Below, one piece after another: positions 1-64,000 of a stretch of 64,000 nucleotides of DNA. Within the stretch, counting starts at the first letter, position 1. Each line of letters begins with the position of its first letter. Made by a program: the position numbers and the translations under genes. Location: NCBI GenBank assembly GCA_030950375.1, contig JAUZRN010000017.1:1-64000 (forward strand), read 5' to 3'. This stretch comes from Rhodothermus sp. Its GTDB lineage: Bacteria > Bacteroidota > Rhodothermia > Rhodothermales > Rhodothermaceae. Under the pieces are notes generated by a model that searched no databases, had not been told where the DNA came from, and saw nothing but the letters and a program-made list of their open reading frames with translations.

Positions 1-278
1 TAAGCCAACAGCGCCTCCTCCAGCAAACGACTCACCGCCTGACGCTCCAACCGCTTGCCCACCCGAAATGCCTCCTGGCGTCGCACATAGCCCACCACAA
101 AGCGCGTCAGGCGTTCCTGCTCTTCGACCAGTGCTCGGCGAAAGCGCGAGGGGTCCAGCGCTGCTTCCTGGTTCGGCGTTGGCGTCCAGCCTTCGCATCC
201 GGACAGGCCCACCAGCAGCGCGAAAAGTCCGAGGATAATGACCGGGTGTCTGTAGCGCGCATGAGCTCTTCGGTTCAT
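1..278 (-). CDS. Lipoprotein of unknown function (partial, C-terminus beyond left edge)
   Basis: The reading frame opens at an ATG at 278 and stays open on the minus strand to the window edge, giving 92 codons. A hydrophobic stretch from residue 13 ends in the lipobox LSGC with Cys28, so this should be a lipid-anchored protein of the cell envelope. The visible mature part is charged and helical, rich in Arg and Glu (for example VEEQERLTRF), with no domain that I recognise. The AT-rich sequence just upstream is a likely promoter zone. The C-terminus, and so the function, cannot be seen. Confidence 0.7.
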   Translation of the reverse strand, partial: MNRRAHARYRHPVIILGLFALLVGLSGCEGWTPTPNQEAALDPSRFRRALVEEQERLTRFVVGYVRRQEAFRVGKRLERQAVSRLLEEALLA

Positions 279-930
279 GACGTGGACGGGTTTGGTGTGG
301 GAAATGTGCTGCCGGAACGATAAGTCTTTTTTTTAGCGCAAGCGCTTTGTATTAAGATTATGTAAATAAGAGATGATTGCATTTATCCTCATCATGGATA
401 GTTGTTATTGATCATTTTGATCATTCGCCCGGAATCAAAAGCAGGCATGTAATTGGAGCAGAGCAGTACACTGATGTTATAGAAAAAACGAGTTATGCAT
501 TTATGTTTTCGTATGCTGGATAGCTCTCGGAAGTTACTTCTTCTGGTAGACAAGCATCTCTTCCAACTCCAGAGATGATTGGTCAGATCGATAGCTCGAG
601 TCGATAGCGACAACGCAAAAAGAGGAAGCTTGGGGCTTTCATGTCAGCGCGTTCACCCAATCCTCGTTCGGTCTGCAGAAATCCTGATACGAACCTTGCG
701 GCGATATATGGTCTGCTATCATACCCTCAGAGGTCACTGCTTGGACAACTCATTTCACTGCCTTCGGTAACAGTCTCCCGTGGTAAGATCAATGCGCAAG
801 CTTCCTATCCTCTATATTCCCTTTCTACCTCACAAAACCGAGCTCAGCAATACGAGATCGAGCACCAGAGTTGGAATCCTTTCCCAGACGGATCCGTTTG
901 TATGCTATCTACCAACCTGTACAAAGACGA
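279..930. other. Gene-poor stretch, AT-rich in its first half
   Basis: I see no convincing gene here. The part at about 320-560 is clearly more AT-rich than its surroundings and lies upstream of the minus-strand lipoprotein. It contains the short palindrome AGCGCAAGCGCT (335-346) behind a run of T. The open frames in the region have no coherent protein character. Confidence 0.5.
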
Positions 931-1419
931 ATGGGCGCCCGTCTGTTTCTGTTGTTCCTGATCGTACCGGCCTTGGAGCTGGCCCTGCTGCTGCAGATTG
1001 GCCGCTGGATCGGACTCTGGCCCACTATCGGGCTGATCTTCACCACGGCCCTGGCCGGTAGCTATCTGGCCCGTCGGGAAGGTCTGGCTACCTGGCGTGC
1101 TTTCCAGCAGCGACTGGCACAGGGACAGCTTCCAGGCCGCGAAATCATCGACGGGGTGCTCATTCTACTTGCCGGTGCCCTGTTGATCACACCGGGTGTG
1201 CTGACTGACCTGCTGGGGCTGTTTGGACTGCTACCGCTAACCCGTACCCGGATCCGACGCTATCTGGTTCACCGTCTGCAACAGGCCCTTTATCAGCGAG
1301 CAACGTTTTATATCTCTTTCAGTGGTTTTACGCCCCCGGACAACGCGCCTCCTATGCCCCCAAGATGGTCTGGTCAGCCGCGCGTTCGCCCACACTACCT
1401 CGAAGACAACGAACCCTGA
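931..1419 (+). CDS. fxsA: FxsA family inner-membrane protein
   Basis: A 162-residue membrane protein. The start ATG at 931 puts the first transmembrane segment (LFLLFLIVPALELALLLQIG) at the very N-terminus, as in other FxsA proteins; an upstream extension of the frame would add a tail that does not look like protein. Further hydrophobic segments include WPTIGLIFTTALAGSYL and a loop with LLAGALLITPGVLTDLLG, a hallmark of the family. FxsA was named for suppressing phage T7 F-plasmid exclusion in E. coli; its molecular role is unknown. The C-terminal tail is polar and Pro-rich. The last 25 bases overlap the 3' end of the opposite-strand thioredoxin-like gene. Confidence 0.85.
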   Translation: MGARLFLLFLIVPALELALLLQIGRWIGLWPTIGLIFTTALAGSYLARREGLATWRAFQQRLAQGQLPGREIIDGVLILLAGALLITPGVLTDLLGLFGLLPLTRTRIRRYLVHRLQQALYQRATFYISFSGFTPPDNAPPMPPRWSGQPRVRPHYLEDNEP

Positions 1420-2021
1420 GTAGCCAGGGCCGTTTCCAGCCGTTCAGCCAATTCGGTATCGACCTGTTGCCACCCTCCGGCTTCATACCAGTCGATCAGC
1501 GCCTGCGAAAGTGCCCGGGCATCCATCCCTTCAGCCCGCAGACGATCCCGCAGCGCCTGTGCCTCGGCAGGACGCGGTCCCCAGGTGAACAGCTCAGTGC
1601 CTTCCTCGGCAAAAGCCACCAGCTTGGGAATGCTTCGGGCGCCGCGTGTCAGGTACAGGTCCATGATATCCAGATTCTCATCGCGGCGAAGAATACGTAA
1701 CTGGATCAGCGCATTGCGGCGAGATGCTTCGGCAATGATAGGCAGACTGTAAGCCGAATCGCCGCACCAGTCCTCGGTAAGCACCATCCAGCATTGTGGC
1801 CGATCAATGGCCCCCAGCACCTGCGCGAGACGCTCCGACATGCGGTAGGCATCGGTGACACGCCGGGCTCGCTCGTAATTGTACCGTCGATAGTACAGAT
1901 AGCGCCGCGCCCGGGCGTCCAATCCGGCCAGCGGTTGCCTGAGCGCCTGTTCCCAAGCAGCTATATATGCTTCATAGGTCAGGCCTTCACATAAGCGCTG
2001 CTTGAGCTCTGGCCACCACAT
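1395..2021 (-). CDS. Thioredoxin-family protein with WCGDS active-site motif
   Basis: I start this at the ATG at 2021 (MWWPELKQRL); an upstream extension in frame is Arg-rich and not protein-like. The 208-residue product has an N-terminal helical region of about 85 residues and then a thioredoxin-like core: a strand followed by EDWCGDS near residue 100, then a conserved-looking cis-Pro segment (GARSIPKLVAF). The second Cys of the usual CxxC is Ser, so it is a monothiol version and probably not a classical dithiol oxidoreductase. Bacteroidota commonly encode such WCGD thioredoxin-like proteins, whose substrates are unknown. It converges on fxsA with a 25-base overlap. Confidence 0.75.
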   Translation of the reverse strand: MWWPELKQRLCEGLTYEAYIAAWEQALRQPLAGLDARARRYLYYRRYNYERARRVTDAYRMSERLAQVLGAIDRPQCWMVLTEDWCGDSAYSLPIIAEASRRNALIQLRILRRDENLDIMDLYLTRGARSIPKLVAFAEEGTELFTWGPRPAEAQALRDRLRAEGMDARALSQALIDWYEAGGWQQVDTELAERLETALATQGSLSSR

Positions 2022-2306
2022 CACCCAAACTGAATAGCTATGCTTTACTGATAGCGGCGCTACTAACGCCTGCTCCCTGACTTCGTTCACCGAATGTCGC
2101 CTCTGACCTGCGTCTGCTCCAGTCAGACCGGTCGCATTGCCTTCTGCATTGCATCGGCGTTTTTGATACACCTGGCGGATCGTCCGCGACGCTGGCTTCG
2201 ACAGCCTCCCCACCGGTACATCTCCTAAATTTAGCGCCAGGTAGGCATCTCGCGTGCTTCAGGTACTCTCAGAGCAAACGTCCCCTTCACTGAACCTGCC
2301 AGAACA

Positions 2307-3746
2307 ATGCGCATGTGCTACACCCTGGGCACCTGGCTGCTCCTGCTTGCCACGCCGGTCCATGCCCAGACCTTCTTCTCGGCTATTTTGACACCGGAAC
2401 AGGCAACCGGCACAGTTACCAGCGACGGCTATGGCACAGCGGCCCTGGCCCTGACCGACGAAGGGTTGCAGTTCGTGATCACCGTCGATGGGCTGACGGG
2501 CCCCATCCAGGCCGCCCATTTTCATCAGGCCCCTGCTGGACAGGACGGTCCGGTCGTCCGCACCCTCACGTTCAACGGCAACACCGCCTCCGGCGTCTGG
2601 CGCCCGACCGACGCAGAGCCGTTGACCGACGAGCTGATCACAGCCCTGTTACTGGGGCACCTCTACATTAACATTCACACAGCCCAGTACCCAGCCGGTG
2701 AAATCCGCGGACAGGTCCGCCTCAGCAGCGGAACCGCCCTGCACGCCGACCTTACCCCCGATCAGGAAACCGACAACGTCACGAGCGCAGCACGTGGCAC
2801 GGCCTCGCTAACCCTTACCGGTGCCGGACTGGCTTACCAGGTCTCTGTAGAAGGCCTGACCGGTCCTATCCAGGCTGCCCACTTTCACTACGGTGCTGCT
2901 GGCGTGAGCGGACCGGTCGTGCACGGCATTACCTTTAGCAACAATACGGCGGCCGGCGTATGGACCGATTTACCGGATTCCCTTATCGTTGCGCTGCTGC
3001 TGGGCCGGCTCTACCTCAACATCCACACGGCCCAGTATCCGGCCGGCGAAATCCGCGGACAGGTATATCCGTCCAGCGGAGTCGGAGCCGTCGTTTCGCT
3101 CGACCCCATGCAGGAAACGGGCACGGTCACCAGCAACGGCCGGGGTACCGCATTTCTGGCGCTGACCGAAGCCGGGCTGGTCTTTCATATCACCGTAAGC
3201 GGGCTGACGGGCCCCATCCAGGCCGCCCACTTTCATCAAGCCCCTGCCGGACAGGACGGTCCAGTCGTTCGCACCCTCACGTTCGACGGTAACACTGCCT
3301 CCGGCGTCTGGCGCCCGACCGATGCAGAGCCGCTGACCGACGAGCTGATCCGTGAGCTGCTGGCCGGCAACATTTATCTCAACATCCACACGGCCCAGTA
3401 TCCGGCTGGCGAAATCCGCGGACAGATCCGCCCGGGCCAGCTTGTACTGACGGCAGTGAAATCGCTCACGGGCGAACTACCTGCTACGTTGACGTTGGCC
3501 CCGAACTATCCGAATCCTTTCCGCGATCGCACAACCATTACGTTCGCACTACCGCAGGCCACCCGAGCCACACTGACGGTTTATAACCTGCTGGGACAGC
3601 GCGTTGCGACGCTGGTGGATGGACTACTTCCGGCCGGCCACTACCAGGTCGTGTTCGATGCCGCCGACCTGCCAGCCGGTCTCTATCAGTACCGGCTCGA
3701 AACGCCTCACGGAAGCCTGAGCCGCACATTCATGCACTTGCGCTAA
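2307..3746 (+). CDS. Secreted triple-CHRD protein with type IX-style sorting domain
   Basis: A 479-residue exported protein. Residues 1-20 are a signal peptide ending in VHA. Three CHRD domains follow (about 22-137, 145-253 and 260-374), each with the core GLTGPIQAAHFH and the closing stretch NIHTAQYPAGEIRGQ. CHRD domains are beta-rich extracellular modules first described in chordin and common in bacterial secreted proteins. Residues 397-479 form a Por-secretion-type C-terminal domain: YPNPF, then VYNLLGQRV, then LPAGLYQYRL. This predicts export through the type IX system or surface anchoring. Domains 1 and 3 are nearly identical in DNA while domain 2 has diverged. The gene stands alone and is followed by a clear hairpin. 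Confidence 0.9.
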   Translation: MRMCYTLGTWLLLLATPVHAQTFFSAILTPEQATGTVTSDGYGTAALALTDEGLQFVITVDGLTGPIQAAHFHQAPAGQDGPVVRTLTFNGNTASGVWRPTDAEPLTDELITALLLGHLYINIHTAQYPAGEIRGQVRLSSGTALHADLTPDQETDNVTSAARGTASLTLTGAGLAYQVSVEGLTGPIQAAHFHYGAAGVSGPVVHGITFSNNTAAGVWTDLPDSLIVALLLGRLYLNIHTAQYPAGEIRGQVYPSSGVGAVVSLDPMQETGTVTSNGRGTAFLALTEAGLVFHITVSGLTGPIQAAHFHQAPAGQDGPVVRTLTFDGNTASGVWRPTDAEPLTDELIRELLAGNIYLNIHTAQYPAGEIRGQIRPGQLVLTAVKSLTGELPATLTLAPNYPNPFRDRTTITFALPQATRATLTVYNLLGQRVATLVDGLLPAGHYQVVFDAADLPAGLYQYRLETPHGSLSRTFMHLR

Positions 3747-3797
3747 GCTGCTTGCGCCGTTACTGCCTCCTGCACAATGCTTCAATGCTGATCACTG

Positions 3798-3826
3798 GCC
3801 TCCGATGCCTATGCATCGGGGGCTTT
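3798..3826 (+). terminator. Probable rho-independent terminator of the CHRD gene
   Basis: GCCTCCGATGC and GCATCGGGGGC form an 11-bp stem with one G-U pair around a 4-base loop. It is followed by TTT, about 50 bases after the CHRD stop codon. The T tract is short. Confidence 0.7.
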
Positions 3827-4180
3827 ACGTTTAAGCTTCTGAAGAGTAGAACCCCATCAATACCAGGGCGAACTTGATTCCTTCACTATGGAAAAGAACA
3901 TGTCAGGTTCAATACCAAGTAATTCTATGATCTCTCTGAGTAATTTCGTTTCATTTTTTGGAAATTCCAAAAAGCATCCTGCTGTACTATAGTGCGTTCG
4001 CTGCCATATCGTGATCAACAACACTGTCTTCGAAAATATCACCACCGTGGTACAGAAGAATCAGATACCAAAGTGGATGTCGGTAAAACATCCACGCTCG
4101 CAAATTCATCCTGTGGCGCAATTTAAATAGCGCCTATTAGCGTACGTCTGATCGGCCGTATTGCAGTTTTTTGGTGTTTC
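3827..4180. other. AT-rich intergenic stretch upstream of the coiled-coil operon
   Basis: The sequence is lower in GC than its neighbours. A 62-codon minus-strand frame at 3857-4045 contains the protein-like string KLLREIIELLGIEPD, but it has no family match that I recognise, so I do not call it as a gene. The segment just before 4181 must hold the promoter of the three-gene operon; I could not pick out a reliable motif. Confidence 0.4.
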
Positions 4181-5236
4181 ATGGAATTCAATGATCTTGG
4201 TATGATGGAACCGGAACGTTTGCTCCCAGCAGCGTTGCCCGAGCCTCAGGCGCTACCCCTGACCGAATCACCGGATTGGATCGCAGACGATGGCCTACTG
4301 CGTGACGAAGGAGTTATTGTGGGGCTTGCTCGGGGGAGCGATGCGTCCTCGGAAGATGAGGTTTCTCGATGGAAACTTGCAACAATCCGGGCTTATTACG
4401 AGGAACGTCGGGCACTGCTTAAGGCGCAACTGGAATCCGCGCGACAACGGTTGCGGCGACTCCAGGATGCCGAGGCAAGCTTGCACAAAGAGCTGACTCG
4501 GCACGAGGAGGCGTTGACTCTCCAGGACGAAATCGAAACCCGTTTGCCACTAACGGGCCGTAACCTGCTACTTGCTGGCACGCTGACGGTCGTCTGTGGG
4601 CTTACTCCTATCGTCCTGGCCACATTGCTACCTTCCGATCGCTTTGAATATCCTCTGACAACAGCTCTAGCGCTTAGCCTGTTTGGTATGTTTACCATAT
4701 TTCAAGGCCGCTCTCTTCTAGTAGCAGCCGACCTCCGACTATCCGGTACACCGGCACGACCAGAGCGCTGGAAACTCTATCTGGTGGAAGTACTACCCCC
4801 GCTTTCAGTGGCCTTACTGATGGCTCTATTCGTTTATCAATCTGAGGCGGGATGGGCTCCTTCTCTGATCGTTGGTTTTCTCGTGTTGCTATTACTACTG
4901 ATTCCAGGCCGTCTTCTGATGAGCCTCCTGGCCCGTGCTTTTCCTGAGCTGGCTGCGTGGTGGCGTCGGCTTTTGCACCACCGACGTCAGCGCCGGTACC
5001 ACCGCAAGGAGGCAGAAAGTATTCGTCAGCGCCTGCAGGAGCTAACATACCAGCGCAAACAGCTCGAAGACGAAACGATCCCACAAATCGAGTGCGAGCT
5101 GGCACCGCTGGAAGCTCGATGCCGCTATAAGGAAGCGCTCTTCCGTTCCGAAATGGAGCTGGCATGCCAGCGCAATCGTCTTTATGCGCAGTACAAAGAA
5201 AACGGCCAAATTCCTGGGCTGAAAACTTCCTCGTAA
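4181..5236 (+). CDS. Four-TM protein flanked by coiled coils (unknown function)
   Basis: The 351-residue product is not one I recognise. Its layout is clear: an acidic N-terminal 60 residues, a coiled coil at about 62-120 rich in Glu, Arg and Leu, two closely spaced membrane segments (127-150 and 156-176), a charged linker, two more (200-220 and 227-250), then a second long, very basic coiled coil (265-345). There is no signal peptide, so both coiled coils probably lie in the cytoplasm. The next gene, 17 bases downstream, has the same coiled coil-4 TM-coiled coil design, and a vWA lipoprotein completes the operon. Scaffold or sensor roles are possible, but that is only inference. Confidence 0.8.
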   Translation: MEFNDLGMMEPERLLPAALPEPQALPLTESPDWIADDGLLRDEGVIVGLARGSDASSEDEVSRWKLATIRAYYEERRALLKAQLESARQRLRRLQDAEASLHKELTRHEEALTLQDEIETRLPLTGRNLLLAGTLTVVCGLTPIVLATLLPSDRFEYPLTTALALSLFGMFTIFQGRSLLVAADLRLSGTPARPERWKLYLVEVLPPLSVALLMALFVYQSEAGWAPSLIVGFLVLLLLLIPGRLLMSLLARAFPELAAWWRRLLHHRRQRRYHRKEAESIRQRLQELTYQRKQLEDETIPQIECELAPLEARCRYKEALFRSEMELACQRNRLYAQYKENGQIPGLKTSS

Positions 5237-5253
5237 AAAAACAGCTACTCCCA

Positions 5254-6819
5254 ATGCGTTGGTCTTTTATTAGAAAGCTTTGGGCCCGCTTGACTTCCCA
5301 GCCGGAATCAGTTCCGTCGTCTTCCTTTGGAACGGACGTGTCTGACCCCCTCCAACCGCACCAGCAGGGACGCTATGATGGCGAACTTGCTGTCGAGCAA
5401 GAGGCTTTTTGCAAATTTGCAGCAGCGGCCACGAAGCGTGAGTATATCGAGGCACAGCTTGACGCGCTGCGCGCACAACACCAGCAGCTCCAGGAACAAC
5501 TACAGGAGGTCGAAGCTGCTCATAGCAACGCGCAAGCGCTACCCGAGCAGGTGCAAATGCTCGAGCGCAATAGACAAGAAACCCATCAGCGACTTGAACA
5601 GTGCAGGCAGCAGCAAAAGGAGTGCGAGCAACGTCTGGAAGTGCTGCGTCACTCGCCTGAAGCCCCCTCTCTGGCCCAGGTGTTCATATACGGGCTGGCG
5701 GGTGTTGCCTTTCTGGTAGGGGACATTATCGTGTCGAAAGAAATCGTGGCCCAGGTGCTCTACTTGCCCGAGGAATACGAACGCTGGCTGTTCGCGGTAG
5801 GACTGGCTGCCCTTACGTTTGTTTTTAAAATAACGTATGACCGACTGATAGAATTGGCCTTCTGGCAACGCATTAAGAAGCGTTTTGAACGCACCATTCT
5901 GACTATCTCAGCGCTGACGCTGGTCACCATCATCGTTATGGGTATTCTACGCGCACAGGAAATTCAGCTACAACAATCGCTTCGAAATCGTGACCAGACG
6001 GTCTGGTCGCTGGAGGCAAATGCGCCGTCAGCTCCGCAGCCAGTCACAGGCCCAAGTGGTTTCTTATTGGCGATAGCGTTTGCCCTGTCGGGGGTAATGT
6101 TTGCAGTCGCCGGGGCAGTCTGCTTCACCACAGCGCATTCGTACGGGCGTGTTTACTTTCATCAGTACCGCCCACTCCGACGGAAACACAAACGGCTTTT
6201 GAAGCAAGAGCGCAAAATTGCTCGCCATCTGAAAATGCTGGAAGAGCAGGTAAGCGACGCGAAAGAAGCGCTTGCTCGCGCCCAGAGTGTCCTGGAACTG
6301 CACGAAACACCGGAGGTCCTGCGACAGCATCTTCAGACCATCGAAGCACGCATTGCCGAACAGGAGAAAGAACGAAGCGAACTGCTAGCAGAACAGCGCC
6401 GATACAGCTACCTGAATGGCTGGTTACGAGGGCAACAGGACCAGCGTCTCCATATCGAACCGACCGTCCCGGAGGGACCTGACATAGACCACAACCCAGA
6501 CGACGACACCGGCACAACACCCGAGGCAAACGTGTCTTCGGAGGCAGGGCACATAGATCCCAACGGCACCGCTGATGACGTCTCCGAAGCAGCCGTATCT
6601 TCTCCTGCAGACGCATCGATCCTCCAGACCGACGGTGCAAACGCTCCGGAGGGCGACGGCAGCACCAGCTCCTTGCCACATACCCCGGCCGCCCAGACTG
6701 ACGATGAAAGTGCTGACAGACCAAATATCCCACGCAGTCGTCGGGAACGCGGTGTCCGACATGGACGGCGACGTCCTTTCCTGGATATTCGTGACGATAT
6801 TCTGGAACTGACCGCGTAA
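5254..6819 (+). CDS. Second four-TM coiled-coil protein with long acidic tail (unknown function)
   Basis: I start this at the ATG at 5254, after the stop of the previous gene; the frame extends further upstream only by overlapping that gene. The 521-residue product has a strong Gln/Glu-rich coiled coil (about 58-132), membrane segments near 139-165, 178-200, 213-233 and 268-292, and another coiled coil (305-385). A low-complexity acidic tail (about 400-490), rich in Asp, Pro, Ser and Thr, is followed by a basic patch SRRERGVRHGRRR and a short end DIRDDILELTA. The tail looks disordered, with a possible docking motif at the end. It parallels the upstream gene in topology but shows no obvious sequence identity. 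The vWA lipoprotein gene begins 6 bases after its stop. Confidence 0.8.
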   Translation: MRWSFIRKLWARLTSQPESVPSSSFGTDVSDPLQPHQQGRYDGELAVEQEAFCKFAAAATKREYIEAQLDALRAQHQQLQEQLQEVEAAHSNAQALPEQVQMLERNRQETHQRLEQCRQQQKECEQRLEVLRHSPEAPSLAQVFIYGLAGVAFLVGDIIVSKEIVAQVLYLPEEYERWLFAVGLAALTFVFKITYDRLIELAFWQRIKKRFERTILTISALTLVTIIVMGILRAQEIQLQQSLRNRDQTVWSLEANAPSAPQPVTGPSGFLLAIAFALSGVMFAVAGAVCFTTAHSYGRVYFHQYRPLRRKHKRLLKQERKIARHLKMLEEQVSDAKEALARAQSVLELHETPEVLRQHLQTIEARIAEQEKERSELLAEQRRYSYLNGWLRGQQDQRLHIEPTVPEGPDIDHNPDDDTGTTPEANVSSEAGHIDPNGTADDVSEAAVSSPADASILQTDGANAPEGDGSTSSLPHTPAAQTDDESADRPNIPRSRRERGVRHGRRRPFLDIRDDILELTA

Positions 6820-6825
6820 GCGCCT

Positions 6826-7647
6826 ATGCGTTGGTTCTTGTTGTTCTTGCTGGCCGTTGTACTGGCAGCCTGTAGTTCCGAAGCACAGCAAGACCCTCTG
6901 ACAGCCTGTGCCGAAGTGGAGCTGGCGCACCAGTCGCTTACTGGAGTACCACGTACAGCCCTGGTTTTTATCGACCGCAGCTCGAGCGCTGTAGCGTCCG
7001 AAGGGACTTACCGGGCCTTTGAGGAAGCGCTCCGACGATTGGTGACATCTATTATGCCTGTGCGTGGCGGGACGATTCACGCTTACTTTATCCACAGCCG
7101 CACGACAGGCAAGGCCGGGGGCCGCACCCTCGTGCAAGACGCCCCACCACCTCGCCTGTCGCCCTACGATTCAGAGCAACGGCAGGCCTGCCAACAGTAC
7201 GTTGCTGAAGTGCAGTACCGCATGCGTGCCGCCTACGATACCCTACGGGCCATGCTGCACGCTCGCACTGATAGCCGGGTCAGGGAGGCCACAGATCTGT
7301 GGGGCATCTTCGAGATAATCTCCGAGACATTGCTGACCTCCAGCGATATTCCCCAGACAACCGTGCTGGTGTTGAGCGACCTGCTCGAGTGTATGCCCGG
7401 CCCTGAGCGACGTTGCTTTGAGCAGCATCCCCCTGCCAGCCGACAACAGGCAGAATTATGGGGCCGCGCGGATGCTGAAAAGCTACGCCGGCAATATCGC
7501 ATCCGCCCTGAAGCACTCCAACGGGCCCACTACCTGTTTGTCTCGGGCGATTTTGCCAACCGAGAAATCTCCCGAAATGTACGCTATTACTGGCTGGCGC
7601 TTCTCGAAGCCCTGGGAGTTCCCTACCAACAGATCAGCATCCAGTAA
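6826..7647 (+). CDS. Lipoprotein with von Willebrand A-like domain
   Basis: A 273-residue protein with a signal sequence and lipobox LAAC (Cys16). The mature part has a vWA-like Rossmann core: ALVFIDRSSSAV gives a DxSxS MIDAS motif (Asp50, Ser52, Ser54), and TTVLVLSDLLEC near residue 180 supplies the later strand with an acidic residue typical of the fold. Four or more Cys in the mature part could form disulphides. In the family, MIDAS-bearing vWA domains bind a divalent ion and mediate protein-protein contacts. As the last gene of the operon it could act as an outer-leaflet or periplasmic partner of the two coiled-coil membrane proteins; this is inferred from position only. Confidence 0.75.
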   Translation: MRWFLLFLLAVVLAACSSEAQQDPLTACAEVELAHQSLTGVPRTALVFIDRSSSAVASEGTYRAFEEALRRLVTSIMPVRGGTIHAYFIHSRTTGKAGGRTLVQDAPPPRLSPYDSEQRQACQQYVAEVQYRMRAAYDTLRAMLHARTDSRVREATDLWGIFEIISETLLTSSDIPQTTVLVLSDLLECMPGPERRCFEQHPPASRQQAELWGRADAEKLRRQYRIRPEALQRAHYLFVSGDFANREISRNVRYYWLALLEALGVPYQQISIQ

Positions 7648-8343
7648 GTCCTACCCCGACAGCTTTCCTTGCCTCCCCATCTAACACTTAAGCAGGAAGT
7701 AAGCGCGCTACAACGAATAAGCAACCAGGCTACAACGGGTTCTATAATCCCCTCAGCGTATCTGGTGGTTGTGGCGACAAAACAGGGCCACAGCGGCCTG
7801 GCAAGCAGCGGGGAGCATTATGAATGCATTATGAAAAGACAGCGCTCAAGGTATCCCGATACAGCATGCCAGATAAACAACCGGCTGCTCCCCTGAAAGA
7901 CCGGAAAAGTAGAAAATGTCATGGTCATCTCTGTACAGGGGAATTCCAGGAAGCACACGTACCCGAACCCATTTTCTATGATCGCCTGCAATATCTCCCA
8001 CTTCGATCCAGTAGGCAGTACGGTAAGTGGAGCTAAGGGGACAGCCCAGGTGAAACCAGTTTCCCTCCTTCGTAGCAAAAAGGCCCAGACTTTTTGCATA
8101 GAGGCGAAATCCAATCCTTCCAGCCGGCCCGCTGTAGAAAACCACACCGGACCAGGCGCTATCTGGCAAGCTCCATGGCGTTGTGTTGTGGGATAGTAAC
8201 GTAACATACGCGGGCGACAGGAGATTCCGCTTCCATGACTGCGGCCTCCCCTCAGTGGCCTGAACGCTACCAGCGATACCATTTTCCGTCATAAGCCTCG
8301 GAAACGGCCGTAATGGTATGCCCCGAAAAAGCTGCCCGAACAA
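7648..8343 (-). other. Gene-poor stretch with possible decayed coding remnant
   Basis: No gene here is convincing. Two overlapping minus-strand frames (7818-8282 and 7846-8343) are open for about 155-165 codons, and one carries protein-like strings such as SGVVFYSGPAGRIGFRLYAK followed shortly by GNWFHLG. Neither has a recognisable domain or a good start, and protein-like character may switch between frames, which suggests a decayed gene. I would not annotate a functional product. Confidence 0.25.
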
Positions 8344-8355
8344 ACACCATGCGAG

Positions 8356-8418
8356 TGAGGATAGGCTTCAGTTTATCCTCAGGCCAGAAAGTATTTGCAT
8401 TTTGTTTTAGGATAAACT
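8356..8418. promoter_or_regulatory. Probable DtxR-family operator cluster upstream of the metal transporter operon
   Basis: Three copies of an AGGATA half-site lie just before the regulator gene. TGAGGATA (8356-8363) is the exact inverse of TATCCTCA (8374-8381), and AGTTTATCCT (8370-8379) is the exact inverse of AGGATAAACT (8409-8418). DtxR/MntR regulators typically bind such AT-flanked palindromes and repress their own operons when metal-loaded. The position, 37-100 bp before the start codon, fits autorepression. Confidence 0.55.
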
Positions 8419-8454
8419 AAATTATAGAAGCCTTAAAGCCAGATACCACCTAAA

Positions 8455-9111
8455 ATGCTATCCGAAGCACAGGAAGATTACCTGAAGCAGATTTTTTTGC
8501 TGGGCGAGGGAGAGCCTGTTTCCACGACGGCGCTGGCCGAGCGGTTAGGCGTCCGTCCGGCCTCGGTGACGGGCATGTTGCAGAAGCTGGCAGCGCTGGG
8601 GCTGGTAGAATATCGTCCGTACCAGGGGGCGCGACTGACCGAAGCCGGTCGCAAAATCGCCATTGAGCTGTTACGCCATCATCGGTTGATCGAGACGTTT
8701 CTGGCGGAGGCGCTGGGATACGACTGGCACGAGGTGCACGATGAGGCAGAGCGACTGGAGCACGTCATCAGTGAACAGTTTGAAGCCCGCATCGCAGAAT
8801 GGTTGGGGCATCCCGAGCGGGATCCCCATGGAGACCCGATTCCCCGGCCCGACCTTACGTTTCCTGCTCTTGAACCAGGACGTCCGCTGTTGCTATTACC
8901 GACAGGAGCCGTTGCACAGATCGTGCGGGTGCGGGCACAGGACCCCGACACGCTGAACCTGCTGGCCCGTCTGTCGCTGCGGCCAGGAACGCGCGTGCAT
9001 GTACTTGAACAGACGCCCCGGGGCGTCCGCGTTGCTGTGGGCCATGAGCGTTTTCTCCTTCCCCAAGAACTGGCTGAAGCGATATGGGTCGTTCAGGAAG
9101 TTATCTCCTGA
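8455..9111 (+). CDS. DtxR/MntR-family metal-dependent transcriptional repressor
   Basis: A 218-residue protein with the complete DtxR layout: N-terminal winged helix (about 5-64, with the recognition-helix segment RPASVTGMLQKL), a metal-binding and dimerisation helix region (about 65-130) containing HHRLIE and an Asp/Glu/His-rich helix around DEAERLEH, and a C-terminal SH3-like FeoA domain (about 145-215). Regulators of this family sense Mn(II) or Fe(II) and repress uptake genes. It is the first gene of an operon: its last 28 bases overlap the binding-protein gene. The inverted repeats upstream suggest that it controls its own expression. Whether the metal is Mn or Fe cannot be decided from sequence alone. 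Confidence 0.9.
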   Translation: MLSEAQEDYLKQIFLLGEGEPVSTTALAERLGVRPASVTGMLQKLAALGLVEYRPYQGARLTEAGRKIAIELLRHHRLIETFLAEALGYDWHEVHDEAERLEHVISEQFEARIAEWLGHPERDPHGDPIPRPDLTFPALEPGRPLLLLPTGAVAQIVRVRAQDPDTLNLLARLSLRPGTRVHVLEQTPRGVRVAVGHERFLLPQELAEAIWVVQEVIS

Positions 9112-10031
9112 CGTTTGGTCTGGGTAGCCTTCTATTGCTGCTGACCTCCTGTCAGGCCACGCCGCCTCGAGCAGATGGACGACTCCGCATTGTGGCCACC
9201 ACATCGATTGTGGCAGACCTGGCCCGTCAGCTGGGTGGCAATGCTGTGGACGTTGTCGCGCTGATGGGCCCCGGGATTGATCCGCATCTCTACCGCGCCA
9301 GTGAGGGCGACGTGGCGCGTATGCAGCGGGCCGATCTGGTGTTGTACAACGGGCTGCATCTGGAAGGCAAAATGGGAGAAGTTTTTGAGCGCATGCGGGT
9401 GCTGGGACGTCCGACGCTGGCCGTGGCCGAATGCGTGCCTGACAGCTTGCTCCTTCAGGCTTCCGGATACGGGGGCGTATACGACCCGCATGTGTGGATG
9501 GACGTGCGGCGCTGGCAATATGCTGCCCGTTGCGTAGCGGACATCCTCGCGCGTATGGATACGATGCGTGCTGCCTTCTATCGAAATCGGCTGAACGCCT
9601 ACCTGGCCGAACTGGAAGCCACCGACGCTTATGTACGCCGGCAATCGGCTACGCTACCATCGGATCGGCGCGTGCTGATCACCTCCCATGATGCCTTCCG
9701 ATATTTCGGGGATGCCTATGGATGGGAAGTGCACGGCCTGCTGGGCGTCTCAACAGCCACGGAAGCCGGTACGGCCGACGTGCAGGCGCTGGCCGAATTC
9801 ATTGTAGCCCGTCGTGTGCCGGCCATCTTCGTAGAAAGCTCCGTACCGGAGCGCTATCTGCGCGCGCTCCAAGAGGCGGTAGCTGCACGCGGCTTTTCGG
9901 TACGGCTGGCCGGCCCCCTTTACTCCGATGCACTCGGCGATCCGGATTCGCCAGCCGGCATCTATACAGGCATGATCCGCACCAACATCGACACCATTGT
10001 CGAAGCGCTTCGAAGTATTGCGACGCCATGA
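9084..10031 (+). CDS. Metal ABC transporter substrate-binding lipoprotein (TroA/MntC-like)
   Basis: A 315-residue cluster A-I solute-binding protein. The signal sequence ends in a lipobox LTSC (Cys23). Metal ligands typical of the family are visible: His68 in DPHLY, His136 in DPHVW, His202 in SHDAF and an acidic residue near 282 (YSDALG). There is no His-rich loop of the kind found in zinc-specific ZnuA, and the sequence ESSVPERY resembles Mn/Fe-type members. I favour Mn(II) or Fe(II) uptake over Zn(II). It overlaps the regulator gene by 28 bases and the ATPase gene by 4 (ATGA), so the genes are translationally coupled. Confidence 0.9.
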
Positions 10032-10774
10032 GTTGGGCTATTGAAATCGAAGATCTGACTGTTGCCTATCAGCAGCAGCCGGTGCTCTGGGATGTTGATG
10101 TGGTGATTCCGTCTGGTCAGATGACGGCCATCGTAGGCCCCAACGGCGCCGGCAAGAGCACGCTGCTAAAGGCGGTGCTGGGCATTGTGCGTCCGGCCGC
10201 CGGACGCATTCGGGTACTGGGCCGTCCGTTTCGTGCTCAGGAACGTCGGGTAGCGTACGTACCTCAGCGGGCTGATTTGGACTGGGACTTCCCGGCTACT
10301 GTGTTTGATGTGGCGTTAATGGGCACCTATGGACGTGTGGGCTGGCTGCGACGTCCCGGTGCGGCTGAACGCGCCCGGGCGCGCACTGCACTGGAGCGTG
10401 TCGGCATGACCGACCTGGCCGACCGTCCAATTGGCCAGCTCTCCGGGGGGCAGCAACAGCGCGTGCTGCTGGCCCGTGCGCTGGCACAAGAAGCAGACGT
10501 TTATCTGCTCGACGAACCCTTTCAAGGGGTCGATGCCCCCACGGAAGCGACGTTACTCGAGGTGCTGCGTTGGCTCAAGCGACAGGGTAAAACCATTGTG
10601 GTGGTACACCACGATCTGTCCACCGTGGCTGAATACTTCGACTGGGTGGTGCTCCTGAATGTCCAGTGTATTGCCTGTGGACCGGTAAGCGAAACTTTCA
10701 CTTCGGACAATCTGCGACGCACGTATGGAGGTCGTATGGTGACGCCGGTGCTGTCCACCATAACCTCTGCATAG
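10028..10774 (+). CDS. Metal ABC transporter ATP-binding protein
   Basis: A 248-residue ABC ATPase with Walker [10 protein letters not shown] (37-45), Q-loop VPQRADLDW, signature LSGGQQQRV (138-146), Walker [13 protein letters not shown] (158-169) and switch His in VVHHDLS. The sequence and neighbours place it with the TroB/MntB/ZnuC type that energises metal import. I chose the ATG at 10028, which overlaps the stop of the binding-protein gene as ATGA. It would couple to the two permeases encoded immediately downstream. Confidence 0.93.
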
Positions 10775-10776
10775 CC

Positions 10777-11838
10777 ATGGATTTCACGCTGCGCATTGTA
10801 ATGACCGGCGCTGCCCTGCTGGGGCTGATCTCCGGGTCACTGGGTACCCTGGCGGTACTCCGACGACAGGGCTTGATTGGCGACGCAGTAGCCCACGCAG
10901 CATTACCGGGCATCGTACTGGCCTTTCTGATCAGCGGCTCAAAAGCATCGGTCATCCTTCAGCTTGGAGCAGCAATCAGCGGGACGCTGGCCATGCTATG
11001 GGTACAGAGCGTACTGCACACTACACACATTCGCTTTGATGCGGCGCTGGGAATGGCCCTGGCTGTGTTTTTTGGTCTGGGAGTGGTACTGCTTTCGGCT
11101 GCGCAACATACAGCCGGCGCCGCACAGGCAGGGCTGGATCGTTTTCTGTTTGGCCAGGCTGCCACGCTGCTCCAGGAAGACCTGCTGGCCATGGCCGTCA
11201 CTGGCGCGCTGGCCCTTGGACTGGTGCTGGTCTTCTGGAAAGAAATAAAGCTGGTTCTGTTCGATGAAGCCTATGCCGCGGCACTGGGACTTCCAGTACG
11301 ATGGCTGCAGACCCTGCTGATTATCCTGCTGGTGGTGGCCATTGTAATTGGCTTGCAGACGGTAGGCGTCGTACTCATGATTGCTGTGATCGTTGCCCCG
11401 GCTGCGGCGGCCCGGCAATGGAGCAGTCGCTACGGCCGCGTGTTGCTACTGGCCGGTCTATTCGGCCTACTGAGCGGAGCCCTGGGCGCCTGGATCAGTA
11501 ATCTGGCGCCTCGCCTGCCTACTGGTCCCATCATCGTGCTCTTGCTTACCGTACTGGTTCTGCTGTCAGTACTGATTGCACCAGCACGCGGCCTGCTCTG
11601 GCAACGTTACCGGCGTCGGCGCGCTCGCACAACGGCCCAGCAAGCTGTTGTAGCCGTTCTCCAGGAACTGGCACACCACCATCCTCAAGATCATCCACAT
11701 CCTACCGCCACCATTCAAGCAGCCCTGGGGGGCAACGTCCCGGTTGAAGCCATTCTGCGCGACCTGGAGCGTCGAGGCAAAGTACAGCATAAGCCTGGTC
11801 AGGGCTGGCACCTTACCAATCCGCCGCATACACCATGA
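10777..11838 (+). CDS. Metal ABC transporter permease with C-terminal winged-helix-like tail (1)
   Basis: The start ATG at 10777 lies 2 bases after the ATPase stop. Residues 1-270 form the ABC-3 permease core with about eight membrane segments; AVAHAALPGIVLAF and VGVVLMIAVIVAPAAAA are family hallmarks. Residues about 284-348 are an unusual soluble addition: a His-rich stretch (ELAHHHPQDHPHPT) and then a helix-helix-strand pattern (VEAILRDLERRGKVQHKPGQ) like a small winged helix. It could be a metal-responsive regulatory tail on the cytoplasmic side. The following permease has a similar tail, and the two genes overlap by 4 bases. Confidence 0.88.
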   Translation: MDFTLRIVMTGAALLGLISGSLGTLAVLRRQGLIGDAVAHAALPGIVLAFLISGSKASVILQLGAAISGTLAMLWVQSVLHTTHIRFDAALGMALAVFFGLGVVLLSAAQHTAGAAQAGLDRFLFGQAATLLQEDLLAMAVTGALALGLVLVFWKEIKLVLFDEAYAAALGLPVRWLQTLLIILLVVAIVIGLQTVGVVLMIAVIVAPAAAARQWSSRYGRVLLLAGLFGLLSGALGAWISNLAPRLPTGPIIVLLLTVLVLLSVLIAPARGLLWQRYRRRRARTTAQQAVVAVLQELAHHHPQDHPHPTATIQAALGGNVPVEAILRDLERRGKVQHKPGQGWHLTNPPHTP

Positions 11839-12962
11839 GTCCTGCGCTGGAAATCCTGCTGGTAGCTGTTCTGACGGCGGCCGCCTGTGCGCTGCCCGGT
11901 GCCTTTCTGGTGCTCCGCCGCATGAGTCTGGTCAGCGACGCTATCAGCCACGCTGTCCTGCCCGGCATTGTAATAGGCTTCTTTCTCACCGAAAACCTGC
12001 AACACCCCCTGCTGCTCATACTGGCCGGTGCCTCAGGCCTGCTTACCGTCTACCTGATTGAGCTGCTGGAGAAAACCGGCCGCTTGCGGGAAGATGCTGC
12101 CATTGGATTGGTTTTTCCCGCACTGTTTAGCATAGGGGTGTTGCTCATTGCCCGATTTGCCGGACAGGTGCATCTGGATACCGATGCCGTGCTGCTGGGC
12201 GAGCTGGCTTTCGTGCCGTTTGATCGCCTTCAGTGGCGGGGCATCGATCTGGGGCCTCGTGCCCTCTGGACCATGAGCAGCCTGCTTCTGCTCAATGCCC
12301 TCCTACTCTGGTTGCTTTATAAGGAGATGACGCTTGCGACATTCGATGCAGCCGCAGCGGCGGTACTGGGCTTTCGTCCGACGCTGCTACACTACCTGCT
12401 GATGGGCCTTGTAGCTGTAACGGTAGTTGCTGCCTTTCACGCCGTAGGCGCTATTCTGGTCATCGCGCTGATGATTGGGCCGCCGGCCACCGCTTTGCTC
12501 CTGGCCCGCCGCATGCCCACCTACCTCCTGCTCAGCCTGCTGATCGGCGCGTTGAGTGCCCTGCCTGGTTATGGCATGGCGCGTGTGCTGGACGTATCCA
12601 TCGCCGGATCCATGGCTACTATGGTGGGTGTGCTATTCAGCCTGGTCTGGCTATTGGCTCCGGAAACAGGACTGCTGGCCCGATGGCATCGCCACCGTCG
12701 GCAACAAACAGATTTTGCACTGGACCTGCTTTTGCTGCATCTGCTGCATCATGAACATCAACCCACCGCTACGGCCGAGCGCCATCAGGCCACTTTACCC
12801 ACCCACCTGAACTGGACGAACGAGCGCCTCAATGCGATTTTAGCAGAAGGCCAACGGAGAGGCTGGCTCCAGCTCAAAGGATCCGAGGTGCATCTTACCC
12901 CGGCGGGACGTGCTCGGGCTTCCCGGCTCGTCGAAACACTCGCTCCTGCACGACTACACTAA
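11835..12962 (+). CDS. Metal ABC transporter permease with C-terminal winged-helix-like tail (2)
   Basis: A 375-residue paralogue of the preceding permease. The ABC-3 core (about 1-280) shows SDAISHAVLPGIVIGFF and GAILVIALMIGPPATA. Residues about 292-370 again carry a His-containing helix (LLLHLLHHEHQPT) followed by a winged-helix-like segment (NERLNAILAEGQRRGWLQL, then LTPAGRARA). Two different permeases suggest a heterodimeric channel, as in the mntBCD/troCD type. It is the last gene of the operon; no clear terminator follows. Confidence 0.88.
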   Translation: MSPALEILLVAVLTAAACALPGAFLVLRRMSLVSDAISHAVLPGIVIGFFLTENLQHPLLLILAGASGLLTVYLIELLEKTGRLREDAAIGLVFPALFSIGVLLIARFAGQVHLDTDAVLLGELAFVPFDRLQWRGIDLGPRALWTMSSLLLLNALLLWLLYKEMTLATFDAAAAAVLGFRPTLLHYLLMGLVAVTVVAAFHAVGAILVIALMIGPPATALLLARRMPTYLLLSLLIGALSALPGYGMARVLDVSIAGSMATMVGVLFSLVWLLAPETGLLARWHRHRRQQTDFALDLLLLHLLHHEHQPTATAERHQATLPTHLNWTNERLNAILAEGQRRGWLQLKGSEVHLTPAGRARASRLVETLAPARLH

Positions 12963-13810
12963 TGACTCATGCGCGCTTTGCCCACTTCTTCAAGCGATGC
13001 ATTTAGCATTGAATACTGAGATCCGTCCTGAGATAATGCCATCATTCCCAGCAGCACATCTGCAAATCCGCAGCTGCCATGGCCTCGTGCAGGTACTCGC
13101 AGGCCCGCGTCATCGATGGATCGCTCCCGATAGTCCACATAGACCCCCAGGGTAACTCATCGTAGCCGCTGGACATTTCGAGAGATTCCGGCCGTAAGAG
13201 CATACAGCGACACGTCCACCACACATCCCCGGTTACGCCAAACGCCATAGCAGTAAACCCAGTTACGGACAACACGTGAAGCTGCTGTTCATGGAAGTAG
13301 CTGTGAAGTCAAAACAGTATGACAGGCGATCAAAGTGGGAGGGGCTCCAATAAATTGAGCCCCAAGCGTCTCCATGCGTCCTCTATCCTTAGAGCTATGC
13401 AGCCAGATTTGCTGGCTTTTAGCTCTTCCTTCTTCACAGCCTCCCACAAGTTCTCACAAGTTCTTTTTCATACGTGGTCAAAAACAGCGGCTCATTTACC
13501 TCACCGCTCGTGATTCATTGACCTGATCTATCCCTCGTTCACGCACATATCAATTCCCAGATACACTGGCCTCAAAGTAGACAAAGCTCATCTTCGCTCT
13601 GGCACAATGAGACAGGATGCAGGCTGCAACTGAATTATCTCTGCTCTCTTCAACCCAAGGAGCTTTTGCTCGATAAGGGTTTCTGGAGCCTCTACCCACA
13701 TTGGGGTAGCTGCTACATATATTGCACCAATACGCGGTTCGCCCTGTGCTGGCGCCGCCTGTCCCGACCTTCTGGCCATTGTTTGGATCCAGCAGACAGA
13801 ATTGTAAGGC
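12963..13810. other. Long gene-poor stretch with two hairpins
   Basis: About 850 bases without a convincing gene. Minus-strand frames around 13042-13275 contain protein-like fragments in two different frames (for example SLYALTAGISRNVQR), as in a decayed gene. Two strong hairpins occur: GGGGCTC/GAGCCCC (13341-13363) and a nested stem, AGAGCTA/TAGCTCT enclosing GCCAG/CTGGC (13391-13426), followed by a pyrimidine-rich tract. A small RNA is possible, but nothing known is recognisable. Confidence 0.35.
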
Positions 13811-13845
13811 AATAAAAAAACCGCCCGAGGGCGTATCGGGCGGCA
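13811..13845 (-). terminator. Rho-independent terminator downstream of tRNA-Lys
   Basis: CCGCCCGA (13821-13828) and TCGGGCGG (13836-13843) form an 8-bp GC-rich stem. On the minus strand it is followed by a run of seven T, right after the tRNA 3' end. Confidence 0.88.
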
Positions 13846-13850
13846 TTTTG

Positions 13851-13923
13851 TAGGTCCGGGGGGACTCGAACCCCCAACCCGCGGATTAAGAGTCCGCTGC
13901 TCTACCAGTTGAGCTACGGACCT
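13851..13923 (-). tRNA. tRNA-Lys (anticodon CTT)
   Basis: Read on the minus strand, it has a 7-bp acceptor stem (AGGTCCG/CGGACCT), D arm, anticodon stem GCGGA/TCCGC with loop CTCTTAA (anticodon CTT, lysine), and T arm GGGGG-TTCGAGT-CCCCC. The CCA end is not encoded. A terminator follows directly. Confidence 0.95.
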
Positions 13924-14042
13924 ATCCCCAGAGGTGAGCATAAAACCCGACTGCGATAGCATTCGTTCCCATTGGTCCCTCGCTTTCTGGGTGGCCACGC
14001 ACCCTCCCTGTGCTTGCCATAAGCCCCGGCCTTTCGGCCACG

Positions 14043-14522
14043 TCAGAACGCGCGGATCTGTAACGTATCGATCAATGCCAACGGCATCCCCGACGCCGCC
14101 CAGTGTTGCCATTGTACAGGTCCGACCAGCCGCAAAAGCAACCGGGGCGTTCCTGCTTGCTCCAGATACAGCACCAGCTGTGGCGTTGCCGCTACCCCTC
14201 CCAGCGTCCCGCGCAACCACCGAAAAGAAAGGTTCTGCCAGGATCCCCCGACGGATATTTCATCAAACGCTCCCGTACGTTCCAGATGCTCCAAGCCAGC
14301 GGGCACACTCGCCCCTCCTGTTATACCAACCCGATGCAGTCTCAACCGCCAGCGACGGGCACGCAGGCGCAACGTATCATTCATGACCTTCCAGAGGCGA
14401 GGCAAGGCCGGATGATTGGAAGGGCCACAGGTAGGTGAACCGATGTACACCAGAATCAAGCGCACATCTTCCCGCAGAGACAACGCTTCCGTTCGCACCT
14501 GTTCTCGGCTAAAAAGCTTCAC
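14043..14522 (-). CDS. Thioredoxin-like protein with CGPS motif
   Basis: A 159-residue protein starting at a GTG at 14522. After a short helix, a strand leads into YIGSPTCGPSNHPALPRL, a thioredoxin-type active-site turn in which the second Cys is Ser. A cis-Pro-like segment (GGVAATPQLVLYL) follows near residue 115, as expected for the fold. I place it with redoxin/thioredoxin-like proteins without a known substrate. No signal peptide is evident. It stands between tRNA-Lys and the AT-rich propeller locus. The start is uncertain because no nearby ATG fits. Confidence 0.6.
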   Translation of the reverse strand: MKLFSREQVRTEALSLREDVRLILVYIGSPTCGPSNHPALPRLWKVMNDTLRLRARRWRLRLHRVGITGGASVPAGLEHLERTGAFDEISVGGSWQNLSFRWLRGTLGGVAATPQLVLYLEQAGTPRLLLRLVGPVQWQHWAASGMPLALIDTLQIRAF

Positions 14523-14580
14523 GTACCACAGATAGCCTCCTCAGCACAGCGCCCCTATGCCTCCAGCATAGATCAGCAAC

Positions 14581-15699
14581 TTAATACGCGTAATAGGCAA
14601 CATGGGGTATTTCTTCATATTGCCTGGCAATGATATGCTGTGAATTAATGTGAAGTATTTTAGCAACTTTCAAAGAATCAATATACAAATACGCTCTGGC
14701 CAAAGGATCTACAATATAAGCAAAAGTTTTAAACACAGGTTGATTAAATGCCCCATTTACATAGAAGTATTGTAACACAAAATAATTATTAAACTGAGTG
14801 ATTCAAACTAAATTTATTTCTTGTTTATCACGCGAAAATCCAACACCTCCTGTCTTAAACTCCGTAAATCCGCTTACATTAAGATCATCAATCCAGACTT
14901 GCCACAAAAGTTTACCCTCTCGAGAATACACCTTAAAAATAGGTGCATATCTAAAAATTAATACAATTACCTCATTTTCCAAATTGCAAGATATATAATT
15001 TCTTGTAATGTAACTTCGGACAACAGGATTTTCACTTCTATACGATATATTACCAAATTTCCCAATAACATTACCATTTTTATCCAATCTATATATTAAA
15101 GAATCATTATACATATTATTTGTAGAAATAAAAATAGATGAACTATCAACACAGATGCCACCTGAGGCTATTTGAGGAAGTAAGATAGTTCGCTCATACA
15201 CATAAGCATTTCCCTTAGGTGCAAAAACTTCAATTTTTCTCTGGACGCGATCGGTTACATAAACCGTATCCCACTGATCTATCGCAATCCATTCAGGATA
15301 CATAAAAGATCCTGGCCCTTCTCCCTTTTCCCCTATCGCAAACAAGAATCTTCCTTTTTCATCAAACACTCTTACTTCAGTATATTGGTTGTCTAATGCA
15401 AAAATATGTCCTTTCTGATTCTGGGAAACAGATATTACCCTTCCAAATAGCTCCCAGGAATGGACACTACGCATACTTCCTACACGCCACTGAAACTGCA
15501 TGGATCGCAATCGTTCGGCAAAACGAGTCAGTCTGACCGACCTACGATCTGTTTGATTCCTGAGCCTGATACGATCAAAACGATCCCGTGAAGTCAGCCA
15601 GCTTAAATCAGGGTGTTGTTTATATACCTCCGCTTTCTTTTTTTCTTGCTGGCATGATAATATGAATAAGACAAGTAACAGTATGAAATACTTTTTCAT
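14581..15699 (-). pseudogene. 6-bladed beta-propeller lipoprotein interrupted by an in-frame TGA
   Basis: The frame starts MKKYFILLLV with lipobox ILSC (Cys16) and continues with propeller-type repeats such as RVFDEKGRFLFAIGEKGEGP and YRLDKNGNVIGKFGN. This resembles the 6-bladed beta-propeller (BF3164-like) lipoproteins of Bacteroidota. At 14803-14805 a TGA stops it after 298 residues, yet the same frame continues with FNNYFVLQYFYVNG and runs another 73 codons to a TAA at 14581. The tail looks like the last blade, so the intact gene would be about 372 codons. The locus is far more AT-rich than its surroundings, pointing to transfer. A sequencing error or a truncated but working protein cannot be excluded. 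Confidence 0.65.
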
Positions 15700-15738
15700 T
15701 TTTTAAAGATCTATCCTCCTGATGGATATTTTTAATCC

Positions 15739-15963
15739 TTACTCTATCCCACAACTTTCCGTCATGCATTCACCAGGCGCAATCATATCACAGTAAACAA
15801 ACCCTTTAACTGGAATACAACGGTCACTTTCCCAGAAATATTCACCCCGTTCACACTCATCTCGTTCACAGGGTACCGCATTTACCCCTGCCGTTGAAGG
15901 CCACACAAGGGTACTTCCCAGAAAAATCAGGGAAAAGCCCAGAAAGCCTATTGCGCGCTTCAT
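15739..15963 (-). CDS. Small Cys-rich secreted peptide
   Basis: A 74-residue product with a clear signal peptide (MKRAIGFLGFSLIFLGSTLV) and a likely cleavage site at GVNA near residue 29. The mature peptide of about 45 residues has six Cys (32, 37, 49, 58, 66 and 71), enough for three disulphides. It lies 39 bases upstream of the propeller lipoprotein on the same strand. In Bacteroidota, small secreted peptides of the NVEALA type are often encoded next to 6-bladed propeller lipoproteins; this pair resembles that arrangement, but the NVEALA motif itself is not present. Function unknown. Confidence 0.7.
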   Translation of the reverse strand: MKRAIGFLGFSLIFLGSTLVWPSTAGVNAVPCERDECERGEYFWESDRCIPVKGFVYCDMIAPGECMTESCGIE

Positions 15964-16189
15964 GGCATCCTCCGCGTTTGGTTATGCAATTGAACTGAAT
16001 GACCTGAAGGGTTTGCTTTCAATTTCTCTCTCTCCAGTCAAGTTTATCAATGTGAAATACCTGTGAACTATCTTTAGCTACGCGCTCCTTCTTTGTTGCT
16101 TCCTTCTGCAGAAATTCAAGCCACAAAACACCAGGCCGGGCGTTTTTGCGGCGTTCGCTCGCGGATCAGGGCAACCAGATGGGACGACC

Positions 16190-17068
16190 TTGGCAGCACC
16201 GACGACGCTTAGCCTCTCCCGCGGACTGCGCTACATGATCGGCTCAGCCTTCATGTTCAGCCTGATGGGGCTGTTTGTGAAGGTAGCCGGTCGCCATCTG
16301 CCCAGCCAGGAGATCGTTCTTATCCGTAGCATCGTTACACTTTTTTACAGCTATCTGCTACTTCGCTGGCAACGGATCTCGTGGCGCGGGCAACGGCCGG
16401 GCCTGTTGATCCTGCGCGGCGTGGTGGGTTTCCTGTCGCTGAGCTGTCTTTATTTTGCACTGACGCGCCTACCCCTGGCCGATACGCTGGTGCTTCAGCA
16501 CACCAGCCCGATTTTCACCACGCTGCTGGCGGCCCTCTGGCTCAAAGAACCCCTCGGTCGTCGAGAGCTGGCCGGTATCCTGCTTAGCCTGGTTGGCGTG
16601 GTGCTGGTCGCTCGTCCCGGCTTTCTATTCGGCCTTCGAGCGGCCGGTCTGGATCCACTGGGCGTTGCTGCCGCCATGGGAGCCGCCGTTTTCAGTGCCG
16701 GCGCCTACGTACTTGTCCGGGAGCTTCGGCGCACCGAACATCCGCTGACCATTGTTTTTTACTTCCCCCTGGTTTCTACGCTGGGTTCGATCCCTATGGC
16801 CCTTCCCTCGGCCGTCTGGCCTTCGCCTATCGACTGGCTGGTCGTGGTGGCCGGAGTCGGTCTCAGTGCGCAGATCGCGCAGGTCTGGATGACCCGGGGC
16901 CTGGCCGAAGAACAGGCCGGTCGGGCTGTCGCGATGAACTACCTCCAGATTGTTTTTGGAGCCCTGTGGGGTCTGCTTTTCTTCCGCGAGATTCCGACGC
17001 TGCTGAGCCTGTTGGGCATGGGATTGGTCTTTGTCGGCACCTGGCTGGTCGCCCGCGTACGCACCTGA
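16190..17068 (+). CDS. EamA/DMT-superfamily transporter
   Basis: A 292-residue integral membrane protein with about ten hydrophobic segments arranged as two EamA repeats. The first repeat begins MIGSAFMFSLMGLFVKVAGR; the end of the second (NYLQIVFGALWGLLFFREIP) is typical of drug/metabolite exporters. The substrate cannot be predicted. The frame starts at a TTG at 16190; an alternative is the ATG at 16235, which would remove 15 residues before the first membrane segment. Its stop abuts the parE stop on the other strand with no spacer. Confidence 0.85.
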   Translation: MAAPTTLSLSRGLRYMIGSAFMFSLMGLFVKVAGRHLPSQEIVLIRSIVTLFYSYLLLRWQRISWRGQRPGLLILRGVVGFLSLSCLYFALTRLPLADTLVLQHTSPIFTTLLAALWLKEPLGRRELAGILLSLVGVVLVARPGFLFGLRAAGLDPLGVAAAMGAAVFSAGAYVLVRELRRTEHPLTIVFYFPLVSTLGSIPMALPSAVWPSPIDWLVVVAGVGLSAQIAQVWMTRGLAEEQAGRAVAMNYLQIVFGALWGLLFFREIPTLLSLLGMGLVFVGTWLVARVRT

Positions 17069-19015
17069 CTATACGTCGAGCGCCTCGGCATCCACCTGCG
17101 CCGCATTTTCCATGATAAACCGAAAGCGCGCCGAGACATCGCGGCCCATCAGCTCCGAGATGGTCTGTTCGGTCTGTAGACGGGCGTCTTCTGGGATCTC
17201 GACGCGCAGCAGGCGACGTTTTCGAGGATCCAGTGTGGTTTCGCGCAGCGTGTCGGGCATCATCTCGCCCAGTCCCTTGAAGCGCTGAATTTCCACCTGG
17301 AGATTCTTACGCTTCTGGTGGAGCTCCTGCAGGATGCGGTCACGGTCGGCATCATCCAGTGCCCAGTAAGTTTCGCGTCCTGCCACAATCCGATACAGCG
17401 GTGGCTGGGCAATGTACACGTGACCGTTCTCAATGAGAGGGCGCATGTAACGATAGAAAAACGTAAGCAATAGTGTAGTGATATGATGACCGTCCGAGTC
17501 GGCATCCATCAGCAGGATGACTTTATGATAGCGCAGGCGCGACAGGTCCAGTTTTTCCCCGATACCACATCCCAGGGCCTGCACAATATTTGACAGCTCT
17601 TTGTTTTCTTCGACCTTACGAAGCGAGGCCTGTTCGGCATTCAGCACCTTGCCGCGCAGCGGCAGCACCGCCTGGAAGCGTCGGTCACGTGCCTGCTTGG
17701 CACTTCCTCCAGCCGAATCGCCTTCTACGATAAACAGCTCACATGCTTCTGGATTCGTCGAGGTGCAGTCTGCGAGTTTGCCCGGTAGATTCAGCCGATG
17801 GCTGACCGAAGTCTGACGGCGGGCAGAGCGAGCGGCAGCTCGGCTGGCCAGACGTGCTTTGGCAGCCTGAATGATGCGAGCTACGATGGCTTCCGCCACT
17901 GTCGGATGGGCGTTCAGGAACTGCTCCAGATCCAGCCGCACGGCCCCGATCACCAGCGACCGTGCCTCGGGATTATTCAGCTTTTCTTTAGTCTGTCCCT
18001 GGAACTGCGGTTCTACCATGAACAGGTTGACAATCGCCACCAGCCCCTCGCGAATGTCATCGGCCGTTACTTCCAGATTGCGGGGCAGTAGATCGTGCGT
18101 CTCCATATAGGCGCGCACAGCACTTCGTACAGCCTCTTTGAAACCTTGCTCGTGCGTGCCGCCTTCGGTGGTGGGGATGCCATTGACAAACGACCGGATC
18201 AGCTCACGTGGTGCTTCGGTCCACTGCAGGGCTACCTCCAGACGGGCCCCATCGCGCAACGCCTCCTGAATCAATACAAACGGCTCAGGGTGCACGACAC
18301 GCGCGCCCTGCTCCTCGACCAGTCGGGCCAGGTATTCTACGATCCCGCCTTCGTGCTGAAATTCGTAGCGTCCCCCGCTTGTCTCATCCCTGAAGATGAT
18401 CTTCAGGTTGCGGTTCAGGTAGGTTTTGATCTCCAGGTGCTCCCGGATCCAGGCGGGATCGAATTCGGTGGTTTCAAAAATCTCCGGGTCCGGACGAAAA
18501 TAAATGCTGGTGCCCGTCCCCCGCGTGTTTCGGGCGATCACTTTCAGCTTCGTCTTCGGCTTACCCCGTACGAAACGTTGCTGGTAGGTCTTACCATCGC
18601 GCCGTACCGTAGCGATCAGCTCCTCTGAGAGGGCATTCACTACCGAAGCGCCCACGCCGTGCAAGCCACCCGAGGTGATGTAATTTTTCCGGTCAAACTT
18701 TCCGCCGGCATGTAGCGTCGTCAGAATCAGCTCCAGCGTGGGGATTTTTTTGATCGGATGCGGATCGACAGGAATGCCTCGTCCATTATCCGTTACTGTG
18801 ACACTGCGACCATCCGCGTGCAGCGTTACCTCAATCAGTGAAGCAAAGCCATTGACGGCCTCATCCACCGCATTGTCGACAATCTCCCAGAGCAGGTGAT
18901 GCAAGCCGGGCTTGCCGGTACCTCCAATATACATGCCCGGTCGCTTGCGTACCGGCTCCAAGCCTTCCAGTACCTGAATATCTCTGCCCGTATAGGCTGC
19001 CGTAATCTCTGCCAT
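17069..19015 (-). CDS. parE: DNA topoisomerase IV subunit B (ParE)
   Basis: A 648-residue type IIA topoisomerase ATPase subunit. The GHKL ATPase shows DNAVDEA, DNGRGIPVD and GGLHGVGASVVNALS; the Toprim domain has EGDSAGGSAKQARDR and LLMDADSDGHH. The lack of the long GyrB insertion and the wording EGDSAGGSAKQARDRRFQA favour ParE over GyrB. It lies 12 bases downstream of the matching A subunit, so the two are co-transcribed. Together they would decatenate daughter chromosomes. A second gyrase-like role cannot be excluded without seeing the rest of the genome. Confidence 0.88.
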   Translation of the reverse strand: MAEITAAYTGRDIQVLEGLEPVRKRPGMYIGGTGKPGLHHLLWEIVDNAVDEAVNGFASLIEVTLHADGRSVTVTDNGRGIPVDPHPIKKIPTLELILTTLHAGGKFDRKNYITSGGLHGVGASVVNALSEELIATVRRDGKTYQQRFVRGKPKTKLKVIARNTRGTGTSIYFRPDPEIFETTEFDPAWIREHLEIKTYLNRNLKIIFRDETSGGRYEFQHEGGIVEYLARLVEEQGARVVHPEPFVLIQEALRDGARLEVALQWTEAPRELIRSFVNGIPTTEGGTHEQGFKEAVRSAVRAYMETHDLLPRNLEVTADDIREGLVAIVNLFMVEPQFQGQTKEKLNNPEARSLVIGAVRLDLEQFLNAHPTVAEAIVARIIQAAKARLASRAAARSARRQTSVSHRLNLPGKLADCTSTNPEACELFIVEGDSAGGSAKQARDRRFQAVLPLRGKVLNAEQASLRKVEENKELSNIVQALGCGIGEKLDLSRLRYHKVILLMDADSDGHHITTLLLTFFYRYMRPLIENGHVYIAQPPLYRIVAGRETYWALDDADRDRILQELHQKRKNLQVEIQRFKGLGEMMPDTLRETTLDPRKRRLLRVEIPEDARLQTEQTISELMGRDVSARFRFIMENAAQVDAEALDV

Positions 19016-19027
19016 CGGTCGGTTGGT

Positions 19028-21352
19028 TTATCCCTGTCCATTGAGCCGAATTTCCACAGGCGCCGGGATAACCCGCACAAGATGTCCCCGTCGGATAATC
19101 TGTCGGCCGCGGTTACCCCGGCGCGATACCTCAAACTTGGTGGTGCGAACGATCTCGCGCCGGCCCCGGCTGGTTTCGACTTCCAGGCCCTGACGAGCAG
19201 CCGAAGCCAACGTGAAGCCCAGCACCTCGTCGCCTTTACCCAGCCGCATAGCGATCACCCCCTTAGCCGCCGATTTCACCGGCGGAATCTGATGTACGGG
19301 GAAAATGAGCACATAGCCCTCCCGTGAAGCCAGACAGACGTTCTCATTGCCGGCCGAGATCTCAACCCCCAGCACTTCATCATCTGATTCCAGTCGCATG
19401 AAAAGGCGACCATTTTTTGTGGAAGGTTCCCGAAAACCGTCGATGGGAATGCGCAGCGTCTGCCCTCTGCGTGTGACGGCCACGGCATGCACCCGAGGTG
19501 GTGCTTCCTCGCCGTTCTCAAACAGGACGGGTTCGGTCGGCTCCGGGACCGGACGCGGCAGCGCCCGCTCGTCGAAGACTACCACGCCGACCACCCGCTC
19601 TCGGTCTGAAAAGTCAAACAGTTTCTGTACTGGATTCCCGTAGCCGGTCGTACTGGGCAGGGCCTCAATCCGCGTGGTGTAGCAGCGACCGTAATTGGTA
19701 AAGAAGCCGACCGTGGCCCGCGTCGAACCCGGTAGGACCCAGCCTACCGCATCCCCTTCACGCACGCGAATGCTCTGCACGTCTGTGTAGGAGCGCTGGC
19801 GCTTGACCCACCCATCTCGCGTAACAATCACGTACACATCCTCATCTACAATATAGGCCTCATGGTTGTAAGTAAAGCCCTCGTCCGGTCCGGCAATGAC
19901 AGTGCGACGGGGGTCGGCAAACTGCGCTTTGATGGCCTTTAACTCTTCCCGGATGAGCCGCCAGCGCGCCGTTTCGTCAGCCAGCAGTGCCTGGATTTCC
20001 GCGGCCTTGCTTTCCTTTTCCGCCAGCTCCTGGCGAACCGCTTCAATCTCTAACCGCGAAAGCTTGTAGAGCTTTGTCTCCAGAATGGCATCGGCCTGCA
20101 CTTCATCAAGCTGGAAGCGATGCATCAGACGCTGCGCCGCATCGGCTTTATTGCGCGCTGCGCGAATAATCCGAATGGCTTCGTCCAGTGCGCTGAAGAT
20201 TTTTTCAAAACCACGCAGGATATGGATACGGCGTTCCAACTGCTCCAGGTCGTAGCGCAACCGCCGCACCACGACTTCCATGCGGAATGCGAGAAACGCA
20301 CGCAGCATGGTCAGCAGATCGACCTTGCGGGGGACCGCCACCTCCGGGTTCGCTGTAGGCACCAGACAGGTAAGGTTTACGTGGAAACGCGTCTGGAGCG
20401 GCGTATGACGGAACAGATAGGCCATGGCCGCCTTCGGGTCAGCCCCCCGACGCAGCTCCAGCACAATGCGTACCTCGTCGGTTGATTCGTCTCGCACATC
20501 TGAAAGCTGGGGAACCTTGCCGGCTGCGATATGCTCAGCGATTTTTTCGACCAGATCAGCTTTGGCAACGCCGTAAGGAATCGACGTAATAACAAGGCGC
20601 GTCTTGCCCTCCTGCTTGTATTCACCGCGTAATTCGATAGGCCCTTCGCCAGTGCGATAGATTTTCAGTAGCTCTTCGCGTGTGTTGAGTACACGACCAC
20701 CGGTTGGAAAATCTGGTCCCTGAATGAACCGCTCCAGGATCGTCTCCAGGGGCGCCTGGGGCACGTCAATCAAGTAAATGAGCGCATCGATGACCTCACC
20801 CAGGTTATGTGGCGGAATATTGGTCGCCATCCCCACCGCAATCCCGCTGGCGCCGTTGACGAGCAGGTTGGGGAAGCGGGCTGGTAGTACGACCGGTTCG
20901 AAGAGCGTGCCATCAAAATTAGGACGCATTGGAACGGTCCGGCGCCGCAACTCCTCCAGCAGTTGCATGGCCAGTGGCTGCAGTCGGGCCTCTGTGTAGC
21001 GCATGGCCGCTGCTGCATCCCCATCAATCGAGCCGAAATTACCATGCCCATCCACCAGCGGATAGCGCAATGAAAAGTCCTGTGCCATGCGTACCATGGC
21101 CTCATAGATCGCCGCATCGCCATGCGGGTGATATTTACCCATCACCTCGCCGACAATCGTCGCACTTTTACGGTAGCGCGCATCCGGGTACAGACGCAGA
21201 TGTTGAAACATCGCATAGAGGATGCGCCGCTGAACCGGCTTGAGCCCATCCCGAATATCGGGCAGGGCACGGCTTGTAATAACGGACAACGCGAAGTTTA
21301 AATAGCGCTCACGCGTCGTCTCGTGCAGCGGAATAACTTCTACAACCGGCAT
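19028..21352 (-). CDS. parC: DNA topoisomerase IV subunit A (ParC)
   Basis: A 774-residue breakage-reunion subunit. [20 protein letters not shown], the quinolone region [12 protein letters not shown] (residues 73-84) and the catalytic Tyr119 in AMRYTEAR are all present. The C-terminal beta-propeller repeats (for example [13 protein letters not shown]) lack a recognisable GyrA box (QRRGGKG), which supports ParC rather than GyrA. The position that is Ser83 in E. coli GyrA is Ala here and the Asp87 position is Glu. It is the first gene of the parC-parE pair. A perfect GTGACA-N6-TGTCAC palindrome lies about 100 bp upstream. Confidence 0.88.
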
Positions 21353-21447
21353 TTTTGTGTTGCAATAACAGATTTAGCGGATGAACGCTTAGCCAAAGAT
21401 ACGGATTTTAGCGGGATATTGGACCCGCTGCAGTCTATGCGCTGCCT

Positions 21448-21465
21448 GTGACAGGTGTCTGTCAC
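21448..21465. promoter_or_regulatory. Palindrome GTGACA-N6-TGTCAC upstream of parC
   Basis: A perfect inverted repeat centred about 104 bp upstream of the parC start. The same 6-6-6 pattern recurs at 56542-56559. No T tract follows on either strand, so an operator is more likely than a terminator. Confidence 0.45.
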
Positions 21466-21469
21466 TCGC

Positions 21470-22126
21470 TCAGGCCGTAGAAGGCGAATCGCTATAGGCC
21501 AGGGTGAAATAGTCGTGCGGTTCGTCGGGATGCAGTCGCAGCACGTTGGCCTCGGTCAGAAGCACCAGCGTCCGTGACGCCTGGCGACGCGACAGATTGG
21601 CCAGCTGAGCAAATTGCTGCACGGTGATGCGGCCGTAGTGCTCCAGGTAACGCATCAGCAGCAACTCCTTCTCGCCAAAAGTAAACACCACGTTACGTGG
21701 GTGCTTTTCGGCACGCATAAGCGCCAGCACCTCCGGGCTGGCTTCAATGCTTCGATCTGCCACGCGAATATAAGCTTGCCGATGGCGTCCATTGCGTAAG
21801 AAATGGGGTTTGCGGGCACTTTCTTCAATCGTGACCACAATCACTTCCCGGCGGTGTTCTACCGCAATGCGTTCCATGGTAAAGGCAATGGGCGGCGTGG
21901 CACACCGACGCAGCGCCTGTCGCAGGGCGAAGACCTCCTCGTCAGGGTCGCGTACGCCCACAATGGTCCCGCTGTCGTCCACGCCCAGCAGAAGACGTCC
22001 CCCCCGTGTATTGGCAAAAGCGATGACCTCTTTAGCAATCCGCTCGGGACGAGGGACTCGGCGCTTGAACTCCAGCGTGAGCCCTTCTCCCAGGGCCACC
22101 AGCTGGTTCAATTCCTGGAGTGTCAT
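21470..22126 (-). CDS. AlbA_2 (Schlafen-type) domain protein with winged helix
   Basis: A 218-residue protein. The N-terminal half has the AlbA_2 signature: LTLEFKRR, IAKEVIAFANTRGGRLLLGV with DDSGTIVGV, and later a strand-rich part ending in QAYIRVADRS. The C-terminal part (about 145-200) reads as a winged helix (ITVQQFAQLANLSRRQASRT). Such proteins are annotated as putative DNA- or RNA-binding transcriptional regulators, with activity mostly unproven. It lies 17 bases after gpsA and before parC. Confidence 0.82.
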   Translation of the reverse strand: MTLQELNQLVALGEGLTLEFKRRVPRPERIAKEVIAFANTRGGRLLLGVDDSGTIVGVRDPDEEVFALRQALRRCATPPIAFTMERIAVEHRREVIVVTIEESARKPHFLRNGRHRQAYIRVADRSIEASPEVLALMRAEKHPRNVVFTFGEKELLLMRYLEHYGRITVQQFAQLANLSRRQASRTLVLLTEANVLRLHPDEPHDYFTLAYSDSPSTA

Positions 22127-22143
22127 GGCGGGACCGCTTCGGA

Positions 22144-23253
22144 CTAACGAGAGGGTGTCGTTTCCGGAGCCACCTGGCCGTTGGGTCGGGCCGTGTCCGC
22201 AGCCGCGTCAGGCAACCAGTCTTCGTATTTGGCCTCGCGCGTCATCAGGTCTCGGACCGCATCGTGGGGTTTTTTACCGGCAAACAGGATCTGATAGACG
22301 GCCTCGGTGATCGGCATCTCGACGTCCAGCTCGCGGGCCAGTTGGTAAACAGCGGCAGTGGTCGGAACGCCTTCGGCAACCATCTGCATTTCTTGCTGTA
22401 CTTCTTCGAGCGTGCGTCCACGACCGATCTGCTCACCCAGATAACGGTTGCGGCTGTGACGGCTCATGCAGGTAACCACCAGATCGCCGATGCCTGCCAG
22501 TCCGGCAAACGTAGCCGGATCAGCTCCCATCCGGACCCCCAGCCGCTGCATTTCGGCCAGTCCTCGCGTAATCAGGGCGGCTTTCGCGTTGTCCCCGAAC
22601 CCTACCCCATCGCTCATGCCCGCAGCCAGCGCCAGCACATTCTTGACCGAGCCAGCAATTTCAACGCCGATCAGGTCGGGATTGACGTATACCCGAAAAG
22701 TTGGTGCCATGAACAGCTCCTGAATCTGTTCGGCTACTGTGCAAGAGGGAGCCGAAGCTACGACGGTGGTGGGCATACCGGCAGCTACTTCCTCGGCATG
22801 GCTAGGACCGTAGAGCACACCGATTCGTTCTCGGGGTACTTCCGATAGTACTTCGCCCAGTACCTGGGTGGTCGTCTTTCGTGTGGCAATCTCCAGGCCT
22901 TTGGCCACCGACACGATGATCAGCGACGGATGTGCCCAGCAACGCAGCTGCTCGGCCAGCGAACGCACGGCCTGCGCCGGTGTGGCAATCACCCAGACTT
23001 CCCGATCTCTGGCAGCTTCTTCCAGATCCGCCGTTACATAAACTGAGCAAGGCAATTCGATGTTGGGCAGATAGGTCGGATTGCGACGTGTCCGACGGAT
23101 ATGCGCGGCCACTTCGGGACGTCGGGCCCAGAGCGTTACGCGATGGCCTTTCGACGCCAGCAACAGGGCCAGTGCCGTCCCCCAGCTTCCTGCTCCAAAC
23201 ACAGTCACCTTACGCCCGGCCGGCCGTCGGGCCTGGCTGGCGTGTGCCTTCAT
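22144..23253 (-). CDS. gpsA: Glycerol-3-phosphate dehydrogenase [NAD(P)+]
   Basis: A 369-residue enzyme reducing dihydroxyacetone phosphate to sn-glycerol 3-phosphate for phospholipid synthesis. The Rossmann motif VFGAGSWGTALALLLA is near residue 20; KGLEIATRK, VLYGPSHAEE and the catalytic-Lys region GVEIAGSVKNVLALAAG follow, with CMSRHSRNRYLG further on. The extra ~35 C-terminal residues are acidic and low in complexity. It follows plsY by 36 bases, so the enzymes making glycerol 3-phosphate and first acylating it are adjacent. Confidence 0.94.
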   Translation of the reverse strand: MKAHASQARRPAGRKVTVFGAGSWGTALALLLASKGHRVTLWARRPEVAAHIRRTRRNPTYLPNIELPCSVYVTADLEEAARDREVWVIATPAQAVRSLAEQLRCWAHPSLIIVSVAKGLEIATRKTTTQVLGEVLSEVPRERIGVLYGPSHAEEVAAGMPTTVVASAPSCTVAEQIQELFMAPTFRVYVNPDLIGVEIAGSVKNVLALAAGMSDGVGFGDNAKAALITRGLAEMQRLGVRMGADPATFAGLAGIGDLVVTCMSRHSRNRYLGEQIGRGRTLEEVQQEMQMVAEGVPTTAAVYQLARELDVEMPITEAVYQILFAGKKPHDAVRDLMTREAKYEDWLPDAAADTARPNGQVAPETTPSR

Positions 23254-23289
23254 GGCGCTATCAGGTCGTTTTCAGAACCCAAGCATTCA

Positions 23290-23985
23290 CTACGTTCTGG
23301 GCTTTAACTCACCTCGTCCAAGCATCCCCCGAGCCGGCCGGAATGCACGCACGCGATTCTCCGTGCCATGGAGCAACCGACGGATATTAGAGCGGTGCGC
23401 CCAGATCACAATAGCGGCCAGTACAATGCCGAACACCAGCAAACTGGCATCCAGCGATTCAATCCCAAACACATACTTACGGATCGCTACCGTCGATGGA
23501 AAGGCTATGGCCGCCACCATGGAAGCCAGCGACACATAACGTGAAATCAGCAACACTACGACAAAGACGGCCGCCGTGATCAGCGTCGTAACCGGCGTCA
23601 GGGCCAACAGTACACCGGCCGACGTATTGACGCCTTTACCACCGCGAAAGCCGGCCCATACTGGAAACATGTGCCCCAGCACTGCAGCGATACCGGCCAT
23701 CAGCCGCACGACTGTCTCAATATGCCAGTGCGCAAAACCCGACGGCAAATCATCAATACGCAGCGTGGCAATCACACCCGCTGCCAGCAATCCTTTCCCC
23801 AGATCCACGATCGTGGCCAGCACACCGGCTTTCCACCCCAGCACACGAAAAACATTGGTGGCTCCGGCATTCCCACTGCCATACTGACGCACATCAATAC
23901 CATACAGCAATTGTCCCACCCACACACTTCCCGGAATAGAGCCTACCAGATAGCTAAGGAGCAGAATGACAATCAGCGACAACAT
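23290..23985 (-). CDS. plsY: Glycerol-3-phosphate acyltransferase PlsY
   Basis: A 231-residue membrane enzyme that transfers an acyl group from acyl phosphate to sn-glycerol 3-phosphate. I start it at the ATG at 23985 (MLSLIVILLLSYLVGSIPGS); an upstream extension would add a charged tail not seen in the family. The conserved motifs SIPGS, GSGNAGATNVFR and FRGGKGVNTSAG are all present, with five or so membrane segments. It is followed by gpsA and preceded 98 bases away by purM. Confidence 0.93.
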   Translation of the reverse strand: MLSLIVILLLSYLVGSIPGSVWVGQLLYGIDVRQYGSGNAGATNVFRVLGWKAGVLATIVDLGKGLLAAGVIATLRIDDLPSGFAHWHIETVVRLMAGIAAVLGHMFPVWAGFRGGKGVNTSAGVLLALTPVTTLITAAVFVVVLLISRYVSLASMVAAIAFPSTVAIRKYVFGIESLDASLLVFGIVLAAIVIWAHRSNIRRLLHGTENRVRAFRPARGMLGRGELKPRT

Positions 23986-24083
23986 GGCGACTTTGCGTGC
24001 AGTGCAGTTTATGTGTAAACGGAATTTCCGTGATTTTAGGTTTCCATGCAACCGCTTTTCTCTACAAAAAGAGCCCCACAGAC

Positions 24084-25085
24084 TCAGGCCGACTCTATGC
24101 GCCCGATTTCCATCGGTCGCTCGCCCAGTGCCTCCAGTATCTGGAGTGCTACCGCTTTTTGATCGGCCGGCACGATGGCAATAAGGCCGATACCCAGATT
24201 AAATGTGCGTCGCATATCGTCCTCGGGTACCTCGCCCAGCTCCTGAATCAGTCGAAAGATAGGCGGCCATTCCCAGGCACCATAATCTACCTCAAAGTGC
24301 AGTCCTTCCGGCACTACCCGCACCATATTGCCCGGAATGCCACCACCGGTTACATGCACCAACGCATGCACGCAGCGGGCCTCGATAAGCGCTTGAATAG
24401 GTTTCAAGTACGAGCGATGCACCGCCAACAGCGCCTCTCCAATCGACTTTCCTCCCAGTGCTGCTGGCCGATCATGTATCGAAAAACGATGCAGCAGTAC
24501 CTTGCGAGCCAGGGTGTAACCATTGGTATGAAGACCCGTTGAAGGCAAGCCGATCAGCACGTCGCCAGCCTGCACCAGGCGTCCATCCAGAATAGCATCC
24601 CGCTCCACTATCCCTACAATCATGCCGGCCAGATCGTATTCATCGGGGGGATAGCAATCAGGCATTTCGGCCGTTTCGCCCCCGATGAGTGCACAGCCAT
24701 TCTCCCGACAGGCCTTTGCAAATCCCTGAATAATTTGCTCCGCCACATCTGGCTTGAGTCGTCCGGTGGCCAAGTAATCAAGGAAAAACAGGGGACGGGC
24801 CCCACAGACGGCAATATCGTTCACGCAGTGATTGACCAGATCCTGTCCTACCGTATCGTGCCGCTGCATCAGAAAGGCCACTTTCAGCTTCGTTCCCACG
24901 CCATCCACCGAAGACACCAGCACAGGACGCCGGTACGCTGAAAAATCCGGCTCAAAAAAAGCGCCAAAAGCCCCGATGTCAGTCAGTACCCCGGGCGTGA
25001 ACGTCTGGCGCACCAGTGGTTTGATGCGTCGTACCAGTTCCTCGGCCGCATCAATATCCACCCCGGCTTCTCGATAGGTCGTCAT
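24084..25085 (-). CDS. purM: Phosphoribosylformylglycinamidine cyclo-ligase PurM
   Basis: A 333-residue AIR synthetase of purine biosynthesis. It begins [53 protein letters not shown] and the ATP-binding region [13 protein letters not shown] follow the family closely. The C-terminal half has [14 protein letters not shown]. The length is normal. It is the first gene of a minus-strand run with plsY, gpsA and the AlbA_2 protein; purA lies elsewhere in the window. Confidence 0.95.
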
Positions 25086-25191
25086 GGTCGGTAGGGTACC
25101 GTATTGTCCACGGTTTGAAGAGGTCCAACGCCTGATCGATGCAATATAAACGGCATCTATGTGAAAAACCTTTCAAAGATGCCTGCGCCCA

Positions 25192-25228
25192 AAAAACGGG
25201 CCGGCGCCGCAGCAGCGCCGGCCCGTCG
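25192..25228 (-). terminator. Strong rho-independent terminator after the Vps10-like gene
   Basis: CGGGCCGGCGC and GCGCCGGCCCG form an 11-bp GC stem around a short loop. On the minus strand it is followed by six T, about 25 bases beyond the stop codon at 25252. Confidence 0.9.
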
Positions 25229-25251
25229 AAAAGCACCACACGCATGTGCCC

Positions 25252-28200
25252 TCACTGCCGGGCCGGCATCATCAATGGCTTTTCAAACGTCGGAATCCAC
25301 TCGAGTTGCAGCGCCTCTACTTGCGTCCGGAACGCCGGCAACTCTTCTTCGAAGAAGCGGTTGATCTGTTCGAGGATCTGAGCCAGACGTTTTTCGGCAA
25401 TTTCCAGGTACTTCATCTGCGCAGGTGTCGGCGCATCCCAGGAAGACTGCAGGGAACGGTACACATAGCCCAGCTGGGCTGAAAGCACTCGCGGATCCCG
25501 CAGCAATCCCTGTACCTCTTTCGGTACGATCTGGTACCGCAACGAGTCCAGCCGTTGCTGGAGCCGACGCGCCTCTTTTCGGACCTCTTGGGCCAGCGTA
25601 TCCTTCCGCTCCTGAATCTGCTCCAGCAGACGCTGCAGCGCCTCCCGGGTCCTGCGCAGCCGTTTCATGGCCTCGGCCGCTGTTTCAATATGGCGCTCCA
25701 CCCGCATCAACGTGGCAAACTTCGCCCGGCGATCCGCCTCTGTAGCCGGCAGTCGTGGATCCGGAAGTACCTGCACTTCCGCTGAGTCGGCTCGTCCATC
25801 CAGCTTCAACCGCACTTTGTAGGTACCCGGCAATACCGTGACGCCGGGTCGCTCCCTGTCTGGCCGACGCCGCGGTGCTTCCAGCGAAGGAAATTCTGGC
25901 CCTTTGCGCCGCAGGTCCCATACCACCCGATTGATGCCGGGCTTTGCTGGCCCCCGAAGTCGTCGGATTACCTTGCCTTCCGCATCCACGATTTCTACCG
26001 TGACCCGTACGCTATCGGGATCACCTCTGGGAATGACCTGATAGGTAATCAGCGCACCTATCGGCCGGTTTTCTCCTCGGAAGATGCCGTGGCCGGGAAA
26101 GCGCGATCCGTCAGCATACTTCAGCGTGACTGTAACCCCGTCACGTACCGTGAGCATGCGCAGCGAGTCCTCCAGCACCTTGTTGCCTTCCTGGGCCAAT
26201 AACCGCAACACCCGAATATCATCAATCACATAGGCGCTGCGCCCGTGCGTCCCCACGATCAGGTCATGCTCGCGCGGATGTACACGAATATCGCGTACCG
26301 GAACGGTCGGAATACCTTCGTGCCACTTTGTCCAGTGCCTGCCACCGTCGGTGCTGATGTACAGCCCGAATTCGGTACCCAGATAGAGCAGCTGCGGCTC
26401 GACTGGATCTTGCCGAATGACATGCACATAGCCCCATACGTCCTCCGTCGAAAGCGCTGTCCAGGTACGGCCATAGTCGGTTGTCTTGAAAATGTAGGGG
26501 GTCCAGTCGCCACGACGATGGTTATCGAACACGACGTATGCTTCGGCCGCATTGAACGGTGATGGCTCGATGTGTGGCACCCAGGTAAATTCAGGCACCC
26601 CCTTGATACGTCGAGAAAGGTTGGTCCATGTCTTCCCTCCATCGCGCGTGAGATGCACCTGCCCATCGTCCGTTCCTACCCAGATCACGCCGCGCTCGAC
26701 CGGGCTGGGCGCAATCACGGTAATCGTGGTGAAATTTTCTGCACCGGTTACATCGTAGGTCAACCCCCCGCTTTTAAGCTGCTGCTGCCATTCCGGATTG
26801 TTCGTGGTCAGATCCGGGCTGATAATTTCCCAGGTTTCGCCCCGATCTGTGCTTTTGTGAACGAACTGGCTGCCCAGATAAATCGTCTCTGGATCGAACG
26901 GATCCACAGCAAAGCCAGCGTTCCAGTTGAAGCGCAGCGCCACAGTATCGGCAGGCGGCGCCGGACGAATGTCTTTGCGTTCGCCCGTCACCAGGTCGTA
27001 CCGCATCAGGAAGCCCCGCTGCGACATGCTGTAGCCGTAACGTGGATTGCTACGATCCCAGGTGGTATGAAACCCATCCCCAAAGCCCACCTCCTGGAAC
27101 AGATGATTGCGAATACCACCGCGCTGGAACAGATACGCTGGTCCCCGCCAGGAGCCATTGTCCTGCATACCCCCATAGATGTTGTACGGCACTTCCATGT
27201 CGATGTCGATGTGATAATACTGGCCGAGAGGCAGATTGTCGACAAAACGCCAGGTGCGTCCCCGATCGCGCGAGATGTACACGCCTCCGTCGTTTCCATC
27301 AATCAGATAGGATGGGTCCTCTGGATGCACCACAAGCGCATGATGGTCGGGGTGCACAATCCCTGCAGAAGCCAGCGTTCGGAACGTCTTGCCCCCATCT
27401 TCGCTCACCCGAAGGTCATATTGCCCATAGTAGAGGCGGTTTTCGTTGGTAGGATCGACCTGAAGCAACGAGAAATAGAACGGTCGGTAGTGCAAATTAA
27501 GCTCGTCGTTTACCTTGCGCCAGGTGTGCCCGCCATCCTCTGACCGATACAGTCCACTTCGTTTCGCCTCAATCAGCGCATACACCACCTCCGGGTTCGA
27601 GGGAGCCAGAGCCAGTCCCATGCGCCCGAGCTCTCCCCGGGGTAAGCCGTCCTTTTCCGTGATACGCTTCCAGGTCTGTCCACCGTCGTACGTGATATAG
27701 AGTCCGGATCCTGGCCCCCCCGATTTAAAAAACCAGGGCCAGCGTCGGTATTCCCAGAGACTAACGATCAATTTGTCCGGATTGCGAGGATCCATCAGAA
27801 TTTTGTCAGCACCCGTACGTTCGTTGGCGCCCAGAATTTTTGTCCAGGTCTTTCCACCATCCGTGGTTTTATAAAGTCCCCGTTGTCCCCCGTCGCGCCA
27901 GGCTGGTCCAAGTGCTGCCACATAGACCACATCAGAATTGCGGGGATCTATCACGATACTCTGAATCCGCTCGCTTTCCTCCAGCCCCAGATGTATCCAG
28001 GTTCGACCTCGATCCACACTTTTGTAGACGCCATTGCCCACAGAGGCGCTGTTACGCGGGGTGCCTTCACCGGTGCCCACCCAGATAACGTCTGGATTGT
28101 TCGGATCAATGGCAATCGCACCGATAGAGGATACCGGTTGTCTGTCAAAAAGCGGCGTCCAGGTAACGCCCCCGTCTTCGCTCCGCCAGAGTCCACCACT

Positions 28201-28383
28201 GGCCGCCCCTACATAGATAACATTTGGATTGCCCGGTTCAACAGCCAGTGCCACTACGCGTCCACTCATTCCGGCCGGACCGATCTGCCGGGCTGTCAGT
28301 CCATGAACACGCGCCGTGTCTATCTGAGCCCAGGCCAGTGGAACAATCAACCACCCGATAACAAGTATGGTGAGCCTACGCAT
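25252..28383 (-). CDS. Large secreted Vps10/BNR-repeat beta-propeller protein
   Basis: A 1043-residue exported protein; I start at the ATG at 28383 (MRRLTILVIGWLIVPLAWAQ), which gives a clean signal peptide. Residues about 30-730 contain many sortilin/BNR-type Asp boxes (S-E-D-G-G-x-T-W and variants such as STDRGETWEI), forming a multi-bladed propeller. Linking segments carry the pattern hydrophobic-D-P-x-N-P. The last 200 residues are helical and coiled, with a run of Glu/Arg/Leu. Family members are often labelled glycosyl hydrolase, but no catalytic residues can be assigned, so a binding or scaffold role is just as likely. Single gene with its own terminator. Confidence 0.88.
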   Translation of the reverse strand: MRRLTILVIGWLIVPLAWAQIDTARVHGLTARQIGPAGMSGRVVALAVEPGNPNVIYVGAASGGLWRSEDGGVTWTPLFDRQPVSSIGAIAIDPNNPDVIWVGTGEGTPRNSASVGNGVYKSVDRGRTWIHLGLEESERIQSIVIDPRNSDVVYVAALGPAWRDGGQRGLYKTTDGGKTWTKILGANERTGADKILMDPRNPDKLIVSLWEYRRWPWFFKSGGPGSGLYITYDGGQTWKRITEKDGLPRGELGRMGLALAPSNPEVVYALIEAKRSGLYRSEDGGHTWRKVNDELNLHYRPFYFSLLQVDPTNENRLYYGQYDLRVSEDGGKTFRTLASAGIVHPDHHALVVHPEDPSYLIDGNDGGVYISRDRGRTWRFVDNLPLGQYYHIDIDMEVPYNIYGGMQDNGSWRGPAYLFQRGGIRNHLFQEVGFGDGFHTTWDRSNPRYGYSMSQRGFLMRYDLVTGERKDIRPAPPADTVALRFNWNAGFAVDPFDPETIYLGSQFVHKSTDRGETWEIISPDLTTNNPEWQQQLKSGGLTYDVTGAENFTTITVIAPSPVERGVIWVGTDDGQVHLTRDGGKTWTNLSRRIKGVPEFTWVPHIEPSPFNAAEAYVVFDNHRRGDWTPYIFKTTDYGRTWTALSTEDVWGYVHVIRQDPVEPQLLYLGTEFGLYISTDGGRHWTKWHEGIPTVPVRDIRVHPREHDLIVGTHGRSAYVIDDIRVLRLLAQEGNKVLEDSLRMLTVRDGVTVTLKYADGSRFPGHGIFRGENRPIGALITYQVIPRGDPDSVRVTVEIVDAEGKVIRRLRGPAKPGINRVVWDLRRKGPEFPSLEAPRRRPDRERPGVTVLPGTYKVRLKLDGRADSAEVQVLPDPRLPATEADRRAKFATLMRVERHIETAAEAMKRLRRTREALQRLLEQIQERKDTLAQEVRKEARRLQQRLDSLRYQIVPKEVQGLLRDPRVLSAQLGYVYRSLQSSWDAPTPAQMKYLEIAEKRLAQILEQINRFFEEELPAFRTQVEALQLEWIPTFEKPLMMPARQ

Positions 28384-28508
28384 AGCTGCCGCCGGTTGGT
28401 TTAAGTCCAACAAAAGCATTGACACGCTGCCTAATGTACCAAAACTTGATTAAAAAAAGCGCACGCCTTCCACGTAGTGGAGGACAAATGGTATGGAATA
28501 CCGCCAGG

Positions 28509-29321
28509 TCACGTGCGAAATGCCACACGCGAAAAACGCGCCTGATAGGCAACCTGCAACCGTTGCCAGCGGGAAAGCACTACAGGTCCATGCCAGACGT
28601 CATAATTGCGACGTTTGATGGTTCGGAGCACTTCGAGTGCCAGCAACCACTCCCGACGTAGTGCCCGGGCATAACGCCGGGGTAGTTCATGCACCAGGGC
28701 ACGCCCACGCGCTAACGCCTCCTGGACCCGTACCACCTGCTTCCAGAGTAGCCGCTGAACAGCCGGATTGTTTGCTCCCCGCTGCAACAGCTCAATCGAT
28801 ACCCCTGCCCTTTCCAGATCTTCCAGCGGAATAAACAGGCGGTCCGCTGCCAGATCGCGTGGCAGCCGCATCAGCCGATCCGTCAAGAAAAAACCGGTAG
28901 CAAGCGCATCGACCTGCGGATCGTTGAAGCGCGTGCCTACGCCTGCCAGCCGGGCGAGCAATCGCCCGTGTGCCCCAGCAAAATCACGCACAAAGGACTC
29001 CAGCGCTGCGGCATTGGAAAAGCGTGCCGATCCAGTCCATACCCAGGCTGCCCGCACCTGCATAGCCATCAGCTCAACGGGTAGCCCATAGTGGGCTACT
29101 ACCTCCTGCGCCGCTCGCCATACCGCTTCGGGCACCACACGGACCGGCTCACCTGCAAGCAGACGCGCCGCCTCTGCGTGCAGAAAAGCTTCAATACTTG
29201 CCGCCTCTACGTGGGGTACGTTCGGTCGCCGCAGGGCCAGGTGCCAGTGCCAGAGCGCCTGTGCAGCCGGACGCAGCGCTGTGGGCCATGGTTTTTCATA
29301 AAAAGGGCGTACCAGGGTCAT
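28509..29321 (-). CDS. Squalene/phytoene synthase family protein, divergent
   Basis: A 270-residue all-helical protein. The second Asp-rich region of the family is visible as TGFFLTDRLMRLPRDLAADR and then LFIPLEDLERAGVS. A segment ESFVRDFAGAHGRLLARLAG matches the helix before it. The first Asp-rich motif (usually DDxxD near residue 50-60) is absent; that place reads LRRPNVPHVEAAS. Since both motifs bind the diphosphate-Mg in true synthases, this may be an inactive or changed-specificity relative. It starts 3 bases after the stop of the enoyl-CoA hydratase gene on the same strand. Confidence 0.7.
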   Translation of the reverse strand: MTLVRPFYEKPWPTALRPAAQALWHWHLALRRPNVPHVEAASIEAFLHAEAARLLAGEPVRVVPEAVWRAAQEVVAHYGLPVELMAMQVRAAWVWTGSARFSNAAALESFVRDFAGAHGRLLARLAGVGTRFNDPQVDALATGFFLTDRLMRLPRDLAADRLFIPLEDLERAGVSIELLQRGANNPAVQRLLWKQVVRVQEALARGRALVHELPRRYARALRREWLLALEVLRTIKRRNYDVWHGPVVLSRWQRLQVAYQARFSRVAFRT

Positions 29322-29324
29322 CGT

Positions 29325-30113
29325 TCAACCGGACGATCGACGCCAGGGAGGATCCTGTTTCTCCAGAAATGCCCGAATGCCAGCCTTGCAGTCGGCCGTG
29401 CCTCGGGCCAGCGCATTGACCCGGGTTGCATAAGCCAGCGCAGCATCCAGATTCAGCCCGGGCAAATCGGCCAGCAGACGACGGGTCAGCGCCACAGCCG
29501 ACGGGCTCGTCTCGGTAGCCAGTTCACGAGCCAGCGCCTGTACAACGGCATCCAGTTCCTCGGGCAGAACCACCCGGTGAATGAGTCCCAGACGCACCGC
29601 TTCTTCTGCTTCAATCAGTCGGCCACGTAACAACAGATCGCGGGCCACTGTCTCCCCTACCCGTCGCAACACGAACGTCGCCACGATCGCCGGCACAAAG
29701 CCAATGCGCACCTCGGTAAAACCCAGCTTCGCGCCTGCAACGGCAACGGTAAAGTCACAGGCAATAGCCAACCCACACCCGCCAGCAATAGCATGGCCAT
29801 TTAGCCGAGCAATCAACGGCTTCGGATAATAAGCCAGTTGTTGAAACAAGGCAGCCAACCGCTCCGAATCGACCAGATTCTCCTCAACCGTCGCCTCCTG
29901 CAACCGCGACAGCTCTGCCAGATCGGCACCGGCCGAAAACGCCTTTCCTGCGCCTGTCAGCACTACCACCCGAACCGTTTCCTGTTCGGCCATCGCCTGC
30001 AGCGCCTGCGAAAGGGCTGTAACAAGCGGTCCACTCAATGCATTGCGCTTATCTGGCCGGTTGAGCGTCAGTGTGGCCACCGGCCCTTCGATATGGGTCT
30101 GCACCAATTCCAT
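29325..30113 (-). CDS. Enoyl-CoA hydratase/isomerase family protein
   Basis: A 262-residue crotonase-fold enzyme; the ATG at 30113 gives MELVQTHIEGPVATLTLNRP, the standard N-terminus. The oxyanion-hole segments are AFSAGADL and AIAGGCGLAIACDF; a Glu follows in KLGFTEVRIGFVP, the position of one catalytic acid in hydratases. The substrate is not predictable: fatty-acid beta-oxidation or methylglutaconyl-CoA-type reactions both fit. It is followed within 3 bases by the squalene-synthase-like gene. Confidence 0.88.
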   Translation of the reverse strand: MELVQTHIEGPVATLTLNRPDKRNALSGPLVTALSQALQAMAEQETVRVVVLTGAGKAFSAGADLAELSRLQEATVEENLVDSERLAALFQQLAYYPKPLIARLNGHAIAGGCGLAIACDFTVAVAGAKLGFTEVRIGFVPAIVATFVLRRVGETVARDLLLRGRLIEAEEAVRLGLIHRVVLPEELDAVVQALARELATETSPSAVALTRRLLADLPGLNLDAALAYATRVNALARGTADCKAGIRAFLEKQDPPWRRSSG

Positions 30114-30985
30114 GTGCTCAGCTTTTTCAAATTTAGCAGAACATCCTGCATAACCTCGCACATCGCCACCCCACACTATGATACCGCACACACTTTTACG
30201 ATGCAATAACGGCCTCTTTATCCTGCGGAATGCCCCATAGGCCTGTACCTCCCCTTCCAGAGGAAGCTGCCCGAAAGGCTGAAGGCGACTGTGCCACAAT
30301 CGGCCCGATCTCGCAACCCGAAACCCTCACCTCCCCCTGCAAGGAGCGCTGTCGCAAAGCAAGTGAGGAGGTACCCGTTGAAAACAGCGCGGCCTTCAGA
30401 AACAACGCTACAGCTGGAGCAAGCAAGGTCGGTCAGTGAGTCCCTCCACCTGTTCCCCTTCCCCTCTGGGCGGAAGGCTCACAAATACCTGCAGGCCTGC
30501 TAACCAGTGGCCGTGCCAGATCTGCCAATGGCCCAGAAACCAGAAACGCTGCTTCCCCTGCCAGGGAGAGCTGTTGCGAAGCGACGGAGGGGGTGTTTTG
30601 TCCGAAGAGACACTGATGGGAACTACCACGGCTTCAGCCAACAGCTTCCTGCAAGGCACGACGACACCAGCGCAGTGCCATCCCAGGCCCGCTTTCAGAC
30701 CCCGGTCAGCTCTTTAAAAGCCTGACCGAGCGAAATGCGGGAGTAGGATAGTAAGGACACATTCTCCTGTCGACTAAAGCCGACGGTCCCCTGCGCCCGA
30801 GCTCTATGAAAAACACCCGAGAAGCAAGAGCACCAACGTCTCTGCCAATACAACCCAAACCAGCTTTGTCCGCGGTCTCCTTTACGTAAGCCAGACTGAC
30901 AGGAAGGGCTACGAGCGTGCGAAGGGCAGCTCTCCACCATATTGTTTCTCCATGATAGCACCGGAGACGTGCCTGACCATTACCC
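30114..30985. other. Gene-poor stretch with degenerate repeated palindromic units
   Basis: Nearly 870 bases with no convincing gene. Between 30246 and 30595 three or four imperfect copies of a unit of about 42 bases occur, listed separately. The rest looks like decayed intergenic sequence. Confidence 0.5.
30246..30595. repeat. Degenerate REP-like repeat cluster
   Basis: Copies start near 30247, 30329, 30456 and 30552. Each reads roughly as a C-rich block (CCTCCCCCTGC), GAGAGCTGT, a GCGAAGC core and a closing G-rich block (GGAGGGGGT). The C-rich and G-rich ends can pair, so each unit could fold into a hairpin. Similarity between copies is about 65-75 per cent by eye. Confidence 0.45.
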
Positions 30986-31711
30986 TTAGCTGACCGCACA
31001 GCAGAAACGGTAAAAAGGCCAGACTATGCGCCAGGTTGCTACAATCCAACGCACCAGCTCCGACCGCTGTCGCAATACCTCTTCACGGGATAGCGTACGC
31101 CCCACCCAGATACCTTCTGCCCCACGTAACAGCTCAGACCACCGATGGAACGCACCTGTACTTACCTGTCGTATTGCCTTTCGCTTTGTGTAGATTTTGA
31201 ATTGCAATAACGGAATCAATGGCCGGAGCGCCGTCTCTCCCATCTCCTTCAGATGCTCCCGTACCACCCGCCACACCGCCCGCGCCGGCACGCCGACATA
31301 TACACCTACCCGCAACCCATCCACATGCAAACTCACTATGAGCTGCACATCGGCCAGCCGCCGACGCCCCCGCCGGTAAAATGCCATCCAGTAATGCGCA
31401 TGGCATCCACCCGCTCCAAAGTCATTCTTCAAAAAACGGCTGAACACATTGCGCTCTGTCTCCAGCGCCAGCGCACTGGGCACCACCCAGTTGGCAGCCA
31501 GATCATCCCGTAACCTTCGGAAAGGCTGCTGTATGCATCGCTGCAATACGGATTTCTCCTGGCGATACTGCGCAATATGTGGTCGGGCTTTCAGTCGCGA
31601 CAGCGCCTCAAAGGCTTCGGGGGCAAAGCCCTCGAACGTAAGCACCGGCGGCTCAATCAGTACCAGGGCTTCCGGTGCCACCTCAGCCGGATCACGTCCC
31701 GGCAGCCACAT
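30986..31711 (-). CDS. Hypothetical protein resembling a DUF2461/McrB-N-like domain
   Basis: A 241-residue cytoplasmic protein, mostly soluble. Segments such as LSRLKARPHIAQYRQEK, then ETERNVFSRFLKNDFGAGG and YWMAFYRRGRRRLADVQLIV follow the pattern that I associate with N-terminal domains of McrB-like AAA proteins and DUF2461 proteins. No ATPase or nuclease motif is present, so this would be the isolated domain. The function is unknown. Its start overlaps the end of thrC by 20 bases, so it is probably translated from the same message as gltBD-thrBC. Confidence 0.6.
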   Translation of the reverse strand: MWLPGRDPAEVAPEALVLIEPPVLTFEGFAPEAFEALSRLKARPHIAQYRQEKSVLQRCIQQPFRRLRDDLAANWVVPSALALETERNVFSRFLKNDFGAGGCHAHYWMAFYRRGRRRLADVQLIVSLHVDGLRVGVYVGVPARAVWRVVREHLKEMGETALRPLIPLLQFKIYTKRKAIRQVSTGAFHRWSELLRGAEGIWVGRTLSREEVLRQRSELVRWIVATWRIVWPFYRFCCAVS

Positions 31712-33002
31712 AGGGCAACAGGCGTGCTTTCAGGGCCTCCAGATCGGCTGCAACAGGCACCACCGAGATCTCCTGCTGCCAGAGCCGCGCCAGCGCTTCG
31801 GGGACCTCCGGCTCGAAGTTCAACGCCTGTCGGATCACCTCAGGAAACTTGGCCGGATGTGCTGTGGCCAGCACTACGATCGGCGTTCGGTCCCCCGTTG
31901 CTTTCCGATAGCGATAGGCCGCTGCCAGCCCTACGGCCGTATGGGGATCGGCCAGATAGCCGGTCGCCTCGTAAACGGCCCGCAAGGTATCCAGCGTGGC
32001 TTCGTCTGACACACTGGTACCCCAGATGCGTGCAGCCATCTTTTCTCTTAGCAGAGCCTGTAGCCGCTCGAAGTTGCTGGGCGCGCCCACGTCCATGGCA
32101 TTCGAGAGCGTACGCCGTGAAGGCCCAAAGGCCGGTCCTTCGCCGGCCAGAAACCGTGGGAAGAAATCGTTCGCGTTGTGGGCGGCCACAAAGCGGCGAA
32201 CGGGCAGCCCGCTCAACGCAGCCAGAACGCCGCCCGTCAGATTGCCCAGGTTGCCGCTGGGCACGCAAAAGACCACCTCGTCAAATGCTCCCGCTGCTAC
32301 CGCCCAGATGTAGTAGAGCATCTGCGGCAGCAAACGCCCCACGTTAATCGAATTGGCCGAAGAGAGCCGTACCCGGCTAAAGTCTGGATCGGCGAAGGCC
32401 GACTTGACCAGGCGCTGGCAGTCGTCAAACGTGCCATGGACGGCAAACGCCTGCACTCCAGGCCGCTGTACGATGAGCTGTCGCTCCTGCACCGGACTGA
32501 CCTGGCCCCGGGGATAGAGCAAGCCTACCTGCACGCGTTCCAGTCCAGCAAAGCCGTCCGCCACCGCACTACCCGTATCGCCCGAAGTAGCCACCAGCAC
32601 CAGCAGGCGTTCGTCCAACCGGCGCAGTATTTCGCGGGCAAAGCGGGCCATCGTACGTGCGCCGAAGTCCTTGAAGGAAAGCGTTGGCCCGTGAAAAAGC
32701 TCCAGCACGTAAAGATCCTCGCCCAGCGCAACAAGTGGCACCGGAAACGACAACGCTTCAGCCGTGACGCGTGCTACGACCTCTTCCGAAAAGACACCGT
32801 GCAACCAGCGAGCCAGCACCTCAGTCGCCAGCTCGGCAAACGATGAAGCACCTTGCCAGACTTCGGCCGGTAGCCGGGGAATGCGCTCTGGAATGTAGAG
32901 GCCTCCATCAGGGGCCAGCCCCTGCAGCAATGCCTGGTCGAACGTCAGGGCAGGCGCCTGCCCGCGGGTACTGACGAAGCGAATCGGTTCCAAGGTCGCC
33001 AT
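31692..33002 (-). CDS. thrC: Threonine synthase
   Basis: A 436-residue PLP enzyme converting O-phosphohomoserine to threonine. I use the ATG at 33002 (MATLEPIRFVSTRGQAPALT), 4 bases after the thrB stop. FHGPTLSFKDFGAR contains the PLP-binding Lys; ATSGDTGSAVADGF binds the phosphate, and SANSINVGRLLPQM follows. This is the long, gamma-proteobacterial/Bacteroidota type with the N-terminal helical lobe. It sits directly after the gene for the preceding step. Confidence 0.95.
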   Translation of the reverse strand: MATLEPIRFVSTRGQAPALTFDQALLQGLAPDGGLYIPERIPRLPAEVWQGASSFAELATEVLARWLHGVFSEEVVARVTAEALSFPVPLVALGEDLYVLELFHGPTLSFKDFGARTMARFAREILRRLDERLLVLVATSGDTGSAVADGFAGLERVQVGLLYPRGQVSPVQERQLIVQRPGVQAFAVHGTFDDCQRLVKSAFADPDFSRVRLSSANSINVGRLLPQMLYYIWAVAAGAFDEVVFCVPSGNLGNLTGGVLAALSGLPVRRFVAAHNANDFFPRFLAGEGPAFGPSRRTLSNAMDVGAPSNFERLQALLREKMAARIWGTSVSDEATLDTLRAVYEATGYLADPHTAVGLAAAYRYRKATGDRTPIVVLATAHPAKFPEVIRQALNFEPEVPEALARLWQQEISVVPVAADLEALKARLLPYVAAGT

Positions 33003-33006
33003 AGAT

Positions 33007-33984
33007 TCAGAGCTGACGCACGCCTTCGAAGTCAACCGCTGTAACGTACCCTTCGACCTCTACGCCGCTCTCCAGGCATGCCTCACGCATGGCTGCCAGA
33101 ACCTGGCGAGCATGTAGCGCATCACGAGCCAGCGCAAACATAGAAGGCCCTGAACCCGTCAGCGCACAGCCAAAGGCACCAGCCGACAAAGCCGCCTGCC
33201 GTACCGCGTCATAGCAAGGCACCAGCGTAGCCCGCACGGGCTCCACGATGCGGTCGGCCATCATCCAGCGTCCTACTGCTTCCCAGTCGCCGGCTCGAAA
33301 CGCATCGATCATGAAGGCCAGCGCCGACGCGTTATGCACGGCATCCCGAAGGGGCACCTGCCGGGGCAAAATTTCGCGGGCCGTACGCGTCAGAATCGCT
33401 ACGCGAGGCAGAATCAGGGCTATAGCAAGCGGAGCCGGCAGCGGAATGCGCCGGTAGCAGGTGGGATCGCTGGCCGATACCAGCACTAACCCACCCAAGA
33501 GGGATGGCAACACATTATCGCCATGTCGGCTGCCCGAAGCCACGACCTCTCCTTCAAGCACGGCTTCCACTAATGTTTCCCGTGGTAGCGGCCGATCCAA
33601 CAGCAGGTTAGCGGCCCAGGCTCCGGCCACCGCACTGGCTGCCGAACTCCCCAGCCCTGATCCGGCTGGCAGGCCTTTGTACAAGCGAAGTGCCACGCCA
33701 TGCCGGGCCTTTGCCTGGCGGAGCACGGCGGCGGCTGCCACAGCGGCCGTATTGCGTGCCGGATCGGCCGGAATCGTCGAACCGGACAGCCCGTTGGTTC
33801 CTACCAGGGTGACGCCTGGCGTTTCGGTGCGCCAGGCTTCGACACGATCCCCCAGTCCCTGAATGCATAGCCCCAGCGCATCAAAGCCAGGGCCAAGGTT
33901 GGAAAGCGAGCCGGGTCCCCATACGACCACGTGCTCGCCTGGCCGGCCAGCAATCACAGAAACGGATGACGATGCAATCTCCAT
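33007..33984 (-). CDS. thrB: Homoserine kinase
   Basis: A 325-residue GHMP kinase that phosphorylates homoserine. I choose the ATG at 33984; a TTG 12 bases upstream is an alternative. The GHMP ATP-binding motif LPAGSGLGSSAASA, the N-terminal PGSLSNLGPGFDALG and the C-terminal ALTGSGPSMFAL are all clear. The length is slightly longer than the E. coli enzyme (310). It lies between gltD (28-base gap) and thrC (4-base gap) in one apparent operon. Confidence 0.94.
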   Translation of the reverse strand: MEIASSSVSVIAGRPGEHVVVWGPGSLSNLGPGFDALGLCIQGLGDRVEAWRTETPGVTLVGTNGLSGSTIPADPARNTAAVAAAAVLRQAKARHGVALRLYKGLPAGSGLGSSAASAVAGAWAANLLLDRPLPRETLVEAVLEGEVVASGSRHGDNVLPSLLGGLVLVSASDPTCYRRIPLPAPLAIALILPRVAILTRTAREILPRQVPLRDAVHNASALAFMIDAFRAGDWEAVGRWMMADRIVEPVRATLVPCYDAVRQAALSAGAFGCALTGSGPSMFALARDALHARQVLAAMREACLESGVEVEGYVTAVDFEGVRQL

Positions 33985-34012
33985 AGGCGTTTTCAAGATA
34001 CGCGAGACGGGC

Positions 34013-35491
34013 TCATCGGAGCAAGGGCAGATCGCCTGCGCCCTTCGTGGGCAGCGTGGTATAGCCTCTCAGGTACTGATCGACCCCTCGCGCTGCTTCT
34101 CGCCCTTCAGAGATGGCCCAGACGACCAGGGACGCTCCGCGATGTGCATCGCCGGCCACAAACACGCCGGGCACATTTGTCTGGAAATGTTCATCGGCGC
34201 GAACCCGCCCCCCTTCGTCCAGTTCGACCCCCAGCGCTTCGAGCAAGGGGCTTCGCTCGGGGCCTTCGTAGCCGATAGCGATCAACACCAGATCGGCTGG
34301 CCATTCACGACGGGTGCCGGGCACTTCGCGGCGCGTGCGCCGGCCGTCCGGTCCCGGTGGGCCCGGCTCTACGTCCACCGTAATGACCCGTTCGACGTGA
34401 CCATCACGTCCTTCGAAAGCGATAGTCTGTACGCTCCAGACCCGTTCACATCCTTCTTCGTGGGAAGTGGTCACCTGAAGCAGATATGGATGAAAGGGCC
34501 AGGGCATCTCAGGAGGCCGCTCCTTCGGAGGCGCCGGCCAGATGTGAAAGTTTGTGATGGAACGAGCGCCCTGACGATTGGCCACGCCGATGCAGTCGCT
34601 GGCAGTGTCGCCGCCGCCAATGACGACCACATGCTTACCGGCCGCATCGATCACCGGGATGCCGGCCGCTTCCAGATCATCGCGCGCAACCCGCCTGGTG
34701 GCCTGCCACAGATATTCCCAGGCGAAATGAATGCCAGCAAGCTCGCGTCCGGGAACCTTCACATCCCGGGGTTGGGTAGCGCCGGTGCAGAGGACAATCG
34801 CGTCAAAATCGCGCCGGAGTCGATCAACGGGATAGTCACGCCCTACCCACACGCCGGTTCGAAACGTGATCCCCTCGGCCTCCAGAAGAGCTACACGACG
34901 ATCAATCACCCACTTTTCCATCTTGAAATCGGGGACTCCATAGCGCAATAACCCGCCGATGCGATCGTCTCGTTCAAAGACCGTCACCCAGTGGCCGGCC
35001 CGGTTAAGCTGGTCAGCACAGGCCAGCCCGGCCGGCCCTGATCCAATAACGGCCACCCGTTTGCCAGTCCGGCATGCCGGCGGCTCTGGCTTGACCCATC
35101 CTTCGCGAAACGCCCGTTCAATGATGGCCCATTCAATCTGTTCGATGGTTACAGGGGGTTCGATCAGACCCAGCACACAGGCCGACTCACAGGGGGCCGG
35201 ACACACGCGGCCCGTGAACTCCGGAAAGTTGTTCGTGGCCCGCAACCGTTCGTAGGCCTCACGCCACCGGTTTTGGTATACCAGCTCGTTAAATTCCGGG
35301 ATGACATTACCCAGCGGGCATCCGGCATGGCAGAACGGAATGCCGCAATCCATGCAGCGTGCGGCCTGTTGCTGCACGCGGTCGTCCGGCAACAACCGAT
35401 AAACTTCGCGAAAGTCTCGGACGCGCTCTTCAACCGGTCGCTTTTCTGGATCTTCTCGAGGAATTTCGATAAAGCCTCGCAGGGAGCCCAT
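34013..35491 (-). CDS. gltD: Glutamate synthase small subunit
   Basis: A 492-residue NAD(P)H-dependent flavoprotein. N-terminal Cys motifs CMDCGIPFCHAGCPLG and CPAPCESACV provide [4Fe-4S] ligands. The FAD-binding fold is at VAVIGSGPAGLACADQLN, the NAD(P)H fold at HVVVIGGGDTASDCIG, and GVFVAGDAHRGASLVVWAI closes the FAD site. Electrons pass from NAD(P)H to the large subunit. It starts 29 bases after the gltB stop. Confidence 0.96.
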   Translation of the reverse strand: MGSLRGFIEIPREDPEKRPVEERVRDFREVYRLLPDDRVQQQAARCMDCGIPFCHAGCPLGNVIPEFNELVYQNRWREAYERLRATNNFPEFTGRVCPAPCESACVLGLIEPPVTIEQIEWAIIERAFREGWVKPEPPACRTGKRVAVIGSGPAGLACADQLNRAGHWVTVFERDDRIGGLLRYGVPDFKMEKWVIDRRVALLEAEGITFRTGVWVGRDYPVDRLRRDFDAIVLCTGATQPRDVKVPGRELAGIHFAWEYLWQATRRVARDDLEAAGIPVIDAAGKHVVVIGGGDTASDCIGVANRQGARSITNFHIWPAPPKERPPEMPWPFHPYLLQVTTSHEEGCERVWSVQTIAFEGRDGHVERVITVDVEPGPPGPDGRRTRREVPGTRREWPADLVLIAIGYEGPERSPLLEALGVELDEGGRVRADEHFQTNVPGVFVAGDAHRGASLVVWAISEGREAARGVDQYLRGYTTLPTKGAGDLPLLR

Positions 35492-35520
35492 AAGCCTTTT
35501 TGCTTGCGATAGAACGTGAG

Positions 35521-38500
35521 TCAGGCGGCCAGCTGCTGCCTCGCTGCGGGTTCTTGCGTCTGTGCCAGCCGTTCAAGCGCCTTGCGGTAATCGATCGGAA
35601 AGACCTTGACAAACCGGACCAGCATACGAGGCCAGTCTTCCAGCACCCAGCGAGCGACAGGGCTACCCGTATAGGCGTAGTGTCGCTCGATCATCTCACG
35701 TAGCTCGGCTATGTCGGTCTCCTCAACCACCGGCATGAGTTCAACCATATCCAGGTTGCAGTAGCGCTCGGCAAACAGCCCGTCGACATCCAGCACATAG
35801 GCAATCCCTCCGCTCATGCCTGCTGCAAAGTTGCGGCCGGTCGGACCGAGCACGACCACGCGTCCACCGGTCATATACTCACAGCCGTGGTCACCCACGC
35901 CTTCGACCACCGCGCGCGCCCCGCTATTGCGCACCGCAAAGCGCTCACCAGCCCGGCCTCGGATATAAGCTTCACCGGAAGTGGCTCCGTAGAGGGCTAC
36001 ATTGCCAATGATGATATTCGACTCGGCCGGATAAGCCGCCGACTCCGGCGGATGGATGATCAGCTTACCCCCGGAGAGCCCTTTGCCAAAGTAATCGTTG
36101 GCTTCTCCGATGACGCGTAACGTCACGCCAGGTGCCAGAAAGGCGCCGAAGCTCTGGCCGGCGGCACCTTCACAGTCGATCCAGATCGTGTCTTCCGGGA
36201 GTCCTGCTTCTCCGTGGCGGGTAGCCACTTCGTAGCTGATGCGCGCGCCAACCGTCCGGTCGGTGTTGCGAACGGACACCTGCAACCGTACCGGTTCGCG
36301 ATGCGCCAGCGCTGGTTGCAGATGCGGTAGCAAGCGCTCATCAAGCGTGGGCAGGCTGCGCACCGAGGGCATCCGCTGGCTGAAGGGCTGCAGGATGGCT
36401 GGCGTCTCCACCTGCTTGATGAGGGGCCGCAGGTCCAAGTAGCGCGCCTTCCAGTGATCGGTCCGTCGAATGCGCAGTCGGTCCACGCGCCCAACCATTT
36501 CCTCGACCGTCCGGAAGCCCAGCTGTGCCATGATCCGACGTAGCTCTTCGGCTACAAAGTAGAAGTAGTTGATCACGTGCTCTGGTTGGCCGCTGAACTT
36601 TTTCCGCAGCACCGGATCCTGGGTGGCGATACCGACCGGACATGTATTCAGGTGGCATTTGCGCATGCGGATGCAGCCTATGGCCACCAGAGGTGCTGTG
36701 GCAAAGCCGAATTCCTGCGCGCCCAGCAGTGCCGCAATGGCCACATCACGTCCGGTCTGAAGCTGACCATCCACTTCCACGATCACCCGCCCACGCAGGC
36801 CGTTGGCTACCAGAGCCTGGTGCGTTTCACTCAGGCCCAGCTCCCAGGGCAATCCGGCGTGCAGAATGGACGTGATCGGAGAGGCACCGGTCCCCCCATC
36901 GTGACCGCTGATCAGAATGACGTCGGCCCCTCCCTTGGCCACGCCAGCCGCGATCGTCCCCACCCCGGCTTCCGCCACCAGCTTCACACTGATGCGGGCC
37001 GAGGGATTGGCCTGCTTGAGGTCATAGATGAGCTGAGCCAGGTCTTCAATCGAGTAAATGTCGTGGTGCGGTGGAGGCGAGATCAGTCCTACCCAGGGGG
37101 TGGCATGCCGCACGCGAGCAATCCAGGGGTATACTTTTTCACCCGGCAGCTGTCCCCCTTCGCCGGGCTTGGCCCCCTGCGCCATCTTGATCTGAATCTC
37201 GTCGGCACTGGCCAGATAGCTGATTGTTACCCCGAAACGTCCGGAAGCTACCTGTTTGATGGCGCTGCGGCGCGGATGGTCACGGGCGTAGCGTTCCGGA
37301 TCCTCCCCGCCTTCGCCTGTATTGCTCTTCCCACCGATGCGGTTCATCGCCTCGGCCAGTACCTCGTGCGCCTCCTTGCTGATAGAGCCAAACGACATGG
37401 CCCCCGTCTTGAAGCGCCGGACGATGGACGTCCAGGGTTCGACCTCTTCCAGCGGGATCGGGCGCTCGGCCGGAATGAACTCCAGCAAGCCCCGCAGCTT
37501 GCACAGACGTTGGCTTTCGTCGTTGACCAGGCGCGCAAATTCCTCGTAATCCTTCGGATCGCGCTTTTGAACGGCATGCTGTAGCCGGGCCACCGTCAGC
37601 GGATTGTAGCGATGATGCTCGCTGCCCCGTCGCCACTGGTAAAAGCCGCCACGGTCCAGCCCGTCCGTCGGGACAGCAGCTACCGGCCTGGATGGATAGG
37701 CCTGCTCATAGCGCAGACGGACCTCTTCGGCCAGCACGTCGAAGCTCACTCCGCCCAGCCGGGATACCGTACCGGCAAAGCACCGTTCGACCACTTCGTG
37801 GTGCAACCCTACGATTTCAAAAATCTGGGCCCCTCGGTAGCTCTGAAATACTGAGATGCCCATTTTCGACATCACCTTGAGCAGCCCTTTACAGAGAGCC
37901 CTGATATAGCGCTGTTGGGCTTCTTTCACATGGAGGCCGGTGATTTCCCCCCTGTGCACCAGGTCGGCTATGGTCTCCAGGGCCAGATAGGGGCAGACGG
38001 CATCGGCTCCATAGCCAGCCAGCACGCAGAGATGATGCACCTGACGCGGCTCGCCACTGTCGACCACCAGGCTACAACGAGCCCGCAATCCCGCCCGGAT
38101 CAGATGGTGGTGTACAGCGCCCACTGCCACGGCGGCAGGAAGAGGCGCCTGTCCCGGCCCGCTCTCCCGGTCCGAGAGGACCAGGATTGTAAACCCTTCC
38201 TGCACGGCTGCGGTAGCCTGCCGGCATAGCCTGTCCAGGGCGGCCACCAGGCCGCTGCCGCCGTCAGCTATGGTGAACGTAGTGGTGAGCGTAACCGTCC
38301 GCAGGTTCTCTTCATCAAGCGCCCTGATGCGTGCCAGTTGCTCCGACGTAAGCACCGGATGTTCAAGACGCAGCCGGTGCGCCTGCTCGGGCGTTTCATC
38401 CAACAGGTTAGCCTCGCCTCCCAGATAGGTGTGTAGCGAAGTGACCAGTGCTTCGCGAATGGCATCAATTGGCGGATTGGTCACCTGCGCGAAGAGCTGT

Positions 38501-40047
38501 TTGAAGTAATCATAGATCAGCCGAGGAAAGTCCGAAAGCACAGCCAGCGGCGTATCGTCGCCCATGGAGCCGACCGGATCATCCTTTTGCTGGGCCATAG
38601 GCGCCAAGATCATCCGCAACTCTTCCAGGGTGTAACCGAACAGCCGTTGCTGGCACCGAAGCGTCTCCAGATCCGAAACCCGTGGTAGCACCTGTGCAGG
38701 CGGCAGATGTGCCTCGGTTCGCAGGTGCGACCGTAACCAGAAGCAATAGGGTCGGCGCCGACTCAGCGTAGTCTTGATCTCCTCATCGCGTACCAGACGC
38801 CCTTCCTCCAGGTCTACCAGAAACATGCGGCCGGGCTGCAGTCGTCCCTTTTCGACGACGCGCTCCGGCTCCAGATCAAGCACGCCCACCTCGGAAGCCA
38901 GCACAACCAACCCGTCGCGTGTGACGGTGTAGCGGGCCGGACGCAGCCCGTTACGGTCGAGCACGGCGCCGGCGTAGCGGCCATCTGTGAAACAGACCGC
39001 TGCAGGACCGTCCCAGGGCTCCATCAGACAGGCGTGGTACGCATAGAACGCCTTGCGTGCCTCCTCCATGTGGTCGTCGTGTGCCCAGGCTTCAGGAATG
39101 GTCATCAGGATAGCATGGGGTAACGAGCGTCCGGCCCGGTAAAGCAGCTCGATCATGGCATCGAGCATCTGCGAATCGCTACCCGTCTCGTCAAGAAGCG
39201 GCAGCACTTTGGCCAGATCGTCCCCCAGCAGGGACGAACGCAACAGCGCCTCGCGAGCGCGCAACGCGTTGATGTTGCCCCGCAGCGTGTTGATTTCACC
39301 ATTGTGTGCCAGCAGGTGAAACGGCTGGGCCAGCGACCAGCGAGGCCAGGTGTTTGTGCTGAAACGCGAATGCACGAGGGCCAGCCGACTGGCAAAGCGC
39401 GGATCGGTCAGGTCTGGATAATAAGCGCTGAGCTGATCAGGCGTAAGCATGCCTTTGTAGACCAGCGTGCGCGCCGACAGGCTGACCACGTAGAAATCCG
39501 GACAGGTAATGACATGGCGTGCGCGCCGTTTGATAATGAACAGCTTGCGTTCAAATGCCTCCACATCAAGACCGGGGGCTGCCTGCACGAACACCTGCCA
39601 GACAGCCGGTTCCGCTGCGGCAGCCGACACGCCCAGCACATCGGAACGCGTAGGCACCCGGCGCCAGCCCAGTACCTGTTGCCCTTCAGCCTGCACCAGC
39701 TTCTGGAAATCTTCCCGGCAGGCCTGTTGCAGAACCCGATCTTTTGGCAGAAACAACATGCCGACAGCGTAGGCACCGGGCTCAGGCAACTGGATGCCTT
39801 CTTCCCGGGCCACTGCCCGCAGAAACAGATCCGGCAACTGGACCAAGATGCCGGCACCATCTCCCGTACGTTCGTCACAACCACAGGCCCCACGGTGACT
39901 TAACCGCAGCAGAATCTGCAGGCCGTCCTGCACGATAGCGTGCGAGGGGGCGTCGGTCAGCGTACAGACAAGGCCAATACCGCAGGCGTCGCGTTCGCGT
40001 GCTTCAAACCGTGCCGCGTGGTAAGCTTGCTGGTTTTTCTGGTGCAT
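35521..40047 (-). CDS. gltB: Glutamate synthase large subunit
   Basis: A 1508-residue enzyme that makes two glutamates from glutamine and 2-oxoglutarate. I start at the ATG at 40047: this leaves a 21-residue propeptide before Cys22 (RDACGIGLV), the catalytic Cys of the class II amidotransferase, exposed by processing. The synthase domain (centre) has the [15 protein letters not shown] and [11 protein letters not shown] motifs for FMN and substrate; [19 protein letters not shown] around residue 1120 binds the [3Fe-4S] cluster. The C-terminal beta-helix ([12 protein letters not shown]-type repeats) is complete. First gene of the gltB-gltD-thrB-thrC run. Confidence 0.96.
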
Positions 40048-40653
40048 CGCAACCCGGGGTTTATGGCGCCCCGGTCTGCGCTGCGATTCTCGTACAAACC
40101 CAATCAAAGAGCGGCAGCCGGGGTCGCCAGGTGGAAAATCAGGCGGTAGTCGTCGTTACGTGGCCCCCAGGGGCCGTGATAAGGACCTTCAGTACCCCGC
40201 AAGGTCGTACCGCACGTACCAGCCTGGCGCACACCCGACCTACGAGCCCCTGCTTCCCGTTGCTTTCAGGAATGGCCCCGGTAGCACACCGGCGAGAAGC
40301 AAGGTAACCCTTTTGCATGACGGCCAAGTTGTAGCGTGAATGTCGCGCGCTGTGGCAGCAATAACGCACATCAGCCCGCGCTCGTCAAGCACCATATCCA
40401 TCAAAAACAAGAGCATCGGTAGCGCTTTCACTAAAACACAACGAAATGGAAGCCCTTTTCTACTTTATTTCTTACGTGAAAGGTTATGATAGGTAAATTT
40501 ATTTAGAACATACAAACAAAATATTTTTCTTGTTTATACATTATTCACAATGAAGGTTAATTTAGTAAATCATGTCGACTGAGTCCCAGATGCAGCACTG
40601 ACACCGAGAGTTGTCGAAGTCTTTCCATGCGGTCCAGATCGGCCGGTTCGTTA
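40048..40653. other. Intergenic stretch between gltB and tRNA-Pro, AT-rich in its centre
   Basis: No convincing gene. The portion at about 40430-40580 is clearly AT-rich. As gltB is transcribed away from it, its promoter and any nitrogen-responsive operator should lie here; I could not identify a specific binding motif. Confidence 0.45.
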
Positions 40654-40692
40654 CAAAAAAAGCCCCGCCCGTATTTACCGGGCGGGGCTTGG
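40654..40692 (-). terminator. Rho-independent terminator downstream of tRNA-Pro
   Basis: AAGCCCCGCCCG and CGGGCGGGGCTT form a perfect 12-bp stem with a 7-base loop. On the minus strand it is followed by a T run. It begins right after the tRNA 3' end. Confidence 0.92.
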
Positions 40693-40766
40693 TCGGGACG
40701 GTGGGATTTGAACCCACGACCCCTAGCACCCCATGCTAGTGCGCTACCGGGCTGCGCTACGTCCCG
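40693..40766 (-). tRNA. tRNA-Pro (anticodon GGG)
   Basis: Read on the minus strand: acceptor stem CGGGACG/CGTCCCG, D arm with GCGCAGCCCGGTAGCGC, anticodon stem CTAGC/GCTAG with loop ATGGGGT (anticodon GGG, proline), and T arm GTGGG-TTCAAAT-CCCAC. The CCA end is not encoded. A strong terminator follows. Confidence 0.95.
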
Positions 40767-40819
40767 ACGACCTCAGACACTCCACCGGTCATGCCTGACC
40801 GGCAAGGCCTGCAAATGCT

Positions 40820-41185
40820 TCAGGAGGTATCGGGGTTCCCTTTTGCGGGCTCTTCACGGGCAGCCATTGCCTCCAGGTGGTGAAGGAGGTCGACCAGAAA
40901 TGCCCGTAACGCCAGCAACTGGGCTCGCATGGCGGCATCCCCTGACCGTTGCCGGCGTTCCAGCACGCGGCGTGCCCCCTCAATTGTATAGCGTTCCACG
41001 TGTAGCAGGTGCTGAATCTCGCGCACCAGGGCCAGGTCCTCTTCTGAGTAGCGCCGGCGCCCGGCTGCGTCTTTTCGGGGCCGCAGCACGTCAAACTCGG
41101 TCTCCCAGTACCGTAGCACGTGCGGCGCCAACCCTGTCAGCCGTGCAACCTCGCCAATGCTGTACAGCCTTGCCGCATCCCGCAT
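40820..41185 (-). CDS. MerR-family transcriptional regulator
   Basis: A 121-residue protein with the MerR winged helix at the N-terminus: YSIGEVARLTGLAPHVLRYW, then RRRYSEEDLALVREI. A helix for dimerisation follows (about 70-112). The short C-terminus lacks Cys, so it is not a mercury-type sensor; it resembles the small MerR proteins common in Bacteroidota with unknown ligands. It stands alone upstream of tRNA-Pro and is divergent from the DMT transporter gene at 41296, which it could regulate. Confidence 0.88.
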   Translation of the reverse strand: MRDAARLYSIGEVARLTGLAPHVLRYWETEFDVLRPRKDAAGRRRYSEEDLALVREIQHLLHVERYTIEGARRVLERRQRSGDAAMRAQLLALRAFLVDLLHHLEAMAAREEPAKGNPDTS

Positions 41186-41295
41186 CGCTTCCGCATCGGT
41201 CTGTCTACTTACAAATTTAACGGGAAGCTATCAAAACAGAAAGAGGCTTTGCGGATATTTAGCGTCTTCCAGACGCCATACGCCCCTGAAGAGCT

Positions 41296-42213
41296 ATGTC
41301 ACAAAGCCGTCTCAAGTATGAGCTGGCCCTGATGTTTGATGTGTTGGTCTGGGGCATCAACTTTCCCATCCTCAAGGTAGCGCTGGCCACCATGCATCCG
41401 TTTGTGGTCAATCTGGTGCGCTTCATCTTTTCTCTGCTGGTGCTGGGGGTCCTGCATGCCCGCGCCTATCGGCGAACCTCCACGTCTTTCTTCGAGCCAA
41501 TGCGCACGCATGGCTACGCCATCCTGCTACTGGGCATGCTGGGCTATGTGGTGTACCAGGTGGCTTTCATTGTCGGAGTGAGCCTGACAACCGCTGGAAG
41601 TGCCGCCCTCATCATGGCCAGTGCACCGCTCTGGACGGCTGTGATCAGTCAGCTTCGGGGCTATGACCGTTTGAATTTGCTGGGCTGGATCGGGCTATTG
41701 GGCTCATTGCTCGGGACTGCCCTTGTGGTGATCTATGGCCCCCGCGCGTTGAGCTTTTCCCGGGATGCCCTGCTGGGCAATCTGTTAATGACCGGAGCTG
41801 CGGTTGCCTGGGGAGCGTACACAGCGCTCAGTCAGCCTTACGTACACCGTATGGATCCGGCCAGCCTGACCTTCTTTGGCCTGTTGCTGGCCTACCCCGT
41901 CCTGGCGCTACTGGGGCTACCGTATCTCGACACCATCCGATGGAGCACGGTCGATACCTTCGTCTGGGGCGCCTTGATTTTCTCGGGCACCCTCTCAACC
42001 GGTCTGACCCTGGCCTTCTGGAACCATGCCATTCGGCATGTTGGTCCTTCCCACACGGCCGCCTTCGGCAACCTGGTTCCGGTAGTTGCCCTGGTCTCCG
42101 GTTACCTGATGCTGGACGAACCGGTAACAACAGCCCAGCTACTGGGAGGCGCCGGTATCATCGGAGGCCTGCTGCTGATGCGACGTGCCCGCCGCCTGCC
42201 GCTTCCCTCCTGA
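41296..42213 (+). CDS. EamA/DMT-superfamily transporter
   Basis: A 305-residue membrane protein with two EamA repeats of about five segments each. ELALMFDVLVWGINFPILK opens the first, and a second-repeat end GNLVPVVALVSGYLMLDEPV is typical of the superfamily. Substrate unknown. It starts 110 bases from the divergent MerR gene, a common arrangement for regulator and exporter. It converges on sbcC with only 3 bases between the stop codons. Confidence 0.88.
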   Translation: MSQSRLKYELALMFDVLVWGINFPILKVALATMHPFVVNLVRFIFSLLVLGVLHARAYRRTSTSFFEPMRTHGYAILLLGMLGYVVYQVAFIVGVSLTTAGSAALIMASAPLWTAVISQLRGYDRLNLLGWIGLLGSLLGTALVVIYGPRALSFSRDALLGNLLMTGAAVAWGAYTALSQPYVHRMDPASLTFFGLLLAYPVLALLGLPYLDTIRWSTVDTFVWGALIFSGTLSTGLTLAFWNHAIRHVGPSHTAAFGNLVPVVALVSGYLMLDEPVTTAQLLGGAGIIGGLLLMRRARRLPLPS

Positions 42214-42216
42214 GGT

Positions 42217-45200
42217 TTACACACCGACCAGCTCAAAGCGCGATCCTTCAACCGGATCTTTCTCGACTTCGATACGCACCGGGAACACCTGCTTGAGCTC
42301 GCTAAGATGCGTAATTACAAGAATCTTATCAAAATCGGATTGCACGGCCTGGATCGCTTCGACCAGCAATTGAAGTCCCTGAGGATCCTGCGTACCAAAG
42401 CCTTCGTCGATGACCAGCGTACGCACGCGCACGCCGCTGCGTTCAGCCAGAAGCTGCGCCAGGGCCAACCGTAGCGCAAAGTCAACCCGAAAGGCTTCCC
42501 CTCCTGAAAAGGTTTCGTAGGGCCGAGCGGCTCCCTGCTCATCGGTGATAATGATATCCAGGGTCTCTTTGGTCCCCCCGGACTTTGTCGTTCGCTGCGT
42601 CCGCAGATAGACATGCATGCGGCCATCAGTAAGCCGCTCCAGTAGCTCATTGGCACGCGCTTCCAGCTCGGGTAGCGTTTGCTCGATAATCAGCGAAGGG
42701 ATCCCGTGTTTTCCAAAGGCCTGCTGCAGATACCGATGCAGGCGCTCGCGATGCCGCACCGCCTTCAACTCCTGCTGGAGCTGCGTGTGTTGCGCACGAA
42801 GCGTCTGCAACTGCTCCAGACGCGCCTGGCATTCACCAAGCTGCTGCTGCACCGCACGTAGTGCCTGCTCCGAAGCCTCAAGCTGCTGCTGGGCGGCTTC
42901 GAAGGCCGTCTGCACTTCCGGCCAGGTCTTCAATTCCTGCTCCAATCGCTCCGCCTGCTGACGCAGCCGCGTCAAGGTTTCTGTTTCCTGAGCAATGCGC
43001 CGCTGCAGCGCTTCCCGATCCTGATGTCCTTTAGCCAGATGCTCCCGAGCGTGCAGCAGGCGATGTAACTGGACGCTGACATCGCCCAGCGCTTCCAACT
43101 CCTGCTGCACCTGCTGCAGGCGCGTCGGATCGAAGCCAATCTGTTGCAATTTCTCCTGCAGTTCCTGGATACGCTGCTGCAGGCTCCGCATTGCGTCTCC
43201 CTGATCCAGCTCGTGCCGATAACGCTGCTCCAACCGCTCCAGGCGTTGTTGCTCATTCTCCAGGCTTTCGCGCTGTCCCTGGAGCATCTCCAGTTCCTCC
43301 AGCCGTTCACGCAGCGACGTGGCTTCGGCCGCACGCTGCCGCAACGTTTCAAGTCGTGCTTCATCAAACGGTATTGCCTCCAGCTGCCGATGCAGCGCTT
43401 CCAGCCGTTGCCGATGCGACTGTCCAAAATTGCGAGCTTCAAGTCGTGCTTTCAGTGCGGCCGTCTGGCGTTCCAGTTCTTCCAGCTTTGCTTTACGTTG
43501 TCGCAGCTCTTCCAACTGGGCCTTCCGGGCGGCCAGTTGCTCCGGCACCTGCGATCGCTGCTCTACTTCGTGCTGCTGTTTCCGATACTGCTTACGGAGT
43601 TGCTCCAGCTGTTGCTGCTGCTCGACAAGCTGGCGACGCCCTTCGGACAGCAGACGCTCCAGCTCCTGCAGCTGCTCCTGATAGTGTCGTTCCACCTCTT
43701 GTCGGTGCTCTGGCTCCAGCGTACTGCCGCACACCGGACAAACATCCGCCTCAGCCTGTAAAAACGTGGTGTAGCGTTGCTGCAGCTCTTGTTGCTGTCG
43801 CTCCAGTTCCTGCAGGCGGACCTGCAACCCTTCGATTTCCTGTCGCTTCCTCGTACCGGCCTCTTTTAACTGTTCCAGCTCTTCCCGCAGCTGTCGATAG
43901 CGCGTCACTTCCTGTTCCAGGACCCTGCAGGAAGCCTCCAGCTCCGCCAGCTTTGCGGGCACCTCAGCCTCCTGCTCCAGCTGACGCCGCAGGGAGTCCA
44001 GCTGTCCTTCCAGCTGTTTCTGCTCGGACAGCAGCGCCTCGGACACCTTACGGATTTCTTCCTCAAGCGCCCTGCGCTGCTGTCGCCGCTCTTCCAGCTG
44101 ATTTAGCTCCTTTTGGGCCTGCAGAGCCGTCCGTAACCGCTCTTCCAGCGTCGGACGCTCCCGCAGGCGTGCTGCCAGCTCCTGCAGCCGTCGCTGCACA
44201 TGTTCGCGCTCCTTGCGGGTCAGCTCCAGCTTCTTCTCCAGCTCAGCCCGCAGCCGGTCGCGATCGGCCTTGATCTGGTCCAGCTGTTTCTGCACGCCCC
44301 AGTACTGATCGCGCCTGGTTTCCAGCAGGCGCCGTTCTTCCTGCAACGCCTGGTAGCGTTTATAGGCCTGTTCGATCTCCTCACGTCGTTCCAGTAGTTG
44401 CTCCAGATCCTGCAACTCGGCCTCCAACCCGGCCAGCCGTTCGCGTTCCTCCTGAAGGCGTGCCACCTGCAGCCGTTCCGCTTCACGTAGTTCTTCAAGA
44501 CGCTGCTGGGCTTCCTCCAGACGTACCCGCCGCTCCTGCAATCTATCTCGTTGTTGGCGCCGCTGGTCGCATTCGGCCTCCAGGGCACGTTGCTGCGCCA
44601 GTAAGGCGCTGTGCTGTGTTTTCAGTGCAGGTTCCTCTTGCAGGGCTTCCTGGATCTGCGTGATTTGCCGTTCAAGTTGCTCGGCACGTGCTTTTGCTTC
44701 CCGCACCTCTTCACGCGCCAGCTCTGCCAGCCGCTCATAGCGGTCCAGGTTCAGGATCCGGGCCAGGATCTCTTTTCGTTCGCCTGGTTTTTTGCGGGTA
44801 AACTCGTTCGCCCGTCCCTGCAACAGGAAGGAAGCATTGATGAAGGTCTGATAGTCAATCCCCAGCAGTTGATTGAGGCGGCGCTGCGTTTCGCTCACTG
44901 AGCTACCTGTAAGTGGCCGATAGGCTCCGGTCTCAGGCTCATACACCTGAAGCTCCAGCTCCGATCTGCTGGTCTTTCCCGAACTGGAGCGCGTGTAGCG
45001 ACGCAGTACGCGATAGCGCTGGCCTTCGAGATCGAAGGTAAACTCCACCTCCATCTGGTGAGCCCCCACACGCAGCAGATGCTCGTCGGGTTTGCGACTG
45101 TCACTTGTCTTGCGCGCTTCCCCCCAGAGTGCCCAGGTAATCGCATCCAGCAGTGCCGACTTGCCCTGACCGTTGTTGCCCGACAGACAGGCTACCTGAA

Positions 45201-45276
45201 ACTGTTGAAAGTCGAGCACAGGCGCGGCTTCTCCATAGCTCATGAAGTTCTTCAGTCGCAGCGCTACCGGTACCAT
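42217..45276 (-). CDS. sbcC: DNA double-strand-break repair ATPase SbcC (Rad50-like)
   Basis: A 1019-residue SMC-like protein. Walker A GNNGQGKSALLDAITWALWG is at residue 33; two very long Gln/Glu/Arg-rich coiled coils flank a zinc hook CPVCGSTLEP near residue 513. The C-terminal ATPase half has the signature FSGGEAFRVDFALRLALAQ and Walker B LVIDEGFGTQD. With the nuclease SbcD it processes DNA ends and hairpins. No sbcD is adjacent: the upstream neighbour on this strand is the CDF gene. Confidence 0.93.
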   Translation of the reverse strand: MVPVALRLKNFMSYGEAAPVLDFQQFQVACLSGNNGQGKSALLDAITWALWGEARKTSDSRKPDEHLLRVGAHQMEVEFTFDLEGQRYRVLRRYTRSSSGKTSRSELELQVYEPETGAYRPLTGSSVSETQRRLNQLLGIDYQTFINASFLLQGRANEFTRKKPGERKEILARILNLDRYERLAELAREEVREAKARAEQLERQITQIQEALQEEPALKTQHSALLAQQRALEAECDQRRQQRDRLQERRVRLEEAQQRLEELREAERLQVARLQEERERLAGLEAELQDLEQLLERREEIEQAYKRYQALQEERRLLETRRDQYWGVQKQLDQIKADRDRLRAELEKKLELTRKEREHVQRRLQELAARLRERPTLEERLRTALQAQKELNQLEERRQQRRALEEEIRKVSEALLSEQKQLEGQLDSLRRQLEQEAEVPAKLAELEASCRVLEQEVTRYRQLREELEQLKEAGTRKRQEIEGLQVRLQELERQQQELQQRYTTFLQAEADVCPVCGSTLEPEHRQEVERHYQEQLQELERLLSEGRRQLVEQQQQLEQLRKQYRKQQHEVEQRSQVPEQLAARKAQLEELRQRKAKLEELERQTAALKARLEARNFGQSHRQRLEALHRQLEAIPFDEARLETLRQRAAEATSLRERLEELEMLQGQRESLENEQQRLERLEQRYRHELDQGDAMRSLQQRIQELQEKLQQIGFDPTRLQQVQQELEALGDVSVQLHRLLHAREHLAKGHQDREALQRRIAQETETLTRLRQQAERLEQELKTWPEVQTAFEAAQQQLEASEQALRAVQQQLGECQARLEQLQTLRAQHTQLQQELKAVRHRERLHRYLQQAFGKHGIPSLIIEQTLPELEARANELLERLTDGRMHVYLRTQRTTKSGGTKETLDIIITDEQGAARPYETFSGGEAFRVDFALRLALAQLLAERSGVRVRTLVIDEGFGTQDPQGLQLLVEAIQAVQSDFDKILVITHLSELKQVFPVRIEVEKDPVEGSRFELVGV

Positions 45277-45342
45277 CGCTGTCCCCTCGGTCTGGTGTTT
45301 TGCTCAAATTACAATAAATAACTGCCTGTCGCGCTCCGGCAC

Positions 45343-46293
45343 CTACCGTTTCATGCGGGTTGTCAGCGGATCTGTAGGTTCCTGATGGCCGACGGGATGG
45401 GCCTGCTCGTGATGTTCGGGTTCCAGGTGGGCCGTCACATAGACGCGTCGCTCAGGGAAAGAGGCTTGAATGGCTTCCTCTACCTGATGCGCCCGCGCAT
45501 GCGCTTCGTCCAGGGTCTTTTCGCCGGGAAGCATCAGGTGATATTCCACCCAGAGCTGATCCCCTGTACGGCGATGCCGGAGCTGGTGGTAGTCGGAGAT
45601 AATGCCCTGCCGGACGGCCTCATCAAGCACGCTTACCAGTTGTCGCGTATCCTCTTCGTCAACGCGTTCCATCAAGCCGGCCACGGCCTGCCTCAGGAGC
45701 TTGAAGGCCGTCCGCAGAATGTTAAGCGCGATGATGATCGCAACAAGCGGATCCAACCAGCGCAGGTCGGTCCAGGCCACCAGCGCCACACCAGCCACCA
45801 CGCCCACGCTGGTCCACATGTCCGTGAGCACATGGCGTCCGTTTGCTTCCAGCACGAGGCTATGATGCCGCCGTCCCACCCGGATCAGGTAAAGCCCCAA
45901 CAGCAGGTTGATCAGGCTAAAAAGCGCGGTCAGTAGTACCCCCAGTCCCAGCCGCCGCAATGCTGCCCCATGCAGCAGGTCCTGCACTGCCGTATACAGG
46001 ATGCCAACGGCGGCCAGCAGAATCATTGCCCCTTCAAAGCCGGCCGAAAAGTAAGCAATCTTGCCGTGGCCATAGGGGTGATTCAGGTCGGGAGGCTGCA
46101 GCGCATACCAGAGGCTGAAGGCGACAAAGGCCGTCGCCAGCATGTGCACCAACGACTCAGCGGCATCCGAGAAAATGGCAGCACTTCCTGTAAGTAGATA
46201 GGCTGCAAACTTTCCGACAAGCATCAACGCCGATACCACCAGGCTGGCAACCATCGCCCGGTGACGCGGATCGCGTAAATCAGGCCATTGCAT
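45343..46293 (-). CDS. Cation diffusion facilitator (CDF) metal efflux protein
   Basis: A 316-residue transporter; I start at the ATG at 46293 because the further upstream TTG has little support. About six membrane segments are followed by a C-terminal cytoplasmic metallochaperone-like domain. The metal-site residues are in FSDAAESLVHML (segment II) and HPYGHGK, and TDMWTSVGVVAGVAL (segment V). It exports divalent ions such as Zn(II), Fe(II) or Mn(II) against protons. A His-rich C-terminus (EPEHHEQAHPVGHQEP) could bind metal. The upstream neighbour, uvrC, is divergent. Confidence 0.9.
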   Translation of the reverse strand: MQWPDLRDPRHRAMVASLVVSALMLVGKFAAYLLTGSAAIFSDAAESLVHMLATAFVAFSLWYALQPPDLNHPYGHGKIAYFSAGFEGAMILLAAVGILYTAVQDLLHGAALRRLGLGVLLTALFSLINLLLGLYLIRVGRRHHSLVLEANGRHVLTDMWTSVGVVAGVALVAWTDLRWLDPLVAIIIALNILRTAFKLLRQAVAGLMERVDEEDTRQLVSVLDEAVRQGIISDYHQLRHRRTGDQLWVEYHLMLPGEKTLDEAHARAHQVEEAIQASFPERRVYVTAHLEPEHHEQAHPVGHQEPTDPLTTRMKR

Positions 46294-46359
46294 GTGCCTA
46301 TTGCCCAACGCGTATGACGACGCGTCTACAGAACGCCCGTCCGGCCACTTCGTGCCCGC

Positions 46360-46552
46360 CTACAGCTCGCCCCTCAATCTGACAACATGGCGTTGCGCGC
46401 TGGGCTGCAGGCGGCATTGTTCACCTGCCCGTACATACCGTCCGCCCTCCAGCATTTTGGGATCTACGATCCAGCATTCCTGTAAGTCTGCCTGCGTGTA
46501 GGGATACCGTTTTGTCCGGCCATCCAGAGGCCCAATGACCTCAGGTCCACAT
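46360..46552 (-). pseudogene. Small frameshifted reading frame between the CDF gene and uvrC
   Basis: From 46543 to 46360 the minus strand reads as a coherent, polar peptide (GPLDGRTKRYPYTQADLQE, then a segment ending RHVVRLRGEL) with a stop at 46360-46362. An ATG at 46552 begins MWT and then meets a TGA; removing one base there joins it smoothly to the long frame. This suggests a single-base frameshift in a gene of about 63 codons. I recognise no family. It may also be chance. Confidence 0.3.
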
Positions 46553-46621
46553 GGTACAGGCTACCCCTAACTTCAGGGTTTCTTGTTCTACAGGGAACCC
46601 CGGAAGATTTCGGGCGAACGT

Positions 46622-48478
46622 ATGGACGCCATGAACACGGCGTTGCAGGAAAAACTGGCCCATCTGCCTACCCGCCCGGGCGTCTACATTCATCGCGACG
46701 CTGCGGGCCAGGCGCTCTATGTCGGCAAGGCAAAAAATCTACGCCAGCGCGTCCGCTCCTATTTTCAGGAAGGACGTCCACGCGACGGTCGGCTCGAAGC
46801 CCTCGTGCGCAAGATTGCTGATGTCGAAGTCATCGTAACCGATACGGAGGCGGAAGCGCTTATTCTTGAAAACAACCTGATCAAGCAACTCAAGCCCCGC
46901 TACAACATCAACCTGCGGGACGATAAGACCTACCCGTATATCTGTATTGCCAATGAGCGCTTTCCCCGCGTTTTTCCGACACGGCGCATCCGCAAAGACG
47001 GCGCCAAGTACTTCGGCCCTTATACTGATGTAAGCCAGATGCATCGGCTGCTACGGCTGATCCGTTCGCTGTTCAAGCTCCGTACCTGCAACCTGAACCT
47101 CTCGCCCGAAGCAATCGCGGCCGGAAAGTACCAGCCTTGCCTGGAGTATCATATTCAGAAGTGCGCAGCTCCCTGTGTCGGACTCCAGTCTGAAGAAGAC
47201 TACAACGCTACCATTCGTCAGATTGAGCAGTTGTTGAACGGAAAGACGCAGGCGCTCATTGCCCAGCTTCGGAAATCCATGAAAGCCCGGGCGGCCGCGC
47301 TGGACTTCGAGGGAGCTGCCGAACTACGCGACCAGATCCGGTTGCTTGAGCAGCACGCTGAGCGTCAGAAGATCGTCAGTCATGATTTCGCCGATCGCGA
47401 TGTGTTTGCCTTGGCTGTCGATCGTACGGACGGCGTGGCCTGTGGTGTGGTGTTTCAGGTGCGAGAAGGCAAGGTAATCGGTCGGCGTCACCGATACCTG
47501 CGTCGCATCGAAGGACAATGCGAGGGTGCGCTTCTGCAGGCTTTTGTCGAGAACTACTACGCCGAAGCGGTCTTCTTTCCCGACGAAGTGCTCCTGTCGC
47601 ACGAACTGGAAGAGCCAGGCGCGCTGGAAGCCCTGTTGCGCGAGCGGCGAGGCAGGAAGGTGCCGCTGCGCGTCCCCAGACGTGGGGATAAAGCCGGTCT
47701 GGTACAGTTGGCCGAAGCTAATGCTCGACTGTTGCTCGAAGAATGGCGACTGGCGCAAAAAAAACGTGGAGAGGCACGCATTCCGGAAGCCGTTCGTGCC
47801 CTCCAGGAGGCATTGCATCTTCCCCACCTGCCTCGCCGCATCGAATGCTTTGACATCTCGCATCTGGGGGGCACCGGGACGGTGGCCTCCTGTGTGGTCT
47901 TCGAAGATGGACGCCCCAGTAAGCGCCACTATCGCACGTTCAAGATTCGTAGCGTTACCCCGGGCAAACCGGACGATTATCAGGCCATGCGCGAGGCCGT
48001 TACCCGGCGCTATCGACGCCTGCTGGACGAAGGCGGTCCATGGCCCGACCTGGTCGTAATCGACGGCGGCAAAGGTCAGCTTGCCAGCGCCCTGGACGCA
48101 CTCGACACCCTGTCGTTACGCGGCCGCTTTCCCGTCATCGGCCTTGCCAAGCGACTCGAAGAGATCTATCGTCCGGGCGATCCAGACCCCTACCAGCTTC
48201 CCAAAACCAGCCCCGCCCTGCAGCTACTGCAGCGCGTCCGCAACGAAGCACACCGCTTCGCCGTGACCATGCAACGCCGTCAGCGTCGCCGTGTACTACA
48301 CTCGGCCCTGCTCAACATCCCGGGCATTGGTCCCCGCTCGGTCGAAAAGTTGCTCAAGCACTTCGGTTCGGTAAAGCGCGTGCGTGAGGCCGACCTGGAG
48401 GCGCTGGCTGCCATTGTCGGACAGGCTCGTGCCAGACGCCTCCGCCAGTACTTCGAACAGTTGGACCCTTCAAGCTGA
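46622..48478 (+). CDS. uvrC: Excinuclease ABC subunit C (UvrC)
   Basis: A 618-residue nuclease of nucleotide-excision repair; I start at the ATG at 46622 (MDAMNTALQEKLAHLPTRPG). The GIY-YIG domain is RPGVYIHRDAAGQALYVGKA, cutting 3' of the lesion. A UVR motif (AALDFEGAAELRDQIRLLE) binds UvrB. The RNase H-like endonuclease domain (CFDISHLGGTGTVASCVVF) makes the 5' cut, and two helix-hairpin-helix motifs end the protein (IPGIGPRSVEKLLKHFGS). The length is normal. Confidence 0.95.
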   Translation: MDAMNTALQEKLAHLPTRPGVYIHRDAAGQALYVGKAKNLRQRVRSYFQEGRPRDGRLEALVRKIADVEVIVTDTEAEALILENNLIKQLKPRYNINLRDDKTYPYICIANERFPRVFPTRRIRKDGAKYFGPYTDVSQMHRLLRLIRSLFKLRTCNLNLSPEAIAAGKYQPCLEYHIQKCAAPCVGLQSEEDYNATIRQIEQLLNGKTQALIAQLRKSMKARAAALDFEGAAELRDQIRLLEQHAERQKIVSHDFADRDVFALAVDRTDGVACGVVFQVREGKVIGRRHRYLRRIEGQCEGALLQAFVENYYAEAVFFPDEVLLSHELEEPGALEALLRERRGRKVPLRVPRRGDKAGLVQLAEANARLLLEEWRLAQKKRGEARIPEAVRALQEALHLPHLPRRIECFDISHLGGTGTVASCVVFEDGRPSKRHYRTFKIRSVTPGKPDDYQAMREAVTRRYRRLLDEGGPWPDLVVIDGGKGQLASALDALDTLSLRGRFPVIGLAKRLEEIYRPGDPDPYQLPKTSPALQLLQRVRNEAHRFAVTMQRRQRRRVLHSALLNIPGIGPRSVEKLLKHFGSVKRVREADLEALAAIVGQARARRLRQYFEQLDPSS

Positions 48479-48548
48479 CCACTGGCAATTTCCCCCACGT
48501 CGTGCTATGTTTGCGGCAAGATTCGCTATACATCAGCCTGCTATTGCT

Positions 48549-49550
48549 ATGTTGAACTATATCTGGGCCGGTTTGATCATTTTCAGCCTGGTGTTTGCAG
48601 TTGCCTCGGACGTACGTGACCTGGTGCGTGACACCTATCGCAATGGGGATCCCCTGCCGGTCACGCTTGTCTTTCCCGAAGGCTATCGCCCGGAGGTACG
48701 TCGCCAGCCCGTCGTGGTACAGATCGATTCGGCCACGTTTCGGGCCTTCTACCGTACGGAGACAACCCCGGCCCCAGCCTATACGGGCGAGCTGGTGCAG
48801 TTTCGCTCCGGCCGTGAGTTGCGCTTTGCCAGCGAGGTGGACCTGCCTGAGCCCCTGGCTACAATTCGCCAGGTGACTTCGCCCCGCGCCAATGAGCTAC
48901 GCGGCACGCTCCATACGTTGACGTTTCGCTCCGACTCGCTGGCTACCGCGGCCCTCGTGTTCGCCCCGGTGCGCTTTGTGCGCCTGCAGGCTATCACCGA
49001 CGCTGCCTTTGAGTTTGCCCGAACGGCCGTCACGCTGGCGCTGGGACTCATTGGCTTGCTGGCGCTCTGGCTTGGCTTACTGCGCATTGCCGAAACGGCC
49101 GGGCTTGTACAGCACCTGGCCCGCTGGACCCAACCACTCCTGCGGCCACTTTTTCCCGACGTGCCCCGTGATCATCCAGCCTTTGCCCTTATCACACTCA
49201 ACCTGACGGCTAATATGCTCGGCTTAGGCAATGCGGCCACGCCTCTGGGTATCAAAGCCATGGAAGCGCTCCAGAAGCTCAATCCGCGCCCCGACACGGC
49301 CACCAATGCGATGGTCATGCTGCTGGCAATGAACACCGCCAGCGTACAACTCGTGCCTCCTGTACTGCTTATGGCCATCATGGGCGCGGCGATCAACGAG
49401 CTGATCCTGCCCATTATCCTGGTCACGCTGACCTCACTCGTCGTGGCCATCATTGCCGCCAAATTGTTAGCACGATTGCCCGCCTACCGTCATCCTGAGC
49501 CTCAACAGGCTACGACCGACCATCATCCCCAACCCAAAACAGATGCCTGA
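48549..49550 (+). CDS. spmA: Nucleoside-recognition domain membrane protein (SpmA-like)
   Basis: I start at the ATG at 48549 (MLNYIWAGLIIFSLVFAVAS), 70 bases after uvrC. The 333-residue protein has an N-terminal membrane segment, then a soluble stretch of about 120 residues, then Gate/nucleoside-recognition membrane segments including LNLTANMLGLGNAATPLGIK. This resembles SpmA, named in Bacillus for spore maturation but widespread in non-sporulating bacteria with unknown substrate. The partner spmB follows 5 bases later. Confidence 0.82.
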   Translation: MLNYIWAGLIIFSLVFAVASDVRDLVRDTYRNGDPLPVTLVFPEGYRPEVRRQPVVVQIDSATFRAFYRTETTPAPAYTGELVQFRSGRELRFASEVDLPEPLATIRQVTSPRANELRGTLHTLTFRSDSLATAALVFAPVRFVRLQAITDAAFEFARTAVTLALGLIGLLALWLGLLRIAETAGLVQHLARWTQPLLRPLFPDVPRDHPAFALITLNLTANMLGLGNAATPLGIKAMEALQKLNPRPDTATNAMVMLLAMNTASVQLVPPVLLMAIMGAAINELILPIILVTLTSLVVAIIAAKLLARLPAYRHPEPQQATTDHHPQPKTDA

Positions 49551-49555
49551 ACGCC

Positions 49556-50101
49556 ATGGACGCTTTCCGCACCCTGATCGAGACGCTGTCGCTATTGATC
49601 CTACCACTGTTGATCGTGGGCTTTCCCCTTTATGGCCTGTTGCGCCGCGTGCCCGTCTATGAGGCTTTTGTCGAAGGTGCCCGGGAAGGGTTCGACGTCG
49701 CTGTTCGTATTATTCCCTATCTGGTGGCGATCCTGTTTGCCATCGGCATGTTTCGCGCCTCAGGGGCCATGGATTTTCTGATCGAGCTGCTGCGTCCTGT
49801 GCTACACCCCCTGCGCATCCCACCTGAAGTGTTGCCCATGGCGATCCTGCGTCCCCTGACCGGCTCCGGATCGGCAGCTGTTGTGCTCGACCTGATTCGT
49901 CAGTATGGTGAGGACTCCCTCTTTGTCAAAATCGCCGCCGTGATGTTCGGCTCCACTGAAACGACTTTCTATGTGCTGGTGGTATACTTCGGAGCGGTCA
50001 ACATCTCCAAGACACGCCATGCTGTACCGGCCGGGCTGATCGCCGACGTCGCCGCCATGCTCATGGCGATCTATCTGGTGCAATGGTTGTTTGCCGGATA
50101 G
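49556..50101 (+). CDS. spmB: Nucleoside-recognition domain membrane protein (SpmB-like)
   Basis: A 181-residue membrane protein with the SpmB pattern: PLYGLLRRVPVYEAFVEGAR, EGFDVAVRIIPYLVAILFAI, and MAILRPLTGSGSAAVVLDLI. It pairs with SpmA. The two genes are adjacent across many phyla and are thought to form a membrane complex of unknown transport function. The stop is followed by a 330-base gap. Confidence 0.87.
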   Translation: MDAFRTLIETLSLLILPLLIVGFPLYGLLRRVPVYEAFVEGAREGFDVAVRIIPYLVAILFAIGMFRASGAMDFLIELLRPVLHPLRIPPEVLPMAILRPLTGSGSAAVVLDLIRQYGEDSLFVKIAAVMFGSTETTFYVLVVYFGAVNISKTRHAVPAGLIADVAAMLMAIYLVQWLFAG

Positions 50102-50434
50102 AAGCGCGGGGAATCCGCTGAAGTTCGACTGTTTTCGAACACCTACCTACCCCCTGCAAAATACACAGCTGTGGGGGCACCACTTTGACCGAACGCATGC
50201 AAATGCCCAAGAGCGAGCCGCAGCAGTCCGTTCATGAATCCGTCGTCATCAGAACAGGCTGCTGCCTCAGATCAATGGCCCTTTTGTTTGCAGATAGCGA
50301 CAGCAAGCTGACAGTTTTTTTCATCCCTGCTGATTCCCCCTCTATGGTGTAGCACCAACGTTGTACGATGGTCAACTCGCTTTGAAAATCAAAGCACAAG
50401 GTTATAAATTTTCTTCTAAAAATATCGAGGTGTT
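50102..50434. other. Intergenic stretch before the 163-residue membrane protein
   Basis: No gene or clear repeat. The last 60 bases become AT-rich and should contain the promoter of the next gene. Confidence 0.4.
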
Positions 50435-50926
50435 ATGTCAAAGAAGCTTCCTTCTATACTCCTGGGGGGCGCGGTGATCGCCGTTACGAATACACTTCTT
50501 GGCATGTTCGTGCTGCACTTTGCCCTGAAGCAGTCTCCCCTGGCAGTGTTGATCAGTTATCTGGGCTGTCTGGTAAGTATCGGCGCCGGATTGCTGGCCG
50601 TCTGGCATTATACCAGTACGTATCAGGAAACGGTATCCGGTCGTCAGGGCGCCATCCTGGGATTCTGGGCTGGTGCTGCCGCAATGCTTATCGGAAGTAT
50701 TCTGTCGGGCCTGCTGAAGTGGACTGGTCTGATGCCAGACGTTCCCGCACAGATGCACTACAATGTGCCATCTTTTGCCCTGCACTGGTCCTTTCAGATA
50801 CTGGTGTATCTGTTTACCGTTGTTATCTATGCCCTTCTCGGGCTGATAGGCGGCGTTATTGGCGCGGCCCTTTTCAAGAAAGGGTCGGCGTACCAGCACG
50901 CCTCAACTGAGTCGGACTTTATTTGA
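50435..50926 (+). CDS. Four-TM membrane protein (DUF4199-like)
   Basis: A 163-residue protein with membrane segments near 8-30, 34-54, 74-94 and 118-147. The pattern of four helices with a short polar loop (SGRQGAILGFWAGA) resembles the DUF4199 family common in Bacteroidota, but the similarity is only by layout and I am not sure of it. No catalytic residues can be assigned. It stands alone between spmB and purA (convergent with purA). Confidence 0.6.
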   Translation: MSKKLPSILLGGAVIAVTNTLLGMFVLHFALKQSPLAVLISYLGCLVSIGAGLLAVWHYTSTYQETVSGRQGAILGFWAGAAAMLIGSILSGLLKWTGLMPDVPAQMHYNVPSFALHWSFQILVYLFTVVIYALLGLIGGVIGAALFKKGSAYQHASTESDFI

Positions 50927-51209
50927 GCCCGGGCGAGGTCTCAGGACCGAAGGGCTCAGGGCGGCCTCAGCAGTCAGCCCACACGGATGTCTTTGCGGTG
51001 TCGCAGGCCTCAAAGCCAGCACAGTGGTCAACAACCTGTACGTACCGAAGTATCGTCCAAAAATCGCCGCAGCGTCATGGATTCGAACCGGCCTGCCCCT
51101 TGCAGCCTTTCCTCAACTACCACTGTTCTTCGTTTCTGTCGCGTACTGCCTTGCAAGCGCTACCCGATCTGCCTGCCATATACCAGCGGCGTGCCTGAAT
51201 AAGGTGCGT
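50927..51209. other. Intergenic region between convergent genes
   Basis: No gene. A 7-bp inverted repeat GCCTGAA/TTCAGGC (51193-51215) overlaps the purA stop codon, but it lacks a T tract, so I do not call it a terminator. Confidence 0.35.
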
Positions 51210-52511
51210 TCAGGCCGAAGCGGGGATGATAGCCCGGCCATTCCAGATGGTCTGCTCACGCCTGGGGCCGGTAGAGACCAGGCTGATATCGACCCCTGTG
51301 AAGCGTGCAATAAATTCCAGGTATTGCCGGGCCGCACCGGGTAGATCTTCCAGGCGATTGACGCCGGTAATATCGTCCTGCCATCCAGAAAGCACCTCGT
51401 AGAGGGGTTGGACCTTTTCCAGCGTGTGCGCTTCGCTGGGAAAGCGCTGGCTGATTTTACCGTCGTATTGATACTGAGTACATACGGGCAGCTCATCGAA
51501 TCCAGTCAGCACATCCAGTTTTGTGATGGCCAGCTCTGTAAAGCCATTGATCATCGCCGAGTAACGCAACGCCACCAGGTCGAGCCAGCCACAGCGGCGA
51601 GGGCGCCCGGTTGTCGCTCCGTATTCGTGTCCCATGACGCGCAGGCGTTCACCAATCTCATTGTCCTGCTCGGTAGGAAACGGCCCGTTACCCACCCGAG
51701 TGCAGTAGGCCTTGACGATTCCGATGATGCGTGTGATAGCCGTCGGAGGAATACCCAGACCCGTACAACACCCCCCTACAGTGGGGTGGCTGGAAGTCAC
51801 GTACGGATACGTGCCAAAGTCTACATCCAGCAACGATCCCTGCGCACCTTCGGCCAGGATATGCTTACCCTCACGCAGCGCTCGGTTCAGGTATTCGGCT
51901 GTGTCCGTCACATAAGGATCGATCAATTTGTCGAACTCGACATATTCTTCGATAATCGCATCCACATCCAGCGCTTCTGCCTTGTAAACCTCGCGTAAAA
52001 TGGCATTTTTCTCTTCGATCGCCTGTTTGAGTTTCTTGCGCAGCACATCTCGATCGAGCAGATCCACTACGCGAATACCCGTACGGGCAAACTTGTCCAT
52101 ATAAGCCGGTCCGATGCCGCGTCGGGTCGTGCCGATGGCATCGGCATCCCGAAAACGCTCACGCGCTTCCTCCAGCTTACGATGATAGGGCATAATCAGG
52201 TGGGCATTGTGCGAGATGAGCAATCGCCCCTCCACTTCATATCCCAGCGAGCGGATCATACGGATCTCCTCAAGCAGGGCCACCGGATCGAGCACAACGC
52301 CATTGCCGATCACACAGGTAACGCCTTCATGAAAGATGCCACTGGGCACCAGATGCAGTACAAAGGTTTTATCTCCCCAGCAGATGGTATGTCCGGCATT
52401 GGCTCCTCCTTGATAGCGCGCGACAATGTCGACCTCCTGACTGAGCAGATCGACCATCTTCCCTTTACCTTCATCCCCCCATTGGCTTCCGATGACAACC
52501 GTTACCGGCAT
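51210..52511 (-). CDS. purA: Adenylosuccinate synthetase
   Basis: A 433-residue GTP-dependent enzyme that forms adenylosuccinate from IMP and aspartate, the first committed step to AMP. The N-terminal P-loop GSQWGDEGKGKMVDLLS, the IMP-binding stretch GANAGHTI, RGIGPAYMDKFARTGI and the C-terminal TTGRPRRCGWLDLVALRYS are all typical. The length is normal. It follows the STAS gene on the same strand but is separated from it by a terminator-like hairpin, so it probably has its own promoter. Confidence 0.96.
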   Translation of the reverse strand: MPVTVVIGSQWGDEGKGKMVDLLSQEVDIVARYQGGANAGHTICWGDKTFVLHLVPSGIFHEGVTCVIGNGVVLDPVALLEEIRMIRSLGYEVEGRLLISHNAHLIMPYHRKLEEARERFRDADAIGTTRRGIGPAYMDKFARTGIRVVDLLDRDVLRKKLKQAIEEKNAILREVYKAEALDVDAIIEEYVEFDKLIDPYVTDTAEYLNRALREGKHILAEGAQGSLLDVDFGTYPYVTSSHPTVGGCCTGLGIPPTAITRIIGIVKAYCTRVGNGPFPTEQDNEIGERLRVMGHEYGATTGRPRRCGWLDLVALRYSAMINGFTELAITKLDVLTGFDELPVCTQYQYDGKISQRFPSEAHTLEKVQPLYEVLSGWQDDITGVNRLEDLPGAARQYLEFIARFTGVDISLVSTGPRREQTIWNGRAIIPASA

Positions 52512-52547
52512 CGCTGAACACCTCTGGTTTTGTGTACAAACATGGTA

Positions 52548-52574
52548 AAGGCGGCGGTTGCGATCCGCCGCCTT
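52548..52574 (-). terminator. Terminator-like hairpin between the STAS gene and purA
   Basis: AAGGCGGCGG and CCGCCGCCTT form a 10-bp stem with a 7-base loop, about 30 bases after the STAS stop codon on the minus strand. The following T run is short (TTT). Confidence 0.65.
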
Positions 52575-52602
52575 CGTTCCCTAAGGGTGGCTCGTCCCGA
52601 CC

Positions 52603-52977
52603 TCAGTCTGACGATTGCTCTACAGGCACCGGTGGATCACTTTCGAAGCTTTTGACGGCTTCCTCCACCGAATCGTAGTGCTTAAACACGGTAATCAGTT
52701 TGGTGATCACCAGCAGCGACTGAATGCGGTCAGCTACGTTGGCCAGCCGCAGATCTCCTCCCGCATTACGCAGCGAGGTCAACGCACTGATGAGCATCCC
52801 CAGCCCACTGGAGTTCATGAACTTCACTTTCGATAGATCCACGACCACATTTTTCTTCCCTTCTCGAATCAGTTCATGAATCTTTTCGTGCAGCTTGGCG
52901 CCATCAGGCCCTCCCATCACATTGCCTTTGAGCACAAGCACGACAGCATTGTAGCGTTCTTCGATGGAGAAATTCAT
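52603..52977 (-). CDS. STAS-domain anti-sigma factor antagonist-like protein
   Basis: A 124-residue single-domain protein of the SpoIIAA/RsbV type. FMNSSGLGMLISAL contains the conserved Ser that is phosphorylated in this family; VVDLSKVKFMNSSG precedes it. The acidic C-terminal tail is short. By analogy it would bind and release an anti-sigma kinase, although no such kinase is encoded nearby. It lies 17 bases downstream of secF and is probably co-transcribed with secDF. Confidence 0.85.
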   Translation of the reverse strand: MNFSIEERYNAVVLVLKGNVMGGPDGAKLHEKIHELIREGKKNVVVDLSKVKFMNSSGLGMLISALTSLRNAGGDLRLANVADRIQSLLVITKLITVFKHYDSVEEAVKSFESDPPVPVEQSSD

Positions 52978-52994
52978 TGTACCTACTGGGTTAG

Positions 52995-53918
52995 TTAGCG
53001 CGCCGTTGTCAGACGATGTGTCGCCTTCCTTTCTCGCAACTCAATCACCACAGGCGAAGCTACAAATATAGACGAATATGTACCAATAATAATACCTACC
53101 ATCAAAGCGAACGAAAATCCTCGCAATACTTCCCCTCCAAATATAAAGAGGATACCCACCACCAGCAAGGTGGTACCCGAAGTGATTATGGTCCGGCTCA
53201 GCGTCGTATTGATCGAGAGGTTCACAACCTCATCAAACGGCTTGGTTTTAAAGAGGTTCATGTATTCGCGGATGCGGTCAAAGACGACCACCGTGTCGTT
53301 GAGCGAGTATCCTACGATGGTCAGGAAGGCTGCGATGATCGTCTGGTCGATCTCCAGGGAAAACGGCAACCAGCCATGGAGAAACGAGAACAGCCCGAGC
53401 GTGATCAGCACGTCGTGAAACAGGGCAGCCACAGCCCCTAAACTGAAGCGCCATTCAAAACGAATCAGGATGTAAACAAAAATGACAAGCAGAGCTCCCA
53501 GGATCGCATAAATAGCACCGCGTTTCAGATCTTCCGCAAAACGGGGGCCGACGATGTTCGTCTGCACCAACTCGGGCTGGGTTTCCGGAAAGCGTTCCCG
53601 GATGGTTTCCAGGATCTGCCGTTGCATTTCATCAATGTCGCCTTCGGCCGCCACCCGGATCAGGATATCCTCAGCGCCATAGGTCTTCACCTCAGGCTCC
53701 GATCCAAGCACAGGCGTCAGTGCTTCACGGATAGCGGTGGCACCAGGAGCGGTAGCCCCACGTACGATAAACTCCATTCCGCCTTTAAAGTCGATCCCCA
53801 GCTCCAGCCCACGTGTTACCAGGGACACCAGACTGAGCAACATGAGCAGGCCGGAGAAAACGTAGGCCTTTTTTCGATGCTGAACAAATGGAATATTGAC
53901 ATTCTCAAAGAGCCGCAT
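52995..53918 (-). CDS. secF: Protein translocase subunit SecF
   Basis: A 307-residue membrane protein; the ATG at 53918 (MRLFENVNIPFVQHRKKAYV) gives a normal N-terminus. LGIDFKGGMEF is the periplasmic loop motif, and the four C-terminal membrane segments include VVVFDRIREYMN and SINTTLSRTIITSGTTLL. With SecD it uses proton motive force to pull exported proteins outward. It begins 29 bases after secD. Confidence 0.95.
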   Translation of the reverse strand: MRLFENVNIPFVQHRKKAYVFSGLLMLLSLVSLVTRGLELGIDFKGGMEFIVRGATAPGATAIREALTPVLGSEPEVKTYGAEDILIRVAAEGDIDEMQRQILETIRERFPETQPELVQTNIVGPRFAEDLKRGAIYAILGALLVIFVYILIRFEWRFSLGAVAALFHDVLITLGLFSFLHGWLPFSLEIDQTIIAAFLTIVGYSLNDTVVVFDRIREYMNLFKTKPFDEVVNLSINTTLSRTIITSGTTLLVVGILFIFGGEVLRGFSFALMVGIIIGTYSSIFVASPVVIELRERKATHRLTTAR

Positions 53919-53947
53919 GATTGCTTTCCGTCGGTTTGTCTGCTGTT

Positions 53948-55798
53948 TCAACCTACACTGACCATCACTTTGCGCTCCAACACCAGATAATCGAAGATGA
54001 TGCGTGTAATCACGATGGCGCTAAAGAGCGACGCGGCAATTCCTGCCATGAGCGTTACGGCAAAGCCCTGAATAGGGCCCACCCCAAACGAATACAGAAT
54101 GGCACCGGTGAAGAACGTCGTGATGTTTGCGTCAAAGATTGCGCTGAACGCTTTGGAATAGCCCAGGTCAATGGCTGCCCGCAACGTTTTGCCCGTGGCT
54201 TGCTCTTCACGAATGCGCTCAAAGATAAGCACGTTCGCATCGACAGCCATGCCGATCGTCAGCATGATACCGGCGATGCCGGGCAGCGTCAGCGTTGCCT
54301 TGAAGGCAGCCAGAATGCCCAGAATAAAGATGATGTTGAGCACCAGGGCCAGGTCGGCGATCATGCCGCCCGTACGGTAGTAGAAGATCATAAACAGCGC
54401 CACGATTAGCAGACCAGCAAGCACCGAGCGCAAACCGGCCCGGATGGACGCTTCACCTAAGCTGGGCCCTACGGTACGTTCCTCGATGATCTCCATCGGG
54501 GCCGGCAGCGCACCGGACTTCAGTACGGTCACGATATCCTGTGCCTCCTCCCGTGAATCCAGCCCGGTGATCGACGACCGGCCACTCGGAATGCGCTCGT
54601 TGACAACCGGATAGGAATACACCACATTGTCCAGCACAATGGCGATGTGCTTCCCTACGTTGGCCCCGGTCAGACGCGCCCAGATGCGTGCGCCCTCTGA
54701 GTTCATGGTCATCGATACCTGAGGCCGGTTCAGCTCGTCAAACTCGACCCGGGCATCCGTAATCACCTCGCCGGTCAACTCCACCTCCTTGCGCACGCCC
54801 AGCAGATAGTAGAGCGGTCGCCCCTGCTCGTCGGTACCCACCGGATTGGCTGTGTAGAGCAACTCGACCCCGGAAGGAAACAGTACCTGCACCTCAGGAT
54901 TGCTCAGCAAACGATTCACTGTGGCCGTATCCGGACCGGCGACAAGGCCAAACACCACCCCCTGTCCTACCGGTTGCATCACGGCCAGTAACGGATTACG
55001 CGGACGTTCCGGCGCCGGTTGCTCCCCCAACAGCGCAGCCAGCGACGTATCCGCCGTTGCCGTATCGGCTGCGGCTGTCGTATCGGACTCATAGTAGGCA
55101 ATGATGTCCTGCAGGGTCGCCTGCAACAACTGCGGATCAGCCATCAGGCGAAACTCCAGGCGAGCGGTTCCACGCAGCAGACGGCGCACGCGTTCGGGAT
55201 CATCAACGCCCGGCAGCTCAACCACAATGCGCCGATGCCCCTGCTTCTGGATCGATGGCTCGGTCACGCCGTATCGGTCGACACGGTCGCGAATGATCTC
55301 AATGGCCCGGTTGACGGCCTCTTCGACCTGTTGGCGCAGATAGGCGGCAATCTCTTCGTTTGACGAGCGGCGCGTAATCCCGGCCTCCGGGTTTCGAAAA
55401 TAGCGCGATAACCGCGCGTTCGGATCGCGCTGCTCGAACGCTTCCACAAAGGCATCAATCAGTGAAACGTTGCCAGAGCGCGCGCGTTCGCGGGCCACTG
55501 CCAGCACCTCTTCAAACGTCTCATCCACCTCGGAGGCCAGTTCCCGAATCAACGCATCGACCCGCACCTCAAGTGTCACGTGCATTCCACCCTGCAGGTC
55601 GAGCCCCAACTTAAGCGCCTTTTCGCGCAAGTTCTGGATCGTTCCATAATTGGCTTCCATAAATGCGGCCCGCTCCTCCTCCGACATGCGGTTCAGCTTG
55701 CGCTGCAGCAGCGCATACCGAACCGTCGGATACAGGTAATATCCACAGAGCAGGAGCAAAGCCAGGGTAATGCCTATCTTGAAACCGTTGCGTTTCAT
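53948..55798 (-). CDS. secD: Protein translocase subunit SecD
   Basis: A 616-residue RND-type membrane protein with an N-terminal segment, the DLQGGMHVTLEV motif, a long periplasmic domain (about 60-450) and a C-terminal membrane bundle with GMAVDANVLIFERIREE and FDANITTFFTGAILY. It assists Sec-dependent export together with secF. The length is normal for the long Bacteroidota form. The upstream neighbour is a hypothetical gene, 104 bases away. Confidence 0.95.
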   Translation of the reverse strand: MKRNGFKIGITLALLLLCGYYLYPTVRYALLQRKLNRMSEEERAAFMEANYGTIQNLREKALKLGLDLQGGMHVTLEVRVDALIRELASEVDETFEEVLAVARERARSGNVSLIDAFVEAFEQRDPNARLSRYFRNPEAGITRRSSNEEIAAYLRQQVEEAVNRAIEIIRDRVDRYGVTEPSIQKQGHRRIVVELPGVDDPERVRRLLRGTARLEFRLMADPQLLQATLQDIIAYYESDTTAAADTATADTSLAALLGEQPAPERPRNPLLAVMQPVGQGVVFGLVAGPDTATVNRLLSNPEVQVLFPSGVELLYTANPVGTDEQGRPLYYLLGVRKEVELTGEVITDARVEFDELNRPQVSMTMNSEGARIWARLTGANVGKHIAIVLDNVVYSYPVVNERIPSGRSSITGLDSREEAQDIVTVLKSGALPAPMEIIEERTVGPSLGEASIRAGLRSVLAGLLIVALFMIFYYRTGGMIADLALVLNIIFILGILAAFKATLTLPGIAGIMLTIGMAVDANVLIFERIREEQATGKTLRAAIDLGYSKAFSAIFDANITTFFTGAILYSFGVGPIQGFAVTLMAGIAASLFSAIVITRIIFDYLVLERKVMVSVG

Positions 55799-55902
55799 CT
55801 TGCCTGTATGTACTGTTGGTGGTGATCCTGAAAGACGTCCGCAACAGACGCGGAGTAGAAACCCACATCAGATCACCCCGAGCGGGATGATCCGTCCGGC
55901 CA

Positions 55903-56460
55903 CTATGGCCCCATGGGAAGAACGGCACCGAACAGAAAGGTCCCCGGCTCCATCGCCGGTATATCGATTACCGGCGGCAGAGCCAGCGTCGACAGGCGCT
56001 CCCACAGCGCGGGCACGCACACCACGACGGCCGTGCCCATCCGCAACAGGCTCAGCCATAAGGCCCCACTTCCTGTCTGCCACCAGTACGGCCTTAGCAG
56101 CGGATCTGCTACCAGACGCGGGACAAACCCCAGAAGCCGCATCAGGACGACTTCGTCGGACGCATCAGGGGGCAAACCCAGCGCTGCGCGCACCGAGGCC
56201 CCGCCATCCTGCCGGCTGCAGACCTGAAGAAAAGCGCGTACAAAAGCTTCCGGTGAGGCCGGCCGGACCGCCAGCGCCTGCTGCACCCCATCCTCCAGCA
56301 AAGCCTCGGCCGCTGTGCCCTGAAGTTGCACGCGTAACCAGGCGGCATACGAAGCTCCCGAAGCCGGCCAGAGTGGACGTATCCCACCGGTCAGCAATGC
56401 CACCGCAAGCCCCAGGCTTACGCCACGCGCTATTCCGATATGCCGCAATTGCCGCATCAT
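55903..56460 (-). CDS. Hypothetical protein with N-terminal membrane segment
   Basis: The 185-residue product is not one I recognise. A hydrophobic segment (GIARGVSLGLAVALLTGGIR) near the N-terminus could be a signal or membrane anchor; a second (LRMGTAVVVCVPALWERL) lies near residue 140. The middle is helical and Ala-rich. It precedes secD with a 104-base gap. The palindrome GTGACA-N6-TGTCAC about 90 bp upstream of its start is shared with parC. It may be a real but lineage-specific gene. Confidence 0.5.
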   Translation of the reverse strand: MMRQLRHIGIARGVSLGLAVALLTGGIRPLWPASGASYAAWLRVQLQGTAAEALLEDGVQQALAVRPASPEAFVRAFLQVCSRQDGGASVRAALGLPPDASDEVVLMRLLGFVPRLVADPLLRPYWWQTGSGALWLSLLRMGTAVVVCVPALWERLSTLALPPVIDIPAMEPGTFLFGAVLPMGP

Positions 56461-56541
56461 TACATGCTTTGACCGCCGCCTAATTTACGGCCTGCTACGG
56501 CCCGGGTCAACGACTGCCCTTGAGCGTTCCGCAAAAATGAG

Positions 56542-56559
56542 GTGACATATACCTGTCAC
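56542..56559. promoter_or_regulatory. Palindrome GTGACA-N6-TGTCAC upstream of the hypothetical gene
   Basis: A perfect inverted repeat centred about 90 bp before the start at 56460, with an extra flanking G/C pair. It has the same half-sites and spacing as the element before parC. No T tract follows. Confidence 0.45.
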
Positions 56560-56730
56560 CCCCTGCTCCTTATCCTGAGCTCACACCATCATCCCAGGTG
56601 CGATGTCGGGGCGTCCGTATCATATCGCTGAGCTACTGCCCGCCGTGCTGGCGCGCCTGCACGCCATGCATCGCCAGGGGGCCCGGTCGACTTCCTGCAT
56701 GACCAATGCGGAGCGCTCTGCTTGGGCCAC

Positions 56731-57462
56731 TCAGCGAATCGCAAAGGTAATTTCCACCCGTGCCCGCACTTCAATTTCACCGGCTGCATAGGCTTCAGGC
56801 TCCGAAGCCGCTTCCGCTGTGCGCAGCGCCGCCACACTCGCCTGCCAGACCGGCCGTGGAAAATCCAGCGCCTGCTCCGTGATCCGGATCGGATCGCCCA
56901 CTTCACGGTTCAGCACCGCAAGCATCTGCCGGGCTTTTTCGCGGGCATTCCGGACGGCTGCCTGTAGGGCAGCCAGTCGCACTGCCTCGCGGTCTGACAC
57001 CTCATACTGAATCCCCTGTAACCGGTTGGCACCCTGTTGTACCACCAGCGCGACCACCTGCGGCAATCGGTCCAGGTTGGTCAGTTCTACCCGAAGCGCA
57101 CGCCGCACCTCATAACCTTTCTCCTCCCACTGCCGCCGATCCGGATTGTATTCCCGTACTGGATGCAAGGTAAGCGTCTCCAGATGTAAGTGGCGTTCTT
57201 CAATACCCAGCATCCGCACGGCATTCAGTGCCCGACGCGCAGCCTCGGCATTGCGCTGTCGGGCCCGCTCCGGATCCTGATCGCGCGTAACCACGGCAAA
57301 ACGTAAAACAGCTCGGTCTGGCTGTACCCGCACAATCCCCTCACCGTTTACCGTGATCGTAGGTACGGCCGGTGTCTCCGTGCCCACCTGAACAATCTGC
57401 GCCCAGGCCGCGGACCATCCCGCCCAGACCAGGCTCAGAGCGATCCCGAATAAGTAACGCAT
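56731..57462 (-). CDS. SIMPL domain (DUF541) secreted protein
   Basis: A 243-residue exported protein with a signal peptide (MRYLFGIALSLVWAGWSAAW). The SIMPL core begins PTITVNGEGIVRVQPDRAVL and continues with EVRRALRVELTNLDRLPQVV and NAREKARQMLAVL. SIMPL proteins form octameric channel-like or chaperone-like assemblies in the periplasm; their role is not settled. It stands alone between the hypothetical gene and the tiny lipoprotein. Confidence 0.88.
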   Translation of the reverse strand: MRYLFGIALSLVWAGWSAAWAQIVQVGTETPAVPTITVNGEGIVRVQPDRAVLRFAVVTRDQDPERARQRNAEAARRALNAVRMLGIEERHLHLETLTLHPVREYNPDRRQWEEKGYEVRRALRVELTNLDRLPQVVALVVQQGANRLQGIQYEVSDREAVRLAALQAAVRNAREKARQMLAVLNREVGDPIRITEQALDFPRPVWQASVAALRTAEAASEPEAYAAGEIEVRARVEITFAIR

Positions 57463-57689
57463 TGCGCTTTCTCCTGCTGGTTTGTTTATGCCCCGCCCCT
57501 AAAGAACGTACGACAGGGAACCATTCGCATCGGGTTACACCAGAACATCCTTTCGGCGTGTCGCTTTTACTCCATTGATCCTTTCAGATACGAACGACTT
57601 TTCCTCCGTCGGCCGCGCCTTCTCTACACGCGCTTCGATGCAACACGCCCTTATTCTTCTGCATCAACCATCATCAACCGGAGTTCATC

Positions 57690-57773
57690 ATGCGCCGCCT
57701 GCTTTCCTTGATGCTGCTGGTAGTGACCTTCCTGCTGTTGAACGGGTGTGAACTGCTGTCTCCTGTTTTCTGA
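57690..57773 (+). CDS. Tiny lipoprotein of 27 residues
   Basis: A short frame that is easily missed. It reads MRRLLSLMLLVVTFLLLNGC followed by ELLSPVF and a stop. The N-terminal Arg residues, the hydrophobic core and a lipobox LNGC give a mature peptide of only eight residues attached to lipid. A GGAG stands about 10 bases before the ATG. It resembles entericidin-like short lipoproteins in size only. The stop lies 2 bases before the asnS stop on the other strand. A chance open frame remains possible. Confidence 0.55.
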   Translation: MRRLLSLMLLVVTFLLLNGCELLSPVF

Positions 57774-57775
57774 AC

Positions 57776-59281
57776 TCAGGGCGTCAGTCGCCCGAGCAAC
57801 CGGGGGAAGGGAATGACTTCCCGCACGTGGTGTACCCCGCAGATCCAGGCCAGCGTTCGTTCGAGTCCGAGCCCGAATCCGCTGTGCGGTACCGAGCCGT
57901 AGCGACGCAGATCCAGGTACCACTCGAATGCCTCGCGCGGCAAGTTGTGGGCTTCGATCTGGGCTTCAAGGAAAGCCAGATCGTCGGCTCGCTGCCCCCC
58001 ACCGATGATCTCGCCATAGCCTTCTGGAGCGAGCACATCCATGCCCAGGGCCAACCGCTCGTCTTCCGGATCGCGCTTCATGTAGAAAGCCTTGATAGCC
58101 GCCGGGAAGCGATGGACGATGATCGGCCGATCAAAGTGCCAGGTCAGCACCGTCTCATCACTATTGCCAAAATCATTGCCCCACTGGAAATTTCGCGCCG
58201 TCTCTTTCCAGCGGGGCAGGTTCTCCAGCGCTTTCTCGATTTCTTCCAGCCGCTGGTTGATCTCGATCTCGCGGGCATCAATGCGCCGCTTTTCCGCTTT
58301 TTTCGCCTGGCCGTAGCGACGTCGGTTGGCAGCCCGCTCAGCTTCCAGTTGCCGCTGTTCTTCTTTCAGCGCTTCAATGCGGGCATCAATCATTCGAGCG
58401 GTCTCGTCACTGCGGAGAAGCTCCACCGCCTCCGAATAGGTCAGTCGCGGAAAAGGCGGTTGCACCCGCTCCAACGCTGCAATGTCACGCCCCAGCACCT
58501 CCAGCTCGGTGCGACAACGACGCAACACCTCCTGCACGATATGCACCACCAGCTCTTCGGCCAGGGCCATGTTCATCTCCAGATCATAGAAAGCCATTTC
58601 CGGCTCTACCATCCAGAACTCGGTCAGGTGGCGGCGCGTCTTGGACTTTTCGGCGCGAAACGTGGGGCCGAATGTATACACCTTGCCAAAGGCCAGCGCC
58701 ATTGCCTCGGCGTAGAGCTGACCACTCTGGCTCAAATAGGCTCTGTCGCCAAAATAATCAATCTCAAATAAGGTGGTGGTCCCTTCCACGGCATTGCCCG
58801 TCAGAATGGGAGCGTCAAGCTGTAGAAAGCCCCGTGCCTGAAAAAACGCATGAATGGCCTGGACCACCCGGTTGCGAATGCGCATGATGGCCCACGGCCT
58901 GCGACTGCGTAGCCACAGGTGTCGGTGATCCATCAGAAATTCGATCCCATGCGGCTTCGGTGTGATCGGATAGTTTTCCGAGGGGCTGATGAGCCGCACG
59001 CGCGTGACCTGTACTTCGTGCCCTCCGATCTGTCGTTCGTCGCGCACGACGGTACCTGCCACCTCCAACGCACTCTCCTGCGTAGCGACCTCGGCTATCT
59101 CCCAGGAGGCCGCATCTACCTGGTCCCGGGCCACTACACACTGGACCAGCCCGGTCCCATCACGCAGAATCAAAAAGTGCAGCCCTTTGGAGCTGCGTTT
59201 ATTGTAGAGCCATCCGCGGAGCGTAACGGTCCGACCCACGTAGCGCGGCAGTTCTTCGACGTATTGGAATGGCAGTTCCAT
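57776..59281 (-). CDS. asnS: Asparaginyl-tRNA synthetase
   Basis: A 501-residue class IIb synthetase; the ATG at 59281 ([20 protein letters not shown]) is favoured over an upstream extension. The OB-fold anticodon domain is followed by class II motif 2 ([20 protein letters not shown]) and motif 3 ([15 protein letters not shown]). It is longer than E. coli AsnRS (466) because of an insertion at about residues 292-355, a charged coiled coil ([20 protein letters not shown]). Bacteroidota enzymes carry an insertion here. Confidence 0.95.
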
Positions 59282-59721
59282 CGTCTCCGTACGATCACTG
59301 GTGATTATTTTGCGCAATGCCGCGCTTATACGCCTCAGCGGTATAAAAGTCGTCCTCCACGGAGGCTTACTATATCCTGCGCCAAAAACGCATAAGTTTA
59401 ATACCTATAGGATGATGGCACTGAAAGATTAGGTCATAGCTTAGGTCATAAGCTTTTTTTAGAGTCGGTTGACGTGACGTAAGATCTGGCGATTCCACGC
59501 CGCATCGTCAACCTGGCGCTGGAGGTAGCAAGGCGATTGTACGTCTGCAGTTACAGGTGCGACGATCTGCAGAACATCGACTACCTTCTTCGGATACGAT
59601 GGGACATTGCTAACGGGTTATCTGGTGTCCTGCAGCGTAATTTCCAGCGCCTGTCGACTGATCGCCTCTCTGCCTCGCAGCTTTTGTAGCGGATCGCTCA
59701 CGCGAACCATAAGCAACGGTC
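59282..59721. other. Intergenic stretch between divergent genes
   Basis: No gene found. It must hold the asnS promoter on one strand and that of the large secreted protein on the other. No recognisable RNA or operator. Confidence 0.4.
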
Positions 59722-62700
59722 ATGCGGAATATGCTTGGTCGTGCCATGACACTTCGGGCACTTTTCCTGTGGATTGGTCTGCTGGCACCTTCTTCTTTCC
59801 TCTGGGCCCAGACGAGTCAACTGTTTCGAAAGGCTGCCGGGCAACTGCAAGAAGACATCGACACCACTTCATTTGCGGTCTATGCCGGCCCCGGCCACAC
59901 AGCGATTCTGGCCCTGCTGCAGGAACGCACGCTCAATGCGTCGGGCGATACGCGCCTGGGCGTGCTTTATCTGGCCCGTCATGACGCCCAGGGCAATGTG
60001 CTGTGGCCCACCGACAATCTGCCGCCGAACTGGTATCGCGTCGTCCTGCGCCGCCAGCCCGACAGTAGCTACGCTGTTCTGCTGGAAGATGCAGAAGGAC
60101 GGCAGGCAAGCTTTCCGGCTCAGGTAAACGCAACGATTCCACCCAGTCTGGATGATGCGGCCCTACAGGTCGGTCTGGCTCCCTACGGGGATGGGATTGA
60201 CTTCTGGACCCGTCTCAGTGATTACCAGGTGGTGCAGTTTGCTATCCCCTGGGCACAGGCTCCTCAGTCGGCCCCCGAGGCAGATGCCGTTGAGACGGCT
60301 ACCCGCCAGGCTGTGCTACAGGCCCTCCAGGAACTTCGCCAGCTGGGCGGGCAACCCGACAGTAGCCGCGTGGTGATCGCTTCAACCGACAATGTGGTGC
60401 TGGCCGGTGCCCTCGAGCAGGGCGTAACCTCACTTTCCGAAGCGGAGCTGCAGCAAGGCGTTTCTTTCGCCGTGTTTATTGCGGCGCGCAAGCATCCGCA
60501 ACGGCTTCATGGAGAAGCTGTACGCTTTGTCTTACAGGAGGTTGACAGCCTGCGCTATGTACTGCACCGCCTGGATGTCGTTGGCAAGACCATAGCCAGC
60601 GACACGTTGGAGGCACGTACGCAGGAACGACCTCTGGCGCAGGCACTTCATTTTGCACTGGAGGTGGGTCGTCCCCCGGAGGTCTGTCTGGCACTTCCCG
60701 GGGAGCGGCAGGTGTGTTTTCTGTGGCCGCTGACGGCGGTAATTCCGACGGATGTGGCGGCTGTACCCGGCGACGGGTCGGTTATTCTGACCTGGTCGGC
60801 GGCTAAGGGTGCCATCTCCTACAATGTGTACCTGGCGGCCGAGCCCGGGGTTACGAAAGATAACTGGCAACAAAAGGCCGCAGGCCAGAAGCTGGAGCGC
60901 GTCGAATCGCCGCTGGTGATCACAGGCCTGGAGAATGATCGGACGTATTACTTCGTGGTAACGGCTGTGGGCGTTCGAGGCGAGTCGCGCGAGTCAGCGG
61001 AGGTTTCGGCTATGCCGGAGGCTTCGCCGTATGCAGCGCCAGGGCCTCGCAGTCGATTGGGCAACGAGCCTGATTCGGTTCGTCTGGGTCCGCCTATTCA
61101 GGGCCAGACACTTATCGCGCATGATGGTGCCGCAGCGATTGTTATTGCCCCGCAGGAGCTGACGATGGAGCCGGGTGAGACACGTACGCTGGGTGTATGG
61201 GTAGAGGATTTTGAGGGCAATCGTTTTGCAGGAAGTGAGGATTACCTGGAGGTGGTAGTTGGAGGACAGGGATGGACGGCACAGTGGATTGAACCAGGCA
61301 ACCTGGAAGTACAGGCACCAGCAGAGGGTGCTATTGTTGACAGTGCTGCAGTTATTGAGGTGCGTTCACAGCTTTTACCTGATAGCTCCTACTATGCCGG
61401 ACAGGTTGAAATTCGCCTGGTGAAAGTAAAACCCAATGTGGTCGTTGTTCCGGAGGAAAAAGTTGTCTGGCCTGTAACATACCCGCTCGATGAGGCGGCT
61501 ATAGCACTTCGGAGAGGATTGTTTACCGAAGCAGAGTGGGCCATGGCCAGAAGAATTGTTTATAATCCTCCTGGTATTCTCATCGGTGTTATTGTTCAAG
61601 AAGATTCTACGCATACTTATCAAATCGGAGAAGCTATTGTCAGTAAAGGAGAGGGGTTCAGCTTGGGAGGTATTATTGAGGCCGTTGTAGCCCGGAATAA
61701 TGGATATGTCCTATTAAGTGTGCGTCTCAGACCTCTGGAAGAGTTGTATGAATTTTATGTGTTTCCGGATGATCAAAAGATTGAGCAACAAGGTATATCC
61801 CTTGTCAACCCTAACAACATCAGATTGATATGGCCAGAAGAAGGTGATGGATTGTATAAGCAATTTAAGCGAAAGTGCAACAAACCTAAGGTTACACTTT
61901 ACAAGAAAAAATCATCTACACGTAGAGAAAGAGGATTAAAATTAAGTATAACATGCGAGTGGACAAAAGGGAATAGTGGTATTGAAGCAGGTATTACATT
62001 AGCAGCTTATGTTTTCATTCAATACAATAATTGGAAATGGTGGCATAAATATTATTTGTATGGTCATTTTGCAACTTTCAACTTTGATAAAGCTGCCAAT
62101 CTACTAAGAAAAATTGAAGTAGGGCTGGGTGGAAAGCTGGAAGGTAGTATTAGTACTTTCATATCAGGTAGCGTATCAGACTTAAAAGAAAAAGGTCCTA
62201 TCGTTATTATCCCGATAGGACCGAATGTTAGCATTGCCGGTTATTGGATGGGCGTGGGTATGCGAGCTACTCTTGGAGAGACTAATCTGGATGAAGGAAT
62301 TGTAGAAATTGCAAGAGGAGAAGATGCATATAAACAGAAAATTTTTGATGTCACTCTAGGTGTAAAAGGAGAGGCTTCATTAAATATCGGCCTTCTGCTA
62401 TCAAATGTCTTAAACCTGTTTCGCGGAAGAGGTCTGGTTAATCCACTTTCTCTCAGAGCAGAACCATATATAAAAGCAAGTTATCTTAACCTTGTACAGA
62501 CGGAAGTAAAAACAGGTATTACTACCGATGCTGAAGGATTTGAATATTATGAGCTCACGCTCACCATCTTTCCTTTTACTATAGGTCCTGTGTTTGGCGT
62601 TGTAGATGCCAATAATTATGGCGTATTCTCTCAAGTAGAGAAAGAATATCTGGTTGCAAGTATGCACATAGGTCCTTTTCTAGAAATAAAACCGACAGGT

Positions 62701-64000
62701 GTTACCTATACAGGGGCTATTGTACGCGCGCTCAGAGGAGTTTCTCCTACCAAGAGTTATATTGGCATCAGTGCGGGATTGAAACCAAGAATTTACGCAA
62801 AGGCTGAAGGTGCTATTGTAGAGAAAATATTAGGTAAAAAAGAGTATATTAGAGAATTTCCTGTTGGCAAGTTTTTCGATTATCAAATAGGAACCGTTGG
62901 CCTTAAGGGAGAGCCCGAAGTCAACACTGATAATCAATATGTTAAAGGCACACTCTCCGGAGCAACAAACTGGGCCAGTACCATTTATCTCTATCGTTAT
63001 ACCGGCCAGTGGCATCCACGTAAAACATCTGCAGATACGCTTTCTCAGATGTTTTTCCAAAATAACGCTGACTTTATAGAACTGGGACGCGCTCCAAGAG
63101 ACGGATCGAGCTTTCAGATCTTTTATGACAAATCTAAAGTTGATTGCTCTACACCAACGAGTGGAATAGTTTATCTTATCAGTTCCACAGTCATTCCTGT
63201 ACTTAATTTGTTTACCATTCCCCTGGGCTACTCTTACCTGGGTCAGGTTGACCTCTGTAACCCGGAGTTCCGTCTCGAACCTCCCCACCTTGAGTTCACG
63301 GGCCAAAAAGGCGACCGGCTTCAGAAAATCACCCGCGCTATTGCCAAAGACGCCGGCACGGTTACCGTCTCAGTCTCTGATGTACAGGGCCCCTTCACCG
63401 TCACGCCTACACAGGCCACTATCACTCCGCCAGATTCGGCCGTCACGCTCACTGTCCAGACCGAATGCACCGAGGATCGCCTGGACCAGCGTCTGACCGG
63501 CAGCGCCAAGGTTACCTTTGCTACCAACGAGAAACAAGTCCCCCGCACCCTCTCACTGTCGCTCTCCTGTAAAGGCGACGACGACAATCCCGAAGAAAAT
63601 CCACCCATCACAGGTGACCTTCCGCCAGCCCGCGGTGGTAGCTGGGGCGATCCCCACATTACCACCTTCGATCGGCACGGCTACGACTTCCATGGCATTG
63701 GCGACTACCTGGCTGCTCGCTCGACGCTGCCCGGCGACCTGTTCGAAATCCAGGTGCGCCATAAACCCTGGGCCAACAGCAACCGCGTCTCGGTAAACGC
63801 CGCACTGGCCGCCAATGTCGATGGCCACCGCGTCGAGGTTTACCCGGACTCTACCTCCAATTTCCTGGCCATCTGGATCAACGGCCAGCACATCACGGGT
63901 ACACACTGGACACAACCGCTCAGTGGTGGAGGAAGCGTCGTAGCACAGGGCACCCAGGTGATCATCTCCTGGAAGGACGGCTCGGCGCTGACCGTACGCC
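59722..64000 (+). CDS. Very large secreted protein with FnIII and VWD domains (partial, continues past right edge)
   Basis: The frame is open from the ATG at 59722 to the window end, 1426 codons, with an in-frame stop (TAA) at 59710; ATGs at 59731 and 59746 are alternative starts. A signal peptide ends near FLWAQ. A fibronectin type III domain lies at about 344-437 (GSVILTWSAAKGAISYNVYL, then LENDRTYYFVVTA). A long middle (about 600-1160) is beta-rich with no recognised domain. An Ig-like or BACON-type module (about 1180-1295) precedes a von Willebrand type D domain from about 1305 (GGSWGDPHITTFD). The part at about 61530-63230 is much more AT-rich than both ends of the gene. A surface adhesin is likely; the C-terminus is not seen. 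Confidence 0.85.
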   Translation, partial: MRNMLGRAMTLRALFLWIGLLAPSSFLWAQTSQLFRKAAGQLQEDIDTTSFAVYAGPGHTAILALLQERTLNASGDTRLGVLYLARHDAQGNVLWPTDNLPPNWYRVVLRRQPDSSYAVLLEDAEGRQASFPAQVNATIPPSLDDAALQVGLAPYGDGIDFWTRLSDYQVVQFAIPWAQAPQSAPEADAVETATRQAVLQALQELRQLGGQPDSSRVVIASTDNVVLAGALEQGVTSLSEAELQQGVSFAVFIAARKHPQRLHGEAVRFVLQEVDSLRYVLHRLDVVGKTIASDTLEARTQERPLAQALHFALEVGRPPEVCLALPGERQVCFLWPLTAVIPTDVAAVPGDGSVILTWSAAKGAISYNVYLAAEPGVTKDNWQQKAAGQKLERVESPLVITGLENDRTYYFVVTAVGVRGESRESAEVSAMPEASPYAAPGPRSRLGNEPDSVRLGPPIQGQTLIAHDGAAAIVIAPQELTMEPGETRTLGVWVEDFEGNRFAGSEDYLEVVVGGQGWTAQWIEPGNLEVQAPAEGAIVDSAAVIEVRSQLLPDSSYYAGQVEIRLVKVKPNVVVVPEEKVVWPVTYPLDEAAIALRRGLFTEAEWAMARRIVYNPPGILIGVIVQEDSTHTYQIGEAIVSKGEGFSLGGIIEAVVARNNGYVLLSVRLRPLEELYEFYVFPDDQKIEQQGISLVNPNNIRLIWPEEGDGLYKQFKRKCNKPKVTLYKKKSSTRRERGLKLSITCEWTKGNSGIEAGITLAAYVFIQYNNWKWWHKYYLYGHFATFNFDKAANLLRKIEVGLGGKLEGSISTFISGSVSDLKEKGPIVIIPIGPNVSIAGYWMGVGMRATLGETNLDEGIVEIARGEDAYKQKIFDVTLGVKGEASLNIGLLLSNVLNLFRGRGLVNPLSLRAEPYIKASYLNLVQTEVKTGITTDAEGFEYYELTLTIFPFTIGPVFGVVDANNYGVFSQVEKEYLVASMHIGPFLEIKPTGVTYTGAIVRALRGVSPTKSYIGISAGLKPRIYAKAEGAIVEKILGKKEYIREFPVGKFFDYQIGTVGLKGEPEVNTDNQYVKGTLSGATNWASTIYLYRYTGQWHPRKTSADTLSQMFFQNNADFIELGRAPRDGSSFQIFYDKSKVDCSTPTSGIVYLISSTVIPVLNLFTIPLGYSYLGQVDLCNPEFRLEPPHLEFTGQKGDRLQKITRAIAKDAGTVTVSVSDVQGPFTVTPTQATITPPDSAVTLTVQTECTEDRLDQRLTGSAKVTFATNEKQVPRTLSLSLSCKGDDDNPEENPPITGDLPPARGGSWGDPHITTFDRHGYDFHGIGDYLAARSTLPGDLFEIQVRHKPWANSNRVSVNAALAANVDGHRVEVYPDSTSNFLAIWINGQHITGTHWTQPLSGGGSVVAQGTQVIISWKDGSALTVR

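Follow-up and report, generated by a model that had tools for sequence, protein, structure and literature searches.

The trio and its insertion site

The window, that is the whole stretch of 64,000 nucleotides of Rhodothermus sp. analysed here, carries three consecutive genes on the plus strand, designated P1 (4181-5236), P2 (5254-6819) and P3 (6826-7647) and together referred to as the trio. P1 and P2 are separated by 17 bp, P2 and P3 by 6 bp. Re-reading of the window confirmed these coordinates, the strand and both gaps as given in the original prediction, which had been made from the sequence letters and which described an operon of two coiled-coil membrane proteins and a vWA lipoprotein in a combination not known before. 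No member of the trio fits a family in Pfam, NCBIfam, PADLOC or PHROGs, and the claim of an undescribed combination is upheld to that extent.

Comparison with congeners placed the trio on a segment of about 4.5 kb (3750-8394), flanked by a CHRD gene that ends at position 3746 and by the region upstream of an mntR-like gene. In four congeneric genomes (G001, G002, G003 and G004), the CHRD and mntR-like genes are adjacent, with less than about 200 bp and no trio between them. The segment is missing from the equivalent site in all four, as expected of the accessory locus that had been proposed. G002 and G004 do possess trios, which sit at other places, that of G004 on a 125-kb contig having the size of plasmid pRMAR01. 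The sequence upstream of P1 is indeed AT-rich (44% GC in 3750-4180 versus 57.6% for the window). The downstream stretch (7648-8394), taken earlier for a decayed one, matches nothing of any kind, hence decay is unsupported; a decayed gene was rejected here, the ORFs in 7818-8343 being without Pfam, plasmid or tblastx match. One ORF of 165 aa on the minus strand downstream of the trio (7846-8343) has no match in Pfam, in plasmids or in the compared loci. The CHRD gene itself (2307-3746), kept at the same site in congeners, encodes three CHRD domains and, at the C-terminus, a secretion-sorting domain, and contains internal repeats of about 80% identity.

The vWA lipoprotein P3

P3 (273 aa; 6826-7647) displays a vWA fold. 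Its AF2 model is of good quality (pLDDT 78, pTM 0.77), the best Foldseek matches of this model are nearly all vWA domains, and in the fold comparison VIA reached Z 11.6 (162 residues, 3.1 A). On the sequence level, the VWA_2 profile of Pfam was reached by just one of ten P3 family members, with an E value of 0.032 that does not pass the cut-off. Since no curated VWA profile passes its cut-off, P3 belongs to vWA proteins at fold level only. Its profile matched no solved structure by sequence, and no credible family was found for it in Pfam, NCBIfam, PADLOC or PHROGs.

A signal peptide and the lipobox LAAC, whose cysteine (Cys16; 6871-6873) is invariant in 40 aligned sequences, indicate that P3 is a bacterial lipoprotein, lipidation being predicted. 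The DxSxS motif, present as DRSSS (D50, S52 and S54; 6973-6987), is accompanied by T156 (7291-7293) and D185 (7378-7380). In the 40 sequences, D50, S54, T156 and D185 are conserved at 97-100% and position 52 is S or T, so the MIDAS is complete and is predicted to bind metal. The original description of P3 as a vWA-type lipoprotein with a DxSxS motif therefore agrees with lipobox, motif and fold model. Further conserved residues are H90, T93, K96, W159, R196, P203, W212, D216 and Y255-W256.

The vWA fold and the complete MIDAS are common to P3 and to such proteins as INTS14, Rpn10, Ku80 and the pilus tip protein PitA. P3 differs from them in sequence (about 10% identity), in its own invariant residues H90, T93, K96 and Y255-W256, and in being a predicted lipoprotein. 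A vWA lipoprotein serving an envelope machine is CglB, the adhesin of Myxococcus gliding and a part of the Glt/Agl machine; we liken it to P3 as a lead only, and that machine is not known to have a pair resembling P1 and P2.

The membrane proteins P1 and P2

Hydropathy agrees with the earlier claim of four TM segments in two pairs for both membrane proteins: residues 129-147, 163-181, 200-218 and 229-247 of P1 (351 aa; 4181-5236) and residues 143-161, 178-196, 214-232 and 271-289 of P2 (521 aa; 5254-6819). In both, the loop between TM2 and TM3 is positively charged (4 K/R versus 2 D/E in P1, 6 K/R versus 2 D/E in P2) and the remaining two loops are not. By the positive-inside rule, both ends of P1 and of P2 would be cytosolic (N-in/C-in), those of P1 being helical.

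Coiled coils had been proposed for both proteins, and this proved firm for P2 only. Heptad-like periodicity of P2 is significant in residues 48-132 (6/500 shuffles) and 300-349 (3/500 shuffles), and AF2 predicts long confident helices in these coiled-coil regions. The periodicity of P1 is not significant (227/500 and 292/500 shuffles). P2 thus comprises a coiled-coil helix (47-132), the TM part, C-terminal helices (300-349 and 353-400), a disordered linker and a C-terminal motif, although the AF2 model as a whole is poor (pLDDT 66, pTM 0.44) and its TM part is of low confidence.

Similarity of the two layouts without sequence identity was noted previously, and our comparison bears this out. 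P1 and P2 were considered as paralogues and this was rejected, because their profile match of about 94% probability comes from the coiled-coil regions; a profile comparison restricted to the TM parts revealed no detectable homology (score 15.4, block-shuffled controls up to 21.4). P1 has no family match in Pfam or PADLOC. Weak matches of P2 are to SMC- or Rad50-type coiled coils, none of them credible in Pfam, NCBIfam, PADLOC or PHROGs, and a fold search with the P2 model gave generic coiled coils only, none with E below 0.001.

Conservation is found on both predicted sides of the membrane. In the cytosolic part of P1, the motif W33-G48 (4277-4324) contains W33, D42, E43 and G48, invariant in 26 sequences. 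Cytosolic conservation in P2 concerns G39/G43 and the C-terminal motif R507-P508...R513 (6772-6792), located behind the disordered linker. Conservation of these three elements suggests a soluble cytosolic partner. On the opposite side, P2 contains a TM1-loop-TM2 region (5680-5841) whose loop is, judging by charge and hydropathy, predicted to be periplasmic. G156, D157, S161, W178 and K192 of P2 are invariant, two of them, D157 (5722-5724) in TM1 and K192 (5827-5829) in TM2, forming a possible buried ion pair.

Classically, a MIDAS domain coordinates an acidic side chain of the protein to which it binds, as is established for integrins. Position 176 of P2 (E176; 5779-5781), predicted to be periplasmic, is acidic in 28 of 28 sequences and is followed two residues later by the invariant W178. 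E176 is the best candidate for a P2 ligand of the P3 MIDAS, with E163, closer to the TM1 end and conserved nearly as well, as an alternative.

An envelope-spanning complex, with the vWA lipoprotein docked on P1 and P2 as membrane scaffolds, was suggested originally. Because the predicted ends are cytosolic and the predicted periplasmic loops only short, we consider it more likely that P1 and P2 make up a complex of the inner membrane and have a partner in the periplasm than that they form a truly envelope-spanning structure.

Co-occurrence of the three families

Relatives were sought mainly within Bacteroidota. Among 99 relatives, P1 is present in five genomes and P2 and P3 in an identical set of six, distributed sporadically in Rhodothermales. 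In a phylum-wide sample of 394 genomes, P2 (strong matches) and P3 occur in exactly the same eight; the corresponding Fisher p of about 7e-17 ignores shared ancestry and is given for scale only. Weak P2 matches in another four genomes (G022, G039, G182 and G402; E 1e-4 to 1e-3, less than 100 residues) were rejected as coiled-coil noise. A scan of contigs with short patterns yielded three loci and missed the large-genome family described below.

Three of the eight genomes belong to one large-genome Bacteroidota family (f49), in which both genes proved to be near-core. P2 is found there in 128 of the 150 genomes and in 30 of the 36 genera, nearly always in a single copy, and P3 in 127 genomes and 29 genera. 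Both are present in 126 genomes, P2 only in two, P3 only in one and neither in 21. All mismatches come from incomplete assemblies (G479, 87% complete; G513, 71%; G574, 90%). Six genera lack both genes and most double absences fall into one small-genome genus. In the three genomes of this family examined for gene position, P3 is unlinked from P1-P2, and family-wide tables likewise place it at different positions. Physical linkage therefore cannot account for the co-occurrence of P2 and P3. P1, whose presence in the family was judged from 23 loci, adjoins P2 at 22 of them.

As for gene order, P1-P2-P3 is found in the genome of the window (G000), in the R. marinus-type genomes G002 and G004, and in G015 and G043, and is constant across Rhodothermales. 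G095 carries P2-P3 without P1 on a complete contig of 37.6 kb, hence P1 may be dispensable. A metagenomic locus (L046) also has P2-P3, but its contig stops within P2, which leaves P1 not assessable. The genes thus behave as the conserved set that was anticipated; the opposite outcome was sought as well, and neither a lack of co-occurrence elsewhere nor a relationship with unrelated housekeeping families was encountered. Very probably, P1, P2 and P3 form one functional unit. That the three genes are unrelated neighbours without joint function is extremely improbable, given the conserved order and the co-occurrence of P2 and P3 despite their separation.

Association with type III CRISPR loci

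On plasmids pRMAR01 and pRHOM17201 of R. marinus, a CARF-HEPN gene (csx2/Csx1) comes 3 bp after the trio, and csm6, cas6, cas2 and cas1 are located beyond it; upstream of the trio lie csm1-5, a ring nuclease gene and CRISPR repeats (type III-A). Among trio loci, a neighbouring CARF-HEPN gene is seen in R. marinus only. The trio copy of G002 adjoins csm genes. In G043, representing a second lineage, a trio of proteins about 30% identical stands directly upstream of type III-D cas10-Csx10-Cas7 on the same strand. In the genome of the window, csm1-5, a ring nuclease gene and a CRISPR array are present on a separate contig (C23), unlinked to the trio, and cas1 was not detected anywhere in the assembly. 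In the 44000-61727 portion of C23 (L058), the type III-A set and the array occupy 6026-13215 and 17302-17717, the array being at the contig end. Neither these CRISPR neighbours nor the near-core status in the large-genome family, where the vWA gene is on its own, figured in the original prediction, since both emerge only from relatives.

These neighbourhoods raise the possibility that the trio is an ancillary membrane effector of type III CRISPR, in which the CARF protein or a cyclic oligoadenylate would trigger a disturbance of the membrane by P1-P2. Retention of GGDD in all three Cas10 proteins is consistent with it, as is the type III-A set in the genome of the window. Nevertheless, five genomes carrying P2 and P3 (G015, G095, G273, G323 and G429) contain no RAMP (type III) genes, the near-core trio genes of the large-genome family do not adjoin CRISPR genes, and the trio of the window itself is apart from its csm genes. 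In addition, no CARF, SAVED, Csx23 or CorA sensor domain was detected by PADLOC and Pfam in any trio protein. We consider such an effector role rather unlikely. Type III CRISPR is a recurrent, non-obligatory neighbour of the trio.

The trio was also compared with systems described from such loci. Known membrane effectors of type III CRISPR are Cam1, Csx23, CorA, Cam2 and Cam3, and each of Cam1 and Csx23 has a fused soluble domain with which it binds cA4 (PMC11229360). The trio resembles them in comprising membrane proteins whose genes lie, in R. marinus and G043, within type III loci, and differs from Cam1 and Csx23 in that no cA4-binding soluble domain was detected; vWA, lipoprotein and coiled are not mentioned in the text of that paper. 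Ternary vWA-MoxR-VMAP modules also occur near type III CRISPR and are, like the trio, multi-gene units with a vWA protein (PMC10910872). The partners of vWA in these modules are MoxR and VMAP, whereas the trio contains no ATPase gene and combines its vWA lipoprotein with two TM proteins. The composition of the trio matches neither the described membrane effectors nor these modules, and a literature search on the combination and on the R. marinus accessions turned up no such system. The fold and the site of P3 are the familiar part; the combination of three proteins appears to be undescribed.

Discussion

The reading we prefer, to which we assign a probability of about one half, is that P1, P2 and P3 constitute one undescribed inner-membrane complex in which the MIDAS of P3 acts from the periplasm, and that this complex has an envelope role and has been reused beside type III CRISPR. 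P1 and P2, each with four membrane passes and cytosolic ends, would form the membrane part and the long helices of P2 a cytosolic platform. P3 would be lipid-anchored in a membrane on the periplasmic side, its metal site gripping an acidic residue of the P1-P2 complex, most likely E176 of P2. Binding or release of P3 might shift the state of P1-P2, which in turn could be relayed to cytosolic partners recognising the conserved terminal motifs. Since the trio is near-core in the large-genome Bacteroidota family, its basic role there may be an envelope or cell-surface function, and in Rhodothermales the trio would have spread into accessory loci, type III CRISPR loci among them.

A bolder possibility joins this complex to immunity. 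In Rhodothermales, type III immunity could have recruited the conserved Bacteroidota envelope complex as a membrane effector of several components. Its switch in R. marinus would be the CARF protein encoded directly behind the trio, and gating by vWA would set it apart from known effectors. We regard this as speculative and rather unlikely.

The trio might instead act on its own against phages or in abortive infection, and meet type III CRISPR by chance in the defence regions and plasmids where it gathers. Sporadic occurrence in Rhodothermales, location on plasmids in R. marinus and the insertion at a site empty in congeners would all suit such a system. Near-core, nearly always single-copy presence in 128 of 150 genomes of one family would, on the other hand, be unusual for it. 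Neither PADLOC (PADLOC-DB 2.0.0) nor PHROGs offers a match beyond the coiled-coil noise of P2, and no relatives were found among phages or viral contigs, which also led us to reject a phage or viral origin. We find a stand-alone defence function unlikely.

Alternatively, P1-P2 could be a mechanosensitive or ligand-gated channel controlling cell volume or envelope tension, with P3 as its periplasmic regulator. Charged residues (D157 and K192) invariant in TM1 and TM2 of P2 fit a channel, and there is precedent for the regulation of a membrane protein by a vWA domain. However, no credible channel match of P1 or P2 was obtained by sequence or by fold, and the low confidence of the P2 TM model also weighs against this proposal, which we consider doubtful.

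By a co-occurrence that survives separation of the genes, three unannotated families can be tied into one machine. Three unknowns thereby merge into a single object that can be tested, down to one particular predicted contact. A functional type III link would give CRISPR immunity a membrane arm of several components; without such a link, our results point to a putative envelope complex that is near-core in a large family of Bacteroidota.

Other neighbouring genes

In the large-genome family, P1-P2 is often immediately preceded by a conserved unknown gene (HOLD; L041 11634-12374, L042 6152-6922), which sometimes adjoins a purA-like gene. HOLD was rejected as a fourth component, being missing at about half of the P1-P2 loci of this family. 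P2-P3 of G095 lies next to a gas-vesicle cluster and to PAS-domain genes (L026, 143-8462 and 9026-11333). This cluster encodes GvpF/L, an AAA ATPase, two gas-vesicle structural proteins, an ArsA-type ATPase and GvpG. PAS-like genes downstream of P2-P3 are common to G095 and the metagenomic locus.
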